Origin: Lyophyllum atratum
Lineage: Eukaryota > Basidiomycota > Agaricomycetes > Agaricales > Lyophyllaceae
Direction of reading: 5' to 3'
Length of the DNA: 64,000 bases
Assembly (NCBI GenBank): GCA_014905825.1
Contig: JACGCN010000001.1
Location: forward strand, 1,612,001 to 1,676,000
In this document: positions 1-64,000 of the stretch, piece by piece
How positions within the stretch are numbered: the first letter of the stretch is position 1
How the letters are laid out: the number at the start of each line of letters is the position of its first letter
Program-made: the position numbers and the translations under genes
Notes under the pieces: generated by a model
What the model was told of the DNA's origin: nothing
Databases searched by the model: none
The model's input: the letters and a program-made list of their open reading frames with translations, nothing else

Positions 1-431
1 GTTGAAGCAGCATGAAAATCAATAACCCGTGAGAGGTCGTCTCGAGTCAGCGGAGATTTTCTGTTAACTGGTACGCTGCGAAGGCGCAGACAACCAGAAA
101 GAGTTTTCGATACGAGGCCTGCCTTCCGAAGCTCGCGAACATTGGGGAAGTGGGGTTCGAGTAACTTGCAGATTCCGGACAGATAGGCACTGACAGACTT
201 TGGTTGGATGTGATGGGACATGAAGATGACGTAAAATGACAATGTTTCGGAGGTGGGTTTGACTGGCAGGTCGTGCAACTTCAGGAATTCAAGATAAGAG
301 TTTAAAGAAGAACCATATCCGGTGGATTTGTCAATCATACACCCTAATGCGAGAGCACGCTCGTGAACGAGCTGCTCCCGTGTCCAGGCCTTTCGGATTG
401 GCTGCCTGGACCTGATGACGCCTAGATTCAT
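1..431 (-). CDS. DIRS tyrosine recombinase, N-terminal part (partial)
   Basis: The frame is open from an ATG at 431-429 to the window edge, about 143 codons. The ATG overlaps the TGA of the RNase H frame as ATGA (431-428), so translation could be coupled by termination and reinitiation. The peptide resembles the SAM-like core-binding domain of fungal tyrosine recombinases: a helical N-terminal segment with motifs such as KAWTREQLVHER and SVSAYLSGICKLL, then RSVPVNRKSPLTRDDL leading into the catalytic domain. The catalytic R-H-R-Y residues lie outside the window. In DIRS elements this enzyme replaces a DDE integrase and inserts a circular cDNA without target duplication. Assignment rests on motif recognition and on position after RT-RNase H. 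Confidence 0.7.
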   Translation of the reverse strand, partial: MNLGVIRSRQPIRKAWTREQLVHERALALGCMIDKSTGYGSSLNSYLEFLKLHDLPVKPTSETLSFYVIFMSHHIQPKSVSAYLSGICKLLEPHFPNVRELRKAGLVSKTLSGCLRLRSVPVNRKSPLTRDDLSRVIDFHAAS

Positions 432-1126
432 TTTTTGACCGCCCCCAGCAGATTTTGAGGGGGTTCAAAAATGGCAAGCTTGAGATTAGGCTCGATATCG
501 AGGGCGACACCTATCTTGGCACGCGAAACGGTGTCGGCAATGACATTGTCCTTGCCGCGAATGTGTATGACACGGATCTGATGGTCGTGGGCGATGATGA
601 TATCCACGAAAGCCTTCAGGAGAGGACTGTACAACGGTTTGCAATGAAGGGTATTGAAAATGTGCACGGTGTTATGATTGTCGGTTTTTATGACAATGCG
701 AAGGGGGCCTGATGAGGAACTGTTGGTGTCGATGAGTGCGCAAGTGACACAGAGTGCTTCATAGAAAAAGATGATCTCGTCTGATGCATCAGCAGGTACG
801 ATGGAGTAAAAGGCTCGCTTTGTGGTCGGGTAGTAAAAACCCATTCCGTTCAAGCAAGCATCGCACTCGAGGGTGATATCAGCGCCATCGGGATTCCATT
901 TCAGAGAACGGATGAGATGGACACCAGTTGCCGTTTGCAGATGTGCAGAAGCCCAGTTCAAGTCCTCTTGAATCGCTTCGTTAACCCAAATCCTAGTGTT
1001 GGTGAAGTCCGGCGCTCTAGCCAATTTGGCATAAACATTGTTGAGACATGGTTGAAGGAGAGGAAAGACATTGAATGCCCAGTTTATCCACCCTGCAAGC
1101 CGCTGCCACGCTTTGTGGGGAAACAA
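428..1126 (-). CDS. DIRS RNase H domain ORF
   Basis: This is a 232-codon frame whose first codon in the open stretch is TTG, so it is a continuation of the RT polyprotein and not an independent start. It contains the RT connection motif WQRLAGWINWAFNVFPLL and RNase H motifs: LECDACLNGMGFY (first Asp), FFYEALCVTCAL (Glu), VIKTDNHNTVHI (second Asp) and the C-terminal GKDNVIADTVSR. The product would degrade the RNA strand of the cDNA hybrid. It overlaps the RT frame (1084-2256) in a different phase, which indicates a frameshift near 1110-1140. The 3' end overlaps the recombinase ATG by four bases. Confidence 0.75.
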   Translation of the reverse strand: MFPHKAWQRLAGWINWAFNVFPLLQPCLNNVYAKLARAPDFTNTRIWVNEAIQEDLNWASAHLQTATGVHLIRSLKWNPDGADITLECDACLNGMGFYYPTTKRAFYSIVPADASDEIIFFYEALCVTCALIDTNSSSSGPLRIVIKTDNHNTVHIFNTLHCKPLYSPLLKAFVDIIIAHDHQIRVIHIRGKDNVIADTVSRAKIGVALDIEPNLKLAIFEPPQNLLGAVKK

Positions 1127-2256
1127 ACACTCTTCCTCGCATGCCTATTGGTGAACCTCGCCAACTCTGCAATCAGATATAACCTTGCCTCGTCGGGAAG
1201 CGTCATTGTCATAGCATTCGGATCCACTTCAATCCCAATGATGAGTAACGGCGACCCGAAAACTTGCTTTCTTTCTTTGTGCGGGATCCTGAGCTTGTCC
1301 CAGAGCTCAAGAAGCGCAACTTGAGATGAAGGAAACCATTTATAGTATGGTTCATAGTATCGTATATCATTCTCATGACAGATTCCGAAGGAGTCGTCGC
1401 TATAGGTGAGGAGATTAGGGGTTTCCTTGACGTGAATAGCTGTCCAGGTGATAAGGCTATTGGTGGAGATCCAGATATATCCCGCGCCACGACCTCCAAA
1501 AGCGTTATTGCGATCAACACTTCTCAGACCGTCGATGGTGTTGATTTGGCGAATTTGGAAGTGGAAGTGCATGGGACATAGTCGATAGGCCTCCGCGACA
1601 TCAGACTTGAATAGTGTTAAGGGACCGGAGTAATGTTCTCGGATTGATAACAGCAATTCCCCAAGATGACGCATGTTGTCTAAAGGCACATCTGCGATGT
1701 CCTTGTGGGATATCATCGAGTTTAAAGAGAACTCGCCAGCCGATTGATTGGTGGCCAGTCTTAGGTCCTCCGATCGCGGCTTAGGTATAGCATGAATAGG
1801 CATGGAATACATGCCTGGCAAAAGCTCGGTTCCAAACGATTTCAAAAATTCCTTTCTCAACTTCAACGTCTCTTTGCGTTCGCAGAAATGCAGCCTGAAC
1901 CAGGTTTTTGGGCGTTGGGAGCGAGACATCATATGTGTCTGGATAGATGCCAGGATGTGTGTTGGCCATAGGCCAGAGACCGTTGCGTAGTCCTCGACAT
2001 ACCGACCTAACAAAGGCTGATTTGGATGAAGTTTGAGCAATCTCTCGAAAACGTCAACTTTGATCGGTGTTACGATCTTGAACAAATCTGGATTGTTTCG
2101 TATGGTGTTAACGACGATGGTGTTCGAGAGTTTGTTCTCTGGAGGTGATGGTAAAGGAGCGGCGGTTTCACACCAATCTGAGGTGGTACGCGTAAAGGGG
2201 CTTTCGGGTTCCCAGAGATTGTAGCGTAAGTATCTCGGATATAGGCCAAAAGTCAA
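1084..2256 (-). pseudogene. DIRS reverse transcriptase, frameshifted at its 3' end
   Basis: A 390-codon frame with RT features: KSDVAEAYRLCPMH (first catalytic Asp region) and LLTYSDDSFGI, the YxDD active site. The upstream part shows the WFRLHFCERKETLKLRKEF and PKPRSEDLRL segments seen in DIRS RTs of basidiomycetes. The stop at 1084 is premature: the expected continuation (the WQRLAGW connection) is in the RNase H frame, so one indel near 1110-1140 separates them. The 5' side is cut by insertion A1 at the TCAAT target duplication. Across the repaired junction the RT frame stays open into the ORF1 end, with no obvious ATG, so expression may have needed frameshifting, splicing or a lost start. 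Confidence 0.75.
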
Positions 2257-2257
2257 T

Positions 2258-2443
2258 TGTAGCGGGGCTACGGGGGGTCTTGCAGTTCACGCTACGTAAG
2301 CTTGACCAGTCTTGGTATTTGCTACGTATGCGTGAGGTTACAAGTGTCTGGTTTGTACATGTTTACTACAGGCCTGTTATAGACGACACCGAGGGTGTCG
2401 CCAAACAAGCCAAACAAAGCCCAGTAAGGGCGGGGCCCTTACA
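2258..2443 (-). repeat. A1 3' LTR (186 bp)
   Basis: Starts TGTAGC and ends TTACA on the plus strand, giving TG..CA ends. It is identical to the other LTR. It holds three perfect hairpins: GTAGC/GCTAC (2259-2271), CGACACC/GGTGTCG (2384-2400) and GTAAGGG/CCCTTAC (2424-2442). In A2 the first two hairpins differ only in the loop. Confidence 0.95.
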
Positions 2444-2844
2444 TACCCCCCTTTAAGATTGCCTAACGCAATCTTCCAGGAGGGATAGGGATATCGATGT
2501 ATTAGTCTATAGGGTAGACTTATACACTAAACTAGTGGATGATATATGGGGCCTAGGACCCGTCGTCCTAGGCATGATTCTGAAAGTATACCGACTGCGT
2601 AGAGTCGGTACCTTAGTAAAGTAAAGTGTACGATCACTATGACATAGTGATCGTAACATAAAGTGAGGACCCGTCGTCCTTATATACTAAAAAAGAAACC
2701 CAAGGATAGTTCGAGTAGTCCTTGGGCATGAATCGATAATTCACAAAAAAGCCTATCGATTCGAGTATCGATAGGCGCAACGCCATGACTGGGTCAGTGA
2801 AGACCGCAATGACGGTTTACACCGTCGGTCGCCTACCCGGGAGT
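2444..2844 (-). promoter_or_regulatory. A1 3' UTR with a cluster of seven hairpins
   Basis: The 401 bases between the third ORF and the 3' LTR carry no gene. They hold a run of inverted repeats: 2551-2559/2565-2573 (9 bp), 2589-2596/2603-2610 (8 bp), 2629-2641/2643-2655 (13 bp with a one-base loop), 2666-2670/2676-2680 (5 bp, same CCGTC loop as the first), 2699-2706/2719-2726 (8 bp), 2751-2760/2767-2776 (10 bp) and 2811-2816/2821-2826 (6 bp, with an outer GACC/GGTC clamp). Function is unknown. Packaging, export, cDNA priming or protection of the RNA are all possible. Confidence 0.8.
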
Positions 2845-5594
2845 TCACTCCTTCATCGCGGTATCCTCGAGCATGTCATTGGTCGGATTTTGTATGACCT
2901 CCATGCTTGTGGATCCTTGCGTCGACTCCTGGTTGGGCGGACGTGTTCCGTCCGTACCAGGGCTGGTTGTGATAACCGCAGACGCGAGGGGCACATTGAG
3001 GGCCGTCGCGGGATCCACGATGGTTTCAGGGACTGAGGTAGTCCCTGCGACTGTGGTCGAAGTCGCGGGAGGAGGGGCAGGGTTGTCGACGGGTGTCATT
3101 GCAACGTCGTTAGTGGACGACGTTGACCCCATCATGTTTTGTTGTGCCACAGTGTAGTCTTCACGCCGTGGCAGTAGGGTGAACAGGGGATCAGCCCCAA
3201 CACGTACCCATTGACGACTTGCAAAGCAGTCAATAGATTGTGTATCAAATTCATGCCGCATTAGCGCTTGAATGCGCGTAATGTCGGCTTGAGTTGGATG
3301 GCGCCATCCAGACCATTCGGGTATGGTCTGGGGCACCCCGATACGGTGGAGACGATCGATGCGTTGATCATCGATCGTTCGGAAGAATTCGAGTAAGGGA
3401 GGACCACCCTGTGCGTTATATGGGTAGTGGTGTTCCCACCAACGGTTGGCATACGCATAGGAGTGGTCTACCCATGCAATGGGTATCCCAACATTAATCA
3501 TGTGCTCCAGCACATGTAAATCGGTAAGGCGTTCGACACCATCTGGTCGAACGAACCGGTTCAGAGTCACAGTTTCTCCTGGAATGGCCGTGATCGTCCT
3601 TCGCGGACGATCCGGGTGTGCCGCGTAGTATGCTGCTACAGCCTCAGCATACAACCCAGGTCGGGCTAGTATGCCCAGGAAGAGTCGTGTGAACCATTGT
3701 ACATCTGCCGTCGCGGACGGCAGGAGTACAGCCAATAATCGAAACCCAAAGATCGATGGGTAGTAAACGCGCATCGCATAATCGATTGCGATGCCGGAAA
3801 AAGAATTAACTGAGCCAGGTCGCCCATGGTGGGCGACCTGCTGAGCCCAGCGTTCAATATTGAACGCCTCTTCGCTCGTCGGAGGTGGCAATCCGGCACC
3901 ATGGCCCGACTTGCGTGGTTTGGTCTTGAGAACGCCAGCTGGGCGTTCAACAGGAGGGAACGAATTCAACCTTGCGTCCTTGGGGAATGGATTGTCAAGG
4001 CGCGGGATATCAGGATTTTCCCAGGCCGCATTCAACGTAGCATCGTGCCAACTCGAGTGTAGGCACAATGCTAAGCGAAGGAACTCCTTCAGCAGTTTAT
4101 ACGCCTGAAGGCGATCTTCTCGGGGGAAGTTCTTCTTCGGGAACTGCACGAGGTTGACCAATTGATTCAATTGGCGGGGATTCATGGGGAATCCTCGTGG
4201 TAACAAGCTGTAGAGTCGTCCTTGGGGGACGTACTCCCGATTGTTCGCTAGTTCAAATCGTGACGCGGCCGCAGCTTCGTGCGCCGCGTACACACGATTG
4301 CTGTAGGGAGAATGATAGATATTATAATCTAACATGCCGAGGAATGAGTTATCCCTCTCCCAGCGGTTCTCGCGGAACACAACCCCGACGTTGTCAGGGA
4401 TGCGTCCCGGTAGTTCGAGCTGAGCTAAGCGGCGACGCTCTGCCGCTTTCTCTTCGCGTTTGCGATCCCGGTCTTCTCGTTGACGAGGGGTCAACTTGTC
4501 CTCGTCATCGGAACCGCCTGAGGACTCGCCATAATCGGTGTCCCCAGTTGGTTTGTACTGATGCCGGGGTGGCGATGGCGGTTGAGGTGTAGGAGCCGGT
4601 GGCCGTACAGCGACAGCAGGAATACGAATCGTTATGGTCTCTTGGACACCTCTACGATTCGGGACCTGTACCCTTGGCTCAGGTGGAGGAGGAACATCGG
4701 ATAGTTTTGTCTGGGGCGTCGCAGATGCCCCAGACGTACTCTGGACGTCCGCTGATTCCGATGCAGACGGTTGCCTATCCATCGCTAGTGGGGATGGCTG
4801 CCGTCCGCGCCTTGTAGGCTCCGGGCCTACAGGCCGATCAGGCCGTCCTGGACCATCTCGACGCGCGTCTCGTGGACGCCGTCGCTCATCGTACGGAAGC
4901 TCTGGATAACCGCGACGCTCGTATGGTCGTCGGTCATCGAAGTGTGATCTCCTCGCTTGGTCGAGGCTCTCAACTTCTTGACGTTTCGGTGGGCGATATG
5001 CATATTCTCCTCCGCGATCCGGAGAAGACATCGCCAATCTTTTCCTACTAGGGCCTGCCTGCTCGTGTGAGGCGCGCCCATAGTCTAGGGACTCCTGCCG
5101 AGCGAGTCTGCGCTCGAGCTCGGTCACGCGTTCGCGTGCTTCCAACAGGTCATCGAGGAGCATCCCAACGACGACCTGCGCCGTTCCGTCATCGTTTCGT
5201 AGGAACTGCACCATATCGGATGCAAATCCGGCGCGCTCAAGTCGTCGGAATACCCGTTCGAGAGCGGCGTCTCGAATGAGTGTTTCCCTATTTGATGTTT
5301 TGGAGGAGGACGACGCCGTGCGGTCGTCCTCACGTCCTTTTCTTTGAGGGGGAGGAATATCCCCTCGAGGCACCGGTGCTGGTGGTATCGGGGCCATGGG
5401 ACGCTCCGGTAGCGATCCCTGGCGTCCCTGATCCGGGGTGTCGTCCATTCGGTCGGTCGGCTGCGCTGGCCATGTTCCTTGAGTTGAGTGCAGGGCCGGC
5501 TGCGCGTGCCAGTCCTGCCCAGGTTGCTGGTAAGGCACCGGATTCCCTGAAAATCCGGTGTTCTGAGGTTGGGTATAGGGCGGCTGCCCCATGA

Positions 5595-5634
<40 letters not shown>

Positions 5635-5988
5635 TTGCGGTTGTTGTTGTTGTTGTTGTTGTGGATGTGGTTGGAAGTACATCGGCTGGGGAAGATAGGT
5701 CATATGCGGGTGACCGTATCCGCCCATCGGTTGTTGCATGTACGGCTGGTTCATGAAACCAGCCGTCGGCATCTGCATTTGGTTCGGATTTTGATATTGC
5801 CCGTATGGGGCGTACGCGTTGGCGGGTTGGACAGGTGGCTGTTGCGCCGTGTTTTCTGGGAAAACACGGCCCTGAGCCCCTTCTCCCCCCATAAGGCTCG
5901 TTCCCGAGCCTGATGCTGCGCTGGAGCCACCGTGTGGGCCCCAGGCGTTCGGGTTCTGCTCTTGCTGGTTGGTTCCGTCTTGTTCCAT
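2845..5988 (-). CDS. Third ORF of family A (env position), 1047 aa, function unknown
   Basis: It starts at an ATG (5988) 145 bases after the pol stop and runs 1047 codons. Residues 1-180 are Q/P/N/G-rich with long glutamine runs (encoded around 5590-5660). Residues about 230-310 contain heptad-like, charged helices (LERVFRRLERAGF, ARERVTELERRLARQ) suited to a coiled coil. Residues 310-530 are R/D/E/P-rich and probably disordered. Residues about 540-990 look folded, with many W, Y, F and P. No signal peptide, no transmembrane segment and no CCHC, protease or RT motif is visible, so it is not an envelope glycoprotein by sequence. The same ORF follows pol in A2, there broken. A structural or RNA-binding role is only a guess. 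Expression would need a spliced or internal mRNA or reinitiation. Confidence 0.85.
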
Positions 5989-6133
5989 TGGATCGAGGTG
6001 GATCGGATGGGTGTGCTACGTGTCGACTGTGGGTGTCGAGCGAAAGAGGACTTAACCGATTTATGGTTTGCGGGCGCCATCACTGATCTCAACAATTGAT
6101 GCTTCACGTGACACGCACATGACCGCGACGCGT

Positions 6134-9100
6134 TCATTTGCGTTTCGCGAGTCCCCGCGGCGTCTTGACACCTTGCAGTTCAAGGTACCGGCCTAAGGCC
6201 TCAAGGTTCTTGCACCCATCATGAGGTTCCCAGGTGGTGTCTCCCAGACTCCACCTGACTTCGTACTCTAATTTCTTATCTTCGGTCCATCGGTGACCCA
6301 AGATTTCATCAACGAACCATTCTTGGTCGTTGGGAGCACCAAAATCATAGGGCTCCGGTTGAGCCCTATTGGGAAATAGCGCATCATTACTAGCATTATA
6401 AGGCCGTAGTAATGACACATGGAACGTAGGATGTATCCGCCGCGCCTGTAAGGCTGTCGGCAATTCCAATGTATATGTAGATTTTGCCGGAATAGCATTC
6501 AATACTTTATACGGCCCAACGTATTTGGGACATAACTTCCTTGCGCGTCCTTTTGGCAAATTGAGGTTCTTGGTTGATAGGTAAACCAAGTCCCCTTTCT
6601 TAATTTGCGGTTCTGCAGCTCGCTTCGTATTTGCATACGCTGTCTGAAAGACGCGAGCTTCAATAATATTATCATGTGCCTCTGCTAAATTCCTCAGAGC
6701 TTGTTCGGCATAAGCTTTGATTCCTTTAGGTAGCACTTCATCGGAGCGAATCTCCTTTATCATTGACGGCATATATCCACCGTTAAGTTCAAACGGTGCA
6801 AACTTCGTCGTGGCCGATATGCTAGCGTTGATCGCAAATTCGCTCATCGGAACGCGATCAACCCAGTCTTTCTGATCGTGTCGTACCACGGCTCGAAAGA
6901 TCTGGGCCACATTCCTATTAGCGCGTTCGGTCTGACCATCCGTCTGAGGATGGAAGGACGTAGACATGAGTAGCTTTGTACCCATCATCTTGTGGAGTTC
7001 GCGCCACCATCGAGAGGTGAACTTCGAATCACGATCACTAACGATCGAGCTCGGTAGGCCATGCAATCTTACTATTTCACGAAGGTAAATCCATGAAAGT
7101 TCAGCCGCGGTGTTCTTCGTGGTTACAGGTAACAGATGCACCATGCTGGTCATCCGACAAATTATAACCCATAGATAGTTAAAGCCTTTAGACTCCGGAA
7201 ATGGTCCAACGAAGTCCATTCCTATCGAGTCCCAAGGTTTTGTTGGTACGGGCAGCGAGTGGAGCTGTCCCGAGGGTTTCTGGTTTGATGTCTTCGTAAC
7301 ATGACATGATTGGCATGTTCGACAGAACTCTCGCACGTCTCTGGACATGCTTGGCCACCAATACCATCGACGAACGTACTCGGACGTACGTTGGTCTCCG
7401 AAGTGCCCAAGCGTCTGATGCGCTTGTTCAATGATGGACGTAGTCAGTTCCGGTATACGGGGTACACACAAAACGGATTCGCCCGCGAGATTCTTAGTCC
7501 ATATAAGGTCGTTCTTCATATTGAAGTGCTTATATCGTTCAGGCTTTTCTTTAATATAGTTGAAGAGTTTATCTTCATCATACCCCTTCGCAATACGATT
7601 ACGAAAGGATGTGTCGACTAAGTCTGGTGGAGAAGCCGCGGTAGCCTTGCCCATAAGTGCTTCTCCCAGAGTCATGTTCTCGCTTGCGTCTATGTTGACT
7701 GAACCCTCGCGTATTGACGGTTCATTATGTCGTTGGGACGCTCCAGGAGTAGCTTCATTCATAATCTGCGCTTCTAAGTCGCGATCTTCTTGCTGCTCTT
7801 GGAAGCGTTTACTACGCCGAAGTTGGGCTTCGTGCATAGAACGCATTTCAACTACTTTGTCCACGACTTCTTTATATCGTGGAGGTGGTAGATCTTCTCC
7901 AGTAGGGTCGATTCGGGCATCGACATTCACATAGTCATGTATATCATGTACATCATTAGCTGTATCGCTTTCGAAATAGCGAGACAAGCAATCAGCCACT
8001 TTATTCAAGTCGCCTTTGACGTAGGTAATGTCGAAGTTGAATCTAGCCATGTAGTCAATCCATCTCCGTTGACGTGGAGTAAGATTTCCTTGAGTTCGGA
8101 AGAACTCCAAGGCTTTATGGTCGGTAATAATGTGGATCTTATATCCCACAAGTTTGTCCTCCCATTTCATCAAGGATTCCAGTATCGCCAGAGTTTCGCG
8201 TTCGTGTACCGCGTAATTCTGCTGAGCGCTGGTGAATTTCTTGGACATAAATCCAGCGGGTCGACATTCGAGCCACGTCGGCCCTTGTCCGTACATGGCG
8301 CCGACACCTGATTTGGATGCATCGCATATCACCCAAATCGGTATGTCGTTCTTCGGCTTGATGGGTTGAATGATTGGTGTTTTACAGCAGATGCGCTTGA
8401 TCATTTCAAAACATCGCTGATGAATAGGTCTCCAATAGAAGGAAGACCCGTTCTGCGTGATGGACATAAGGGGTCCGGTGTAGGCGGAAATATCTGGCAG
8501 AAAACTGCTCAGATAATTCACGAGTCCTACAAACCTCTGAATGTCGTTGTAATTCCGAGGTGTTCTCCAGTCCCGGATGCGCGCTAGCTTGTCGGCATCG
8601 GGATGGATACCTTGGTCGTCAATAATATGACCAAGGCAATCAACTCGGTCTGAATATAATTCACATTTCTTCCACTTTAGATACAACGAGTATTCTCTGA
8701 GTCGTTCGAAGATGACTCGGAGATGTTGCTCGTGTTCCTCGATAGTTTCCGAAAAAATGAATATGTCGTCAAGGTAGACGTGCATAAATTTTCCAATAAC
8801 ATCTCGAAAGATGGATGTCATCAATCTTTGAAACGTCGCAGGAGCATTGCAGTCTCCTATTTGCATGATATTGCTGACGTATGTTCCGACGATCGTTGCG
8901 AACGCCGTTTTCCATACGTCTTTGAGCAGTACACGAACTTGCTCATAGGCATCCGTCAAGTCGATTTTTGAGCGGATTTTTCCTCGGGCGACATCTTCAC
9001 GGATGACCTCTTGATCGGGTAGAGGTGTAACATCCTTTATGGTATTGTCGTTACGTTGCCGCGCATCGAGCGGCGTACGTAGAGATCCATCTTTCTTCGA

Positions 9101-10180
9101 AATACATAGCAGCGGGGCTGCTTGTTTCACTGGCCGATGTTCCCACCATCCAGCATCCACATATCTATTGATCTTCGCATGGAATTCATCACGAAGAGAC
9201 ATGGGACATCTTGGGGCATGGTATTGATATTGTTTTGATTCATCAATGAGGTTAATCTCGTGATTAACCTCTCGCCATGGTGGTAAGGTCGGCTTCGTAC
9301 CGCTGACCATGTCTTCAAATTCATCGTGCCATTGTTGTCTGAGCCTAGGATAGTCGTCTTCGGATAGGCGACTATCATCAGCTTTTCCTTTGCCTTTCCG
9401 TAAGGTATGAGCAGCTCGAATAGATGCTTCAGCCCGTTTCGTCGAATCTATATCGAACCGAGCACGCAATTTATGAAGACTAAAGTCCCCTTCATCGCGT
9501 ACTGGTAATCGATACTTCGGTCGCACATAAGGCTGCTTCGGTTTGGTTTCAGTGAAGTCCATAACCTCAGAGATTTCATCGGGTTCGGGATTCCGATAAA
9601 CTTCTCCAGGCAGCTGCTTATGCTGTCCTTCGTAGGCCCTCATGGAAGCGACTACTTCGTTCCATTCCGCGGGCATGCGGTGATCATACATCCACTCGTA
9701 ATGTGGATTTGGCGTTGGTCTGTCCCAGAAGGACCGCGTACTCTTCTCAGTATTCTGTTGTGACTTTTCGTCCTGGTTTTCTAAGTCTTTATCGATCATC
9801 TCTTTGAGGCGATCGCGTAACACGCTTGAAGACGGTTCGGGTACCGTATCCAAGGTCACTTTGCTTGATGAAGCCACTGGTTGTGCTTCATCTGACTTCC
9901 TTTTGATTTTCGGTTTTCGTTGTGGATGTTCCTGTTTTTGTTGGTTGAGCCCCTTCGAGCGGCGCTCTTCCTTTTTCGCTGATTTCTTATTCGTTTCTTT
10001 AGGGGGTAATGCCGGATTCCCCCCTTTCAGAGTTTCCTGAAACTCTTCTTCCGATAACAATAGGGCCCCATGGTCTTTTGGTAAACTGTTAATGGCGAGC
10101 CCCTCTGTACCGGGCTCGTCATCATCGACTACGGTGGCTTTTCGTATAGAGCCTCCGTATCCTTCTTCCGGGCCATGGAG
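6134..10180 (-). CDS. pol: A1 Pol: RT, RNase H, integrase, chromodomain (read-through product of gag)
   Basis: The frame is the same as gag and is open from the codon after the gag UGA (10181-10183) to 6134. No ATG precedes the conserved RT region near the start, so fusion to Gag by UGA read-through is the simplest expression route. Counting from 10060: RT with HVYLDDIFIF near residue 430; RNase H with VICDASKSGVGAMYG near 580; integrase HHCC zinc finger (HQTLGHFGD, CRTCQSCH) near 885-930; integrase core with GMDFVGPF, SIVSDRDSKF and TDGQTERANR (the D, D, E residues); then a C-terminal chromodomain with EWFVDEILGHR and YEVRWSLGDTTWEPH. The chromodomain places it among chromoviruses and would steer insertion to marked chromatin. 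Stop at 6134. Confidence 0.92.
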   Translation of the reverse strand, partial: LHGPEEGYGGSIRKATVVDDDEPGTEGLAINSLPKDHGALLLSEEEFQETLKGGNPALPPKETNKKSAKKEERRSKGLNQQKQEHPQRKPKIKRKSDEAQPVASSSKVTLDTVPEPSSSVLRDRLKEMIDKDLENQDEKSQQNTEKSTRSFWDRPTPNPHYEWMYDHRMPAEWNEVVASMRAYEGQHKQLPGEVYRNPEPDEISEVMDFTETKPKQPYVRPKYRLPVRDEGDFSLHKLRARFDIDSTKRAEASIRAAHTLRKGKGKADDSRLSEDDYPRLRQQWHDEFEDMVSGTKPTLPPWREVNHEINLIDESKQYQYHAPRCPMSLRDEFHAKINRYVDAGWWEHRPVKQAAPLLCISKKDGSLRTPLDARQRNDNTIKDVTPLPDQEVIREDVARGKIRSKIDLTDAYEQVRVLLKDVWKTAFATIVGTYVSNIMQIGDCNAPATFQRLMTSIFRDVIGKFMHVYLDDIFIFSETIEEHEQHLRVIFERLREYSLYLKWKKCELYSDRVDCLGHIIDDQGIHPDADKLARIRDWRTPRNYNDIQRFVGLVNYLSSFLPDISAYTGPLMSITQNGSSFYWRPIHQRCFEMIKRICCKTPIIQPIKPKNDIPIWVICDASKSGVGAMYGQGPTWLECRPAGFMSKKFTSAQQNYAVHERETLAILESLMKWEDKLVGYKIHIITDHKALEFFRTQGNLTPRQRRWIDYMARFNFDITYVKGDLNKVADCLSRYFESDTANDVHDIHDYVNVDARIDPTGEDLPPPRYKEVVDKVVEMRSMHEAQLRRSKRFQEQQEDRDLEAQIMNEATPGASQRHNEPSIREGSVNIDASENMTLGEALMGKATAASPPDLVDTSFRNRIAKGYDEDKLFNYIKEKPERYKHFNMKNDLIWTKNLAGESVLCVPRIPELTTSIIEQAHQTLGHFGDQRTSEYVRRWYWWPSMSRDVREFCRTCQSCHVTKTSNQKPSGQLHSLPVPTKPWDSIGMDFVGPFPESKGFNYLWVIICRMTSMVHLLPVTTKNTAAELSWIYLREIVRLHGLPSSIVSDRDSKFTSRWWRELHKMMGTKLLMSTSFHPQTDGQTERANRNVAQIFRAVVRHDQKDWVDRVPMSEFAINASISATTKFAPFELNGGYMPSMIKEIRSDEVLPKGIKAYAEQALRNLAEAHDNIIEARVFQTAYANTKRAAEPQIKKGDLVYLSTKNLNLPKGRARKLCPKYVGPYKVLNAIPAKSTYTLELPTALQARRIHPTFHVSLLRPYNASNDALFPNRAQPEPYDFGAPNDQEWFVDEILGHRWTEDKKLEYEVRWSLGDTTWEPHDGCKNLEALGRYLELQGVKTPRGLAKRK

Positions 10181-10183
10181 TCA
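10096..10183 (-). promoter_or_regulatory. Candidate UGA read-through site between gag-protease and pol
   Basis: The gag stop is UGA followed by C (UGA CUC), a context known to be leaky in eukaryotes. Downstream in the same frame there is no further stop before RT. A 7-bp hairpin (10112-10118 with 10096-10102) lies about 63 bases after the stop and could stimulate read-through. In A2 the UGA CUC and the open frame are conserved, but this hairpin keeps only four pairs. Confidence 0.6.
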
Positions 10184-13100
10184 CTCGCGCTTCTCAATGG
10201 ATCGATACCGACGAGCTCGGCCGTCCGTATCTTCTAACGCCACGCGCACAGCTGGCGTCGCGACTCCATTGACTACCACCTGGTGGTTCTTGAAGTCCAG
10301 GATGACGTTATTGGCATGCATAAATGGTGTGCCAATAATTACATCATATCGGTCAAAGTTCGCCAGGTCCATGTACACTGGCCCTTTGAACCCTGCCGTT
10401 TCAATCTGCACTTCGGTACCGTAAATGACCGAAGCGCGGCTACCCGTTGTTCCTAGTTGCAGGATCATCGGGTTCTCCAATGGGTAAACTTTTATCTTCG
10501 ACACCTGCGCGAATGCAGGTGTCATACCAGTAGTAGAACTACCGGTATCCCATAACGTCCATGCCTCTTGTCCACCTACGTTGGTGTAGGTAGCCAGGCA
10601 TTCTTTGGTTTCCGCAGGGTAGATAGGACGTTGTATCTTATTCTTCCCTGCGTGTAATTGGACCTTTCGCATTCGAATGACCTTGTCTTTGTCATTCGTC
10701 TTCTTGTCTTTCGGCGGCGGTGCCTCCGAAATTCCAAAGACTCGATCCGAGATTTCCGGGTGTGACGCATCGCTATCGGTCGGCGATCCTTCCCAGATTC
10801 CGTGCATATGCTCAGAGTCTGACTCGTCGTAATCGTAGACTTCGACTTCAATCATATCGTCATCATGTTCGCCCAGTTCGGACTCAGGACGATCGACTTC
10901 ATCGTCTTCGGCATCTGCATCGTGCGCAGATTCCGAGTCGTCGTCACCCGACTCGCCTTCGGTTCCGTCTACAGCCGTTCGCATAGCGCGCATGTGTGCC
11001 CGCTGCTGCTTCTTCGGATCTGGACACTCCTTCGCGAAGTGACCAGTTCGTCCGCAGTTGAAACATTTAGATCCACCTGCGGTTTTCTGATGGCCTGGTT
11101 TATCCATCTTAGCCATCGGCTGATAGCCTGGCTTACTATCGTTGGACTTGTAAGGTGGTTTCGTGTCCACCTTATTATCCTTGCGATAATCGTCTCGCTT
11201 TTTGAACGGCGTTGGTCGACTAGATCGGAATAATCCTTTCTTGTAGTCGCCACGTCGTACAAAGGCTTTCCTAGGAGCACCTTCGCGATGCTCCTGACTT
11301 TCTCTGGAAGGCGCAGTGTACCGCTGTCGAGTTACACTAGCCGACTTGTCATAGTATTTAGCCGTCTTCTTAGCAGATTCATAGGCTTTAGCAAGCGCTA
11401 AGAATTCCTCGGCTGTGTTGACTTCAGGCGACAATCCTTCATCGAATAGATGATTGCGCATATCCGTCGACATTGCTGACACGAATCGGTCACAGAACAT
11501 CCAGTCCGTAACCTTAACGGCCATATTCTGTGAATGATCGACAAGGGTGTCGAACAAGTCTTGAACGTCGGCATGCTGTTTATATGAGACGGCGTTGAAC
11601 TCGTCACGCGCGTCTTGCATGGTCGACGGTAGGATAAATCGATCATATAGACCGAATATAACCTCTTCGAACTTCCACTCTTCTTGAGTTCGGTTGACAT
11701 GGATGACATGCCGCACGAACCATCGTTTGGCTTTGCCATCCAAGAACTCTAGTACCATGATTACACGTTCCTGTTCGAGGTCAGGACCGCCTAGTCTGGA
11801 TACTGCCATTAATAAGACCAGGCTGTGAAGCCAGGTCTCTAGCTCTTGGAACTTCGGACTGCCGGAATAAGTTCCAACCGATTTTGAATCGGTTCGTCGA
11901 GGCTTTAATCCTTCGGGTAGGTGTAGCCGTGTTCCCAAACGCATGAAGATCAATTTGCTGATGCGTTCATGAATGAGTGCGCGATAGCGCTCCTCATTCT
12001 GCTGTATCCCGTCCGCGATATCGGCGGTTCGCCTATTCGGTGCGGGCATCGAAAATCCCCTGCCATTGGCAGTTGATTGCGTGTATGCTGACGTCGATCG
12101 ACGGGGTTCAGCATACTCTTCTTGATGCACGGGAGCTATGCTTTGTCCGCGTGCTGACTTGTGGGTCTGCGTTCTGCTAGCCCACTGTCGCTTCATGTCG
12201 TCTATGGGCTGTCGCCCTTCGAACACGATTCCCTGGTCCGAATATATGGATTTCTGCCCATTTTTGATATCGGCGATTCGTAAGCGTTGATACGAAACTC
12301 GATCATCGAAAGTATCAGCGATAGGTACGCTATCGGGGAGTAGTTTCTCCGGTAAATGCGCCTTTCGCTTCTTTGGTGGGATTTGAATGACAGCGTCGCC
12401 GTCATTCTCATCCGAACTACTATACGATTCATATTTTAAATTGGCGATCGTCGGTGGTTCATACGACGAGTCGCTAGTTCGTGGTACGCGCGAGTCGATT
12501 GTCACCGAGTGGCGTACTCGCTTTTCACGTCGAGCTGCATGCTCGCGCCGTTTGTATTCGCTGGTGCTTTCATCAGGTCGGCGCGACTGATGCATGATCG
12601 ATACTGCGACAGCCCGTTCGTCTATGGGCTGTCTCATCTCTTGCGCTACGGCCTGTGGAGTCACTGGCTCCACCCGTTGCTTTCCTTTATCTAACGGACG
12701 GATAGTGGAGGGAGCAGGCGAATTTATTACTGATGATGCTATAGACGAAGTTCCCGTAGGGTACTTCTGCTTGTACAAGTAGATAACCCTAGGCAAGATT
12801 TCGAGCATCCTCTCGAAGTACTGCTCGCGAGTGCTGTTCGCGGGAGTCACCCCATGCTTCACGGATAGAAGCTTTTGGGCGCACTCCTGCAGTCGTTCCC
12901 TTCGGCGGATACTGTCCATGCCGATAGCCTGCCAAAAGGCGTCTAGCCTGCTCTGTTCGCGTTCGAGCTGCCTGTCGGCCTCGAGTACGTCGAACTCTCC
13001 ATCCGAGGACTCTAGGCCCAACGGGTCTGGAGTTAGAAAGCCATGGGAGGGTCGTGTACCCCCATGGTCGCCGTCGTCGCTCGAAAAGTTGCCGAAGGAG

Positions 13101-13498
13101 GGTCTGGTACCTCCTTGAGCTGGTCCTACTGATCCTAGTCGCATTGCCGGGCTGGCAATATTGACAGGAGGTAGACGTATTCTGCCTCCTGAACCACCGG
13201 CTTGAGAGGCGTCTGCTAGTTCCTGCGCTAGCGTTCGCCCTTGCGATGCTTGTCTTCGCATCGTTTCCAATGCCGGGTGCCTCGGCCGACTCGTTCCGGG
13301 ACGAGACGGTTGCGCTGAGGTCGTTGGCCTAGCCAACGACCCTTCTTCCGGACCCGTGTCTTCTTGTTTTAGTCGTGACGTTCGCAGTGGCCTCTCCGCT
13401 TCGAGTAGCGGAGGGGGCGTCACCGGCGTCGCACCCTGTTGCGTGGGTGTGGTTGTTGATGGACCTGTGGTCGGGTCGGGTTCCGGATTCGTCGCCAT
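10181..13498 (-). CDS. gag: A1 Gag-protease, 1105 aa
   Basis: ATG at 13498-13496, about 100 bases inside the 5' LTR. The N-terminal 480 residues are charged and low in complexity. A capsid-like region follows (about 540-720, with KFQELETWLHSLVLLMAV and LDGKAKRWFVRHVI). A CCHC zinc knuckle, CFNCGRTGHFAKEC, lies near residue 805. An acidic stretch is followed by a retropepsin-type protease with WTLWDTGSSTTG near residue 983 and DVIIGTPFMHANN near the end. The protease is thus upstream of the stop and made with Gag, while RT lies beyond the UGA. The product should form the particle and mature itself. Confidence 0.92.
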   Translation of the reverse strand: MATNPEPDPTTGPSTTTPTQQGATPVTPPPLLEAERPLRTSRLKQEDTGPEEGSLARPTTSAQPSRPGTSRPRHPALETMRRQASQGRTLAQELADASQAGGSGGRIRLPPVNIASPAMRLGSVGPAQGGTRPSFGNFSSDDGDHGGTRPSHGFLTPDPLGLESSDGEFDVLEADRQLEREQSRLDAFWQAIGMDSIRRRERLQECAQKLLSVKHGVTPANSTREQYFERMLEILPRVIYLYKQKYPTGTSSIASSVINSPAPSTIRPLDKGKQRVEPVTPQAVAQEMRQPIDERAVAVSIMHQSRRPDESTSEYKRREHAARREKRVRHSVTIDSRVPRTSDSSYEPPTIANLKYESYSSSDENDGDAVIQIPPKKRKAHLPEKLLPDSVPIADTFDDRVSYQRLRIADIKNGQKSIYSDQGIVFEGRQPIDDMKRQWASRTQTHKSARGQSIAPVHQEEYAEPRRSTSAYTQSTANGRGFSMPAPNRRTADIADGIQQNEERYRALIHERISKLIFMRLGTRLHLPEGLKPRRTDSKSVGTYSGSPKFQELETWLHSLVLLMAVSRLGGPDLEQERVIMVLEFLDGKAKRWFVRHVIHVNRTQEEWKFEEVIFGLYDRFILPSTMQDARDEFNAVSYKQHADVQDLFDTLVDHSQNMAVKVTDWMFCDRFVSAMSTDMRNHLFDEGLSPEVNTAEEFLALAKAYESAKKTAKYYDKSASVTRQRYTAPSRESQEHREGAPRKAFVRRGDYKKGLFRSSRPTPFKKRDDYRKDNKVDTKPPYKSNDSKPGYQPMAKMDKPGHQKTAGGSKCFNCGRTGHFAKECPDPKKQQRAHMRAMRTAVDGTEGESGDDDSESAHDADAEDDEVDRPESELGEHDDDMIEVEVYDYDESDSEHMHGIWEGSPTDSDASHPEISDRVFGISEAPPPKDKKTNDKDKVIRMRKVQLHAGKNKIQRPIYPAETKECLATYTNVGGQEAWTLWDTGSSTTGMTPAFAQVSKIKVYPLENPMILQLGTTGSRASVIYGTEVQIETAGFKGPVYMDLANFDRYDVIIGTPFMHANNVILDFKNHQVVVNGVATPAVRVALEDTDGRARRYRSIEKRE

Positions 13499-13596
13499 GT
13501 GGTCTCGTTGCTTCTTTGGGTGACGTGATGGTAAATCGCGTCGCGGGTTCGGCCGTAGGTCGCGTCGTAGCTTCTAAGCTGGATAGCTTAAAAAAA
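13499..13596 (-). other. A1 leader between 5' LTR and gag
   Basis: 98 bases hold the 5' leader. Immediately inside the LTR, minus strand, is TTTTTTAAGCTATCC, where a primer-binding site would lie. It does not look like a standard tRNA 3' end complement to me. The related element at 38.1 kb has the same T-run plus AAGCTA at its LTR edge. Confidence 0.6.
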
Positions 13597-13782
13597 TGTA
13601 GCGGGGCTACGGGGGGTCTTGCAGTTCACGCTACGTAAGCTTGACCAGTCTTGGTATTTGCTACGTATGCGTGAGGTTACAAGTGTCTGGTTTGTACATG
13701 TTTACTACAGGCCTGTTATAGACGACACCGAGGGTGTCGCCAAACAAGCCAAACAAAGCCCAGTAAGGGCGGGGCCCTTACA
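13597..13782 (-). repeat. A1 5' LTR (186 bp)
   Basis: Identical to 2258-2443, with TG..CA ends, and followed by the TCAAT target duplication (13783-13787). It should hold the promoter and polyadenylation signals. No strong TATA box is visible. Confidence 0.95.
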
Positions 13783-13787
13783 TCAAT

Positions 13788-14412
13788 TCATTTCTTTGCG
13801 TGGGGACACTCGAAGATTCTGTGGGGTGCTGAGTGACACTTTGGTCCTTTGCAGATGTGGGAGAAATAGCATGTTCCGTCCATGCGCGGGCAATTCCCTT
13901 CATTGAATCTGTTACAGATCTGCTTGGCTCCTTTTGGACGTGTGCTTCCCGATCCAGACCCCTTCTTGGATCCACTTCCTGAACTGGACTCGATTCCCGC
14001 TGGCATGATGATTGCACTGAATAATCGCGAGAAATCCGCTTGGTCGGTGAGTAGACAACTGTGTCCACCCCCGACTTCATCTCTGAATCCTGATAGCACG
14101 GTCAAGGAGGATAACTTGTCCGTGATGGTGGACTCTGAAGGCTGAGAAAAGACCATTGATATATTTAGCGTAGGTCTTGAGTTCCGGGGAAAGCGACCGC
14201 ATTCGCTTCGGAGTAGGCATCCCAGGCGGCGGCCCAATTGCTGCTCGTTTGAACCTTCCTGACTGGATCATTCCTACCGAGATGGATTTCAGTTCCTCCG
14301 ATACATCCAATGTTCTCTTTAGGAGCGAAAACATGATGGAGTGAACTGAGGACGACGTCAAGGTCGACGGCGTTGCCGCAGATGATATTGTCCCATTGCA
14401 TGACAGGAAAAC
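13788..14412 (-). pseudogene. DIRS ORF1, C-terminal part with zinc finger, frameshifted
   Basis: Three overlapping frames must be joined to follow the protein. The one from 14412 includes QWDNIICGNAVDLDVVLSSL. A middle frame gives YAKYINGLFSAF. The last frame (stop at 13788) has GGGHSCLLTDQADFSRLFSAI and a Cys/His cluster, CNRFNEGNCPRMDGTCYFSH then CKGPKCHSAP. This is the CCCH-type finger seen in the gag-like protein of fungal DIRS elements, as I recall the family. The two frameshifts mark it as dead. The segment is the continuation of 20430-21124, separated by element B. Confidence 0.65.
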
Positions 14413-14615
14413 TGAGAGCCTGACCCGGGGAGGGGGCCAAGGCTACACTAAACAGATCACGCACCAGAACAGAACCTTGATATATTTCGTATACGAGAGA
14501 CGAGTATCAGAGGAAGCCGTAGTGGTAGTTAGAGGTAAGGATGAGTAGAGTCCGCGTGTGGCCAGTTATGGCCACATATGCATAAACAACCGGATATGGT
14601 AACCGCAGGATTACA
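14413..14615 (-). repeat. Element B 3' LTR (203 bp)
   Basis: Begins TGAGAGCC and ends GATTACA on the plus strand. Holds one 7-bp hairpin, GTGGCCA/TGGCCAC. Followed internally by the C-run that is the polypurine tract on the minus strand. Confidence 0.9.
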
Positions 14616-14786
14616 CCCCCCCCCTGCCCTGAAAAAATACGCACATGTAGCACAGAATACCAAGCGGGGAAGGGAATGGGGACGTAGGTCAAAAAAAATA
14701 AAACTGCTCACGCGGGTGCATTAAAAACCCAGTGGGAAAAGCTACCGGCGGCAGGGACATGGAGAAGGATAACAGAACAAGTCGTC

Positions 14787-17741
14787 CTAACCGTTTCCTG
14801 CCAACCAGTCATCGAGTGCCTCGTTGTCGTCGAGGTCCGTACCGGAGAGCCAGCGATCATGCTCTTGACCGTAGCCCGCGTACCACATGAGATATTGGTA
14901 ACCTCGCCCGCGTCGTCGTTCGGCGATGATCTTCTCGACCAGCCATTCTTCTAAACCATTCTCAGTCAGTACTGGGGGAGGCTCCGCGAATTTGCGTGAT
15001 GGGAAAAGAACGTCGTCGTTCTCATGGAAGGGCAGCAGCTCAGAGGCGTGGAAGGTGTCATAAGTCTGTGGCGCATTCGGCATGCTGATGGTCACGTTCG
15101 AGGTCTCCTTGTGGATCCCAGTAATTTCGTAAGGCCCGTCATAGCGCGGCATAAATTTCGCCGCGCGGTTTTCGCCTTTTTGTTTAAACAGCTTGCGTCT
15201 ATTCTTCGTTGAGAGGCGCACGCGTTGGCCGACACGGAAGGGGAACTTAGTCGACCTTGACACGTTGGCCTGGGCCGCCTGTTGGATCTTGGCCTGCACC
15301 ATGTTATCCTGCGCGCTGCTTGTGTCAAGTGCGATTCGTTTCGCAATTTCATGCGCGTCTACCGCCTCCTTCGGGGCGGACGCAGAGGGAGCGACAAGAG
15401 GAGGGATTATTCTCGGACAACGCCCTGTTCGCAGGTAAAACAGGGAATAACCGGTGGATTTGTTCACCGTGTTCATGATATCGAAACGGACGCGTTTCAA
15501 TGCGCCCGACCACCCACGTTGGTTGCGGTCGACGTGATAACGCAGGCACTGGTTGATCGTTTTATTTGAGCGTTCGCTAGCGCCATCGGTCTGGGGGTGG
15601 AAAGCGGAGGACATCTTGACTTTCACGCCGATCAACTTGGTCAGATATCTCCAGAATTTGGACACGAATAATTTATCGCGGTCGCAAACGATGTTCAGGG
15701 GCAGGCCGTTTTCGCAATACCAGTTGTCAAAAAACAGCTCAGCGAGCCCGCGAGCGTTGAGATCGGTCCGGCAAGCAGCAATTTGAACGTCTGAATTCAG
15801 GCGGTCTGTCATGGTCAAGATGCAATTGAAACCGTTATCCTCCGGCAAGGGTCCGACGAAGTCAACAGCCACGGAGTCACACCGTGCGTCTGGGATGGGA
15901 AGCGGGTGCAAAGGCCCCATAGGAGCCAAGGTCGAGGCTTTAAAGAGTTGGCAGTCTCTGCAGGCTGGTATGTAACTGAGCTCGAGATCACGTCGCATTT
16001 TGGGCCAATAATACGCGTCCCGCAATGTCGTGTAGGACTTATCAAACCCAAAGTGACCAAGTGCGTCGTGTGCGGCTTGGAATATGGATTCGCGGATGTT
16101 ACCCACTCTAGGAATGATCAGGCGCGTACCCAAGAACCACAGCTCGTTTTCGAAACGAAGCAAGGGCATGCCAGGCGAAGCCGCTATCAAGTTCTTGCAC
16201 CAAGGGTCAGATTTGTATCCGGCCTTAATCTCAGCTAAGATAGACTTGTCGACAGAAATGGACAAGGAGGTTTGGGCAGGAGTCTTCAGAGCATTTACGC
16301 GATGGGCGAGTGAGAACGCGGAAGAGAAAGGCGCAGAGGAGGACACCGGCAGGATGGCATTGATGCAATGAGAAATCACGTCGTCGTCGTACATGCTGGA
16401 GAAATCGGGAGCGCCCGCAACAGCGTCAGAGGAGTCTTTAATGTCTTCAGGCAGACGGGAGAGAGCATCTGCTGCACAGTTGTCTTCCCCCTTGACGTAG
16501 ACAATTTTGAAATCGAATTGGGAGACGAACTCAACCCATCGCGACTGCCGGCGCGACAAGTCCTTCTGGTCGTGGAAATTCTCGAGTGTTTTGTGGTCCG
16601 TGAATACCACAAACTTTGTTCCGAATAGATCGGCCCGCCACTTTCGCAGCGCGCGTATGATTGCCAACATTTCCTTCTCGTGCACGGGGTAATTAAGCTC
16701 GGGCCCCTTGAAGGTCATGGAGTCAAACGCCACCGGTCTCGCCGTTTCCCAGGTGTCGCCGAAGGAAAGGATGGCGCCGGAGCGCTTGTTGCTAGCGTCG
16801 GTAGTGACGAAGATGGTCTTTGAGTCGTCGTCGTGATCGATTGTCGTCAGACAATCGCGACTGACCACGAGCTCTTTGATAGCGTCGAAGGCTTTTTGGT
16901 GGCGCGGCAGCCACGCTGGAAAAACCTTGTCGCAAGCAGGAGACGTCAATTCGTTGAGAATACTTGTGTGGTCCGCGAGTTTTGGCAAGAATATAGCGAG
17001 ATACCGGACAAGGCCGATATAGGCGCGGACGTCGGTAGCAGTTTTTGGTCGTGGCCATTGCAGGATACAGTCCACCTTCTTCCCATCGGCCTCAATGCCG
17101 GCGGCGGAGATGTGGTGACCCAAGAAATCGATGCTTGTGCAGTATAAATGTGTCTTCTTTGGGTTTACATAGAGATGCGCGGCTCGCAGTGCCTCCAGCA
17201 CCGCACGCACATTCGCATGGTGCTCTTCCAGGGTGTTTGACCAGATCACAATGTCGTCAAGGTAGACGTGACATATTTTCCCAATCAGGTGGCGAAGGGC
17301 AGCTGTCACCCTGCGTTGGTGTATGGCGGGCGCGTTACGCAAACCCATCGGCATGACGAGCCATTCGTATAAACTGAATGGAGTGCTGACGGCTGTCAGC
17401 GGTACATGGCCCGAGTGCATCGGGGTCTGGAAGAATGAGTTCGTCATGTCGATGGTTGCAAAGTATTTCCCTTTTGCACAGTCATGCAAAATGTCATCTA
17501 CGCGGGGAATGGGATGGTTGTCTGGAACAGTCGCGGCATTGAGCTGCCTATAGTCGTTCACCCACCTGGGAAGAACGGTGGGATCAGCTTTAGGGATTAT
17601 AAACGCGGGGGACGCGAATTGCGAAGAAGAAGGTTGAATTCGCCCCGCTTCAAGATGTTGCCCAATCAACGTCTTCCATGCCTCTCGGTACTTCCGAGGA
17701 CATTGGTAAGTACGTGTTTTAATTTCGTGATTTGCTGTTTT
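14787..17741 (-). CDS. pol: Element B Pol: RT, RNase H, integrase, chromodomain
   Basis: Open from the A-run at 17738-17743 to the stop at 14787. The TTG at 17669 is internal, because conserved residues (TRTYQCPRKYREAW) precede it. RT has ATIDMTNSFFQT and HVYLDDIVIWSN. RNase H has FVTTDASNKRSGAIL and FTDHKTLENF. Integrase has the zinc finger (HDALGHFGFD, CRDCQLF) and core motifs VAVDFVGPLPED, IVCDRDKLFV and TDGASERSNK. The C-terminus ends in a chromodomain-like segment (EEWLVEKIIAERR, YLMWYAGYGQEHDRW). It normally follows gag in one frame in this family, as I recall. Here it is one base out of phase with gag. Confidence 0.9.
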   Translation of the reverse strand, partial: KTANHEIKTRTYQCPRKYREAWKTLIGQHLEAGRIQPSSSQFASPAFIIPKADPTVLPRWVNDYRQLNAATVPDNHPIPRVDDILHDCAKGKYFATIDMTNSFFQTPMHSGHVPLTAVSTPFSLYEWLVMPMGLRNAPAIHQRRVTAALRHLIGKICHVYLDDIVIWSNTLEEHHANVRAVLEALRAAHLYVNPKKTHLYCTSIDFLGHHISAAGIEADGKKVDCILQWPRPKTATDVRAYIGLVRYLAIFLPKLADHTSILNELTSPACDKVFPAWLPRHQKAFDAIKELVVSRDCLTTIDHDDDSKTIFVTTDASNKRSGAILSFGDTWETARPVAFDSMTFKGPELNYPVHEKEMLAIIRALRKWRADLFGTKFVVFTDHKTLENFHDQKDLSRRQSRWVEFVSQFDFKIVYVKGEDNCAADALSRLPEDIKDSSDAVAGAPDFSSMYDDDVISHCINAILPVSSSAPFSSAFSLAHRVNALKTPAQTSLSISVDKSILAEIKAGYKSDPWCKNLIAASPGMPLLRFENELWFLGTRLIIPRVGNIRESIFQAAHDALGHFGFDKSYTTLRDAYYWPKMRRDLELSYIPACRDCQLFKASTLAPMGPLHPLPIPDARCDSVAVDFVGPLPEDNGFNCILTMTDRLNSDVQIAACRTDLNARGLAELFFDNWYCENGLPLNIVCDRDKLFVSKFWRYLTKLIGVKVKMSSAFHPQTDGASERSNKTINQCLRYHVDRNQRGWSGALKRVRFDIMNTVNKSTGYSLFYLRTGRCPRIIPPLVAPSASAPKEAVDAHEIAKRIALDTSSAQDNMVQAKIQQAAQANVSRSTKFPFRVGQRVRLSTKNRRKLFKQKGENRAAKFMPRYDGPYEITGIHKETSNVTISMPNAPQTYDTFHASELLPFHENDDVLFPSRKFAEPPPVLTENGLEEWLVEKIIAERRRGRGYQYLMWYAGYGQEHDRWLSGTDLDDNEALDDWLAGNG

Positions 17742-19605
17742 TTAAATGGATTTCTGCGAGAACATCGCGTGGTAATTCACGCGCATGGGGAATCGGCTCG
17801 AATATGTCCCTGAATTCCTCCTTGAATTTGCTCTCATGTTTCTTAAGTTCTTCCAGCGAGGATAGGTGGACAATTTTCTCGTGCACGGCGGCGGCCACAT
17901 TCATGTTCTCGGTTTCGATAAGCAGGCCGCTGCGTACAAGCTTGTGGAGACGCGATGCACACGCAGCCTTGAGCTCAACCAACATCGCACGGCGAAGATT
18001 CTTTACGTGTATCACTGTCTTTCTGAAAGGTGAAAATCTACGGGTAGCAACAGGTGGTTTCACAGGGGATGGGTTCAACAAGTTGTAGTTACAGCGCGTA
18101 TCGATAATGGTGCGATGGAAGTGATCGGAGACGATGTGGTTTGCATGAAGGAAAGGGAGGCCAAGTATAATCGGAGAACAGAGACTCGGTGCTATAATCG
18201 CTCGAACGGTTGTGGAAGTCCATGATTGATCTACTGAAGTGAGGGACAGTTTGCAGTATTCGGTAAGGGAAGTCGACTTTGAAGATGAATTTGATAATGC
18301 GACGCCGACGAGGAGAGGTTCATGCAGCAGGCGGCGTTGGAGTCCAAGATAATTCACTAGGTCTGCGTTAATGAGGACCAAGTGTGAGCCAGAGTCAATT
18401 AAAGACGAGACAGGAATGGGAACGTCGACGCTAGAGCCTGTGACAAGGCCCCGCCACACGTAGTGGGGCATGGAGATGGGAACATGACTCACGTCAGAAG
18501 CTCCGTCATCATCCCCTTCTGAGGAATCTGGCTCGATGTCCGAGGACGAAGATGCTTGGGGCATGATGACTGCAATGGACGGACCCGCAGTCGGCTGGTC
18601 CCAGTCGTGGACAGCTGCAACGGGTTTGCCTTGACGACGAGGGACGACGTTCGAAGCTCCAGAACCGGAAGCTCCCTGACGAGCCCTGGCGGCGTTGACG
18701 TCCGTGGCGGTCAAGTGTTTGTAGGTAGCGCTGTCAGGGAAATCGAATAAGCAGTTGCGAGGTTTACAAGCGACGAAGAAACGCCAACACTTCGTGCATC
18801 CGGAGTTAGCATGCAGAAGTTCGCGCTCATCCTCCTGAAGTGGTGGTAAGGGGACGAAGGACTTGTTTCCACGGGGGGCCGAAGCAGAAGTTGGCTTGTT
18901 GCGGGAAGGATAGGACGAGTTGTATGACGACGAGTTATAGGAACGGGAGTTGGAGACAAGGGTACGCTCGCGCTTGCTGGCACGAGCTGCAGCCTCCTCA
19001 GCTTCTTCGCGGACGCATTTAGTCTTCCCGTGACGCTTCTCGTCCAGCTTACGGATTTCGTGTAGCCACGCGTTGAACTCGATGATGTTCGCGATGTTCT
19101 TGTCATTGTACTTCCTTCGAAGCATGACGTCGAGATTGGCCTCGAGCAGGTTGCGAAGTGCGTTGGTCCTGGGGTCGAGGTATGATGTCGTTCCGAACAG
19201 GAATGTATTCATGGACTGGACGTGGGCCGACCAGTCCCAAAAGGACCAGAGTGCGGGGTCCAGCCTCAAGCTGCCGATCTCGCCACGAAGTTTGTTTCCC
19301 CAGTTAAGCGGGAGGTATTTCTGCTTCAACTCCGTGATGAACGTGGGGAAGGTCAGAGCGACGATGCGCTCGCGATCGCCGTCGTACCAGTTGCGGATAC
19401 GATTATCCCGAACACCCTGCATCGCTCGACGGACGCGGGTGTCCTCAGCAACGTCAGAAGTCTGGAAGAAATCGTTACAAGCCTGCTCGAACTCGCGAAT
19501 CACCCCGGGTGTCAGATCGCCTACATGCAGGCTCGGAAGTCGTTTATCTTTGATCTCGACTGAAGCGATCGGAACTGGTTTGACGGAGGTGGAGGTGTTA
19601 GACAT
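17719..19605 (-). CDS. gag: Element B Gag-protease, 628 aa
   Basis: ATG at 19605. The N-terminal half is capsid-like (REFEQACNDFFQTSD, RIRNWYDGDRERI, FWDWSAHVQSMNTFLF). A basic, S/R/N-rich linker follows, then a Cys cluster, SGCTKCWRFFVACKPRNC, in place of a classic CCHC knuckle. A retropepsin-like domain has SSLIDSGSHLVLINADL, with DSG instead of DTG, and IILGLPFLHANHIV. The C-terminal 100 residues are the linker to RT. The frame ends at 17719 just after the A6 run where pol would have to be entered. Confidence 0.88.
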   Translation of the reverse strand: MSNTSTSVKPVPIASVEIKDKRLPSLHVGDLTPGVIREFEQACNDFFQTSDVAEDTRVRRAMQGVRDNRIRNWYDGDRERIVALTFPTFITELKQKYLPLNWGNKLRGEIGSLRLDPALWSFWDWSAHVQSMNTFLFGTTSYLDPRTNALRNLLEANLDVMLRRKYNDKNIANIIEFNAWLHEIRKLDEKRHGKTKCVREEAEEAAARASKRERTLVSNSRSYNSSSYNSSYPSRNKPTSASAPRGNKSFVPLPPLQEDERELLHANSGCTKCWRFFVACKPRNCLFDFPDSATYKHLTATDVNAARARQGASGSGASNVVPRRQGKPVAAVHDWDQPTAGPSIAVIMPQASSSSDIEPDSSEGDDDGASDVSHVPISMPHYVWRGLVTGSSVDVPIPVSSLIDSGSHLVLINADLVNYLGLQRRLLHEPLLVGVALSNSSSKSTSLTEYCKLSLTSVDQSWTSTTVRAIIAPSLCSPIILGLPFLHANHIVSDHFHRTIIDTRCNYNLLNPSPVKPPVATRRFSPFRKTVIHVKNLRRAMLVELKAACASRLHKLVRSGLLIETENMNVAAAVHEKIVHLSSLEELKKHESKFKEEFRDIFEPIPHARELPRDVLAEIHLKNSKSRN

Positions 19606-20226
19606 GCCGCGGTAGTTGTTGGCGAGATGGTTTAAGAAGCTGCTCGTGTAGGATCCGATGTGATCGCGCGGAGAAACACACCAGTCGGAAGAAGATGAAG
19701 ACGTGGCGGACGAGGCCGGTGACTTTAGAGGCTTGCAGGTGAACCGGCCGGCGACTGGGGTGCAGACGAGAGCGGAGAGGATGGTGGGAGAGGAGGCAAG
19801 GACGAGGGGGTGCCGAAAGGCGGACGAGCTGGACTTGATTGGACAGGTGTATGCGGCGGGCTAGGTGTATGCGCTGGGGACACGTTCTGTGTACGCGTCC
19901 TGCTACATGTCTCGAGCGAGACAGGGATCGATGGAGCTCCACGAGCCAGGATGGAAGGCTAAAGAATGGGCTCGGCAAATGCAAGGTGGGCGGCTAAGGG
20001 CTGGCTAAGGCTGGCTATATGCGCACGTCAGGCGTGACGTGGTGGCGGCAAGGCTAGTAAACGCGTACAAGAGACGCGAAAACGTGTAAGAGCGTCTTGG
20101 CTATGCAGGTTATGCTGTTTCTGCAAGCAGAAGGCTAGTCAGCGAAAGAGAACGAACGGCGAGATTGCCGGAGTTCAGGGTCGCGATGATGTGGCAGAAT
20201 ATGCAAGGTTGGAGTTCAAAAAAAAG
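19606..20226 (-). other. Element B 5' leader
   Basis: 621 bases between the 5' LTR and the gag ATG with no convincing gene. Directly inside the LTR, minus strand, is a run of T followed by GAACTCC. No tRNA-type primer-binding site was recognised. Confidence 0.6.
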
Positions 20227-20429
20227 TGAGAGCCTGACCCGGGGAGGGGGCCAAGGCTACACTAAACAGATCATGCACCAGAACAGAACCTTGATATATT
20301 TCGTATACGAGAGACGAGTATCAGAGAAAGCCGTAGTGGTAGTTAGAGGTAAGGATGAGTAGAGTCCGCGTGTGGCCAGTTATGGCCACACATGCATAAA
20401 CAACCGGATATGGTAACCGCAGGATTACA
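20227..20429 (-). repeat. Element B 5' LTR (203 bp)
   Basis: Same sequence as 14413-14615 apart from about three substitutions. It carries the GTGGCCA/TGGCCAC hairpin and TG..CA ends. Confidence 0.9.
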
Positions 20430-21124
20430 AAATATTTGAGTAAGATGCGGTTTTCGTTGTATTGGGGATTCAACGTCTCCAGTAAGACCTTCTCTTTCTT
20501 ATGCCATGGCAACTTTCTTTCATCAATCTTTCACTTCTTGGGTTTCTCATCCTCGTCTCCTGAGCTGTTACTTCCACTGGACTCTGAGCTCGAATCGGAA
20601 GAATTGGAGTCCAATGACGGTTCTCTAGCACGTCTCTTTCCAAGTTTGACGGTACGCAAGAAGTCTTCGGTTCGCTTGTCTGTATCTGATGCTTCCCTAT
20701 CCGGGTTATTGGGTCTGACTGGCGATTTACCTCTAATCCCACCGTCTGGACTGTCTGATTGCTTGTTCGTAGCTCTGGCGATGACATTTCCTCTGGACAA
20801 AGCGGTCGCTCGCGAGGATTCGATGTTATCAGGTTTGGAGATACAGGATGTGATGGTTGACCGTCGTATAGGTTCGTTGGCTCCTGCATTGGTGATGATA
20901 TCCATGATTTCGAAGATGGCTGACCCTTTACTGATTTTAGATTCCCTAAAGGATCCAAAGACTTTCTCAATGGCCATGATGGCTTTGGTGTTAACGGTTG
21001 GAGGATTGGCGTTGACGGACGAGGCGTTGACAGACGTAGCTCCCTTGGTATTTTGGTCAACCGTTGAAGTAACGAAGGAGGTCGAATATTCGGATTGGGT
21101 AGTCGATCTGCCAATGTCTGACAT
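20430..21124 (-). pseudogene. DIRS ORF1, N-terminal part, with in-frame nonsense codon
   Basis: ATG at 21124. 197 codons rich in S, T, N, D and E lead to a poly-acidic/serine stretch and KPKK, then a TGA at 20531-20533. The same frame continues past it with KIDERKLPWHKKEKVLLET and ILLKYF to the edge of element B, and from there into QWDNIICGNAV at 14412. The stop is therefore a point nonsense mutation and not the natural end. Gag-like proteins of this type precede RT in fungal DIRS elements. Confidence 0.65.
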
Positions 21125-21830
21125 GAAGAGCTAAAATATTTGTTGAGGAACGATGAACAAAGTTCTAATAAACTTCGAAGAAATCAAGACTCTGCTCTGT
21201 AACAGGAATGAGTTGTGATAACAAGATTCCTGCGAATTCAAATTTACCTAGAAAAGGCTTGAGTTGTGATGGCAAGGTTCCCGGAGGAGAACCCATCTCA
21301 ACTATCCATCTTCTAGGGTTATCGAATTCTTAGTAATATGAGACTGCGCGTCAGTAAGCGCCATGGTCTCGTTATTCACGTAGTTGTGCACTTTGCACTT
21401 GTTTAATTTCTCTTGCTCAACGCAGAGTGACAAGGGACTGCACATTGACCTTGTGTAAACAGGTTTATTTAAACCCGAACTATGTTTACTAAGGTGCTAT
21501 CTACCTCTGCTACAGAATAGCTAAGGATGTTCGTAAAGATCGCCTCGGTAGACCTAATGATAAGTGTTCTAAGATATTAGTCGGAAATTCCCGTCTACGG
21601 TCATTTTCGAGCCGGATAACCGCCATGATAAGAACTGCGATTAGATAGCTGGGTCATGACCCAATCGGGCGATCATGACCGGTTGAGATGGTTGCGATCA
21701 ATCAACAGATTACACGTGTCTCTCGTTTAAGAGTTCTCACTTGCTTGCACGTCTGAAGGGGAGCCATCTGACTCTCCCAGGCATCTGTCTCTAACTGCCA
21801 ACATCTCCACTCCACTCAGCCTCGAAGAAA
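21125..21830. other. Non-coding stretch between DIRS ORF1 and Plavaka gene
   Basis: 706 bases without a supported gene. They should hold the 5' end of the DIRS element and the left part of the Plavaka element. I could not place either terminus. Two repeated segments (TTGTGATAACAAGATTCC near 21213 and TTGTGATGGCAAGGTTCC near 21264) and a GGGTCATGACCC palindrome near 21652 are the only structure seen. Confidence 0.5.
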
Positions 21831-24800
21831 ATGTCATCGAAAGAACCGTGTCCCCATTGCAGTGACTCATACTCATGCAAAACGATGTCAACACACATCA
21901 CAGCCTGTGTTGGAGGCCATGAATTGAGAAAGAAGCAAAAGTCTCAAGCCATTGGCGCTGCAAGGGACGCCCAGCAGGCAGAATCCGAACCTGGCGAGTA
22001 CTCTTTTGCAAAATCAATTCATGACCTCATAACCAATCAATGCAATTCAGAATATATCTTACCGAGGCTCGCGGCGACTTCAAATCGGTGCTACAACAAT
22101 CCAGGTACGCATACAGCACACATTATATTCTTTTACTTGATCGTCTTTTGAACCAGAGCCCGGGACTAGCTAGTCGATTCAGCCAATACCCGACACATCT
22201 GAATCATACATGCAACCATGACTGTTGCAATGCAGAAGACAGGAAGCCATCATTGGTTCGTGCGAGAGTGACCAGCTCATTTGTATCTTGCTGACGCAGT
22301 CCTTCAGCACCTGACGTCGATACCGCCGATGATAGGTATCGCCCCCCATGTTTGAAGGCTTCAACATGCAAGCCAGGTAAAGTGCACCTCAATTCTACAT
22401 TTAACTACTGACTGAGCGATTATGCAGTTTCAAAACCTCAAAATGCTATTCCCAGTGCAGTCGGAAGGCAATCGCAGGATAGTGGTGAGTTCTCACCCAC
22501 CATCTGAAAGTGAAAGCGCTTAAAACTCACATCATACACTATTTAATATCAGGCCGAGAGCCCCTTGCACCGACTCAACCGCGAGCTCTGCAGTGTGATG
22601 ACTTTCGCACGACTTACCACCCATCATCAGGTCGCAGCAGTTGCATCGAACCTTTCGAAACCTTTGGATCCAAGAAAGCAGCAAGCTCTGTACCCTTCCT
22701 CGATCCCAAGCCTTGGCTCCCGTTTCGTTCCCAGACCGAATTCAAGTTTGCTGAAATTATGTTGGACTCTGCCATGTCCAACAAACATGTTGATGCATTC
22801 ATCGACGTTATCTGTGTGCTGAGGGATGGTGACGAGAACTTCGTTGTGGAACGCCACAAGGACCTTGAGACACTTTGGTCATCAGCAACCGGGATGCATG
22901 GTCTTTCACAGGTGTGTCTGGTCCCACCATTTTTCAAGGCAACTTTTTCATACATCCTTTAAGTTCGAGCCTCACATCATAACGGTCAACTATAAAGGCG
23001 AACCCAGGTCTTTCACGTCTTGGCAGAGGCCATTCATGTCATGGATACTCACCTGTCTAGAAGACAAATACCTTGGGAGCGTGTATGAGTGGGATGCCAT
23101 CAAGATGGAGAAGTTCGATGGGAAGAAATGGGTGCAGTTTGTTACGCAGCCATTTACTAGAAAGCGCTTGTGGGATTTTCAGGTCCGTTCATCATCGCTG
23201 TTCAGTAGTGTTTATTTTTTTTAATGCTAACTGCTGGAATATAGTCAAAAATTCCGGCGGATGGCCATCCCATTGGGATTACACTATATGCTGACAAGAC
23301 CACTCTCTCATCGTTCGGTGGACAGCAAGGCTACCCCATCATGGCAAATCTCATTAATTTTCGTGAAGAGGTTCGCAATAGCCATGGGCTAGGCTCGACT
23401 CAAGTCGTTGGCTGGCTTCCTATCGTAGTCGCATATATCCATTTGTCTTTCTTTTGGCTGCCGATTACAAGGAGCAGTATGTCTTTTTGTAGTTTATTGA
23501 AACCGCCTGTTGTGACCACTTTGTAGAGCAATCATGACCTTGACATGTGGGGTCTAATCCAAATTTCCGTGCCCAATCTGTTTGGTACCAACAAAAGACC
23601 AGGAAAATCTCCTTTTGACATACCCGTTAAGAACAGGGGAGAGATCAAAGGCGTTAGTTGTGAAATGTATGAAAATGAAACCTAAGGTGGCGAAAGAGAA
23701 GTTGAAAGAAGAGAGTCTTTGACTCGTATATGTGAGTTGCATTTCATGAACCACCTGAAATAGAGTAAAGGCATTGCCTCAATGGTCAGGTTTAACACAC
23801 TTCAATAATGTTGTTTCGGTCTTGTTTTCTGATGGAAACAAATGGTGCGACATCCTGAAGGTTTGCACAACTTTTGAGCATTGCTTTGCTGTCCTTATTC
23901 CCCAGTGCACAGCTTACGATTTGCATCACACGCAATGTGCTGACTGAGGACCTCGCACCAATTGGATATGTGGTCTCACGCTGTGTAAGGGCATATGTCA
24001 ATGCAGTCATGTGGGAAAACCTCCCAGTGCACACTACAGAAACTATTGCATCTGGGCGGAAGGCGGTTGAACATCTTGGAGCTTGTATGATGGTACGATA
24101 AGACTGAACTAAAATGTTGTGTTTCATTAATGATATATTTGGCACAGGAACTTGATGAGGTCATGCGCGAAGATGGTACATTTGCCAAGAGCTTTGACTT
24201 TCCAAAACTTCATGCACACAGGCATGTTTTCGACCTCATATTAGCAATGGGCGCGCTCTGTCATTCCACTACTCGACTTTTTGAAGGACATCATATCGCT
24301 CTCAAGAAGTGGTATCAGAACAAAATCAATTTCAAAGATACAGAAGAACAGGTATTCTTTTAATGACTCTAAATTGTGGCTGGTTCATTGATGCAGGGCC
24401 AGATTCTAAGATATGAATTCTTCCGGCTTGTGGCCTACACCGTCAGTAACTACGTTCAACGGAATTGTATTGATGGTGGGCTTGAGTCTTGTGGACTGGA
24501 CCCAGTCGACAAGAAGAATTCCCAGACAGCCCAACAATTTAACAACATTTATCTTGGCGTACCACAGAAGCACACCTCATTCTTCAAATTGGAGGAAGAC
24601 AATCACAAAGATCCAGCTTTTCACGGCTTCCGTCATCGTGTCGAGGAATCGCTCAACAATATTCTCACTCGAGACGACAGCCCAGTTCAGTTGAGTGGCA
24701 AATTATCAATATCCCCGAATGCCTACGTGAGTGAGCCTTGCCATGGAACCATGAACTTCTGTCTTAACTTGTTGCAGTTGACAGAGTATTGATTCATAAA

Positions 24801-25242
24801 GGCAGATTTCGAATCTCAAGAGGATTGGCAAGCCTACACAGATTATCTTTGATGCAGCCCAAGCTTCCATCATGCTCCAAGATATGATTGCGTTCTCATC
24901 CACAGCAAACCCAACAACTACTTTGCTCGCTTGATATTTGTCTTCACTTATAACGTCCCCTCTCCTCATGATGACACACGGTCACATGTCCCAATTTCTA
25001 TGGCCCTTGTGCAACCATTTGCCACCATGAAGGACATCAAGAAAAAGGACATTGAACTACAACTACTTCGTTTGAAAGAAGATTCACGAAAGGCTTCCAT
25101 TGTTATTTCTGTGCAGTCAATAATTTGTGGGGCGTACATTGTACACGACAATGAAACCAATAGAGGAGAGATGGTGATCGATACCGTTGATGGTGATATG
25201 TTCCTTCGCATGCAGGATATGTTCCCTCCTTCAGATGAATAG
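21831..25242 (+). pseudogene. Plavaka-type (CACTA superfamily) transposase, decayed, multi-exon
   Basis: Starts at ATG 21831 with a C2H2-like segment, CPHCSDSYSCKTMSTHITAC. Later exons carry signatures I recognise from Plavaka transposases: PWLPFRSQTEFKFAEIMLD (22.7 kb), VYEWDAIKMEKFDG (23.08 kb), GITLYADKTTLSSFGGQQGY (23.3 kb), KFPCPICLVPTKDQE (23.57 kb), VHTTETIASGRKAVEH (24.05 kb), HRHVFDLILAMGAL (24.2 kb) and the C-terminal ALVQPF...VQSIICGAY...VIDTVDGDMFLR (25.0-25.2 kb). GT-AG introns of 50-60 bp separate several of these. An in-frame TAA at 23555-23557 falls just before the CPIC motif, and the C-terminal part before 24931 needs frame changes, so the gene is inactive. It would have encoded the DDE enzyme of a cut-and-paste element. 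Confidence 0.8.
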
Positions 25243-25330
25243 AATAATAATAGAATAGAGAATAGAGAATTGTATTTAAAAGAAAAAAGGATCGATACAG
25301 ATATAAGTACACTATGAGTACATGGTGCAG

Positions 25331-25516
25331 TGTAGCGTGGCTACGGGGGGTCTTGCAGTTCACGCTACGTAAGCTTGACCAGTCTTGGTATTTGCTACGT
25401 ATGCGTGAGGTTACAAGTGTCTGGTTTGTACATGTTTACTACAGGCCTGTTATAGACGACACCGAAGGTGTCGCCAAACAAACCAAACAACGCCCAGTAA
25501 GGGCGGGGCCCTTACA
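25331..25516 (-). repeat. A2 3' LTR (186 bp)
   Basis: TG..CA ends, identical to 37431-37616. Compared with A1, GTAGCGGGGCTAC has become GTAGCGTGGCTAC and the GACACC loop is GAA instead of GAG. Both are loop changes. Confidence 0.95.
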
Positions 25517-25914
25517 TACCCCCCTTTAAGATTGCGTGCAGCAATCTTCCAGAGAGGATATAGATATACGTGTATTAGTCTGTAGGACAGACTTATACAA
25601 TAAATAGTTGATGATATATGGGGCCTAGGACCCGTCGTCCTAGGCATGGTTCTGAAAGTGTACCGACTGCGTATAGTCGGTAACTTTGTAAAGTAAAGTA
25701 TACGATCAGTATGGCATATTGATCGTAGCATGAAGTGAGGACCCGTCGTCCTTATGTACTGACAAGAAACCCAAGGATAGTTCGAGTAATCCTTGGGCAT
25801 GAGTCGATAATGTCCAAAAAAGCCCATCGATTCGAGTATCGATAGGCGCAGCGCCATGACTGGGTCAGTGAGGACCGCAATGACGGTTAAACCGTCGGTC
25901 GCCTACCCGTACTT
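25517..25914 (-). promoter_or_regulatory. A2 3' UTR with hairpins
   Basis: Homologous to 2444-2844. Most hairpins survive, often with changed loops. The 13-bp stem is at 25701-25713/25715-25727 with a G-T pair replacing C-G. The 10-bp stem near 25.83 kb has lost one pair. Confidence 0.75.
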
Positions 25915-28900
25915 TCACTCCTTCATCGCGGTATCCTCAAGCATGTCATCGGTCGGATTTGGTATGACCTCCATGCTTGTTGATCCTTGCGTCGACTCCT
26001 GGTTGGGCGGAAGTGTTCCGTCCGTATCAGGGCTGGTTGTGGTAACCGCAGACGCGAGGGGCTCATTACGGTCCGTCGCGGGATCCACAATGGTTTCAAG
26101 GACTGAAGTAGTCCCTGCGACTGTGGTCGAAGTCGCTGGAGGGAGGGCAGGGTTGTCGACGGGTGTCATTGCAACATCGTTAACGGATGACGTTGACCCA
26201 ATCATGTTGCGTTGTGCCGCGGTGTAATCTTCACGCCGCGGCAGTAGGGTAAATAGGGGGTCAGCCCCAACACGTACCCATTGACGACTTGAAAAGCATT
26301 CAATAGATTGTGTATCAAATTCATGCCGCATTAGCGCTTGGATGCGCGTAATGTCGGCTTGGGTTGGATGGCGCCATCCAGACCATTCGGGTATGGTCTG
26401 GGGCACCCCGAGACGATGGAGACGCTCGATACGTTGGTCATCAATCGTTCGGAAGAATTCTAGTAAGGGAGGACCACCCTGTGCGTTGTAAGGGTAGTGG
26501 TGCTCCCACCAACGGTTGGCGTAAGCATATGAATGGTTTACCCATGCGATGGGTATTCCAACATTAATCATGTGCTCTAGCACATGTAAGTCGGTAAGGC
26601 GTTCGACACCGTCTGGTCGAACGAACCGATTCACGGTCACTGTTTCTCCTGGGAGGGCCGTGATTGTCCTATGAGGACGATCCGGATGTGCGTCGTAGTA
26701 TGACGCTACGGCCTCAGCATACAATCCAGGTCGGGCTAGTATGCCCAGGAAGATTCGTGTGAACCATTGTACATCTGCCGTCGCGGATGGCAGTAGTACA
26801 GACAGTAATCGAAACCCAAAAATCGATGGGTAGTAAACGCGCATCGCATAATCGATTGCGATGCCGGAGAAAGAATTAACTGAGCCAGGTCGCCCATGGT
26901 GGGCGACCTGCTGAGCCCAACGTTCAATATTGAACGCCTCGTCGCACGTCGGAGGCGGCAATCCGGCACCATGGCCAGACTTGCGCGATTTGGTCTTGAG
27001 AACGCCAGCTGGGCGTTCAACAGGAGGGAACGAGTTCAACCTCGCGTCCTTGGGGAATGGATTGTCAAGGCGCGGGATATCAGGATTTTCCCATGCCGCA
27101 TTCAACGTAGCATCGTGCCAACTCGAGTGTAGGCACAATGCTAGGCGGAGGAATTCCTTCAGCAGTTTATACGCCTGAAGGCGATCTTCTCGGGGGAAGT
27201 TCTTCTTCGGGAACTGCACGAGGTTGACCAATTGATTCAATTGGCGGGGATTCATGTGGAATCCTCGTGGTAACAAGCTGTAGAGTCGTCCTTGGGGGAC
27301 GTACTCCCGATTGTTCGCTAGTTCAAATCGTGACGCGGCCGCAGCTTCGTGCGCCGCGTACACACGATTGCTGTAGGGAGAATGATAGATATTATAATCT
27401 AACATGCCGAGGAATGAATTATCCCTCTCCCATCGGTTCTCGCGGAACACAACCCCGACGTTGTCAGGGATGCGTCCCGGTCGTTCAAGCTGAGCTAAGC
27501 GGCGACGCTCTGCCGCTTTCTCTTAGCGTTTGCGATCCCGGTCTTCTCGTTGACAAGGGGTCAACTTGTCCTCGTCATCGGAACCGCCTGAGGACTCGCC
27601 ATAATCGGTGTCCCCAGTTGGTTTGTACTGATGCCGGGGTGGCGATGGCGGTTGCGGTGTAGGAGCCGGTGGCCGTACCGCGACCGCAGGGATACGAATC
27701 GTTATGGTCTCTTGGACACCTCTACGATTCGGGACCTGTACCCTTGGCTCAGGTGGAGGAGGAACATCGGATAGTTTTGTCTGGGGCGTCGCAGATGCCC
27801 CAGACGTACTCTGGACGTCCGCTGATTCCGATGCAGACGGTTGCCTATCCATCGCTAGTGGAGATGGCTGCCGTCCGCGCCTTGTAGGCTCCGGGCCTAC
27901 AGGCCGATCAGGCCATCCTGGACCATCTCGACGCGCGTCTCGTGGACGCCGTCGCTCTTCGTACGGAAGCTCTGGATAACCGCGACGCTCGTATGGTCGT
28001 CGGTCATCGAAGTGTGATCTCCTCGCTTGGTCGAGGCTCTCAACTTCTTGACGTTTCGGTGGGCGATATGCAGATTCTCCTCCGCGATCCGGAGAAGACA
28101 TCGCCAATCTTTTCCTACTAGGGCCTGCCTGCTCGTGTGAGGCGCGCCCATAGTCTAGGGACTCCTGCCGAGCGAGTCTTCGCTCGAGCTCGGTCACGCG
28201 TTCGCGTGCTTCCAATAGGTCGTTGAGGAGCATCCCAACGACGACCTGCGCCGTTCCGTCATCGTTTCGCAGGAACTGCACCATATCGGATGCAAATCCG
28301 GCGCGCTCAAGTCGTCGGAATACCCGTTCGAGAGCGGCGTCTCGAATGAGTGTTTCCCTGTTGGATGTTCTGGAGGAGGACGACACCGTGCGGTCGTCCT
28401 CACGTCCTTTTCTTTGAGGGGGAGGAATATCCCCTCGAGGCACCGGTGCTGGTGGTATCGGGGCCATGGGACGCTCCGGTAGCGATCCCTGGCGTCCCTG
28501 ATCCGGGGGTGTCGTCCATTCGGTCGGTCGGCTGCGCTGGCCATGTTCCTTGAGTTGATTGCAGGGCCGGCTGCGCGTGCCAGTCCTGCCCAGGTTGCTG
28601 GTAAGGCACCGGATTCCCTGAAAATCCGGTGGTCTGAGGTTGGACATAGGGCGGCTGCCCCATGAGCTGTTGCTGTTGCTGTTGTTGTTGTTGCTGTTGT
28701 TGCTGCGGGTGAGGTTGAAAGTACATTGGTTGGGGAAGATAGGTCATTTGCGGGTGACCATATCCGCCCATCGGTTGTTGCATGTACGGCTGGTTCATGA
28801 AACCAGCCGTCGGCATCTGCATTGGGTTCGGATTTTGATATTGCCCGTATGGGGCGTACGCGTTGGCGGGTTGGACAGGTGGCTGTTGCGCCGTGTTTTC

Positions 28901-29032
28901 TGGGAAAACACGACCCTGAGCCCCTTCTCCCCCCATAAGGCTCGTTCCCGAGCCTGATGCTGCACCAGGGCCACCGTGTGGACCCCAGGCGTTCGGGTTT
29001 TGCTCTTGCTGGTTGGCTCCGTCTTGTTCCAT
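25915..29032 (-). pseudogene. A2 third ORF, broken by a +1 frameshift and a nonsense codon
   Basis: The ATG at 29032 opens a frame that follows the A1 protein to about residue 190, with a shorter glutamine run. It then shifts by one extra G in a G-run near 28504-28508. The original frame continues to a TAA at 27523-27525, where A1 has GAA (Glu). Beyond it the frame is open again through the folded C-terminal region to the stop at 25915. Two separate lesions show this copy no longer makes the full protein. The rest is closely similar to A1. Confidence 0.88.
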
Positions 29033-29177
29033 TGGATCGAGGTGGATCGGATGGGTGTGCTACGTGTCGACTGTGGGTGTCGAGCGAAAGAGGACTTAGC
29101 CGAATTATGGTTTGCGGCGCCATCAACTGATCTCAGCAATTGATGTGTCACGTGACACGCACATGACCGCGACGCGT

Positions 29178-32100
29178 TCATTTGCGTTTCGCGAGTCCCC
29201 TTGGCGTCTTGACACCTTGCAGTTCAAGGTACCGGCCTAAGGCCTCAAGGTTCTTGCACCCGTCATGAGGTTCCCAGGTGGTGTCTCCCAGACTCCACCT
29301 GACTTCGTATTCCAATTTCTTATCTTCGGTCCATCGGTGACCCAAGATTTCATCAACGAACCATTCTTGGTCGTTGGGAGCACCAAAGTCATAGGGCTCC
29401 GGTTGAGCCCTATTGGGAAATAGCGCATCATTACTAGCATTATAAGGCCGTAGTAATGACACATGGAACGTAGGATGTATCCGCCGCGCCTGTAAGGCTG
29501 TCGGCAATTCCAATGTATATGTAGATTTTGCCGGAATAGCATTCAATACTTTATACGGCCCAACGTATTTGGGACATAACTTCCTTGCGCGTCCTTTTGG
29601 CAAATTGAGGTTCTTGGTTGATAGGTAAACCAAGTCCCCTTTCTTAATTTGCGGTTCTGCAGCTCGCTTCGTATTTGCATACGCTGTCTGAAAGACGCGA
29701 GCTTCAATAATATTATCATGTGCCTCTGCTAAATTCCTCAGAGCTTGTTCGGCATAAGCTTTGATTCCTTTAGGTAGCACTTCATCGGAGCGAATCTCCT
29801 TTATCATTGACGGCATATATCCACCGTTAAGTTCAAACGGTGCAAACTTCGTCGTGGCCGATATGCTAGCGTTGATCGCAAATTCGCTCATCGGAACACG
29901 GTCAACCCAGTCTTTCTGATCGTGTCGTACCACGGCTCGAAAGATCTGGGCCACATTCCTATTAGCACGTTCGGTCTGACCATCCATCTGAGGATGGAAG
30001 GACGTAGACATGAGTAGCTTTGTACCCATCATCTTGTGGAGTTCGCGCCACCATCGAGAGGTGAACTTCGAATCACGATCACTAACGATTGAGCTCGGTA
30101 GACCATGCAATCTTACTATTTCACGAAGGTAAATCCATGAAAGTTCAGCCGCGGTGTTCTTCGTGGTTACAGGTAACAGATGCACCATGCTGGTCATCCG
30201 ACAAATTATAACCCATAGATAGTTAAAGCCTTTAGACTCCGGGAATGGTCCAACGAAGTCCATTCCTATGGAGTCCCAAGGTTTTGTTGGTACGGGCAGC
30301 GAGTGGAGCTGTCCCGAGGGTTTCTGGTTTGATGTCTTCGTAACATGACATGATTGGCATGTGCGACAGAACTCCCGCACGTCTCTAGACATGCTTGGCC
30401 ACCAATACCATCGACGAACGTACTCGGACGTACGTTGGTCTCCGAAATGCCCAAGCGTCTGATGCGCTTGTTCAATGATGGACGTAGTTAGTTCTGGTAT
30501 ACGTGGTACACACAGAACGGATTCGCCCGCGAGATTCTTAGTCCGTATAAGGTTGTTCTTCATATTGAAGTGCTTATATGGTTCAGGCTTTTCTTTAATA
30601 TAGTTGAAGAGTTTATCTTCATCATACCCTGTCGCAATACGATTACGAAAGGCTTTGTCGACTAAATCTGGTGGAGAGGCCGCGGTAGCCTTGCCCATAA
30701 GTGCTTCTCCCAGAGTCATAGTCTCGCTTGCGTCCATGTTGACTGAACCCTCGTGTATCGACGGTTCATGATGTCGTTGGGACGCTCCAGGAGTAGCTTC
30801 ATTCATAATCTGCGCTTCTAAGTCGCGATCTTCTTGCTGCTCTTGGAAGCGTTTACTACGCCGGAGTTGGGCTTCGTGCATAGAACGCATTTCAACTACT
30901 TTGTCCACGACTTCTTTATATCGTGGAGGTGGTAGATCTTCTCCAGTAGGGTCGATTCGGGCATCGACATTCACATAGTCATGTATATCATGTACATCAT
31001 TGGCTGTATTGCTTTCGAAATAGCGAGACAAGCAATCGGCCACTTTATTCAAGTCGCCTTTGACGTAGGTAATGTCGAAGTCGAATCTAGCCATGTAGTC
31101 AATCCATCTCCATTGACATGGAGTAAGGTTTCCTTGAGTTCGAAAGAACTCCAGAGCTTTATGGTCGGTAATGATGTGGATCTTATATCCCACAAGTTTG
31201 TCCTCCCATTTCATTAGAGATTCCAGTATCGCCAGAGTTTCGCGTTCGTGTACCGCGTAATTCTGCTGAGCGCTGGTGAATTTCTTGGACATAAATCCAG
31301 CGGGTCGGCATTCGAGCCACGTCGGCCCTTGTCCGTACATGGCGCCGACACCTGATTTGGATGCATCGCATATCACCCAAATCGGTATGTCGTTCTTCGG
31401 CTTGATGGGTTGAATGATCGGTGTTTTACAGCAGATGCGCTTGATCATTTCAAAACATCGCTGATGAATAGGTCTCCAATAGAATGAAGACCCGTTCTGC
31501 GTGATGGACATAAGGGGTCCGGTGTAGGCGGAAATATCTGGCAGAAAACTGCTCAAATAATTCACGAGTCCTACAAACCTCTGAATATCGTTGTAATTCC
31601 GAGGTGTTCTCCAGTCCCGGATGCGCGCTAGCTTGTCAGCATCGGGATGGATACCTTGGTCATCGATAATATGACCAAGGCAATCAACTCGGTCTGAATA
31701 TAATTCGCATTTCTTCCACTTTAGATACAACGAGTATTCTCTGAGCCGTTCGAAGATGACTCGGAGATGTTGCTCGTGTTCCTCGATAGTTTCCGAAAAA
31801 ATGAATATGTCGTCAAGGTAGACGTGCATAAATTTTCCAATAACATCTCGAAAGATGGATGTCATCAATCTTTGAAACGTCGCAGGAGCATTGCAGTCTC
31901 CTATTTGCATGATATTGCTGACGTATGTTCCGACGATCGTTGCGAACGCCGTTTTCCATACGTCTTTGAGCAGTACACGAACTTGCTCATAGGCATCCGT
32001 CAAGTCGATTTTTGAGCGGATTTTTCCTCGGGCGACATCTTCACGGATGACCTCTTGATCGGGTAGAGGTGTAACATCCTTTATGGTATTGTCGTTACGT

Positions 32101-33224
32101 TGCCGCGCATCGAGCGGCGTACGTAGAGATCCATCTTTCTTCGAAATACATAGCAGCGGAGCTGCTTGTTTCACTGGCCGATGTTCCCACCATCCAGCAT
32201 CCACATATCTATTGATCTTCGCATGAAATTCATCACGAAGAGACATGGGACATCTTGGAGCATGGTATTGATATTGTTTTGATTCATCAATGAGGTTAAT
32301 CTCGTGATTAACCTCTCGCCATGGTGGTAAGGTCGGCTTCGTACCGCTGACCATGTCTTCAAATTCATCGTGCCATTGTTGTCTGAGCCTAGGATAGTCG
32401 TCTTCGGATAGGCGACTATCGTCAGCTCTTCCTTTGCCTTTCCGTAAGGTATGAGCAGCTCGAATAGATGCTTCAGCCCGTTTCGTCGAATCTATATCGA
32501 ACCGAGCACGCAATTTATGAAGACTAAAGTCCCCTTCATCGCGTACTGGTAATCGATACTTCGGTCGCACATAAGGCTGCTTCGGTTTGGTTTCAGTGAA
32601 GTCCATAACCTCAGAGATTTCATCGGGTTCGGGATTCCGATAAACTTCTCCAGGCAGCTGCTTATGCTGTCCTTCGTGGGCCCTCATGGAAGCGACTACT
32701 TCGTTCCATTCCGCGGGCATGCGGTGATCATACATCCACTCGTAATGTGGATTTGGCGTTGGTCTGTCCCAGAAGGACCGCGTACTCTTCTCAGTATTCT
32801 GTTGTGACTTTTCGTCCTGGTTTTTTAAGTCTTTATCGATCATCTCTTTGAGGCGATCGCGTAACACGCTTGAAGACGGTTCGGGTACCGTATCCAGGGT
32901 CACTTTGCTTGATGAAGCCACTGGTTGTGCTTCATCTGACTTCTTTTTGATTTTCGGTTTTCGTTGTGGATGTTCCTGTTTTTGTTGGTTGAGCCCCTTC
33001 GAGCGGCGCTCTTCCTTTTTCGCTGATTTCTTATTCGTTTCTTTAGGGGGTAATGCCGGATTCCCCCTTTTCAGAGTTTCCTGAAACTCTTCTTCCGATA
33101 ACAACAGGGCCCCATGGTCCTTTGGTAAACTGTTAATGGCGAGACCCTCTGTGCTTGACTCGTCATCATCGATTACGGTGGCTTTTCGTATAGAGCCTCC
33201 GTATCCTCCTTCCGGGCCATGGAG
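29178..33224 (-). CDS. pol: A2 Pol: RT, RNase H, integrase, chromodomain
   Basis: Same length and motifs as A1 Pol: MHVYLDDIFIF, VICDASKSGVGAM, HQTLGHFGD, GMDFVGPF, SIVSDRDSKF and the C-terminal chromodomain. One visible difference is TDGQTERANR in A1 against MDGQTERANR here, next to the integrase catalytic Glu. The frame is open from the codon after the gag UGA at 33225-33227, as in A1. Confidence 0.9.
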   Translation of the reverse strand, partial: LHGPEGGYGGSIRKATVIDDDESSTEGLAINSLPKDHGALLLSEEEFQETLKRGNPALPPKETNKKSAKKEERRSKGLNQQKQEHPQRKPKIKKKSDEAQPVASSSKVTLDTVPEPSSSVLRDRLKEMIDKDLKNQDEKSQQNTEKSTRSFWDRPTPNPHYEWMYDHRMPAEWNEVVASMRAHEGQHKQLPGEVYRNPEPDEISEVMDFTETKPKQPYVRPKYRLPVRDEGDFSLHKLRARFDIDSTKRAEASIRAAHTLRKGKGRADDSRLSEDDYPRLRQQWHDEFEDMVSGTKPTLPPWREVNHEINLIDESKQYQYHAPRCPMSLRDEFHAKINRYVDAGWWEHRPVKQAAPLLCISKKDGSLRTPLDARQRNDNTIKDVTPLPDQEVIREDVARGKIRSKIDLTDAYEQVRVLLKDVWKTAFATIVGTYVSNIMQIGDCNAPATFQRLMTSIFRDVIGKFMHVYLDDIFIFSETIEEHEQHLRVIFERLREYSLYLKWKKCELYSDRVDCLGHIIDDQGIHPDADKLARIRDWRTPRNYNDIQRFVGLVNYLSSFLPDISAYTGPLMSITQNGSSFYWRPIHQRCFEMIKRICCKTPIIQPIKPKNDIPIWVICDASKSGVGAMYGQGPTWLECRPAGFMSKKFTSAQQNYAVHERETLAILESLMKWEDKLVGYKIHIITDHKALEFFRTQGNLTPCQWRWIDYMARFDFDITYVKGDLNKVADCLSRYFESNTANDVHDIHDYVNVDARIDPTGEDLPPPRYKEVVDKVVEMRSMHEAQLRRSKRFQEQQEDRDLEAQIMNEATPGASQRHHEPSIHEGSVNMDASETMTLGEALMGKATAASPPDLVDKAFRNRIATGYDEDKLFNYIKEKPEPYKHFNMKNNLIRTKNLAGESVLCVPRIPELTTSIIEQAHQTLGHFGDQRTSEYVRRWYWWPSMSRDVREFCRTCQSCHVTKTSNQKPSGQLHSLPVPTKPWDSIGMDFVGPFPESKGFNYLWVIICRMTSMVHLLPVTTKNTAAELSWIYLREIVRLHGLPSSIVSDRDSKFTSRWWRELHKMMGTKLLMSTSFHPQMDGQTERANRNVAQIFRAVVRHDQKDWVDRVPMSEFAINASISATTKFAPFELNGGYMPSMIKEIRSDEVLPKGIKAYAEQALRNLAEAHDNIIEARVFQTAYANTKRAAEPQIKKGDLVYLSTKNLNLPKGRARKLCPKYVGPYKVLNAIPAKSTYTLELPTALQARRIHPTFHVSLLRPYNASNDALFPNRAQPEPYDFGAPNDQEWFVDEILGHRWTEDKKLEYEVRWSLGDTTWEPHDGCKNLEALGRYLELQGVKTPRGLAKRK

Positions 33225-36200
33225 TCACTCGCGCTTCTCAATGGATCGATACCGACGAGCTCGGCCGTCCGTATCTTCTAACGCCACGCGCACAGCTGGC
33301 GTCGCGACTCCATTGACTACCACTTGGTGGTTCTTGAAGTCCAGTATGACGTTATTGGCATGCATAAATGGTGTGCCAATAATTACATCATATCGGTCAA
33401 AGTTCGCCAGGTCCATGTATACTGGCCCTTTGAACCCTGCCGTTTCAATCTGCACTTCGGTACCGTAAATGACCGAAGCGCGGCTACCCGTTGTTCCTAG
33501 TTGCAGGATCATCGGGTTCTCCAATGGGTAAACTTTTATCTTCGACACCTGCGCAAATGCAGGTGTCATACCAGTAGTAGAACTACCGGTATCCCATAAC
33601 GTCCATGCCTCTTGTCCACCTACGTTGGTGTAGGTAGCCAGGCACTCCTTGGTTTCCGCAGGGTAGATAGGTCGTTGTATCTTATTCTTCCCTGCGTGTA
33701 ACTGAACCTTTCGCATTCGAATGACACAGGGTGCGAGCGACAATATTTTCATAAAAGGTACCTTAAACAAATAGTGAAGGAATACCTTATATACTGAGAT
33801 TATGCAAGGACATCATATTGTAAATCAAATATTTAGTTTTAGTTAAGAAAATATAGTGAGCAAAATTGTGATCTTATGATAGAACATATTCTGAATAAAT
33901 TCATCATATCTTCAGAAAAAGAGCAGGCATTATATGATAAACATAAGGTATATCCTTTCAAGATAATTTCATGAAGGACGAAGTGAAAATATACTTCATA
34001 TTTGTAGCATATAACCCGTAATAAAATTCAAAATATCTTCACACTATTTTCACAGTGTGATTAGTGAAGATTTTAAAATAACTTCACCATATCTCAGGAT
34101 CACACAGCAACATGGTGAAGATATTCTAGATATCTAGCAATATGGTAAAGATATTCTGAATATCTTACTATGTTGCAGATATATTTACAGTGTGAAAATA
34201 GTGTGATCATATTTTGAATTTCTTCAGGGGACACATGCTGCAAATATGAAGTATATTTTCACTTTGTCCTTCATACAATTACCTTGGAAGAATATAGCTT
34301 ATATTCATCATATAATGCTTGCTCTTTTACTGAAAATACAGTGAATTTATTCAGAATACGTTCTCTGATAATATAATAACTTTGCTCACTATATTTTCTT
34401 GTATGAAATTCAATATTTGATTCACAATATGATACCTCTACATAATCTGAACATATAAGGTATTCCTTTACTATTTGTTCAAGATACCTTTCATGAAAAT
34501 TTTGTCCTTCACACCCTGTGTGACGTTGTCTTTCTCATTCTTCTTCTTATCTTTCGGCGGCGGTGCCTCCGAAATTCCAAAGAGTCGCTCATATGATTCT
34601 AGTTGTAAAGCATAGCCATCGGTCGACGATACTTCCCAGATTCCATGCATATGTTCAGAATCCGAGTCATCATAATCAAAGACTTCGACTTCGATCATAT
34701 CGTCGTCATGTTCGCCCAGTTCGGACTCAGGACGATCGAGGTCATCATCTTCGGCATCTGCATCGTGCGCAGATTCCGAGTCATCGTCATTCGATTCGCC
34801 TTCGACTCCGTCTACAGCCGTTCGCATAGCACGCATGTGTGCTCGCTGCTGCTTCTTTGGATCTGGGCACTCTTTTGCGAAGTGACCGGTTCGTCCGCAG
34901 TTGAAACACTTAGATCCACCTGCGGTCTTCTGATGGCTTGGTTTATCCATCTTAGCCATCGGCTGATAGCTTGGCTTATTGTCGTTGGACTTATAAGGTG
35001 GTTTCGGGTCCACCTTATTATCCTTGCGATAATCGTCTCGCTTCTTGAACGGCGTCGGTCGACTAGATCGGAATAATCCTTTCTTGTAGTCGCCGCGTCG
35101 TACGAAGACTTTCCTAGGAACACCTTCGCGATGCTCCTGGTTTTCCTTAGCAGGCGTAGTGTACCGCTGTCGGGTTACACTAGCCGACTTGTCATAATAT
35201 TTAGCCGTCTTCTTAGCAGATTCATAGGCTTTCGCAAGCGCTAAGAACTCCTCGGCTGTGTTGACTTCAGGCGACAATCCTTCATCGAATAGATGATTGC
35301 GCATATCCGTCGACATTGCTGACACGAATCGGTCACAGAACATCCAGTCCGTAACTTTAACGGCCATATTCTGTGAATGATCGACAAGGGTGTCGAACAA
35401 GTCTTGAACGTCGGCATGCTGTTTATATGAGACGGCGTTGAATTCGTCACGCGCGTCTTGCATGGTCGACGGTAGGATAAATCGATCATAGAGACCGAAT
35501 ATAACCTCTTCGAACTTCCATTCTTCTTGAGTTCGATTGACATGAATGACATGCCGCACGAACCATCGTTTGGCTTTGCCATCCAAAAACTCTAGTACCA
35601 TGATTACACGTTCCTGTTCGAGATCAGGACCGCCTAGTCTGGATACTGCCATCAAGAGGACCAGGCTGTGAAGCCAGGTTTCTAACTCTTGGAACTTCGG
35701 ACTGCCGGAATAAGTTCCGACCGATTTTGAATCGGTTCGTCGAGGCTTTAACCCTTCGGGTAGGTGTAGCCGTGTTCCCAAACGCATGAAGATCAACTTG
35801 CTAATGTGTTCATGAATGAGTGCGCGATAACGCTCCTCATTCTGCTGTATCCCGTCAGCGATATCGGCGGTTCGCCTATTCGGTGCGGGCATCGAAAAAC
35901 CCCTGCCATTGGCATTTGATTGCGTGTATGCTGACGTCGATCGACGAGGTTCAGCATACTCTTCTTGATGCACGGGAGCTGTGCTTTGTCCGCGTGCTGA
36001 CTTGTGGGTCTGCGTTTTGCTAGCCCACTGTCGCTTCATGTCGTCTATGGGCTGTCGCCCTTCGAACACGATTCCCTGGTCCGAATATATGGATTTCTGC
36101 CCACTTTTGATATCGGCGATTCGTAACCGTTGATACGAAACTCGATCATCGAAAGTATCCGCGATAGGTACGCTATCGGGGAGTAGTTTCTCCGGTAAAT

Positions 36201-37332
36201 GTGCCTTTCGCTTCTTTGGTGGGATTTGAATGACAGCGTCGCCGTCATTCTCATCCGAACTACTATACGATTCATATTTTAAATTGGCGATCGTCGGTGG
36301 TTCATACGACGAATCGCTAGTTCGTGGTACGCGAGAGTCGATTGTCACCGAGTGGTGTACTCGCTTTTCACATCGAGCTGCATGCTCGCGCCGTTTATAT
36401 TCGCTGGTACTTTCATCAGGTCGGCGCGACTGATGCATAATCGATACTGCGACAGCCCGTTCGTCTATGGGCTGTCTCATTTCTTGCGCTACGGCCTGTG
36501 GAGTCACTGGTTCCACCCGTTGCTTTCCTTTATCTAACGGACGGATAGTGGAGGGAGCAGGCGAATTTATTACTGATGATGCTATAGACGAAGTTCCCGT
36601 AGGGTACTTCTGCTTGTACAAGTAGATAACCCTAGGCAAGATTTCGAGCATCCTCTCGAAGTACTGCTCGTGAGTGCTGTTCGCGGGAGTCACCCCATGC
36701 TTCACGGATAGAAGCTTTTGGGCGCACTCCTGCAGTCGTTCCCTTCGGCGGATGCTGTCCATGCCGATAGCCTGCCAAAAGGCGTCTAGCCTGCTCTGTT
36801 CGCGTTCGAGCTGCCTGTCGGCCTCGAGTACGTCGAACTCTCCATCCGAGGATTCTAGGCCCCGCGGGTCTGGAGTGAAAAAGCCATGGGATGTTCGTGT
36901 ACCCCCATGGTCGCCGTCGTCGCTCGAAAAGTTGCCGAAGGAGGGTCTAGTACCTCCTTGAGCTGGTCCTAATCGCATTGCCGGGCTGGCAATATTGACA
37001 GGAGGTAGACGTATTCTGCCTCCTGAACCACCGGCTTGAGAGGCGTCTGCTAGTTCCTGCGCTAGCGTTCGTCCTTGCGATGCCTGTCTTCGCATCGTTT
37101 CCAATGCCGGGTGCCTCGGCCGACTCGTTCCGGGACGAGACGGTTGCACTGAGGTTGTTGGCCTAGCCAACGACCCTGCTTCCGGATCCGTGTCTTCTTG
37201 TTTGAGTCGTGACGTTCGCAGTGGCCTCTCCGCTTCGAGTAGCGGAGGGGGCGTCACCGGCGTCGCACCCTGTTGCGTGGGTGTGGTTGTTGATGGACCT
37301 GTGGTCGGGTCGGGTTCCGGATTCGTCGCCAT
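33225..37332 (-). pseudogene. gag: A2 Gag-protease, split by a foldback element
   Basis: ATG at 37332. The frame matches A1 Gag through the zinc knuckle CFNCGRTGHFAKEC and the acidic region, then runs into the insert at 34520 and stops at 34471. The protease part (WTLWDTGSSTTG, IIGTPFMHANN) continues on the other side from 33721 to the UGA at 33225. The small 33225-33770 frame begins inside the insert and is not a real start. This copy cannot make protease or Pol fused to a normal Gag. Confidence 0.9.
33725..34520. mobile_element. Foldback (near-palindromic) MITE, 796 bp
   Basis: AT-rich insert in A2 gag. Its ends are CACAGGGTG and the inverted CACCCTGTG, flanked by TGA on both sides (33722-33724 and 34521-34523), a 3-bp target duplication. 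The two halves are imperfect reverse complements over almost their entire length, about 390 bp per arm, with matching blocks such as AAATATAGTGAGCAAA and its inverse. It has no ORF. Ends in CAC and a 3-bp duplication suggest mobilisation by a CACTA-type transposase, but PIF/Harbinger is not excluded. Confidence 0.85.
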
Positions 37333-37430
37333 GTGGTCTCGGTGCTTCTTTGGGTGACGTGATGGTGAGTCGCGTCGTGTGTTCGGCCGTAGGTCGCGTC
37401 GTAGCTTCTAAGCTGGGTAGCTTAAAAAAA

Positions 37431-37616
37431 TGTAGCGTGGCTACGGGGGGTCTTGCAGTTCACGCTACGTAAGCTTGACCAGTCTTGGTATTTGCTACGT
37501 ATGCGTGAGGTTACAAGTGTCTGGTTTGTACATGTTTACTACAGGCCTGTTATAGACGACACCGAAGGTGTCGCCAAACAAACCAAACAACGCCCAGTAA
37601 GGGCGGGGCCCTTACA
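37431..37616 (-). repeat. A2 5' LTR (186 bp)
   Basis: Identical to 25331-25516. Followed by target duplication TGCAG. The 98 bases to the gag ATG match the A1 leader, including the T/A-run and AAGCT at the LTR edge. Confidence 0.95.
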
Positions 37617-37621
37617 TGCAG

Positions 37622-38119
37622 CTGCAGCTACGCATGTGATTTGTGATAACAATTGCTTCTGAGACTTCTAAACCACGAGTGAGACAAACAAAATTGACAC
37701 TTCTTGAGTAGATCAAAGACTCACAGAAAAGGCTCGTATTGTGTGCCTTGGTTGGATGGGACTGCGGCTGGGGTCGGGACTCAGTAAAAATGTCGCTGAG
37801 ACGACTGGGCTTGTAAATGCGACACGTGGCTCGGGTTGCAGCTGATCCCTTGGCTGCTCTGGTTGCTGCTCTGCCCTTGGCTGCTCCAGTGCCTTTGAGG
37901 TCTGTGCCGTCATGCTGTAACGGGCACAGTCAACGCCTATGGCGCTGACCGTAATGTTTGGCAACATCGTGTTTGGCAATGCCTCCACTGCTGCCTATAT
38001 AAACAGTTATGTACAATAGATGTAAACAAGCCCTTGTAAAATGTTGTATAGCAAATAGTACCTACTGGTCAAGCTTACGCCGCCGCACAAGGCATCCCTC
38101 TGTAGCGCCCCACGCTACA
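37622..38119 (+). repeat. Solo-type 5' LTR of a divergent family A relative (start uncertain)
   Basis: Ends TGTAGCG-CCCCA-CGCTACA (38101-38119), a 7-bp hairpin at the place where family A LTRs have GTAGC/GCTAC. It shares CTGGTCAAGCTTACG with the A LTRs and is followed by the same T-run and AAGCTA. A TATATAAA box lies near 37997. The left end was not resolved. A2 is inserted just to its left. Confidence 0.65.
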
Positions 38120-38247
38120 TTTTTTTAAGCTACCCAAAAGTGCTTAACTATCCACTTACTCTATTATCTGGCGCTCATATCTTATCTTAACCCCTTCGAC
38201 ACTCTTCCGGCACCCTTAACCCAATCTGGACGACTTTGATCAAGAAC

Positions 38248-39250
38248 ATGTCTGAACCTGAACCCGACAACTTGGACACCAACCACGACGAGCCGGCAGT
38301 ACCTGGGGCGTTGCCTGTTGGGCCAGGAGCCTATTGGCTTCTGGACGAAGATCCTCGAGACGCGAGCCGGCTGTACAGTCGACTCAATCCCGAGTTCACA
38401 CACCTTGGAACCCAGACCCGAGAGATGGTATCGCGACTGTGGGAACTGGCAAATTGCCAGCTCAGCACACGGCCCACCACAACCCGATCGAACGTGATCT
38501 GGCGCTCGAGGAGGAGGGTGTCTTTGAGACACCCAAACACATCGCAGATACTTCGGAGGAGACAACTACACCGACGCTGAACGCGCCGCACAGATCGTCC
38601 TGGATCAGGCCATAGACGCTTATTTCCAGCAGCAACTGCAAGTGAGTGCACATCGTGCTCAACGATTGCGGACGATTGCCGCTGAGACGCTTTCCGCCTC
38701 GTATGAACAACATCGTGCTATGTACGGTGATAGATACAATGCTACTGAGCAATATAAATTGTTGGTAAAACAATTAACCAAGGACTATCTACTTCGGCGA
38801 CTTGAGCACAAGTTGCAACGGGGTTCTGCAACCCCTACCTCTCAACATAGTCCAGTCAGACCCGCCCGAGTGTTATCACCTGGGCCTCACCAACTTCAGC
38901 CTACTGATCCCCCGAGTCGTCAGCATCGACATGGATCCCGGACTCGGGATCCACCTCCGCACTTGCCAATGGCAGGTGATATACCTGCTTTAGTCGTGCA
39001 ACCGGATCGGGTGCTGGACGCAGCCTTCGAAAGGTTGAATGAGCAGCAAACACCAGGTGAAACCAGCGCGCAGTATGCAGCTCGCTGGGCTGCTGCTCAG
39101 CGCGAACAACTTTATAGGAGGACATTGAGTCGCCCAGTTGAAATGACTATGGATTATCTGATAGAGAGTGACTCGTCTCTCAAGCCACCAACCACACATT
39201 GCAGGACGCTTAATGCGCACTCGACTCACTTCAGGCAGCCCCCTAGTCAT
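38248..39250 (+). pseudogene. gag: Gag remnant of a divergent family A relative
   Basis: ATG at 38248 about 130 bases after the LTR edge. Three frames must be joined: GPGAYWLLDEDPRD and TQTREMVSRLWELAN first, then EEEGVFETPKHIAD, then DQAIDAYFQQQLQ running into the 38642 frame with QRLRTIAAETLSASYEQH and TPGETSAQYAARWAAAQREQ. The last resembles the A1 Gag stretch RPDESTSEYKRREHAARREK in layout. No protease or pol follows. It is a truncated, frameshifted gag. Confidence 0.6.
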
Positions 39251-39299
39251 ACCTCATTAGGGACATTGCCCCACCAAATAATTGAGCCTAACCAGGGCA

Positions 39300-40040
39300 G
39301 AACTGGCGGTACCACCCACCCTCATCTGGGCCCTCCCACCATACTGCTTGGGTGCTCCCAAACCCATGGGGGCTACGACTTTTTTATCATGTGGGGCCCC
39401 CCCTTAGGTGCTTGATCCAATCCTGTGGGAGCTCCCCCATGTCTGGGGGACCACCCACCCTAAAATTGTCATGCTCTTGTACATTTCTATTTCTCAGAAG
39501 TACACTGTGCATACCGACTTTTCTCCATTGTAGGTGATAGCATCATTTCATACTGTCTTTATCCAACTGTCATGTCACTTATCTTAGTGTACTTTTCACC
39601 CATGAAGCATGAGCCTTCTCAGGGTGATAACAGTGTGGTAACTGGCACTGGAGTTGTATTTAGTTTTGGTCTTTACATACTTATTAGTGCTGGATAGGCA
39701 TCATCACACACCTATTAGACATCGCTTTGAGGTGATGGTAGCCCACCTTGAAAGCAAATGGGACCTCTCCCCCTTATGGCACTGGGAGCCCCCATCATAG
39801 CACTGAGAGCCTCCACGGAAGCCATGGGAGCCCCCTTCAAAGCAAAGGGAGCACCTATTCGTCGTAGTGGAGGCTCCCTCAATGATAATGGGACCTCCTC
39901 TCAGTACATATGGGAGCCCCCCAATGTAGGTGGGAGCTCCCCCTCCTACCTATGGAAGCCCCCCAGACATGCGTGGGAGCTTCTTTCCATACATATGGAA
40001 GCCCCCTCCAAGTACTTGGGAGCTCCCATGCATGGCTGTT
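39300..40040. repeat. Degenerate 21-nt array with GGGAGCYCCC core
   Basis: From 39758 to about 40033 there are at least twelve units with a period of 20-22 bases. Each starts with a variant of TGGGAGCCCCC or TGGGAGCTCCC and is followed by about ten variable bases. Sparser copies reach left to about 39300. The core GGGAGCTCCC is self-complementary. The array lies directly downstream of the KDZ stop codon, so it may be the subterminal transposase-binding region of that element. No gene is supported here, and the open frame through it is a by-product of the 21-nt period. Confidence 0.7.
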
Positions 40041-40081
40041 GATCCTCTCCAAGACGATATCAAAATATTATATTATACGAG

Positions 40082-40764
40082 TCAAGTACCAAAGTATAAA
40101 TCAGGTTCTTCAGTAGACATGTAACGGAAGGCATCTGCTAGATCCACGGCATCCAAGGTATCTACGAGTAAGAGGTCCGCCTCATCTGCCTCTATAATAT
40201 CCAGGCGATCCTCATCATCAATACTGTCTTGTGGATCGACATCCCATTCCTCCACCTGATGTACTGATGCTGTGCGCTGCGCTACACGAGCAGCCATGAT
40301 TTCCTCTGGTGATGGGCCCCATTTTGGCAACGTGGAAATGTCCCCAAAGTCAAGAGACTGAGTGTGCTTCTGCCAGACTGCACAAAGGCGGCATAATACG
40401 GTGCGTCGCCGTTCTAGTTCGTAATTGAGAGCCTCACCATCTGAGTATCATTATTATTAATATTCGAGCCGCAATGATTATAGCACTCACCTGTTGAATT
40501 ACAAGGGACACAGACAATTCTCCATTCCTCTGCAAACCACTCGCGCATGCTGCGACACTCATGACGGAGACAAGTCTCTTCCTCCACACAACGATCACGC
40601 TCCAACATGGCCTTGATCAGGTTACGCACGTCCTCGTTAGATAGCCACGGAGGAGGCTCCACTTCAGGGTTGTCGTCATTGTCAACACCAACATCTTGCC
40701 AGATGCCGTCGTTGACATCAAGTGCAAACAAACCTTTCGTGTCAATCTTGGCTGGGCAGCGGGC
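40082..40764 (-). pseudogene. KDZ-type transposase, C-terminal part
   Basis: Reading from 40764 down: CPAKIDTKGLFALDVNDGIW, PPPWLSNEDVRNLIKAML, REWFAEEW, then a GT-AG intron (about 40438-40489), then ELERRRTVLCRLCAVW, an acidic tail and the stop at 40082. These match the C-terminal region I know from Kyakuja-Dileera-Zisupton transposases of Agaricomycetes. The gene is cut at 40764 by an LTR. Its upstream codons continue in frame at 56122-56235 on the far side of the 15.4-kb block. Confidence 0.75.
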
Positions 40765-41123
40765 TGTTAGAAACGCCTTCTGGGCTATCTAATCTCGTTC
40801 CCAACCTATCTCCCATCAACCATCTTGATGGTTGTTACTGTACAGCATTCCTGTGTTGCAGGCTGTGTTGGTTGCATCACCATCTTGATGGTGACTTACT
40901 ACACTGCCTGTTGACCAGATCAGTTTCCTTAGCTACCATCTAACCAGTGCACACAGCCTTCTGCACAGTATATATAGTAGATTAGATTGACCTGAAGTCC
41001 CCAGTTTCTAACTTCGGACTTCAGGTGAGTAGATCAGTCAGTTCCTCAATAAACCAGTTTCTAACTTCGGACTTCAGCTTGTAGCTGTCTAACCTGACAT
41101 CCCTGCGCTTGCCTGTTCTAACA
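40765..41123 (+). repeat. Copia-type LTR 1 (359 bp)
   Basis: TGTTAGAA..TAACA ends. TATATATAG near 40970. Hairpins CAACCATC/GATGGTTG, CACCATC/GATGGTG and CTGAAGTCC/GGACTTCAG. Looks identical to LTR 2 (49061-49419). The left flank is CGGGC; the right flank GCTTT does not match it. Confidence 0.9.
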
Positions 41124-41216
41124 GCTTTTCTAACCACAGGCTCTTCCAACCACCAGCCGCTGTCAAAGAGCACAAACCGCTATCACTCTACTGCCGCCAC
41201 CACCATTGCACGTAAA

Positions 41217-43770
41217 ATGACCATCGAGCGACCCCCTCAACGCCTGCTGTCTACTGCTGAAAACCTGAAACTAGTCGTAACGGGACGCACAGGTATGTAA
41301 CACTTTCTTTCAATTAATCTCAGTCAGATCTAGATTTAGTCTTTGGACTAGGTACCGGTACAGAACCCACACCCGCAAAATATCGCCTGCAGACGCTGGA
41401 AATGTACCTGGATGGGGGAGCACTCGTTCACCTCCAGGTCGATATCTACAGCGACTCTAGCAGCGTGCGTAACAGCCAGTACGTTCTATTTTCCTTCTTT
41501 TCCTTTTGCATATGACCATATATACTTACTTCCATATGCAAGTTCACCGAGGCGCGGATGGATTAACAGTCGATATGCATGGTGGGATCGGGACGACACT
41601 CAGTGTCACCGATTTTAGTATGTCATTTCTTTCAATTGACGGCGACCGATTCCAAGGGTGCCATCCGCCAGTGGCTCCTATCCCCACCTCTTTCTTCGTC
41701 ACCTTAACACGCTTCCCCACGATCACCCTCGTAATAAAGCGCCGTACCCCTTTTCATCCAATCACCCGTACCAAGCCGCCTACCAAGCTTGGCATTCTGC
41801 GATAGAAGCGAGTTCCTCTCAACATAATTCCAGATCTTGGATCATGAGGAGTCGCCGCGGAGTGTAGAAACGTAACACGTGGGATTGTATTTTGAATACA
41901 ATCATGATATATCCGATGCCTTAAAATCGCGGATTTTAGGAATAGAATCCTCGACCTTGTGATCACAATGTGTTCGACATATCATCTCAAGATTTATAGG
42001 GATCAAATTAGAAAATTGATCACGATTTTGCCAAGGGCTTTTAGCTGATGATATCATAAATATATTTGATAAAGACGTCGATTCTACCTTGGACATGTGT
42101 CTGATGATATCGCAAATATATTCCATATTTTCCCCACAGATTAATGGGTGAAATATCATCAAAATATATTCCAACTAAAATCGGAGACTATATAAGCCCA
42201 TGCCCGCAGTGCTACAACATGTTCTGCCACGATCACGGCCAACGCACGGAACACCGAAGCCCGACACCTCTCAGATCATAAGAAGAAGTAGCAGGCAGAG
42301 AAGCGTATTGCAGCGGCCAAGACCTCGACACCATACTCTCGACCCGTCTGCTCCCGTCCTGCCGCTCAGGCTAGCTTTTCGCCTCACCACTCGCTGTCAG
42401 TATCGATGCCGCGACGCTCCCAAGAACCAAAGGCGGCTGCCTCATGGATTGGGGACTGTATCATACCAACTACGAAGGGCACATATACTTCTTGCTCAGG
42501 GGTTTGGGCTGATAGAATGGGATGGCTGGTAGATTTGTTTTTATACTTAGTTTACTTTGCAATTAACATTGTTCTATGTGTCTACAGTACTCCCTTCAAT
42601 GATAAAGGCCAAGCAATCACGGGATATCCTGGTCGACCCGTAGACCCTGATTGGGACAAAGTCATTGCTGGGGCGACCTTGTCAATGGGAGAGTCTCGCG
42701 AGCAGGCGATCTCTATCGACACCATCGACGAAGCTGACCTCCATCATCATCGGGGTAACTTTGCGGCCTTCGTGAGTGGAGTCTCATATGGGGGAGGGCA
42801 GTCGGTGTGTATTGTTATTGTGTGCCCTTCATGATCTCCCTCAACTGAATGTCTGTCTTTAGAAACCGGGTAATCTGCTGCACTCAGGGCCATGCGGTCG
42901 CCTCATTAGCTGATTACTATCTGACAAGGACATTTGCCGCCTCGCCGGCTTTCAATCCAGTAGGTGTATTCTAGCCTTGTTTTCCCACATGCTTAAACAT
43001 TTAATTAGGCACCTTTGCTTCATTTGCGCCGAAGCTCTACCGCTACTACGCGCAAACTGTATCAGCCCTGTTCAAACACCATGCGAACCTCGAGCATAAC
43101 TTCAGCAGCAGTATTTTCCCTGCATGCACGTTCAATTACGGGCCTCAAACTTACACCTTCCGCATTGACGCCAGAAATCTGTCGTGTGCATTATGTGTTA
43201 GAACAGGCAAGCGCAGGGATGTCAGGTTAGACAGCTACAAGCTGAAGTCCGAAGTTAGAAACTGGTTTATTGAGGAACTGACTGATCTCACCTGAAGTCC
43301 GAAGTTAGAGAAACTGGGGACTTCAGGTCAATCTAATCTACTATATATACTGTGCACAAGAAGGCTGTGTGCACTGGTTAGATGGTAGCTAAGGAAACTG
43401 ATCTGGTCAACAGGCAGTGTCGTAAGTCACCATTAAGATGGTGATGCAACCAACACAGCCTGCAACACAATGCTGTACAGTAGCAACCATCAAGATGGTT
43501 GATGGGAGATAGGTTGGGAACGAGATTAGATAGCCCAGAAGGCGTTTCTAACATTATGTGCACTTACTGCCCTCAGACAATACGACCCGAAGCTTGGCGG
43601 ACACCTCATCCTTTATTCACTCAAGAGTTCCCTCCCAGCTCTACCACCCTTATCCCATCCGGTGCTGTGGAGCATGGAAATACCGCTTCCTGCACTTGCA
43701 CACCACCTCCAGTGTCACCACCTCTTGTGCAACGTCCTGAACGTCGTGATTTGAACCCCCGTGGTGAATA
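41217..43770 (+). pseudogene. TET/JBP-like 2-oxoglutarate oxygenase gene, copy I
   Basis: A multi-exon gene with ATG at 41217 (TIERPPQRLLSTAENLK, then a GT-AG intron). Recognisable blocks follow: DEADLHHHRGNFAAFVSGVS (42.74 kb), YGGGQ then KPGNLLHSGP after an intron, FASFAPKLYRYYAQTVSALF (43.03 kb) and SSIFPACTFNYGPQTYTF (43.13 kb). After the solo LTR come CALTALRQYDPKLGGHLIL and, one frame off, TLIPSGAVEHGNTA. These match my memory of the fungal TET/JBP family linked to KDZ transposons, which oxidise 5-methylcytosine. Where the family has the metal-binding HxD, this copy reads RID, so it lacks the His. The solo LTR at 43196 and the frameshift also disable it. Confidence 0.65.
43196..43553 (-). 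repeat. Copia-type solo LTR 4 (358 bp), inserted in the oxygenase exon
   Basis: Reverse-oriented copy of the 359-bp LTR, flanked by TTATG on both sides (43191-43195 and 43554-43558). One hairpin loop differs (CACCAT-TAAG-ATGGTG instead of CACCATC-TT-GATGGTG), while the stem is kept. Confidence 0.92.
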
Positions 43771-43771
43771 A

Positions 43772-44455
43772 TACATTGTTGACATGCTTGAGCGCTATGG
43801 CATGAGCGATTGCAACCCTGTCTCCACGCCTATGGCACCAGGTACAAAGCTTTCCAAAGCGATGCATGCTCAAACACCTGCAGAAATTGAAGAAGTGCGC
43901 AATGTGCCTTACTCAGAAATTGAAGAAGTGCGCAATGTGCCTTACTTGAATGCAGTTGGCTCTCTGCAACACCTTGGTACAATGAACGCGCCCAGACATT
44001 TGCTATGCTGTGTCATGCTTAGGTCGCTTCAATTCATCTCCTGGACCTAGGCACTGGGCTGCAGTCAAGCATTTGTTGCGCTATTGCAGAGGCACACTTG
44101 ATTACAAGCTGCATTACAATGGTAGCATGGGCACAGAGCTGTTTACCACATTCTGTGACGTGTCTCATGGTGATTGCCCGGATTCTGGACGCTCTACTGC
44201 GGGATATCTGACGACACTTGGTGGTGGAGCAATTGGCTGGAGCAGCAAATTGCAAACCTTTGTTGCGCTTTCAACAACTGAAGCAGTGTACATTGCTGCA
44301 GTTGAAGCTGGGAAGGAGATCCTATTGCGCAACATTTTGCATGAGATGGGCTACACAGTCAAGGAAGCCTCTCCCCTCATGATTGACAACCAATCCACTC
44401 TCAGTGTCACCAAGGATCCCGAGCATCATGGGCGCATGAAACAGCTTGATCTCTG
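43772..44455 (+). pseudogene. Ty1/copia pol fragment: RT end and RNase H, copy I
   Basis: DMLERYGMSDCNPVSTPMAP is the conserved end of copia RT. It is followed by HWAAVKHLLRYCRGTLDY, CDVSHGDCPDSGRSTAGY, LSTTEAVYIAAVEAGKE and HHGRMKQLDL of RNase H. A 33-bp direct repeat (43882-43947, EIEEVRNVPYS twice) and a frame change near 44000 disrupt it. It joins the oxygenase gene on its left and a tnp2 fragment on its right with no LTR between, so it is a rearranged piece. Confidence 0.8.
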
Positions 44456-44465
44456 TTATTCTTGA

Positions 44466-44765
44466 AGGTCCCGTGTCAGCATTTCTACGCCATCCCATTG
44501 GGGCCCCAGCTTCAGGCTCTTTGGCGGACAGTCGAGGGTGTATATGACATGGGTCATCGTGCACGCTGCACTGCGAAGATATTGGAGGACTTGGCGCGAA
44601 ATAACGGATTGATTGAAATGTTCACTGATATATTTCATGGGCGAGCCTACCTTGAGGCTGTTGCATGGAACATCAGAACGGAGGATATGGTTCTCCTATT
44701 CTCGATGGATGGTGCACAACCGTACCAAGACAAGCAGTCGGATTGCTGGATTTATATCTGGGTTA
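44466..44765 (+). pseudogene. tnp2-type transposase fragment, copy I (truncated)
   Basis: Encodes IPLGPQLQALWRTVEGVYDM and VLLFSMDGAQPYQDKQSDCW, as in the longer copy at 52765-54900, and breaks off at 44765 where the duplicated unit ends. Confidence 0.75.
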
Positions 44766-45571
44766 GCCGTATAAGGTTATCTTTACACGAAAGACGGAAG
44801 CTTTTACGCCGCTTAACAGCATCATGAAGAGCACAATCGAAAAGAATTCCTGAAGTAGAGAGAATGACACCGATACCCAACACCGTTCTGGCGGTCTGAT
44901 TAGGCGGGAAGGCGCTGCCGGGTGTGTGAGGGCCATCAGCGCAACACTCATCCTATGACATGGGGGTGGGTAAGGGTGAAATATTGGAGACGGTTTTCAG
45001 CAGAAGAACGAATATGAACGCTGAGATCAGTGCCAACTGATATATAGCACAAGGTGAGCTGTAGCTAGCAAGACTTGAGGATCAAAGGATGCACCGACAA
45101 CACGACCTGCCGCCACCTGAACATTATCTTTCTGAACACCTTTCTCTATTGCTTGTTCGTGTCTGCACCCTCGACGCTGGTAAACCAAGTCAACTTGGAG
45201 AGACCGTACATTGCCAAGTCGACTAGTCCTCGTGACATCGTGGTGTGGTGTATGAAGGGTAAGAATACAACTGAATGGAGGACCAGAGGAGGCAGATGAG
45301 GAAGAACAGCGCGAGCAGAAGTGGCGCTGCAGAGCTGGAAGTTGAAGCGCCAACCCCATATCCGATCCGAACCACCGACACTGCCACGAACATCCTTCCC
45401 AGCTCATTTATATGGCGTCTTTCACTGCTGCGTCTGCCAGTCCGTCGATAGAGGACCTAGATTTGGTGGTATCGAACATAAACTTAGGCCCATTTTACAC
45501 ATAACCGATGAAATCTGAAGATACACAGGAACTAGAAGATCTTTCATTAACGCTATGCTCGCCAAGTATTC
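44766..45571. other. Unassigned stretch in the composite block
   Basis: About 800 bases. A minus-strand frame at 44763-44951 has a hydrophobic run (SLLQEFFSIVLFMMLLSG) that could be an exon of a membrane protein, but no flanking exons could be proved. Nothing else recognised. Confidence 0.35.
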
Positions 45572-47330
45572 ATGAGTACTCCAATGTCAAGATCATCCTC
45601 GTCGCCTATTGCTTCAGATGCCGACGACAATGATTTGCTCTCCTCGTCCTTTACCACCTCCACCAACACCTCCTTCCACCGCCGCCACAAAACCCCTCCT
45701 AAACACAAATCCGCATCCAAACACCAGGCCAAATTCTCTGCCCTCACCAACTTCCTCCCCCCCTCGCTTCCCGATAAGGCCCTCCTAAAACACGCCATCC
45801 TCGTAACCACACTCTCCGCCCTTCCTCGCCTCTTCTACCTCCACTCTCTCCTTCTCCCCTCAACACAGTTCCAGCAAATACAATCTCGAACCCCGCGCCA
45901 CTCCCGCCTCTCCTCTTCATTGTCCCTCACCTTCGTCTTTTGGCCCGACTCTGGCCATCGACATACTCCCCCGCAGCTTCGGTCTCCTCTACCCCTGCCC
46001 GGACCTTCCACGGCATCGGCGGCTCCAGCGTGTGGTGGCCCAACAACCTCTACAAGTTCCCTGATGCAAGACGGCAGAAACTCTACGTATCTTGCGGACA
46101 TTATTGCGCACTTCCAGCAGGAGCCTGATAGCACGTTTGGGCCATTGCGGTGTGGACAGGAGGGGATGCAGGTTCAGCCTACCCAGTGAGTGCCTCAGAT
46201 CATTGGGTCTTTGGTTGGGAATGCTGAATTTGGGGTCTAGGCGTGCGGAAGTTTTTAACGGGCTGCACAATGCACTTTCTGCCAAGGGCCTGACATCGTC
46301 TGTTGGTATATTGGCCGACGAGTCCTCGAGTCTCGGGAACGCTGGGAATGAGTATGCATCTTGGCTACCCTAGGTCATTAGTAAGGTATGCTTTTGCGTC
46401 ATCCTGCTTGCGCATAAAATCGCACCTCATTTTGGACCTGGAAATGCTGAATCACTGCGCTTGTTCACCACACGTGCGACTTCCCCAACGACGCGAGCTA
46501 TACCTCGTTCATCAGCAACACGAATCGGCTGTATCCCGGGAAAGCTACTTGGATGTCGGTGGTCATCTTGATCAGCAAATATTGATTGTTACGTACGTGT
46601 TATGAGAAGTTTGCTGCTCTCTTGGAAACTTAATTAGATGGGAGTGGAAAAGATTGGTCAGGAGGTTACGATCCAACGTAAGGGCGCACTACAGTCTTCC
46701 TGACTCAGCTCATAGAAAGGGTGATTTGTCAGGGTCAAGAATGCTTTAATGTTTGCGGGCATATGGTCTTCCAGAGCTTGGTTCTTGCTAACGAACCACA
46801 TTATGATGTGAGTTCGTCATTATGATTGAGCGCATCTCCAAACTGATCTCGCTGGTTTCTGTCTTGCAGTTTTGGACTCTTGTTTCGAATGGTCAGTCAG
46901 CTTTCTCTATCTTTCTCAAATGTCCATTGAACAACCCCTCGCTGCCCAGAATTGATGCTGTCGTGATAGGACGGTCTCAATTATTACGACCCCAACTATG
47001 CCACGAACAAAAACTTTGCTCTCTGTGAGATGTTTTACTAATTTTGATATCAAAACATCACTAACCTCAAGGGCAGACATCAAGAAGCAATTCTGGACCT
47101 ACAAATATTCTGGAAACTTCGTGAAACGTGAGCTCCTTGGATATGCATCATTGACTGACCAGCCCAGTAGGCAGCCAGCGACGTCCCATCATTGGATCGG
47201 ATGCGAAGAAGTTCACCATGGCCGTTTAGGATGCCTACACGTACTACGGGCAAGACAGCACACCCTAGAGACTTTAGGCTCGTCGTCGGTCTTCCATATT
47301 GTAGTAGTCTAGGCACTGTACGTGTACACC
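45572..47330 (+). pseudogene. GH30-type glycosidase (endo-beta-1,6-galactanase-like) pseudogene
   Basis: Motifs of fungal GH30-like secreted enzymes occur in order: FHGIGGSSVWWPNNLYKFPD (46.0 kb), TYLADIIAHFQQE then FGPLRCGQEGMQVQPTQ (46.1 kb), RAEVFNGLHNALSAKGLTSS and VGILADESSSLGNAGNEYAS (46.25-46.37 kb), NTNRLYPGKATWMS (46.52 kb), FWTLVSNG (46.87 kb), YYDPNYATNKNFAL (47.0 kb), KKQFWTYKYSGNFVK and RRPIIGSDAKKFTMA (47.2 kb). Compared with the family as I recall it, about 95 residues after the first motif and the segment with the acid/base NE are missing, and the position after WMS that should be the nucleophile Glu is Val. The first 120 codons (45572 on) are not recognised and may belong to another gene. 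Confidence 0.6.
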
Positions 47331-47581
47331 TTATGAGCAATGTTAATGATAGTCTCGACCACGCCGACGCGGTAATATAGTTCCGAAGCGAAAAATAAGA
47401 AACACGTGAACTTTATAGTGATACCAACCACGAGTAGATAGCGGTGGTACCCTACTCAGCTGAACACAAAGGGCAAGAAGCGCACAAAAGTCATATAATG
47501 CACAGATCATCGCGGATTATGCAACGCCGCTCGTGCTGGACCACGCGGGAATAGTATGTATAAGAAGTTATATTACAGATA
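47331..47581. other. Spacer
   Basis: 250 bases with no gene or repeat recognised. Confidence 0.4.
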
Positions 47582-49060
47582 TTAAATCATATCAGTCTCT
47601 AGATCTGCATCTTGAACATCTGTGGTGATGCCCAGACAAAATGATAGCATGAGCTGTGATGGATGGTTAAAGAATGATCGGTAAGAATAGAGAGTTCGAA
47701 AGGAACTCACACGGTCAACTGGAAGAACATGAATCAAGCCCGCATACTCTATATCATCCATTGGAGTGAGTGCAACGTGTGAAATAACCTGTGAGAGCTT
47801 GATGACACGAGAAGCGACTGTGGGTACGGCTCTGCAAAGAAATTCTCCAGCAAAACCAAACTCGCGATAAGGATTGGATGTGGAATCCACGGGCAACAGC
47901 TCTCGCACAATGAGATAGAACTCCGTAAAAGGCTCGTTAGCAGACTCGTGAGTATGTTGGAAGATTTGGAGAATGGTAGCAGCAGACAGATCGTCGATAG
48001 AATCGGCCGTTGGATGTTGAAAGAGGATATTGCTGTTCTTGAAAGTCAAGGAACTAGATGTTCCGTATGTTACATCCCGAATTGAGATCTGCTTGACGGT
48101 AAAAGCTTGTCTGGAAACTCGTGATTAGGTCCGTTAAGGATAGGTGTATGCAGATGCTGAAACGCGTCTTTGGCAAGTTCGATAGGGATCGCGTTAGAGT
48201 CGATGGCATAGTCAGCCGCTGTTGGGTCCACCAGGCTCGCGAGGCGGAAGCCGCGCCATTCTTCCCGCTCTGTAGCTTCAAACCCTTGAACCATTTCCCT
48301 GACCGTTTCGCGCACATCTGGGTCCTCTGACAGCAACGCACGAAGGTTGGAGGCACGAGCAGCCACATGCATGAAGGTGGACTCCAGGTCTCCTGAATTC
48401 AGTAGGGTGAGTCTGCGTTTTGGATGCGATAACAGAGTTCACGAACCGTTTTTTGATTCATATTCATTTGGTGGAAAAAGTTGATGTAGCGCTCGTAGAA
48501 CGGAGAACTGTAGGCATGTACTGGACCACGGTAACAAGATCAATCTTGAAAAGTCGACGTAGGTGGTTTTGGAATAGACCGAGATCAAGATGCATTGAAT
48601 CGATGATAGCATACAGAACTGGATTCCAGTAGGGGAGATCCAGCAATGCTGACCATCGTAATCCGTGAGCTTCGAAAAGTTGTTCCTGTTCCGCTTCGCT
48701 CCCCCCATCCCTCCAGAGCTTGGCAAAACGACAGACATTTTCCGCATCCTTTGCTGGCCATTCAGACTGATCAAGGATACCGATGTCATCCTGATCGATT
48801 CTGTCACAAAAAGTTCAGAAGTAATGTGCCGTCGTAACACCCAGAAGGCCCAATACTTGACGTGCGGCAAGCATATCACAGACCAGAGGAACAAGCATTC
48901 CTTTCCTTTATACAGCTCCGTCATGTTGGTTGTAAGTCCGGGTGAAAAAGACCCCTGGTACCCAGAACTCGCGCAGATCTCGCACGACTTCACCCAATGC
49001 ATGGTTCAACTCATCCCACCACTTCTTCAAGTTCGAATTCTTATAAACCAAAGGTGCTTT
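47582..49060 (-). pseudogene. tnp2-type transposase (CACTA-like), minus strand, broken
   Basis: From 49060 down: KKWWDELNHALGEVVRDL, FCTFCDRIDQDDIGILDQS, QLFEAHGLRWSALLDL, then YWNPVLYAIIDSMHLDLGLF, which carries the conserved D-MH-LDLGL of this family. Then RASNLRALLSEDPDVRET (48.3 kb) and the 155-codon C-terminal frame ending at 47582. Several frame changes and stops lie between them. It has GT-AG-like breaks as well, so some shifts may be introns. The frame also stays open across LTR 2 into 49420-49470, hinting that the LTR landed in or near this gene. Confidence 0.6.
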
Positions 49061-49419
49061 TGTTAGAAACGCCTTCTGGGCTATCTAATCTCGTTCCCAA
49101 CCTATCTCCCATCAACCATCTTGATGGTTGTTACTGTACAGCATTCCTGTGTTGCAGGCTGTGTTGGTTGCATCACCATCTTGATGGTGACTTACTACAC
49201 TGCCTGTTGACCAGATCAGTTTCCTTAGCTACCATCTAACCAGTGCACACAGCCTTCTGCACAGTATATATAGTAGATTAGATTGACCTGAAGTCCCCAG
49301 TTTCTAACTTCGGACTTCAGGTGAGTAGATCAGTCAGTTCCTCAATAAACCAGTTTCTAACTTCGGACTTCAGCTTGTAGCTGTCTAACCTGACATCCCT
49401 GCGCTTGCCTGTTCTAACA
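49061..49419 (+). repeat. Copia-type solo LTR 2 (359 bp)
   Basis: Looks identical to LTR 1. Flanked by GCTTT on both sides (49056-49060 and 49420-49424), a true target duplication, so this copy sits where it originally inserted. Confidence 0.92.
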
Positions 49420-49512
49420 GCTTTTCTAACCACAGGCTCTTCCAACCACCAGCCGCTGTCAAAGAGCACAAACCGCTATCACTCTACTGCCGCCACCACC
49501 ATTGCACGTAAA

Positions 49513-52070
49513 ATGACCATCGAGCGACCCCCTCAACGCCTGCTGTCTACTGCTGAAAACCTGAAACTAGTCGTAACGGGACGCACAGGTATGTAACACT
49601 TTCTTTCAATTAATCTCAGTCAGATCTAGATTTAGTCTTTGGACTAGGTACCGGTACAGAACCCACACCCGCAAAATATCGCCTGCAGACGCTGGAAATG
49701 TACCTGGATGGGGGAGCACTCGTTCACCTCCAGGTCGATATCTACAGCGACTCTAGCAGCGTGCGTAACAGCCAGTACGTTCTATTTTCCTTCTTTTCCT
49801 TTTGCATATGACCATATATACTTACTTCCATATGCAAGTTCACCGAGGCGCGGATGGATTAACAGTCGATATGCATGGTGGGATCGGAACGACACTCAGT
49901 GTCACCGATTTTAGTATGTCATTTCTTTCAATTGACGGCGACCGATTCCAAGGGTGCCATCCGCCAGTGGCTCCTATCCCCACCTCTTTCTTCGTCACCT
50001 TAACACGCTTCCCCACGATCACCCTCGTAATAAAGCGCCGTACCCCTTTTCATCCAATCACCCGTACCAAGCCGCCTACCAAGCTTGGCATTCTGCGATA
50101 GAAGCGAGTTCCTCTCAACATAATTCCAGATCTTGGATCATGAGGAGTCGCCGCGGAGTGTAGAAACGTAACACGTGGGATTGTATTTTGAATACAATCA
50201 TGATATATCCGATGCCTTAAAATCGCGGATTTTAGGAATAGAATCCTCGACCTTGTGATCACAATGTGTTCGACATATCATCTCAAGATTTATAGGGATC
50301 AAATTAGAAAATTGATCACGATTTTGCCAAGGGCTTTTAGCTGATGATATCATAAATATATTTGATAAAGACGTCGATTCTACCTTGGACATGTGTCTGA
50401 TGATATCGCAAATATATTCCATATTTTCCCCACAGATTAATGGGTGAAATATCATCAAAATATATTCCAACTAAAATCGGAGACTATATAAGCCCATGCC
50501 CGCAGTGCTACAACATGTTCTGCCACGATCACGGCCAACGCACGGAACACCGAAGCCCGACACCTCTCAGATCATAAGAAGAAGTAGCAGGCAGAGAAGC
50601 GTATTGCAGCGGCCAAGACCTCGACACCATACTCTCGACCCGTCTGCTCCCGTCCTGCCGCTCAGGCTAGCTTTTCGCCTCACCACTCGCTGTCGGTATC
50701 GATGCCGCGACGCTCCCAAGAACCAAAGGCGGCTGCCTCATGGATTGGGGACTGTATCATACCAACTACGAAGGGCACATATACTTCTTGCTCAGGGGTT
50801 TGGGCTGATAGAATGGGATGGCTGGTAGATTTGTTTTTATACTTAGTTTACTTTGCAATTAACATTGTTCTATGTGTCTACAGTACTCCCTTCAATGATA
50901 ACCAAGGCCAAGCAATCACGGGATATCCTGGTCGACCCGTAGACCCTGATTGGGACAAAGTCATTGCTGGGGCGACCTTGTCAATGGGAGAGTCTCGCGA
51001 GCAGGCGATCTCTATCGACACCATCGACGAAGCTGACCTCCATCATCATCGGGGTAACTTTGCGGCCTTCGTGAGTGGAGTCTCATATGGGGGAGGGCAG
51101 TCGGTGTGTATTGTTATTGTGTGCCCTTCATGATCTCCCTCAACTGAATGTCTGTCTTTAGAAACCGGGTAATCTGCTGCACTCAGGGCCATGCGGTCGC
51201 CTCATTAGCTGATTACTATCTGACAAGGACATTTGCCGCCTCGCCGGCTTTCAATCCAGTAGGTGTATTCTAGCCTTGTTTTCCCACATGCTTAAACATT
51301 TAATTAGGCACCTTTGCTTCATTTGCGCCGAAGCTCTACCGCTACTACGCGCAAACTGTATCAGCCCTGTTCAAACACCATGCGAACCTCGAGCATAACT
51401 TCAGCAGCAGTATTTTCCCTGCATGCACGTTCAATTACGGGCCTCAAACTTACACCTTCCGCATTGACGCCAGAAATCTGTCGTGTGCATTATGTGTTAG
51501 AACAGGCAAGCGCAGGGATGTCAGGTTAGACAGCTACAAGCTGAAGTCCGAAGTTAGAAACTGGTTTATTGAGGAACTGACTGATCTCACCTGAAGTCCG
51601 AAGTTAGAGAAACTGGGGACTTCAGGTCAATCTAATCTACTATATATACTGTGCACAAGAAGGCTGTGTGCACTGGTTAGATGGTAGCTAAGGAAACTGA
51701 TCTGGTCAACAGGCAGTGTCGTAAGTCACCATTAAGATGGTGATGCAACCAACACAGCCTGCAACACAATGCTGTACAGTAGCAACCATCAAGATGGTTG
51801 ATGGGAGATAGGTTGGGAACGAGATTAGATAGCCCAGAAGGCGTTTCTAACATTATGTGCACTTACTGCCCTCAGACAATACGACCCGAAGCTTGGCGGA
51901 CACCTCATCCTTTATTCACTCAAGAGTTCCCTCCCAGCTCTACCACCCTTATCCCATCCGGTGCTGTGGAGCATGGAAATACCGCTTCCTGCACTTGCAC
52001 ACCACCTCCAGTGTCACCACCTCTTGTGCAACGTCCTGAACGTCGTGATTTGAACCCCCGTGGTGAATAA
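49513..52070 (+). pseudogene. TET/JBP-like 2-oxoglutarate oxygenase gene, copy II
   Basis: Same structure as copy I, offset by 8296 bases (8299 after the indel). The differences I found over the whole 4-kb unit are two substitutions (41587/49883 and 42398/50694 regions) and three extra bases at about 50900, which add one codon. The solo LTR 5 splits the same exon with the same TTATG duplication. The RID in place of HxD is present in both copies. Confidence 0.65.
51495..51852 (-). repeat. Copia-type solo LTR 5 (358 bp)
   Basis: Copy of LTR 4 in the duplicated unit, flanked by TTATG at 51490-51494 and 51853-51857. Confidence 0.92.
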
Positions 52071-52754
52071 TACATTGTTGACATGCTTGAGCGCTATGGC
52101 ATGAGCGATTGCAACCCTGTCTCCACGCCTATGGCACCAGGTACAAAGCTTTCCAAAGCGATGCATGCTCAAACACCTGCAGAAATTGAAGAAGTGCGCA
52201 ATGTGCCTTACTCAGAAATTGAAGAAGTGCGCAATGTGCCTTACTTGAATGCAGTTGGCTCTCTGCAACACCTTGGTACAATGAACGCGCCCAGACATTT
52301 GCTATGCTGTGTCATGCTTAGGTCGCTTCAATTCATCTCCTGGACCTAGGCACTGGGCTGCAGTCAAGCATTTGTTGCGCTATTGCAGAGGCACACTTGA
52401 TTACAAGCTGCATTACAATGGTAGCATGGGCACAGAGCTGTTTACCACATTCTGTGACGTGTCTCATGGTGATTGCCCGGATTCTGGACGCTCTACTGCG
52501 GGATATCTGACGACACTTGGTGGTGGAGCAATTGGCTGGAGCAGCAAATTGCAAACCTTTGTTGCGCTTTCAACAACTGAAGCAGTGTACATTGCTGCAG
52601 TTGAAGCTGGGAAGGAGATCCTATTGCGCAACATTTTGCATGAGATGGGCTACACAGTCAAGGAAGCCTCTCCCCTCATGATTGACAACCAATCCACTCT
52701 CAGTGTCACCAAGGATCCCGAGCATCATGGGCGCATGAAACAGCTTGATCTCTG
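52071..52754 (+). pseudogene. Ty1/copia pol fragment, copy II
   Basis: Identical by eye to 43772-44455, including the 33-bp direct repeat and the frame change between the RT end and RNase H. Confidence 0.8.
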
Positions 52755-52764
52755 TTATTCTTGA

Positions 52765-54900
52765 AGGTCCCGTGTCAGCATTTCTACGCCATCCCATTGG
52801 GGCCCCAGCTTCAGGCTCTTTGGCGGACAGTCGAGGGTGTATATGACATGGGTCATCGTGCACGCTGCACTGCGAAGATATTGGAGGACTTGGCGCGAAA
52901 TAACGGATTGATTGAAATGTTCACTGATATATTTCATGGGCGAGCCTACCTTGAGGCTGTTGCATGGAACATCAGAACGGAGGATATGGTTCTCCTATTC
53001 TCGATGGATGGTGCACAACCGTACCAAGACAAGCAGTCGGATTGCTGGATTTATATCTGGGTTATTTTCGATCTTGCGCTGGATGTACGATACAAGAAGA
53101 AACATGTCCTCATTGGCAGATTCATTCCTGGTCCACACAATCCCAAGAATACCGACTCATTCCATTTCCCCAGATTTCATCACCTTGCGGCTATTCAAAA
53201 AGAAGGTCTTCGAGTTTGGAACGCAGCTACGAAAGAAGTCTTTACATCATATCCCTTCATTCATCTAGGTAGCGCAGATGGTCCGGGAAGCGTCCATTTT
53301 ACTGGACTTGTTGGGCATCATGGAGCGTTCCCGTGCCGGCTCTATTGCAATATGAAAGGGAGGCATTATTACCCTGCTCTTCTCAAACCCCACAACGAAA
53401 TTAGAAGCGGATCCCCAGACGAGTACGAGGAGAATCTTAAATACCTTCTTCGCAATCCAACCAATTTCAAGCAGTGACGGAAGGATACCGGCATTTCTAC
53501 CATTAGCATATTCAGTGGCCTTCCACCAAACCACCGCCTTCCCTTACCATCAGGGTGTCCCAGAGATTCTATGCATGTACCTATCTGCATATCAGAGAAT
53601 TGCTTCCTCCCCTATGGCGAGGAACTTTTCATGTGCTGTCACCGATAACATAAAGGACTGGGAATGGGCAGTTCTGACCGGCGACATTTGGAAGGCTCAT
53701 GGTGCCGCAGTTGCCCGAGCTCGACCCTATATCCCAGGATCCTACGATCAACCTCCTCGCAACATTGCTGAGAAGATATCAAGCGGTTACAAGGCCAAGG
53801 AATGGCAGGGATTTCTATGGTCTCGGCCCCGCTCTCCTCTACAATCTTCTTCCCAAGCTGTACTGGCAAAACTTCTGCAAGCTTGTTCATGGTATTCGCA
53901 TAATCCACCAATGCAGCATATCTCGAAGCCAGCTACAAGAGGCCCATTGGTACCTTCAAGAATTTCATGAAGAATTTGAGGTTCTATATTGCCAACGTCG
54001 GACAGACCGGATTCATATGATGCGCCCATGTGTGCATGCACTTCTTCATCTCACACTAACAGTTTGGTTGGGACCCATACCTCTATACTCAGCATGGACT
54101 ATGGAACACGTTATTGGTGACCTTGGTGGCGAGATACAACAGCCATACCAGAATCTCTCAGAACACGGTGTTCGGTGATGTCAAACAAACGCGCTAAAGG
54201 CAAGCTTTCCTGCCCTTGATCGGGAGCACCAGGAGTCACTTCCGCAGGGATCACTCGATATTGGAGATGGGTACGTGTTGCTTAGAGCAAAGGACAAGTA
54301 TGCCCGCTCTATTCATGGTGACGAGGGCCGTGTAATCAAGGAGTATCTGGTAGTCGAAGAGGCAAAACTGGGCAATCATCCACCAGCCAATTGGAGTGGA
54401 CCCCGGGTGGCTCGATGGGCTCGTTTACGCCTCTCGACGGGTCAAGTTGCCCGATCTGCATGGAAGGAGAACAGCAAATCATTGGAAAACCTGCGTAGGG
54501 CCCAGTGTGTCAAGGTAGGGTTGACTCATTGTTATAATGAAATCAGACTCACTGTCATTTCATTTTGAAGGTCTCGTCGAACGGGTGAATTTCATTTGCT
54601 GAAGTTCATTTCTATTTCAATGCCGAGATTGGTGAAACGGAACGTACACTTGCTCTCGTTTCTTTCTACGGTCCACGCGACGAGAGCTTATTCAAAGAGT
54701 CATTCTTTACTATCTGGTCAATGGCAAAGCTCGGCATCGATGGCCTCAAAGTCATTGAAGCAAAGAGTATTGTCGCAGTGGTCTCACTTCAGCCTCACGA
54801 TAGCAATACACGTTACTTTGTGTGGGAGCAGATGGGACTCGACATGGCACTTCTAGCAGACACACTCCCTGCAATGGAAGATGAAAATGAGGAAGGATAG
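52765..54900 (+). pseudogene. tnp2-type transposase, longer copy, frameshifted
   Basis: Continues where copy I stops: VLLFSMDGAQPYQDKQSDCW, KKKHVLIGRFIPGPHNPKN, FHHLAAIQKEGLRVWNA, VGHHGAFPCRLYCNMKGRHY (a CxxxC knuckle as in tnp2 proteins), DNIKDWEWAVLTGDIWKAHG, GLGPALLYNLLPKLYWQNF, FEVLYCQRRTDRIHMMRP, GPRVARWARLRLSTGQVARS and the C-terminal RTLALVSFYGPRDESLFKES. Stop TAG at 54898-54900. Frame changes near 53480, 53810 and 54180 and one probable intron near 54515-54575 show decay. Family assignment (tnp2/CACTA-like) is from memory of Agaricomycete transposases. Confidence 0.7.
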
Positions 54901-55759
54901 GATCTTGTATATCATTGTACTCTACTGTAACCGCTGCCTCTTGACAGACTTGTCCGGAAGTTACTCTGGACGATGTGCACTATCTCATACACTTGTATGA
55001 CCTTCTAGCAACCCGTCGCCTGCTTCTGATAGGCTGAAATCCCATATTTTTGCTCTTACTGGCAATTCAGAGGCGATACCCTCGTTCGAACGGTAGGTGT
55101 TCCCATGCCAACACAGTTTCAAACTGATATTCTGTCAGATACATCAAAGAATGGTGCTATTGGTGTCAATGCAAATGACCATCTGCCCGATGATGCACCT
55201 TCGTCAAACTCGGCTCAGATAGCTGGGACAGTCTCCATGCTGTCCCACCCGGTTTCATTAACAGTCACACCTCAATCACGACCCCATCTTCTCCCCCAAT
55301 CTCGTCATCATCGTCTCCCGCTTTAGTCGCCTCATCCGAGTTGTCCAAGCCCAGCCAGTCCACTGCCGTGGCTGAGCTCTTCAAACCCTCGAAAACTAGT
55401 TGTTCCGAATTGTAAGTCAACTAGTATTCTCTATCTATTGGGAATTTCGGTGCTTACAACTGTATAGGAACCTTTTCGGGACCGAGTACTACAACACACA
55501 TGTGCGACCCATGAAATCCGAAGTCAAAGCAGTGTTTGATGCACTCTCAGAGGCGGAAAAACATGTAAGGGACGTTATTTATCGGCCGAGGCACATGGGG
55601 CCGGGGTTCGACGTAGTTGGTGGCTCGGGATTGGTGGCAGTTGCTGGGTAATCCTGTGGGCAGCTGGGGCGCAATGTTGCATGCTTGTAGTCTCCCGGAT
55701 AGTGATTTTATTACTATTTTGTATAGTATTACGACGCAATGAAAAGCGAATCTATTGGT
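54901..55759 (+). other. Uncharacterised stretch with two short exon-like frames
   Basis: A frame at 55105-55326 (S/P/H-rich) and, after a possible GT-AG intron, one with NLFGTEYYNTHVRPMKSEVK to about 55650. Not recognised. They may be the tail of a gene lying between the tnp2 element and LTR 3. Confidence 0.35.
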
Positions 55760-56121
55760 TGTTAGAAACGCTCCCTGGGCTATCTAATCTCGTTCCCAAC
55801 CTATCTCCCATCAACCATCTTGATGGTTGTTACTGTACAGCATTCCTGTGTTGCAGGCTGTGTTGGTTGCATCACCATCTTGATGGTGACTTACTACACT
55901 GCCTGTTGACCAGATCAGTTTCCTTAGCTACCATCTAACCAGTGCACACAGCCTTCTTGTGCACAGTATATATAGTAGATTAGATTGACCTGAAGTCCCC
56001 AGTTTCTAACTTCGGACTTCAGGTGAGTAGATCAGTCAGTTCCTCAATAAACTAGTTTCTAACTTCGGACTTCAGCTTGTAGCTGTCTAACCTGACATCC
56101 CTGCGCTTGCCTGTTCTAACA
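55760..56121 (+). repeat. Copia-type LTR 3 (362 bp), right edge of the block
   Basis: Differs from LTRs 1 and 2 (CTCCCTGGGC for CTTCTGGGC near the start, an extra TGT-like insertion before GCACAG, ACTAG for CCAG). It is therefore a separate insertion, not part of the duplicated unit. Right flank is CGGGC. Confidence 0.9.
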
Positions 56122-56235
56122 CGGGCACCGCGTGGGGCTTTCTTTTCCTTGATCATTTTTGCCATTGTATCACACAGCCGGTTGTAGAGCTCGCATTCAA
56201 ATCCCGGACACTAGAGGCCGTACCAGTATTTTCGT
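56122..56235 (-). pseudogene. KDZ-type transposase, segment upstream of the insertion
   Basis: Reads YNRLCDTMAKMIKEKKAPRG, then joins in frame to ARCPAKIDTKGLFALD at 40764 once the block is removed. The upstream part of the KDZ gene is lost into a gypsy LTR or remnant near 56240. Confidence 0.7.
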
Positions 56236-56512
56236 TACCATGAATGACCGCATTGCTGGTCAGCGTATATGGGACTCCCAGCTCAAGATGGGATTCAGTT
56301 GTAATCAGACGCTGGGTCTGACCACTAGAGCGTTGAGTGTAGAGAGACATGCAAGACAAAATAGTAACGAGAACTGTATTGAAATGTAAGATGAAGGTAC
56401 AAAAGACGTGTCTATCTATATATATAGGTGTGATGATGTAACAGTAACGTGATCGTGATCATGTCGTGGATGTCAGTAAGTTGGAGGTAAGCGTAGCACG
56501 CTTACACTCACC
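56236..56512 (-). repeat. Probable 3' LTR of a gypsy remnant (left limit uncertain)
   Basis: On the minus strand a polypurine tract (GGGGAGGGGATGGG near 56515-56528) is followed by TGAGTGTAAGC, as expected for an LTR start. A TATATATATAG box lies near 56420. The partner LTR was not found. Confidence 0.45.
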
Positions 56513-56528
56513 CATCCCCTCCCCAAAA

Positions 56529-57370
56529 AATTCCCCCTTGTGGAAGAATCCCAAGGCAGTATCTGGATGTTAGTTACGTTCCTTCTTCCGCTTCTCCTTC
56601 TCCCATCGATCAAGTGCTGCTGTGTCTTCCATGTCCTTCGCTGGACGCCAAAGATTGTACTCCGGTCCGTAACCGGTCCAACAAATAAGATACTGCTTCT
56701 GTCGGCGGTACTTCCTTTCATCAACAATATTCGACGAAATATTCCTCCACGCCGTCTTGAGTCACGACGGGTCCGGGTTTCGCCAGTGTTCGGAAAGGGA
56801 AAAGGTCGTCGTCGTTTTCTTTATACAGTCGTAAGAGGGCGGCGTGGAAGGTAGGATGGATCATCATGTGCTCGGGTAACTCCAAGGTATATGAAGAGGA
56901 TTCTGGATGAAATTTAATAACCATGAACGGTCCGTCAAAACGTGGCATGAACTTTGCAGCCCGTCCGTCTTCTTTCTGGACGTATTCACGACGACAATTG
57001 ATGGTCGATAATAAAACCTTCACGCCAATCTCATATGGTATCTCTCGTGCTTGGCCCAGATTTGCGTAATGCGCCTGGACCATCTTCGCTGCCGCTAGGT
57101 TATCCATGGCCTCGAGGAAATCCATTTGGATGCCCTCGATCAACTCAAGAGCTGCTGCACGCTCCTTCTCCTTCGGCGGAACAGTGACGGGAACAATGTT
57201 GGGAATTATCCAGGGAGAGAAACCGGACCGAAGTTGGAAAGGTGAAAATCCTGTTGAGGGGTTTACGATGTTCATTATGTAGAATCGTATGATAGGCAGT
57301 GAGCGAACCCAACCCGACTGGTTTCAATTGACATGGAACCGCACACATGTTGAAGACCAGAGGTAATCTT
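56529..57370 (-). pseudogene. pol: Ty3/gypsy integrase C-terminus and chromodomain remnant
   Basis: Encodes IVNPSTGFSPFQLRSGFSP, EIPYEIGVKVLLSTINCRRE, AAKFMPRFDGPFMVIKF and MIHPTFHAALLRLYKEND of the integrase tail, then VEEYFVEY. One base off follows IVDERKYRRQKQYLICWTG and YGPEYNLWRPAKDMEDTAAL, a chromodomain. A second shift near 57275 precedes a degraded integrase core (KPVGLGS for KDWV-type motif). No upstream RT remains. Confidence 0.8.
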
Positions 57371-57653
57371 GTAGAGATTAGATTCTGGGTCACAACGATA
57401 AGTACTTCAAACCGAGATTTGGTAACAATATGTATCTTCACCGGAAACGTTGCCGGCCTGGGCCACGGTGACGGAACGTCACGTGAGCACCTCTCCTGGC
57501 GGGCCGTCACGCTCGCTGGTAACATTGCGGGTTCGGGGCGACGGAGGGTCTCGTTAGGGGGGGATTAGACACCGTCGATAGCGTCCATAGCGTCCATAGT
57601 CCCGAACGCGACCCTTTTTTGACCTCGATCGCGGCATTTGATGACAAGTTTCA
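57371..57653. other. Spacer between gypsy remnant and orphan gene
   Basis: About 280 bases, GC-rich in the second half, with a short tandem repeat ATAGCGTCC at about 57580-57600. No gene recognised. Possible promoter of the following gene. Confidence 0.4.
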
Positions 57654-59657
57654 TTGCTGCCGTTTTTGGAATTTCTTTGGAAGTCCGGCAACGCTCGCTT
57701 GTCTCCTATACCCTGCGATAAGATCGACTCACTCTCTCCTATGCCTCCTGGCGACTTGGAACATGGTTCGTTTCCCACTTTTCCCTCGATTGGGAGTGGG
57801 TCTCTCCCTCCTATGCCTCCTAGCCAGCTGGAACGGCCTCGTTTCCCTCGAATGCCTCGATTCAAGCCAAGTGAACCATGGAGCGCGCCCACCTTCGAAG
57901 TGGACCTCCCTCACACTGTCACTCGATGGATTACAACGGAAAAACGGCTGCCGCCCCCACCAATTCGCGTCGTTATCATCATTCTGACATTGCGTGCGTG
58001 TTTTCCATCTGTACTAGTTTTCTACCTATCGAAGGCACATACTGACGAGATTGTACACCTTTTCCAGCAAGCTGAAGCGACGAGGGCTTCTTGCTCTCGT
58101 GCAGAAACAGCGCAATAAGTGGCCTCAGGGAATCACTCTCCTTCTCGATGCTCGGTATGGCTTCACGACCGACAAACTCACGAACGAGGCGAACGAGGCC
58201 GCACTGCAAGCCGCCGACGAGCAATCTGCACATTGCGTACGGCGCGTCCTCGGTATGTCCAGACAACCTCTTGCCCGCTCCGGAGCCTTACTGATCTTTC
58301 CTCGCCGCTTTTAATTCGATACTAGGTCAATAATCCGAATCTTGCACCTTACCCTCCTCCATCTCAACCACTGCCATTCCCTGACGGTTCTTACCAGCGC
58401 GTGAGCCTGCCGTTTCCCACTCTAACCTTCAAAAGTGTTGATTGACCGCCCCGCCTCACAGACCTTACACCTTTACATCGAAGACCACCGCGTCGGCTCG
58501 AGGTCTTCGGTCTCCATCGCGGCCACAGTCGCTGATCGAATCGGCTGTGCTGCTGGCGAATGGCGCGTCGAGGCGTCACACATCATCGAGAAGTTGCAAC
58601 AAAGTACCGCGGAAATCCATGGTCCAGGTGCGTATGAAACTACATCCAGGATCATCTCAACCTCATTCAGCTAACTAGGTCCAGTAAAAATCGGGACTGC
58701 AGACCTCGTGTTTCCGACATACACGATGTATTTCATCGAGTCATCTGTCAAGAACTTGACGAGGACACCGACTAACCCCACGCATCTTGTGGTACCCGCT
58801 AGCAAGCGGGCATCGTTGACACTCCGCATCGAATATGTATGTCCGTTTCTATTGCCTCGGATTTCATATCGACAACTTCCTCAGCTGGGTGGCGTTAACG
58901 GACTGATGATGGCCTGCAAGGATTTCCCAAGTGGTGAGTTCTCGACTATGTGGGATCATGTTTCTTGTTCTGACGTGTCATCGCTTGCTTCGCAGACGAC
59001 GAAAGTGATAATTTGTTGCAAGGATCATTTCCTCAAGGTTTCCGACCCCTCGAGGCTGGTCGCGAGTGCCTTCGCACTGGAACTCAGGCGCATCCACGCA
59101 ACCTGATGGCATGGTGCGGATAGTGAGCATCTTTCGATGTCATCTCCCTCCGCACGTCAAAAGCCCTCTTCACGTCGAATCGAACAAGACAGGAAAACCC
59201 TCCATCACCTCGAGAATCTCATCAAGCTTCGACCGGGGTACGCTTCGTATATTCAATCCAGGCATGCCGTGATGCAAAATCCCAACATTCTTCCTATTTG
59301 GCGCTTCGCAACCTCGTTTATGAATGAGTACAATCATGCCATCAGTCCCATCTCCAGTGATCCTCCGGTAAGTGAACCTTTGTCAGTCATGAATCGAATC
59401 GTCATGTGTTTTGGTTACAGGGCAAGCGGATCACCCAGAAGTTAATTCTCGACGCGCTTGGAGTCGGAGAGACGTGGTACCGGGATGCAGCAGACGGCAT
59501 CCGTCTCGTCGACTTGTACGGGGCTGAAGGGCCGCTCGCAGCGCCCGACGTTATCCAGGAACTGGAGATACATCGTGACATTCCGCGTGGCAAAGGGAAG
59601 CTGCTTCGATTTCTTCGTGAATGGGAGACAGATCACCGCAACGACAACAAAACGTAA
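57654..59657 (+). CDS. Multi-exon gene of unknown function
   Basis: Exon-like frames follow one another on the plus strand with GT-AG introns between. The first (from about 57654) is P-rich with two PMPP repeats. Then comes KRRGLLALVQKQRNKWPQG, LNEAN-type helices to about 58252, an intron GTATGTCC...ACTAG (58253-58325), further exons near 58442 and 58708, RKTLHHLENLIKLRPGYASY and NPNILPIWRFATSFMNEYNH (59.2-59.3 kb), an intron at about 59369-59421, and GKRITQKLILDALGVGETWY...RGKGKLLRFLREWE to the TAA at 59655-59657. I do not recognise a domain. The coherent frames and regular introns suggest a real Agaricomycete gene, perhaps of a lineage-specific family. Exact start and some exon limits are unproven. 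Confidence 0.5.
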
Positions 59658-60288
59658 GGTGGTATTCTACGTTGTATTCTTAGTGTCCAATCTTCTTTTA
59701 CCAGTATGCTGTATCCAACCACGAACCTTTGTATGTTAGGCTTGAACAATATTGATTTATCCATAGGCTCTCTCTCACTCAGGCTACGAGGTGGATACAG
59801 GCTACGAGGTGGATACAGACCAATCATTAATCACTCGTTCGTTGGACGTTCAGTTTTTATCATCAGTTTACAAAACTTCGACACCATTTGCAAGACCTAT
59901 CCCACATTCCCTATGTCAACTTATATTACTCACTGAGTCATCCCTCGATGCTCGCGATTGGAGGGCGTACTAAGTATGTAGTGTGACATGATGCACCTGA
60001 TCGAAGTCAGAGGGGGGTCAACCACTAAGCTCCAGGCTTTGCACCAATCAAATTCAGGTACAATTAGGGTGCTGTAGATGTAAAAATCTGAAGCACAGCA
60101 CTTGTACTGCTTGAGGAATTCAGTATCTCTTTCGGTGGTTATGGGTACAACGACTGTAAACAATGTGTCGACTCTTGAGTTTCGCGACACAGCACGTAAG
60201 ATACAGCATCAGGGACTAGGTATGTAACAATCTATCGCGCTCATGAGTAGGAGGTATTTAATTACTATGGTATTTAATCACTATGGTA
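59658..60288. other. Intergenic stretch
   Basis: 630 bases with no gene supported. An 18-bp tandem duplication, GGCTACGAGGTGGATACA twice, lies at about 59779-59816. Confidence 0.5.
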
Positions 60289-60721
60289 TTATGAACAGAA
60301 GTCATTCGCGTTCTCGAGGATCGCGCGTCTAAGCTGTCCATCTTGCTTCTGAAGGTGTTCAATGAACGCGCGAGTTCGTAGATAGGGTATAGAAGGCGTA
60401 GGGATGGTGTACTTTGCTTCCAAATATTGTAGCGTCAGATTAGAGTTCCAGTTCGGTCGTGCAGACAGAGCATCGATGAGGTCAATGATCTTCTTACGGC
60501 GCGATGTTTCTGTGCGTGCTGCTCCGCTACTTCGCCACCGTGCATTCCAAGCAGCGTTAAGTTCACTGACGGAAAGGTGGCCATCGAGGCCGAACATGTA
60601 CTCGGCCCATATCTCTCTGACCGACGGGTAAGTGCCTTGACCAGCCGGTGTCCAATAAGAGTAGCTGGGCAAATACTCATCTCCTTGATTACGCTTCGGA
60701 GAGATAATCCACTCGAACTTG
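60289..60721 (-). pseudogene. GCR1_C-domain protein fragment, 5' end removed by copia insertion
   Basis: The open frame enters from the LTR edge at 60721 without an ATG: FEWIISPKRNQGDEY, then YPSVREIWAEYMFGLDGHLS, LNAAWNARWRSSGAA and SRRKKIIDLIDALS, ending at 60289. The W-x-E-x3-GLDG...L...W..KWR...RRK pattern matches the GCR1_C DNA-binding domain. In fungi this domain occurs in transcription factors and also C-terminal to Crypton tyrosine recombinases. Which of the two this was cannot be told from the fragment. Confidence 0.6.
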
Positions 60722-61051
60722 TGTTAGGAATTGAGACACCGCAAACACCCTTTGTGAGTGTCGGTTATCACGGTCTCTTTATCATATAGAACATAAAGGT
60801 CTCTTTATCTCACATCTACGTATATATACCTACTGTACATACTCGGGCACCCTCAGTCACTTATACCGGACTGAGGGTGAGCCACTTTCTCTTATCACAC
60901 ACACTTACCTTTACTGATCATACCGTAGTTTATTCTTCCTTATCACTTAGGTATGATCTTATCAATATAGTCACTTATACCGGACTGAGGTTTATTCTTC
61001 CTTATCACTTAGTCTGATCATAGACTCTACACTACGGTATAGATTCTAACA
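60722..61051 (+). repeat. Copia 5' LTR (330 bp)
   Basis: TGTTAGGA..TCTAACA ends. TATATATAC near 60829. Two direct repeats inside: TCACTTATACCGGACTGAGG (about 60858 and 60972) and TTATTCTTCCTTATCACTTA (about 60931 and 60993). The primer-binding site should start at about 61053 (GTTATGGGC), not matched to a tRNA. Confidence 0.85.
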
Positions 61052-61237
61052 GGTTATGGGCTATTGCTGCACACTCTAGTGGCAGTACATCGACTCTATA
61101 CCGAATATCGGGATCGTCACTCCGACCCGGATCACAATCTTATCAGCGCGACGTTATCTTATCGAAACGCGTGCCCCCGCCACTTCCATCTACACGAAGT
61201 TTCTTTGTCTTCTCAGAAAGCTTGACACTTCATCGCA

Positions 61238-64000
61238 ATGGCTCCCGAAGGTACCAACGAAAGTCCCCCCCCACCATCCACCCCCAAACTCAATCCCAAC
61301 GACGCGACACATCCTTCGATCCCCCTGCTGTTTATTCGCACGCCTTTCAGCGGCGACAAATTGGAAAGAGACAAGGGCAACTGGAAGGAATGGGAGCGCG
61401 ATTTCTGGAACTTCGCGACGCTGAATCACCTTACCGGTTACATCTTCCAAGACGCCACTTACGCCCGCTGTCCCAACGTCGTCGCGGAACCTCGTGCCTT
61501 CTCAAACTGGTCTGCTAACTGCGCCATTGCAGTTGCCGCTCTCTCCCAAGCTGTCGGGCGATCCGAGCTTGAATTCATTGATCAGAAAGGAGGCGCGCGG
61601 AAATCCTATAACGCTATCAAGGACCACTGCCAGAGCGCCGGTCCCGTCAAACAGATCGCGTTAATACGCGAAGCCTTATCCACTTACTGTTCCACATCGG
61701 AACCACTGGAGACCACCTCGAAACACATTTGCGACGTCATCGACCGCGCGTTCGACATGGGGGAGATCACCAGGGATCTGTTTAAATGCATATCCCTCCT
61801 CAACAGTCTCAACAGCCGCGAGTTTGAAAGCGTCCAATCCCAACTATCCCGCGCTATCTCAGACGCCCCCGCCGACGATCCTTACACGTCGACGAAGATG
61901 CGTCGTGTCCTCGAGAGCGAACAAACACTTCTCTCTGGGAAGAAGAGCTCTAACACGCGCGATATTGCGCTTTCGGCGAAGGCTGGCGGCCATAACCACG
62001 GCCCCCATGACTTATGTTGCGAGACATGCTACGCGGCTGGGAAACCGTGCAGGGGACACAAGAAGAAGTGGTGTATCCGCAAAGGAGGAGGAATGGAAGG
62101 GAAGACGATTGCGGAATCAGTCGCGGCTAGACGCGCCGCATCTGGATCTCAGACAGGAAATGGACCCGCGAAGCCATCAGCCACCTCCGCATCGGGCAAG
62201 ATCTCGGTCCCATTTACCATCAACGGGAAGGCGCACATCGCGCAAGTCGATCCCAGCGAGATTCAGGAACTTATCACCGAGGGCGCGAAGAAAGAGTTCG
62301 CCGGCCTCGCATCCACCCCCATTCCTAGAGAAGTCGCGTGGATTGCGGCAGCCGTCAGCGACCCCGTCCTAGCCATCGTGCCTTCATTCACACAATCCCA
62401 ACAAGTTGCCGTTTCCACCAGGGACTACCCCTTCTACGCCGATACAGGCGCTTCGGTCTGCATATCTATGGACCGAAACGACTTCATACACCTCAAACCC
62501 ATCGATACCCGATTCATAGGAGGTGTTGGGGGTTCGTCTCTCCCGGCGATCGGGATGGGAACCATGCGCCTACGCATAGCCGGAGGCAAATTCCTCGAAC
62601 TCCACAACGCTCTCTACGCTCCCACCGCCACTGTGCGCCTCATCTCAGTCAGCGCCTTATCTATCGACTCCGATACCATCTCCCACTTCGACGCAAACGG
62701 ACTTAAGATCTATAATAAATCTACCGGCGAATTCATCGTCGGCGGACCGCTTCTACCCAACCGCCTCTATGCCCTTAACATCCAACCTACCAACGCCGAT
62801 TACGCCTTAGCTGCCCAACACGCGCCCGACCTGATGACTTGGCATCGCCGTCTCGGTCATCCCAACTTCCAGACGCTCAGGGACATGGCAAAATCCGGCT
62901 CCGTCGCAGGTATGCCCCCCTCCTTCCCTCATTTACCGCCGAAATGTGAATCTTGCATTCTTGGAAAACAGACCAAGACGCCGGTTCCAAAGACGCGTGA
63001 GGAGGGGCCAGGGCATCGAGCGACAAGGAGGTTGGGAATTATATGGGTAGATCTTACGGGACCATCTCCTGTCCAATCGCGCGAAGGTTTTAAATACATC
63101 ATGAATTTAGTGGACGATTATTCCAACAAACCTTGGTCGATTCCACTTAAACTCAAGAGCGATGCACTTGGAGAGCTGAAGGCATGGGAACGAGCACGCG
63201 AGGTAGAGACTGGACTGAAAGTCGGGATATATCGCACAGGCCATGATGGGGAGCTCGCTGGACACCAGATGGACAACTGGCTGAAATCCACAGGTACAGA
63301 CCAACAGTACGGCGCTCCATATACCTCCGCGCACATTGGGCGAGTCGAGCGGATGCACAGGACGCTCATGAACAAGGGACGCGCCATGCGAATCTCAGCA
63401 GGTTGCCCCCCAAATATGTGGCTCGAGTTCTATCTAACCGCCTGTCACCTCCATGAAAAGACACCCACAAAATCGTTGAAAGGACTAACACCTTATGAGC
63501 TATGGCACGAGCGCAAACCCGACTACTCCTACATGCGCGAAATCGGCTGTAAAGCCTTCGTTCTCATCCAGAACAAGCACAATCCCAAGATCTACGAGCG
63601 TTCCATTGAATGCATCCTGATAGGCTACAATCCGAAAGCAAAGGAGTACCGCTGCTACGACAGACAATCTGGGAACATCTATAGTACATACCACGTCCGG
63701 TTCCTTGAGAGCCATGACGGACATCCCCCTCCAACTCCCGATATCCCCGATAATCCAGCGGCGGATGAACCCCTCACGCTCAATCAAATTCGAGACAGTG
63801 CTACAGCGGAACCATTTGCTTGGGATGACGATGAAGATTTCATGCCGGTCGTTCAACCCATGATTGCAGACGCACCAAGAGAGGAACCCCCCTACCCCGA
63901 TATCCCGCAACCGGCTGTGGTACCTCCACCGATTATTCCTCGACGATCATCTCGCGTACCGCAACCCACTGAGAAAGTAAATCCCGATAATCCACCCATC
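61238..64000 (+). CDS. Copia Gag-Pol polyprotein, first 921 codons (partial)
   Basis: ATG at 61238 and no stop to 64000. The Gag part includes GNWKEWERDFWNFATLNHLT near residue 50 and a Cys/His cluster (HDLCCETCYAAGKPCRGHKK) near 260-285 instead of a classic CCHC knuckle. The protease motif YADTGASVCIS has its Asp near residue 402. The integrase zinc finger has HRRLGH near 536 and CESC further on. Catalytic residues are D near 605 (WVDLTGP), D near 670 (GHDGEL) and E near 704 (RVERMHRT). The end of the window reaches the linker before RT (IPRRSSRVPQP). Order protease-integrase-RT identifies Ty1/copia. Confidence 0.9.
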   Translation, partial: MAPEGTNESPPPPSTPKLNPNDATHPSIPLLFIRTPFSGDKLERDKGNWKEWERDFWNFATLNHLTGYIFQDATYARCPNVVAEPRAFSNWSANCAIAVAALSQAVGRSELEFIDQKGGARKSYNAIKDHCQSAGPVKQIALIREALSTYCSTSEPLETTSKHICDVIDRAFDMGEITRDLFKCISLLNSLNSREFESVQSQLSRAISDAPADDPYTSTKMRRVLESEQTLLSGKKSSNTRDIALSAKAGGHNHGPHDLCCETCYAAGKPCRGHKKKWCIRKGGGMEGKTIAESVAARRAASGSQTGNGPAKPSATSASGKISVPFTINGKAHIAQVDPSEIQELITEGAKKEFAGLASTPIPREVAWIAAAVSDPVLAIVPSFTQSQQVAVSTRDYPFYADTGASVCISMDRNDFIHLKPIDTRFIGGVGGSSLPAIGMGTMRLRIAGGKFLELHNALYAPTATVRLISVSALSIDSDTISHFDANGLKIYNKSTGEFIVGGPLLPNRLYALNIQPTNADYALAAQHAPDLMTWHRRLGHPNFQTLRDMAKSGSVAGMPPSFPHLPPKCESCILGKQTKTPVPKTREEGPGHRATRRLGIIWVDLTGPSPVQSREGFKYIMNLVDDYSNKPWSIPLKLKSDALGELKAWERAREVETGLKVGIYRTGHDGELAGHQMDNWLKSTGTDQQYGAPYTSAHIGRVERMHRTLMNKGRAMRISAGCPPNMWLEFYLTACHLHEKTPTKSLKGLTPYELWHERKPDYSYMREIGCKAFVLIQNKHNPKIYERSIECILIGYNPKAKEYRCYDRQSGNIYSTYHVRFLESHDGHPPPTPDIPDNPAADEPLTLNQIRDSATAEPFAWDDDEDFMPVVQPMIADAPREEPPYPDIPQPAVVPPPIIPRRSSRVPQPTEKVNPDNPPI

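Follow-up and report, generated by a model that had tools for sequence, protein, structure and literature searches.

Codon choice seems to fold the RNA of a fungal Ty3/gypsy retrotransposon into short hairpins, on a scale familiar from strongly structured RNA viruses

Plus-strand RNA viruses with genome-scale ordered RNA structure (GORS) combine a folding-energy excess along the whole genome with very many stem-loops; their pairing positions are poorly conserved among relatives, their paired sites are less variable, and the accessible portion of the source describes the function as uncharacterised, with no agreed one (PMC7642675). Values given there for 350-nt windows are 7.5-10.7% for HCV, 12.5% for human pegivirus, ~15% for SARS-CoV-2 and 23.4% for the highest coronavirus quoted (PMC7642675). 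SHAPE mapping of Ty3, Ty1 and HIV-1 genomic RNAs has located structured regions within coding sequence, these RNAs being described, in the part of the report available, as mosaics with stable regions of up to 30% (Ty1, Ty3) or ~40% (HIV-1) (PMC11381356). In maize transposons, local hairpins are common in most superfamilies, according to the accessible text (PMC10760457), and quasipalindrome or template-switch mutation is reported, in the available sections, to homogenise the arms of inverted repeats and to invert spacers (PMC7202029, PMC8604942). Our literature searches found no report of GORS in any retrotransposon.

Here, we analysed a window, that is, the whole 64,000-nt stretch at positions 1,612,001-1,676,000 (forward strand) of Lyophyllum atratum contig JACGCN010000001.1 (assembly GCA_014905825.1). 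Its element A1 (Table 1) has the protease-RT-RNase H-integrase order, flanking LTRs and target duplication of the Ty3/gypsy elements (Metaviridae); the LTRs are identical to each other, the duplication is 5 bp (ATTGA), and RT, RNase H and integrase are matched by Pfam. The match after the integrase to a chromo domain, the mark of Ty3/gypsy chromoviruses (E 6.2e-4, 20.1 bits), lies below the curated cut-off of 25.1, and the Pfam search with the ORF3 protein gave no match. The hairpin-rich A1 RNA is the minus-strand transcript. In the second copy, A2, ORF3 is frame-broken and gag is split by an insertion.

Table 1. Features of the hairpin-rich elements in the window
Feature	Coordinates	Strand	Evidence or remark
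Element A1, Ty3/gypsy LTR retrotransposon, three ORFs	2258..13782	-	LTRs, target duplication, Pfam matches
A1 5' LTR, 186 bp, TG...CA	13597..13782	-	hairpin 13763-13781 inside
A1 gag-protease ORF	10181..13498	-	weak Ty3 capsid match, zinc knuckle, aspartyl protease
A1 gag/pol junction	10181..10183	-	UGA stop then CUC, pol in frame
A1 pol open frame: RT, RNase H, integrase, weak chromo domain	6134..10180	-	Pfam
A1 ORF3, 1047 aa, 3,144 nt	2845..5988	-	
A1 3' UTR, densest hairpin cluster	2444..2844	-	6 perfect hairpins/400 nt
A1 3' LTR	2258..2443	-	hairpin 2424-2442 inside
Element A2, second copy, ~95-96% identical to A1	25331..37616	-	target duplication CTGCA
F3 relic, LTR and gag part, 87-89% identical to L032	37916..39226	+	

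Perfect hairpins, counted as exact stems of at least 8 bp with loops of at most 12 nt, number 40 in A1, against a mean of 1.74 (maximum 6) in 100 dinucleotide shuffles. The first-pass annotation had listed 21 of them by eye, all of which are present where it placed them with the stem lengths it gave, one (5743-5765) extending by a further pair to 5742-5766. Its 13 hairpins in ORF3 are real, although the full count is 20, and its chance estimate of ~0.6 agrees with the dinucleotide shuffles (0.60). Codon-preserving shuffles (500 per gene) likewise fall far short, with 1.21 (maximum 8) for ORF3, 0.76 (maximum 4) against 6 for pol (6134-10060) and 0.57 (maximum 4) against 6 for gag. Density is highest in the 3' UTR, whose count is reached in 0/500 shuffles and which includes a 13-bp perfect hairpin at 2629-2655, and in ORF3; gag and pol together hold 12 in 7.2 kb. 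Hairpins do occur in LTRs, UTR and all coding regions, as that annotation held, but the single hairpin of each LTR is unexceptional alone, being matched by 19/500 shuffles. The claimed contrast with element B stands at 34.7 versus 6.6 per 10 kb, with the correction that B itself has a slight excess (4 versus 0.95, reached in 8/500 shuffles) and that positions 38000-64000 hold 15 against 4.4, a count attained in 0/100 shuffles. Three other Ty3/gypsy-type stretches have 3.3, 0 and 1.7 per 10 kb, and three arbitrary host stretches 1.7, 0 and 1.7. A1 is not, however, the sole hairpin-dense element: A2 and the related families F2 and F3 are hairpin-rich as well. The A2 gag part alone is not enriched (2 versus 0.44, reached in 37/500 shuffles).

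The excess extends to folding energy along the whole element. In 350-nt windows, the MFED of A1 is 23.1%, i.e., the predicted fold is about 23% more stable than shuffles; 56/56 windows lie below the shuffle-mean energy and 93% have z < -2, so that, as in GORS viruses, the energy is below that of composition-preserving shuffles throughout. The corresponding values are 22.6% for A2 (across 25331-33721), 22.2% for F3, 19.3% for F2 and 11.8%, half the A1 level, for E, compared with 1.7% for B, 2.2% for the three other gypsy-type stretches and -0.3% for host sequence. Each of the 9 genes tested from A1, F2, F3 and E exceeds all of its 25 codon-preserving shuffles in stability, with MFEDs of 22-28% in A1, F2 and F3 (27.6% for A1 gag-protease, 26.6% for pol 6134-10060 and 26.4% for ORF3) and of 12-13% in E; B pol is also below all 25, yet by only 3.7%. 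The predicted folds of A1, F2 and F3 show no excess of long helices (~20 bp or more), those of at least 20 pairs numbering 1-2 per 10 kb, as against 2 in B.

Measured in the same way, the RNA phages MS2 and PP7 reach 29.0% and 24.0%, respectively, near the A1 value. The 23.1% of A1 can also be set beside the GORS values quoted above (PMC7642675), which were obtained with another shuffling program and another step size. GORS viruses have plus-strand RNA genomes, whereas A1 is a fungal LTR retrotransposon with a DNA stage. In 120-nt windows, MS2, PP7, AP205 and GA have MFEDs of 21-27%, strand-symmetric and depleted of G-U, and A1, F2 and F3 have 23-25%. Contiguous helices of at least 8 pairs in predicted folds number 67-78 per 10 kb in these elements, 75 in MS2 and 44-62 in the other phages. 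By contrast, perfect local 8-bp hairpins are rarer in phages (5-20 per 10 kb, 2-7 each) than in these elements (~35), A1 gag and pol alone being within the phage range, and extended helices of at least 12 pairs are more frequent (35-56 versus 19-31 per 10 kb). Like the RNAs of Ty3, Ty1 and HIV-1, as far as the available text describes them, A1 RNA is structured in its coding sequence, but its energy excess is continuous and known from prediction only (PMC11381356). The maize hairpins are defined, in the accessible sections, by likeness to pre-miRNAs and tied to small RNAs (PMC10760457), whereas those of A1 are short and long helices are not enriched. The excess of long helices expected of pre-miRNA or Dicer-feeding hairpins is not seen in the predicted folds, helices of at least 20 pairs being at the level of element B.

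Comparison of the two copies supports a codon basis for the structure. At third codon positions, paired sites diverge roughly half as much as unpaired ones within family A (Mantel-Haenszel odds ratio 0.42, z -5.1, with structure from A1; 0.49, z -3.8, with structure from A2), which is the GORS pattern of lower variation at paired sites; the effect is weaker at first and second positions and not significant there with the A2-derived structure. Given also that codon-preserving shuffles lose the structure, the earlier suggestion that synonymous codon choice in A1 was shaped for pairing is supported, whereas the extension to the whole RNA and to a group of families, the phage-like level and the positional turnover had gone unseen. 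In hairpins ascertained in A2, stems are less variable than loops and flanks, differing from A1 at 4/501 stem, 15/173 loop and 56/764 flank positions. Stems ascertained in A1 differ from A2 at the element-wide rate (20/685 versus 292/9452 in the rest), a rate exceeded by loops and flanks, so that part of the stem contrast reflects local context. No difference between stem and flank variation was found in the F2 comparison (L013/L019), and one F3 comparison out of three has more variation in stems than in flanks (2/144 versus 1/255). Among families, pairing positions differ, again as in GORS viruses: compensatory change in pol shows no excess over the control (44/119 = 0.37 versus 0.355), and a few hairpins are common to more than one family, e.g., that at pol columns 176-193.

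On the branch leading to the A1 group, 6 of 84 changes form hairpins (random expectation 1.9) and 1 breaks one (9.7), whereas among 510 changes on terminal branches 16 are hairpin-forming (15.1) and 42 breaking (54.4). This difference favours selection over a mutational quirk, although the test is one of a single branch, the A2-group branch having given only 10 polarised changes. Terminal branches contain few reverse-transcription cycles, and the terminal-branch argument against a mutational origin is not conclusive. Natural selection seems to maintain the hairpin folding of A1-type elements, and we consider it likely that this is GORS in an LTR retrotransposon, the whole RNA being selected for local self-pairing. 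The computed support comprises the structure excess, its codon basis, the lower divergence of paired sites and the directional change on one persisting branch.

The hairpin excess consists of Watson-Crick pairing and is almost symmetric between strands: sense and antisense folding do not differ significantly when G-U is disallowed, one-mismatch stems lack a G-U bias (pooled, 51 G-U and 78 A-C), and paired sites are just as depleted of divergence when structure is predicted on the antisense strand (odds ratio 0.47-0.52), so the selected strand is not readable from sequence alone. Watson-Crick pairing and strand symmetry also count in favour of a mutational origin, in which reverse transcription or replication would fold back on the nascent strand and copy one arm, so that imperfect inverted repeats become perfect (quasipalindrome correction) and hairpins of no use accumulate; the short arms, near each other, fit it as well. 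Moreover, selection for energy simulated on random sequences yields 4 and 5 perfect hairpins per 5.8 kb (7-9 per 10 kb), against ~35 here, so that selection on stability may not suffice to account for the perfect stems. In one F2 copy, the LTRs (201/205 identical) differ solely by the inverted 4-nt loop (TTCC/GGAA) of a 9-bp hairpin, a classic hairpin-inversion event of the kind described in the available sections on quasipalindrome mutation; unlike the expectation from that process, terminal branches show no hairpin-forming excess (PMC7202029, PMC8604942). On this fresh-mutation test (16 versus 15.1 expected of 510), the hairpins do not behave like template-switch products, the one loop inversion apart. 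Furthermore, MFED in the strongly constrained pol and gag is no lower than in ORF3, family E is poor in perfect hairpins despite the same host and a similar RT, and RNA phages have the strand-symmetric signature too. One-mismatch 9-pair stems often lack a synonymous restoring change (82/193 versus 0.48-0.51 in shuffles), a mild shortage that filtered template switching could also produce. On balance, a mutational origin appears unlikely.

Slightly less probable still is that the hairpins are dispersed packaging signals, bound by the Gag nucleocapsid or the ORF3 protein to condense the RNA into particles. Such signals have been proposed for RNA phages, in three families hairpins are spread along the UTR and every ORF, and several family A hairpins keep their stems while loops vary; yet the families share no loop motif in 3-mer counts, the top ones being CGA in A1 (17 versus 10.4, p 0.03 uncorrected), ATA in F2 (13 versus 3.9, p 0.0002, ~0.01 after 64 tests) and TTC in F3 (9 versus 3.1, p 0.005 uncorrected), and the predicted ORF3 structure was too poor to use (mean pLDDT 35). 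Palindromes acting in integrated or cDNA copies, as cruciforms or as targets of dimeric DNA-binding proteins, would fit the Watson-Crick arms, the symmetry and the F3 hairpins, many of which have loops of 1-3 nt and spans clustering at ~17-20 bp, but we regard DNA-level palindromes as very improbable: stem sequence varies between sites, A1 favours loops of at least 3 nt over 0-2, RNA phages show the same symmetry although they never pass through DNA, and the structure is written into codons of all ORFs. As for composition, codon usage, protein repeats or chance, the small excess in B and the over-representation of short direct repeats (8-mers, gap 0-12: 13 versus 1.6 in A1, 6 versus 0.8 in B) indicate some general local repetitiveness, far weaker than the hairpin excess; given the wide margins over codon- and dinucleotide-preserving shuffles, which refute it, this explanation has a negligible chance of being correct.

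Under GORS, synonymous codons and untranslated sequence would fold the RNA, ~11 kb long, as a succession of short hairpins, most of their pairs Watson-Crick, with stems of about 6-11 bp and loops mostly of at most 12 nt. The RNA presumably folds in this way inside cells; loops are closed by a 5' pyrimidine in 109/177 hairpins (0.495 in shuffles), an excess expected if hairpins physically form. The benefit may lie in avoidance of dsRNA and RNAi, in packaging or in protection. Most plausibly, each stretch would be promptly occupied by its own hairpin, keeping the genomic RNA compact; RNA folded on itself would not anneal with antisense copies, and hence would form no long duplexes feeding fungal RNA interference, while few helices would reach the length at which Dicer cuts well. 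Among the roles proposed by the first-pass annotation, feeding of silencing is the least compatible with the predicted folds, since these show no excess of long helices. A more speculative version, to which we give a minor chance, is a convergent, RNA-phage-like “fold you must” genome, in which RNA and complement both fold below Dicer length, impeding sense/antisense annealing; if so, synonymous codons would encode a physical barrier to RNA interference running along the whole sequence.

Hairpin-rich families A, F2 and F3, the half-structured E and unstructured relatives in one nucleus constitute a natural experiment: families within one cell can be set against each other for RNA stability, small RNAs, antisense transcripts and copy number. 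If the selective reading is correct, “synonymous” sites of retrotransposons can be under constraint, and dating and dS-based tests would be misled. Positions 37625-40924 of the window are moderately structured (MFED 9-10%), and the F3 relic accounts for part of this stretch only. Finally, the UGA-CUC at the A1 gag/pol junction is a probable readthrough site, and UGA-CU is likewise found at the gag/pol junction of F2, F3 and E.

A1 (2258-13782, transcribed from the minus strand) has an identical LTR pair with TG...CA ends and the target duplication ATTGA, and is a young Ty3/gypsy LTR retrotransposon; a second copy, A2 (25331-37616), is ~95-96% identical to it. The source genome (64.8 Mb) contains 36 matches to the third ORF (ORF3), 30 of them with loci, and DNA comparison of these loci separates four families, A, F2 (L012-L014, L019), F3 (L020-L027) and E (L015-L017), whose pol proteins, compared with one member per family, show mutual identities of 68-72%.

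The first-pass annotation described A1 as packed with perfect short hairpins. All 21 inverted repeats that it named are exact, and the hairpin richness is confirmed, but its extent is broader than claimed, as F2 and F3 are equally rich. Perfect stems of at least 8 bp occur at 34.7 per 10 kb in A1, 34.5 in F2 and 37.2 in F3 and at 4.5 in E, the F2, F3 and E sets comprising two loci each, hand-trimmed against overlap and possibly including short flanks. Element B, which is unstructured, has 6.6; three further gypsy-type stretches from this genome have 3.3, 0 and 1.7, and three arbitrarily chosen parts of the host DNA have 1.7, 0 and 1.7. Most of the A1 excess has loops of 0-16 nt; a small remainder extends to 30. 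The loops of F3 (L021, L032) are shorter than those of A and F2, with a peak at 1-3 nt and a total span of ~17-20, a family-specific geometry.

The folding energy shows an excess of structure along the whole RNA. In 120-nt windows of the sense strand, A1, F2, F3 and E are 25.4%, 23.1%, 24.0% and 12.1% more stable than dinucleotide shuffles, vs 3.5% for B, 3.9% for two other gypsy-type stretches and 0.2% for two host stretches; the RNA phage MS2 reaches 26.6% and the E. coli rRNA operon 7.5%. For A1, 350-nt windows give 23.1%. Under codon-preserving shuffling, the excess is 26.4% in ORF3, 26.6% in pol and 27.6% in gag of A1, 24.7% and 21.8% in pol and ORF3 of F2, 25.4% and 24.1% in those of F3, and 12.3% and 12.9% in those of E, compared to 30.1% and 23.9% in two MS2 genes and 3.7% in B pol, which likewise falls below all 25 shuffles. 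Structure is thus as high in the conserved pol as in ORF3, even though ORF3 is the richer in perfect hairpins. When 1-2250, 14408-25325 and 37625-64000 were scanned, the only other stretch with clear structure was 37625-40924 (9-10%), and the bin after it had a weaker excess. An F3 relic (37916-39226) sits within 37625-40924, but this stretch was dropped as a blind confirmation because, of its 12 windows of 120 nt with strong structure, just 3 begin in the relic; locally structured windows (z to -5.5) also occur beyond it, at 39360-39960 and 40800-40980.

Folding stability alone may not predict the short-hairpin style. Per 10 kb, perfect 8-bp hairpins numbered 7-9 after simulated selection for similar folding energy (4 and 5 in 5.8 kb each) and 5-20 in four RNA phages (2-7 each), as opposed to ~35 in A1, F2 and F3. 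In A1, the contrast with the phages resides in ORF3 and the 3′ UTR, gag and pol (12 in 7.2 kb) being within the phage range, whereas in F2 and F3 pol carries it too (14 and 13 perfect hairpins, respectively). We narrowed a more general contrast in perfect hairpins to local Watson-Crick hairpins with short loops: contiguous helices of at least 8 pairs, with G-U allowed, number 67-78 per 10 kb in predicted folds of A1, F2 and F3 and 75 in MS2. Predicted extended helices of at least 12 pairs (31, 19 and 22 in A1, F2 and F3; 35-56 in the phages) are about as common as in B (25), and thus the prediction for these RNAs is one short local hairpin after another, with no surplus of long duplexes. Such a style would be expected if the RNA has to avoid being recognised as dsRNA, to refold quickly and independently, or to bind protein.

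Several comparisons bear on whether selection or mutation maintains the hairpins. Stratified by gene and base, third codon positions that are paired in the predicted structure are about half as divergent between A1 and A2 as unpaired ones, with an odds ratio of 0.42 (z -5.1) for the A1 structure, against a null of 201 rotations of that structure (mean -0.07, sd 1.10, minimum -3.6), and 0.49 (z -3.8) for the A2 structure; the predicted antisense-strand structure gives a similar contrast (0.47-0.52). Stems of family A are less variable than their loops and 15-nt flanks, a contrast of which ascertainment in one copy accounts for a part that we estimate at about half at most. The hairpins are located in stretches that vary more than the remainder of the element, and A1-ascertained stems differ as often (20/685) as that remainder (292/9452). 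The stem contrast in F2 is present in L012/L013 comparisons and absent in L013/L019; in F3, changes are too few. Stems avoid the 3:3 codon phase (50/176 vs 0.37-0.48 in shuffles), to which we give little weight, as it fits synonymous tuning but filtered template switching as well.

The test that discriminates selection from mutation is the balance of hairpins formed and broken along branches. Of the 84 changes on the A1-group branch, polarised by L008/L011, 6 formed and 1 broke a perfect stem of at least 7 bp, compared to 1.9 and 9.7 for random changes of the same type (Poisson P 0.013 and 0.0006). With only 10 polarised changes, the A2-group branch is uninformative. Hairpin-directed template switching possibly contributes to the hairpin style: in one F2 copy, the 5′ LTR (L031 438-642) and the 3′ LTR (L012 4716-4920) differ solely by the exact inversion of a 4-nt loop (TTCC/GGAA) in a 9-bp hairpin, a hairpin inversion caught in the act. 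A mutational engine should also act on single-copy (terminal) changes, which are mostly recent and little selected, and among 510 of these in four families hairpin formation is near random (16 forming, 15.1 expected; 42 breaking, 54.4 expected), a rate to be read with the few reverse-transcription cycles that terminal branches span. Between families, at 64-67% nucleotide identity in pol, fully compensated pairs (44 of 119 double-changed) are not above the control (0.355). Hairpins are generally not kept between families, so that the property is conserved while positions turn over, as also described for genome-scale ordered RNA structure (GORS). At the ORF3 loci, sense-strand C/T differences exceed A/G differences ~2.5:1 in A (69 vs 28, L001/L004) and F2 (60 vs 23, L012/L013), possibly through a strand-specific mutation bias; no such skew is seen in F3 (31 vs 28, L021/L027).

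Given that the excess is Watson-Crick and nearly strand-symmetric, selection could have acted on two strands. The phages MS2, PP7, AP205 and GA display the same excess, unlike rRNA. The folding z of A1 is -2.24 for sense and -1.69 for antisense, which we rejected as proof of sense-RNA selection because the difference is non-significant once G-U is disallowed. Moreover, G-U use relative to shuffles is similarly depleted on both strands (A1 0.73 and 0.73; F2 0.86 and 0.76; F3 0.79 and 0.79); thus, much of the gap is a composition effect of shuffling. When selection was simulated on random sequences, the sense-antisense difference was ~1.0 for sense-only and ~-0.2 for two-strand selection, and the observed values (A1 0.63, F2 0.35, F3 0.19, phages 0.06-0.48) all fall between these extremes; simulated one-strand selection, too, depleted G-U on both strands. 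One-mismatch stems (G-U vs A-C) were set aside as a means of excluding RNA selection, this test being weak, with 7 G-U and 5 A-C in MS2 itself. The preference for pyrimidine-purine closing pairs (109/177 hairpins vs 0.495 in shuffles) speaks for hairpins physically forming; the families were not found to share a loop motif.

As predicted from folding in one genome, the property is best classed as GORS-like, with a carrier of a new kind; the carrier is the only tested GORS feature in which it departs, and any function of the structure is inferred. Energy excesses quoted in PMC7642675, obtained with a different shuffling program from that used for A1, include 7.5-10.7% for HCV, ~15% for SARS-CoV-2 and, as the highest quoted for a coronavirus, 23.4%. 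A literature search combining GORS and retrotransposon returned no report of GORS in a retrotransposon among the matches listed (titles and abstract starts, with few subscription papers covered).

Coding features of A1 and gag/pol junctions of the four families
Feature	Position	Strand	Details
gag-protease ORF	10181-13498	-	A1
pol ORF	6134-10180	-	A1
ORF3	2845-5988	-	A1; 1047 aa, Q/P-rich N-terminus
gag/pol junction UGA	window 10181-10183		UGA-CUC
gag/pol junction UGA	L031 3871-3873		UGA-CUC
gag/pol junction UGA	L032		UGA-CUG
gag/pol junction UGA	L033		UGA-CUA

In the one member read in each family, pol continues the gag frame after a single UGA, and CU follows that stop. As UGA-CU is a classic leaky stop context, readthrough of the stop probably produces gag-pol. 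The ORF3 protein had no matches in Pfam and its AlphaFold model was unusable; among 7997 candidates scored in a first protein search there was no hit, perhaps owing to the low-complexity N-terminus. A region search with ORF3 recovered 3 relatives (34-39% identity), the two named ones being from Lyophyllum shimeji and Tricholomella constricta, which we take to be Lyophyllaceae; the host is accordingly probably an agaric. The portion of ORF3 at ~500-960 is more conserved, and the protein has relatives across all four families and in these two mushrooms; no relative was confirmed in the viral contigs searched. The sequence after the 5′ LTR (13560-13596, TTTTTTTAAGCTATCCAGCTTAG) could form a small hairpin, and no obvious tRNA primer site was seen there by eye. 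The A2 gag is interrupted at 33725-34521 by a 797-bp insertion, 79% identical to its own reverse complement, which is a foldback element.

Elsewhere in the window, 40765-56122 includes two 4-kb copies (40765-44765 and 49061-53064) that are 99.9% identical. A 360-bp end recurs, in direct or inverted orientation, at 43196, 51495 and 55760, and a match to Tnp2 transposase (52761-53474) points to a CACTA-like DNA transposon. A pol relic at 56724-57275 carries a Tf2-1-like SH3 domain.
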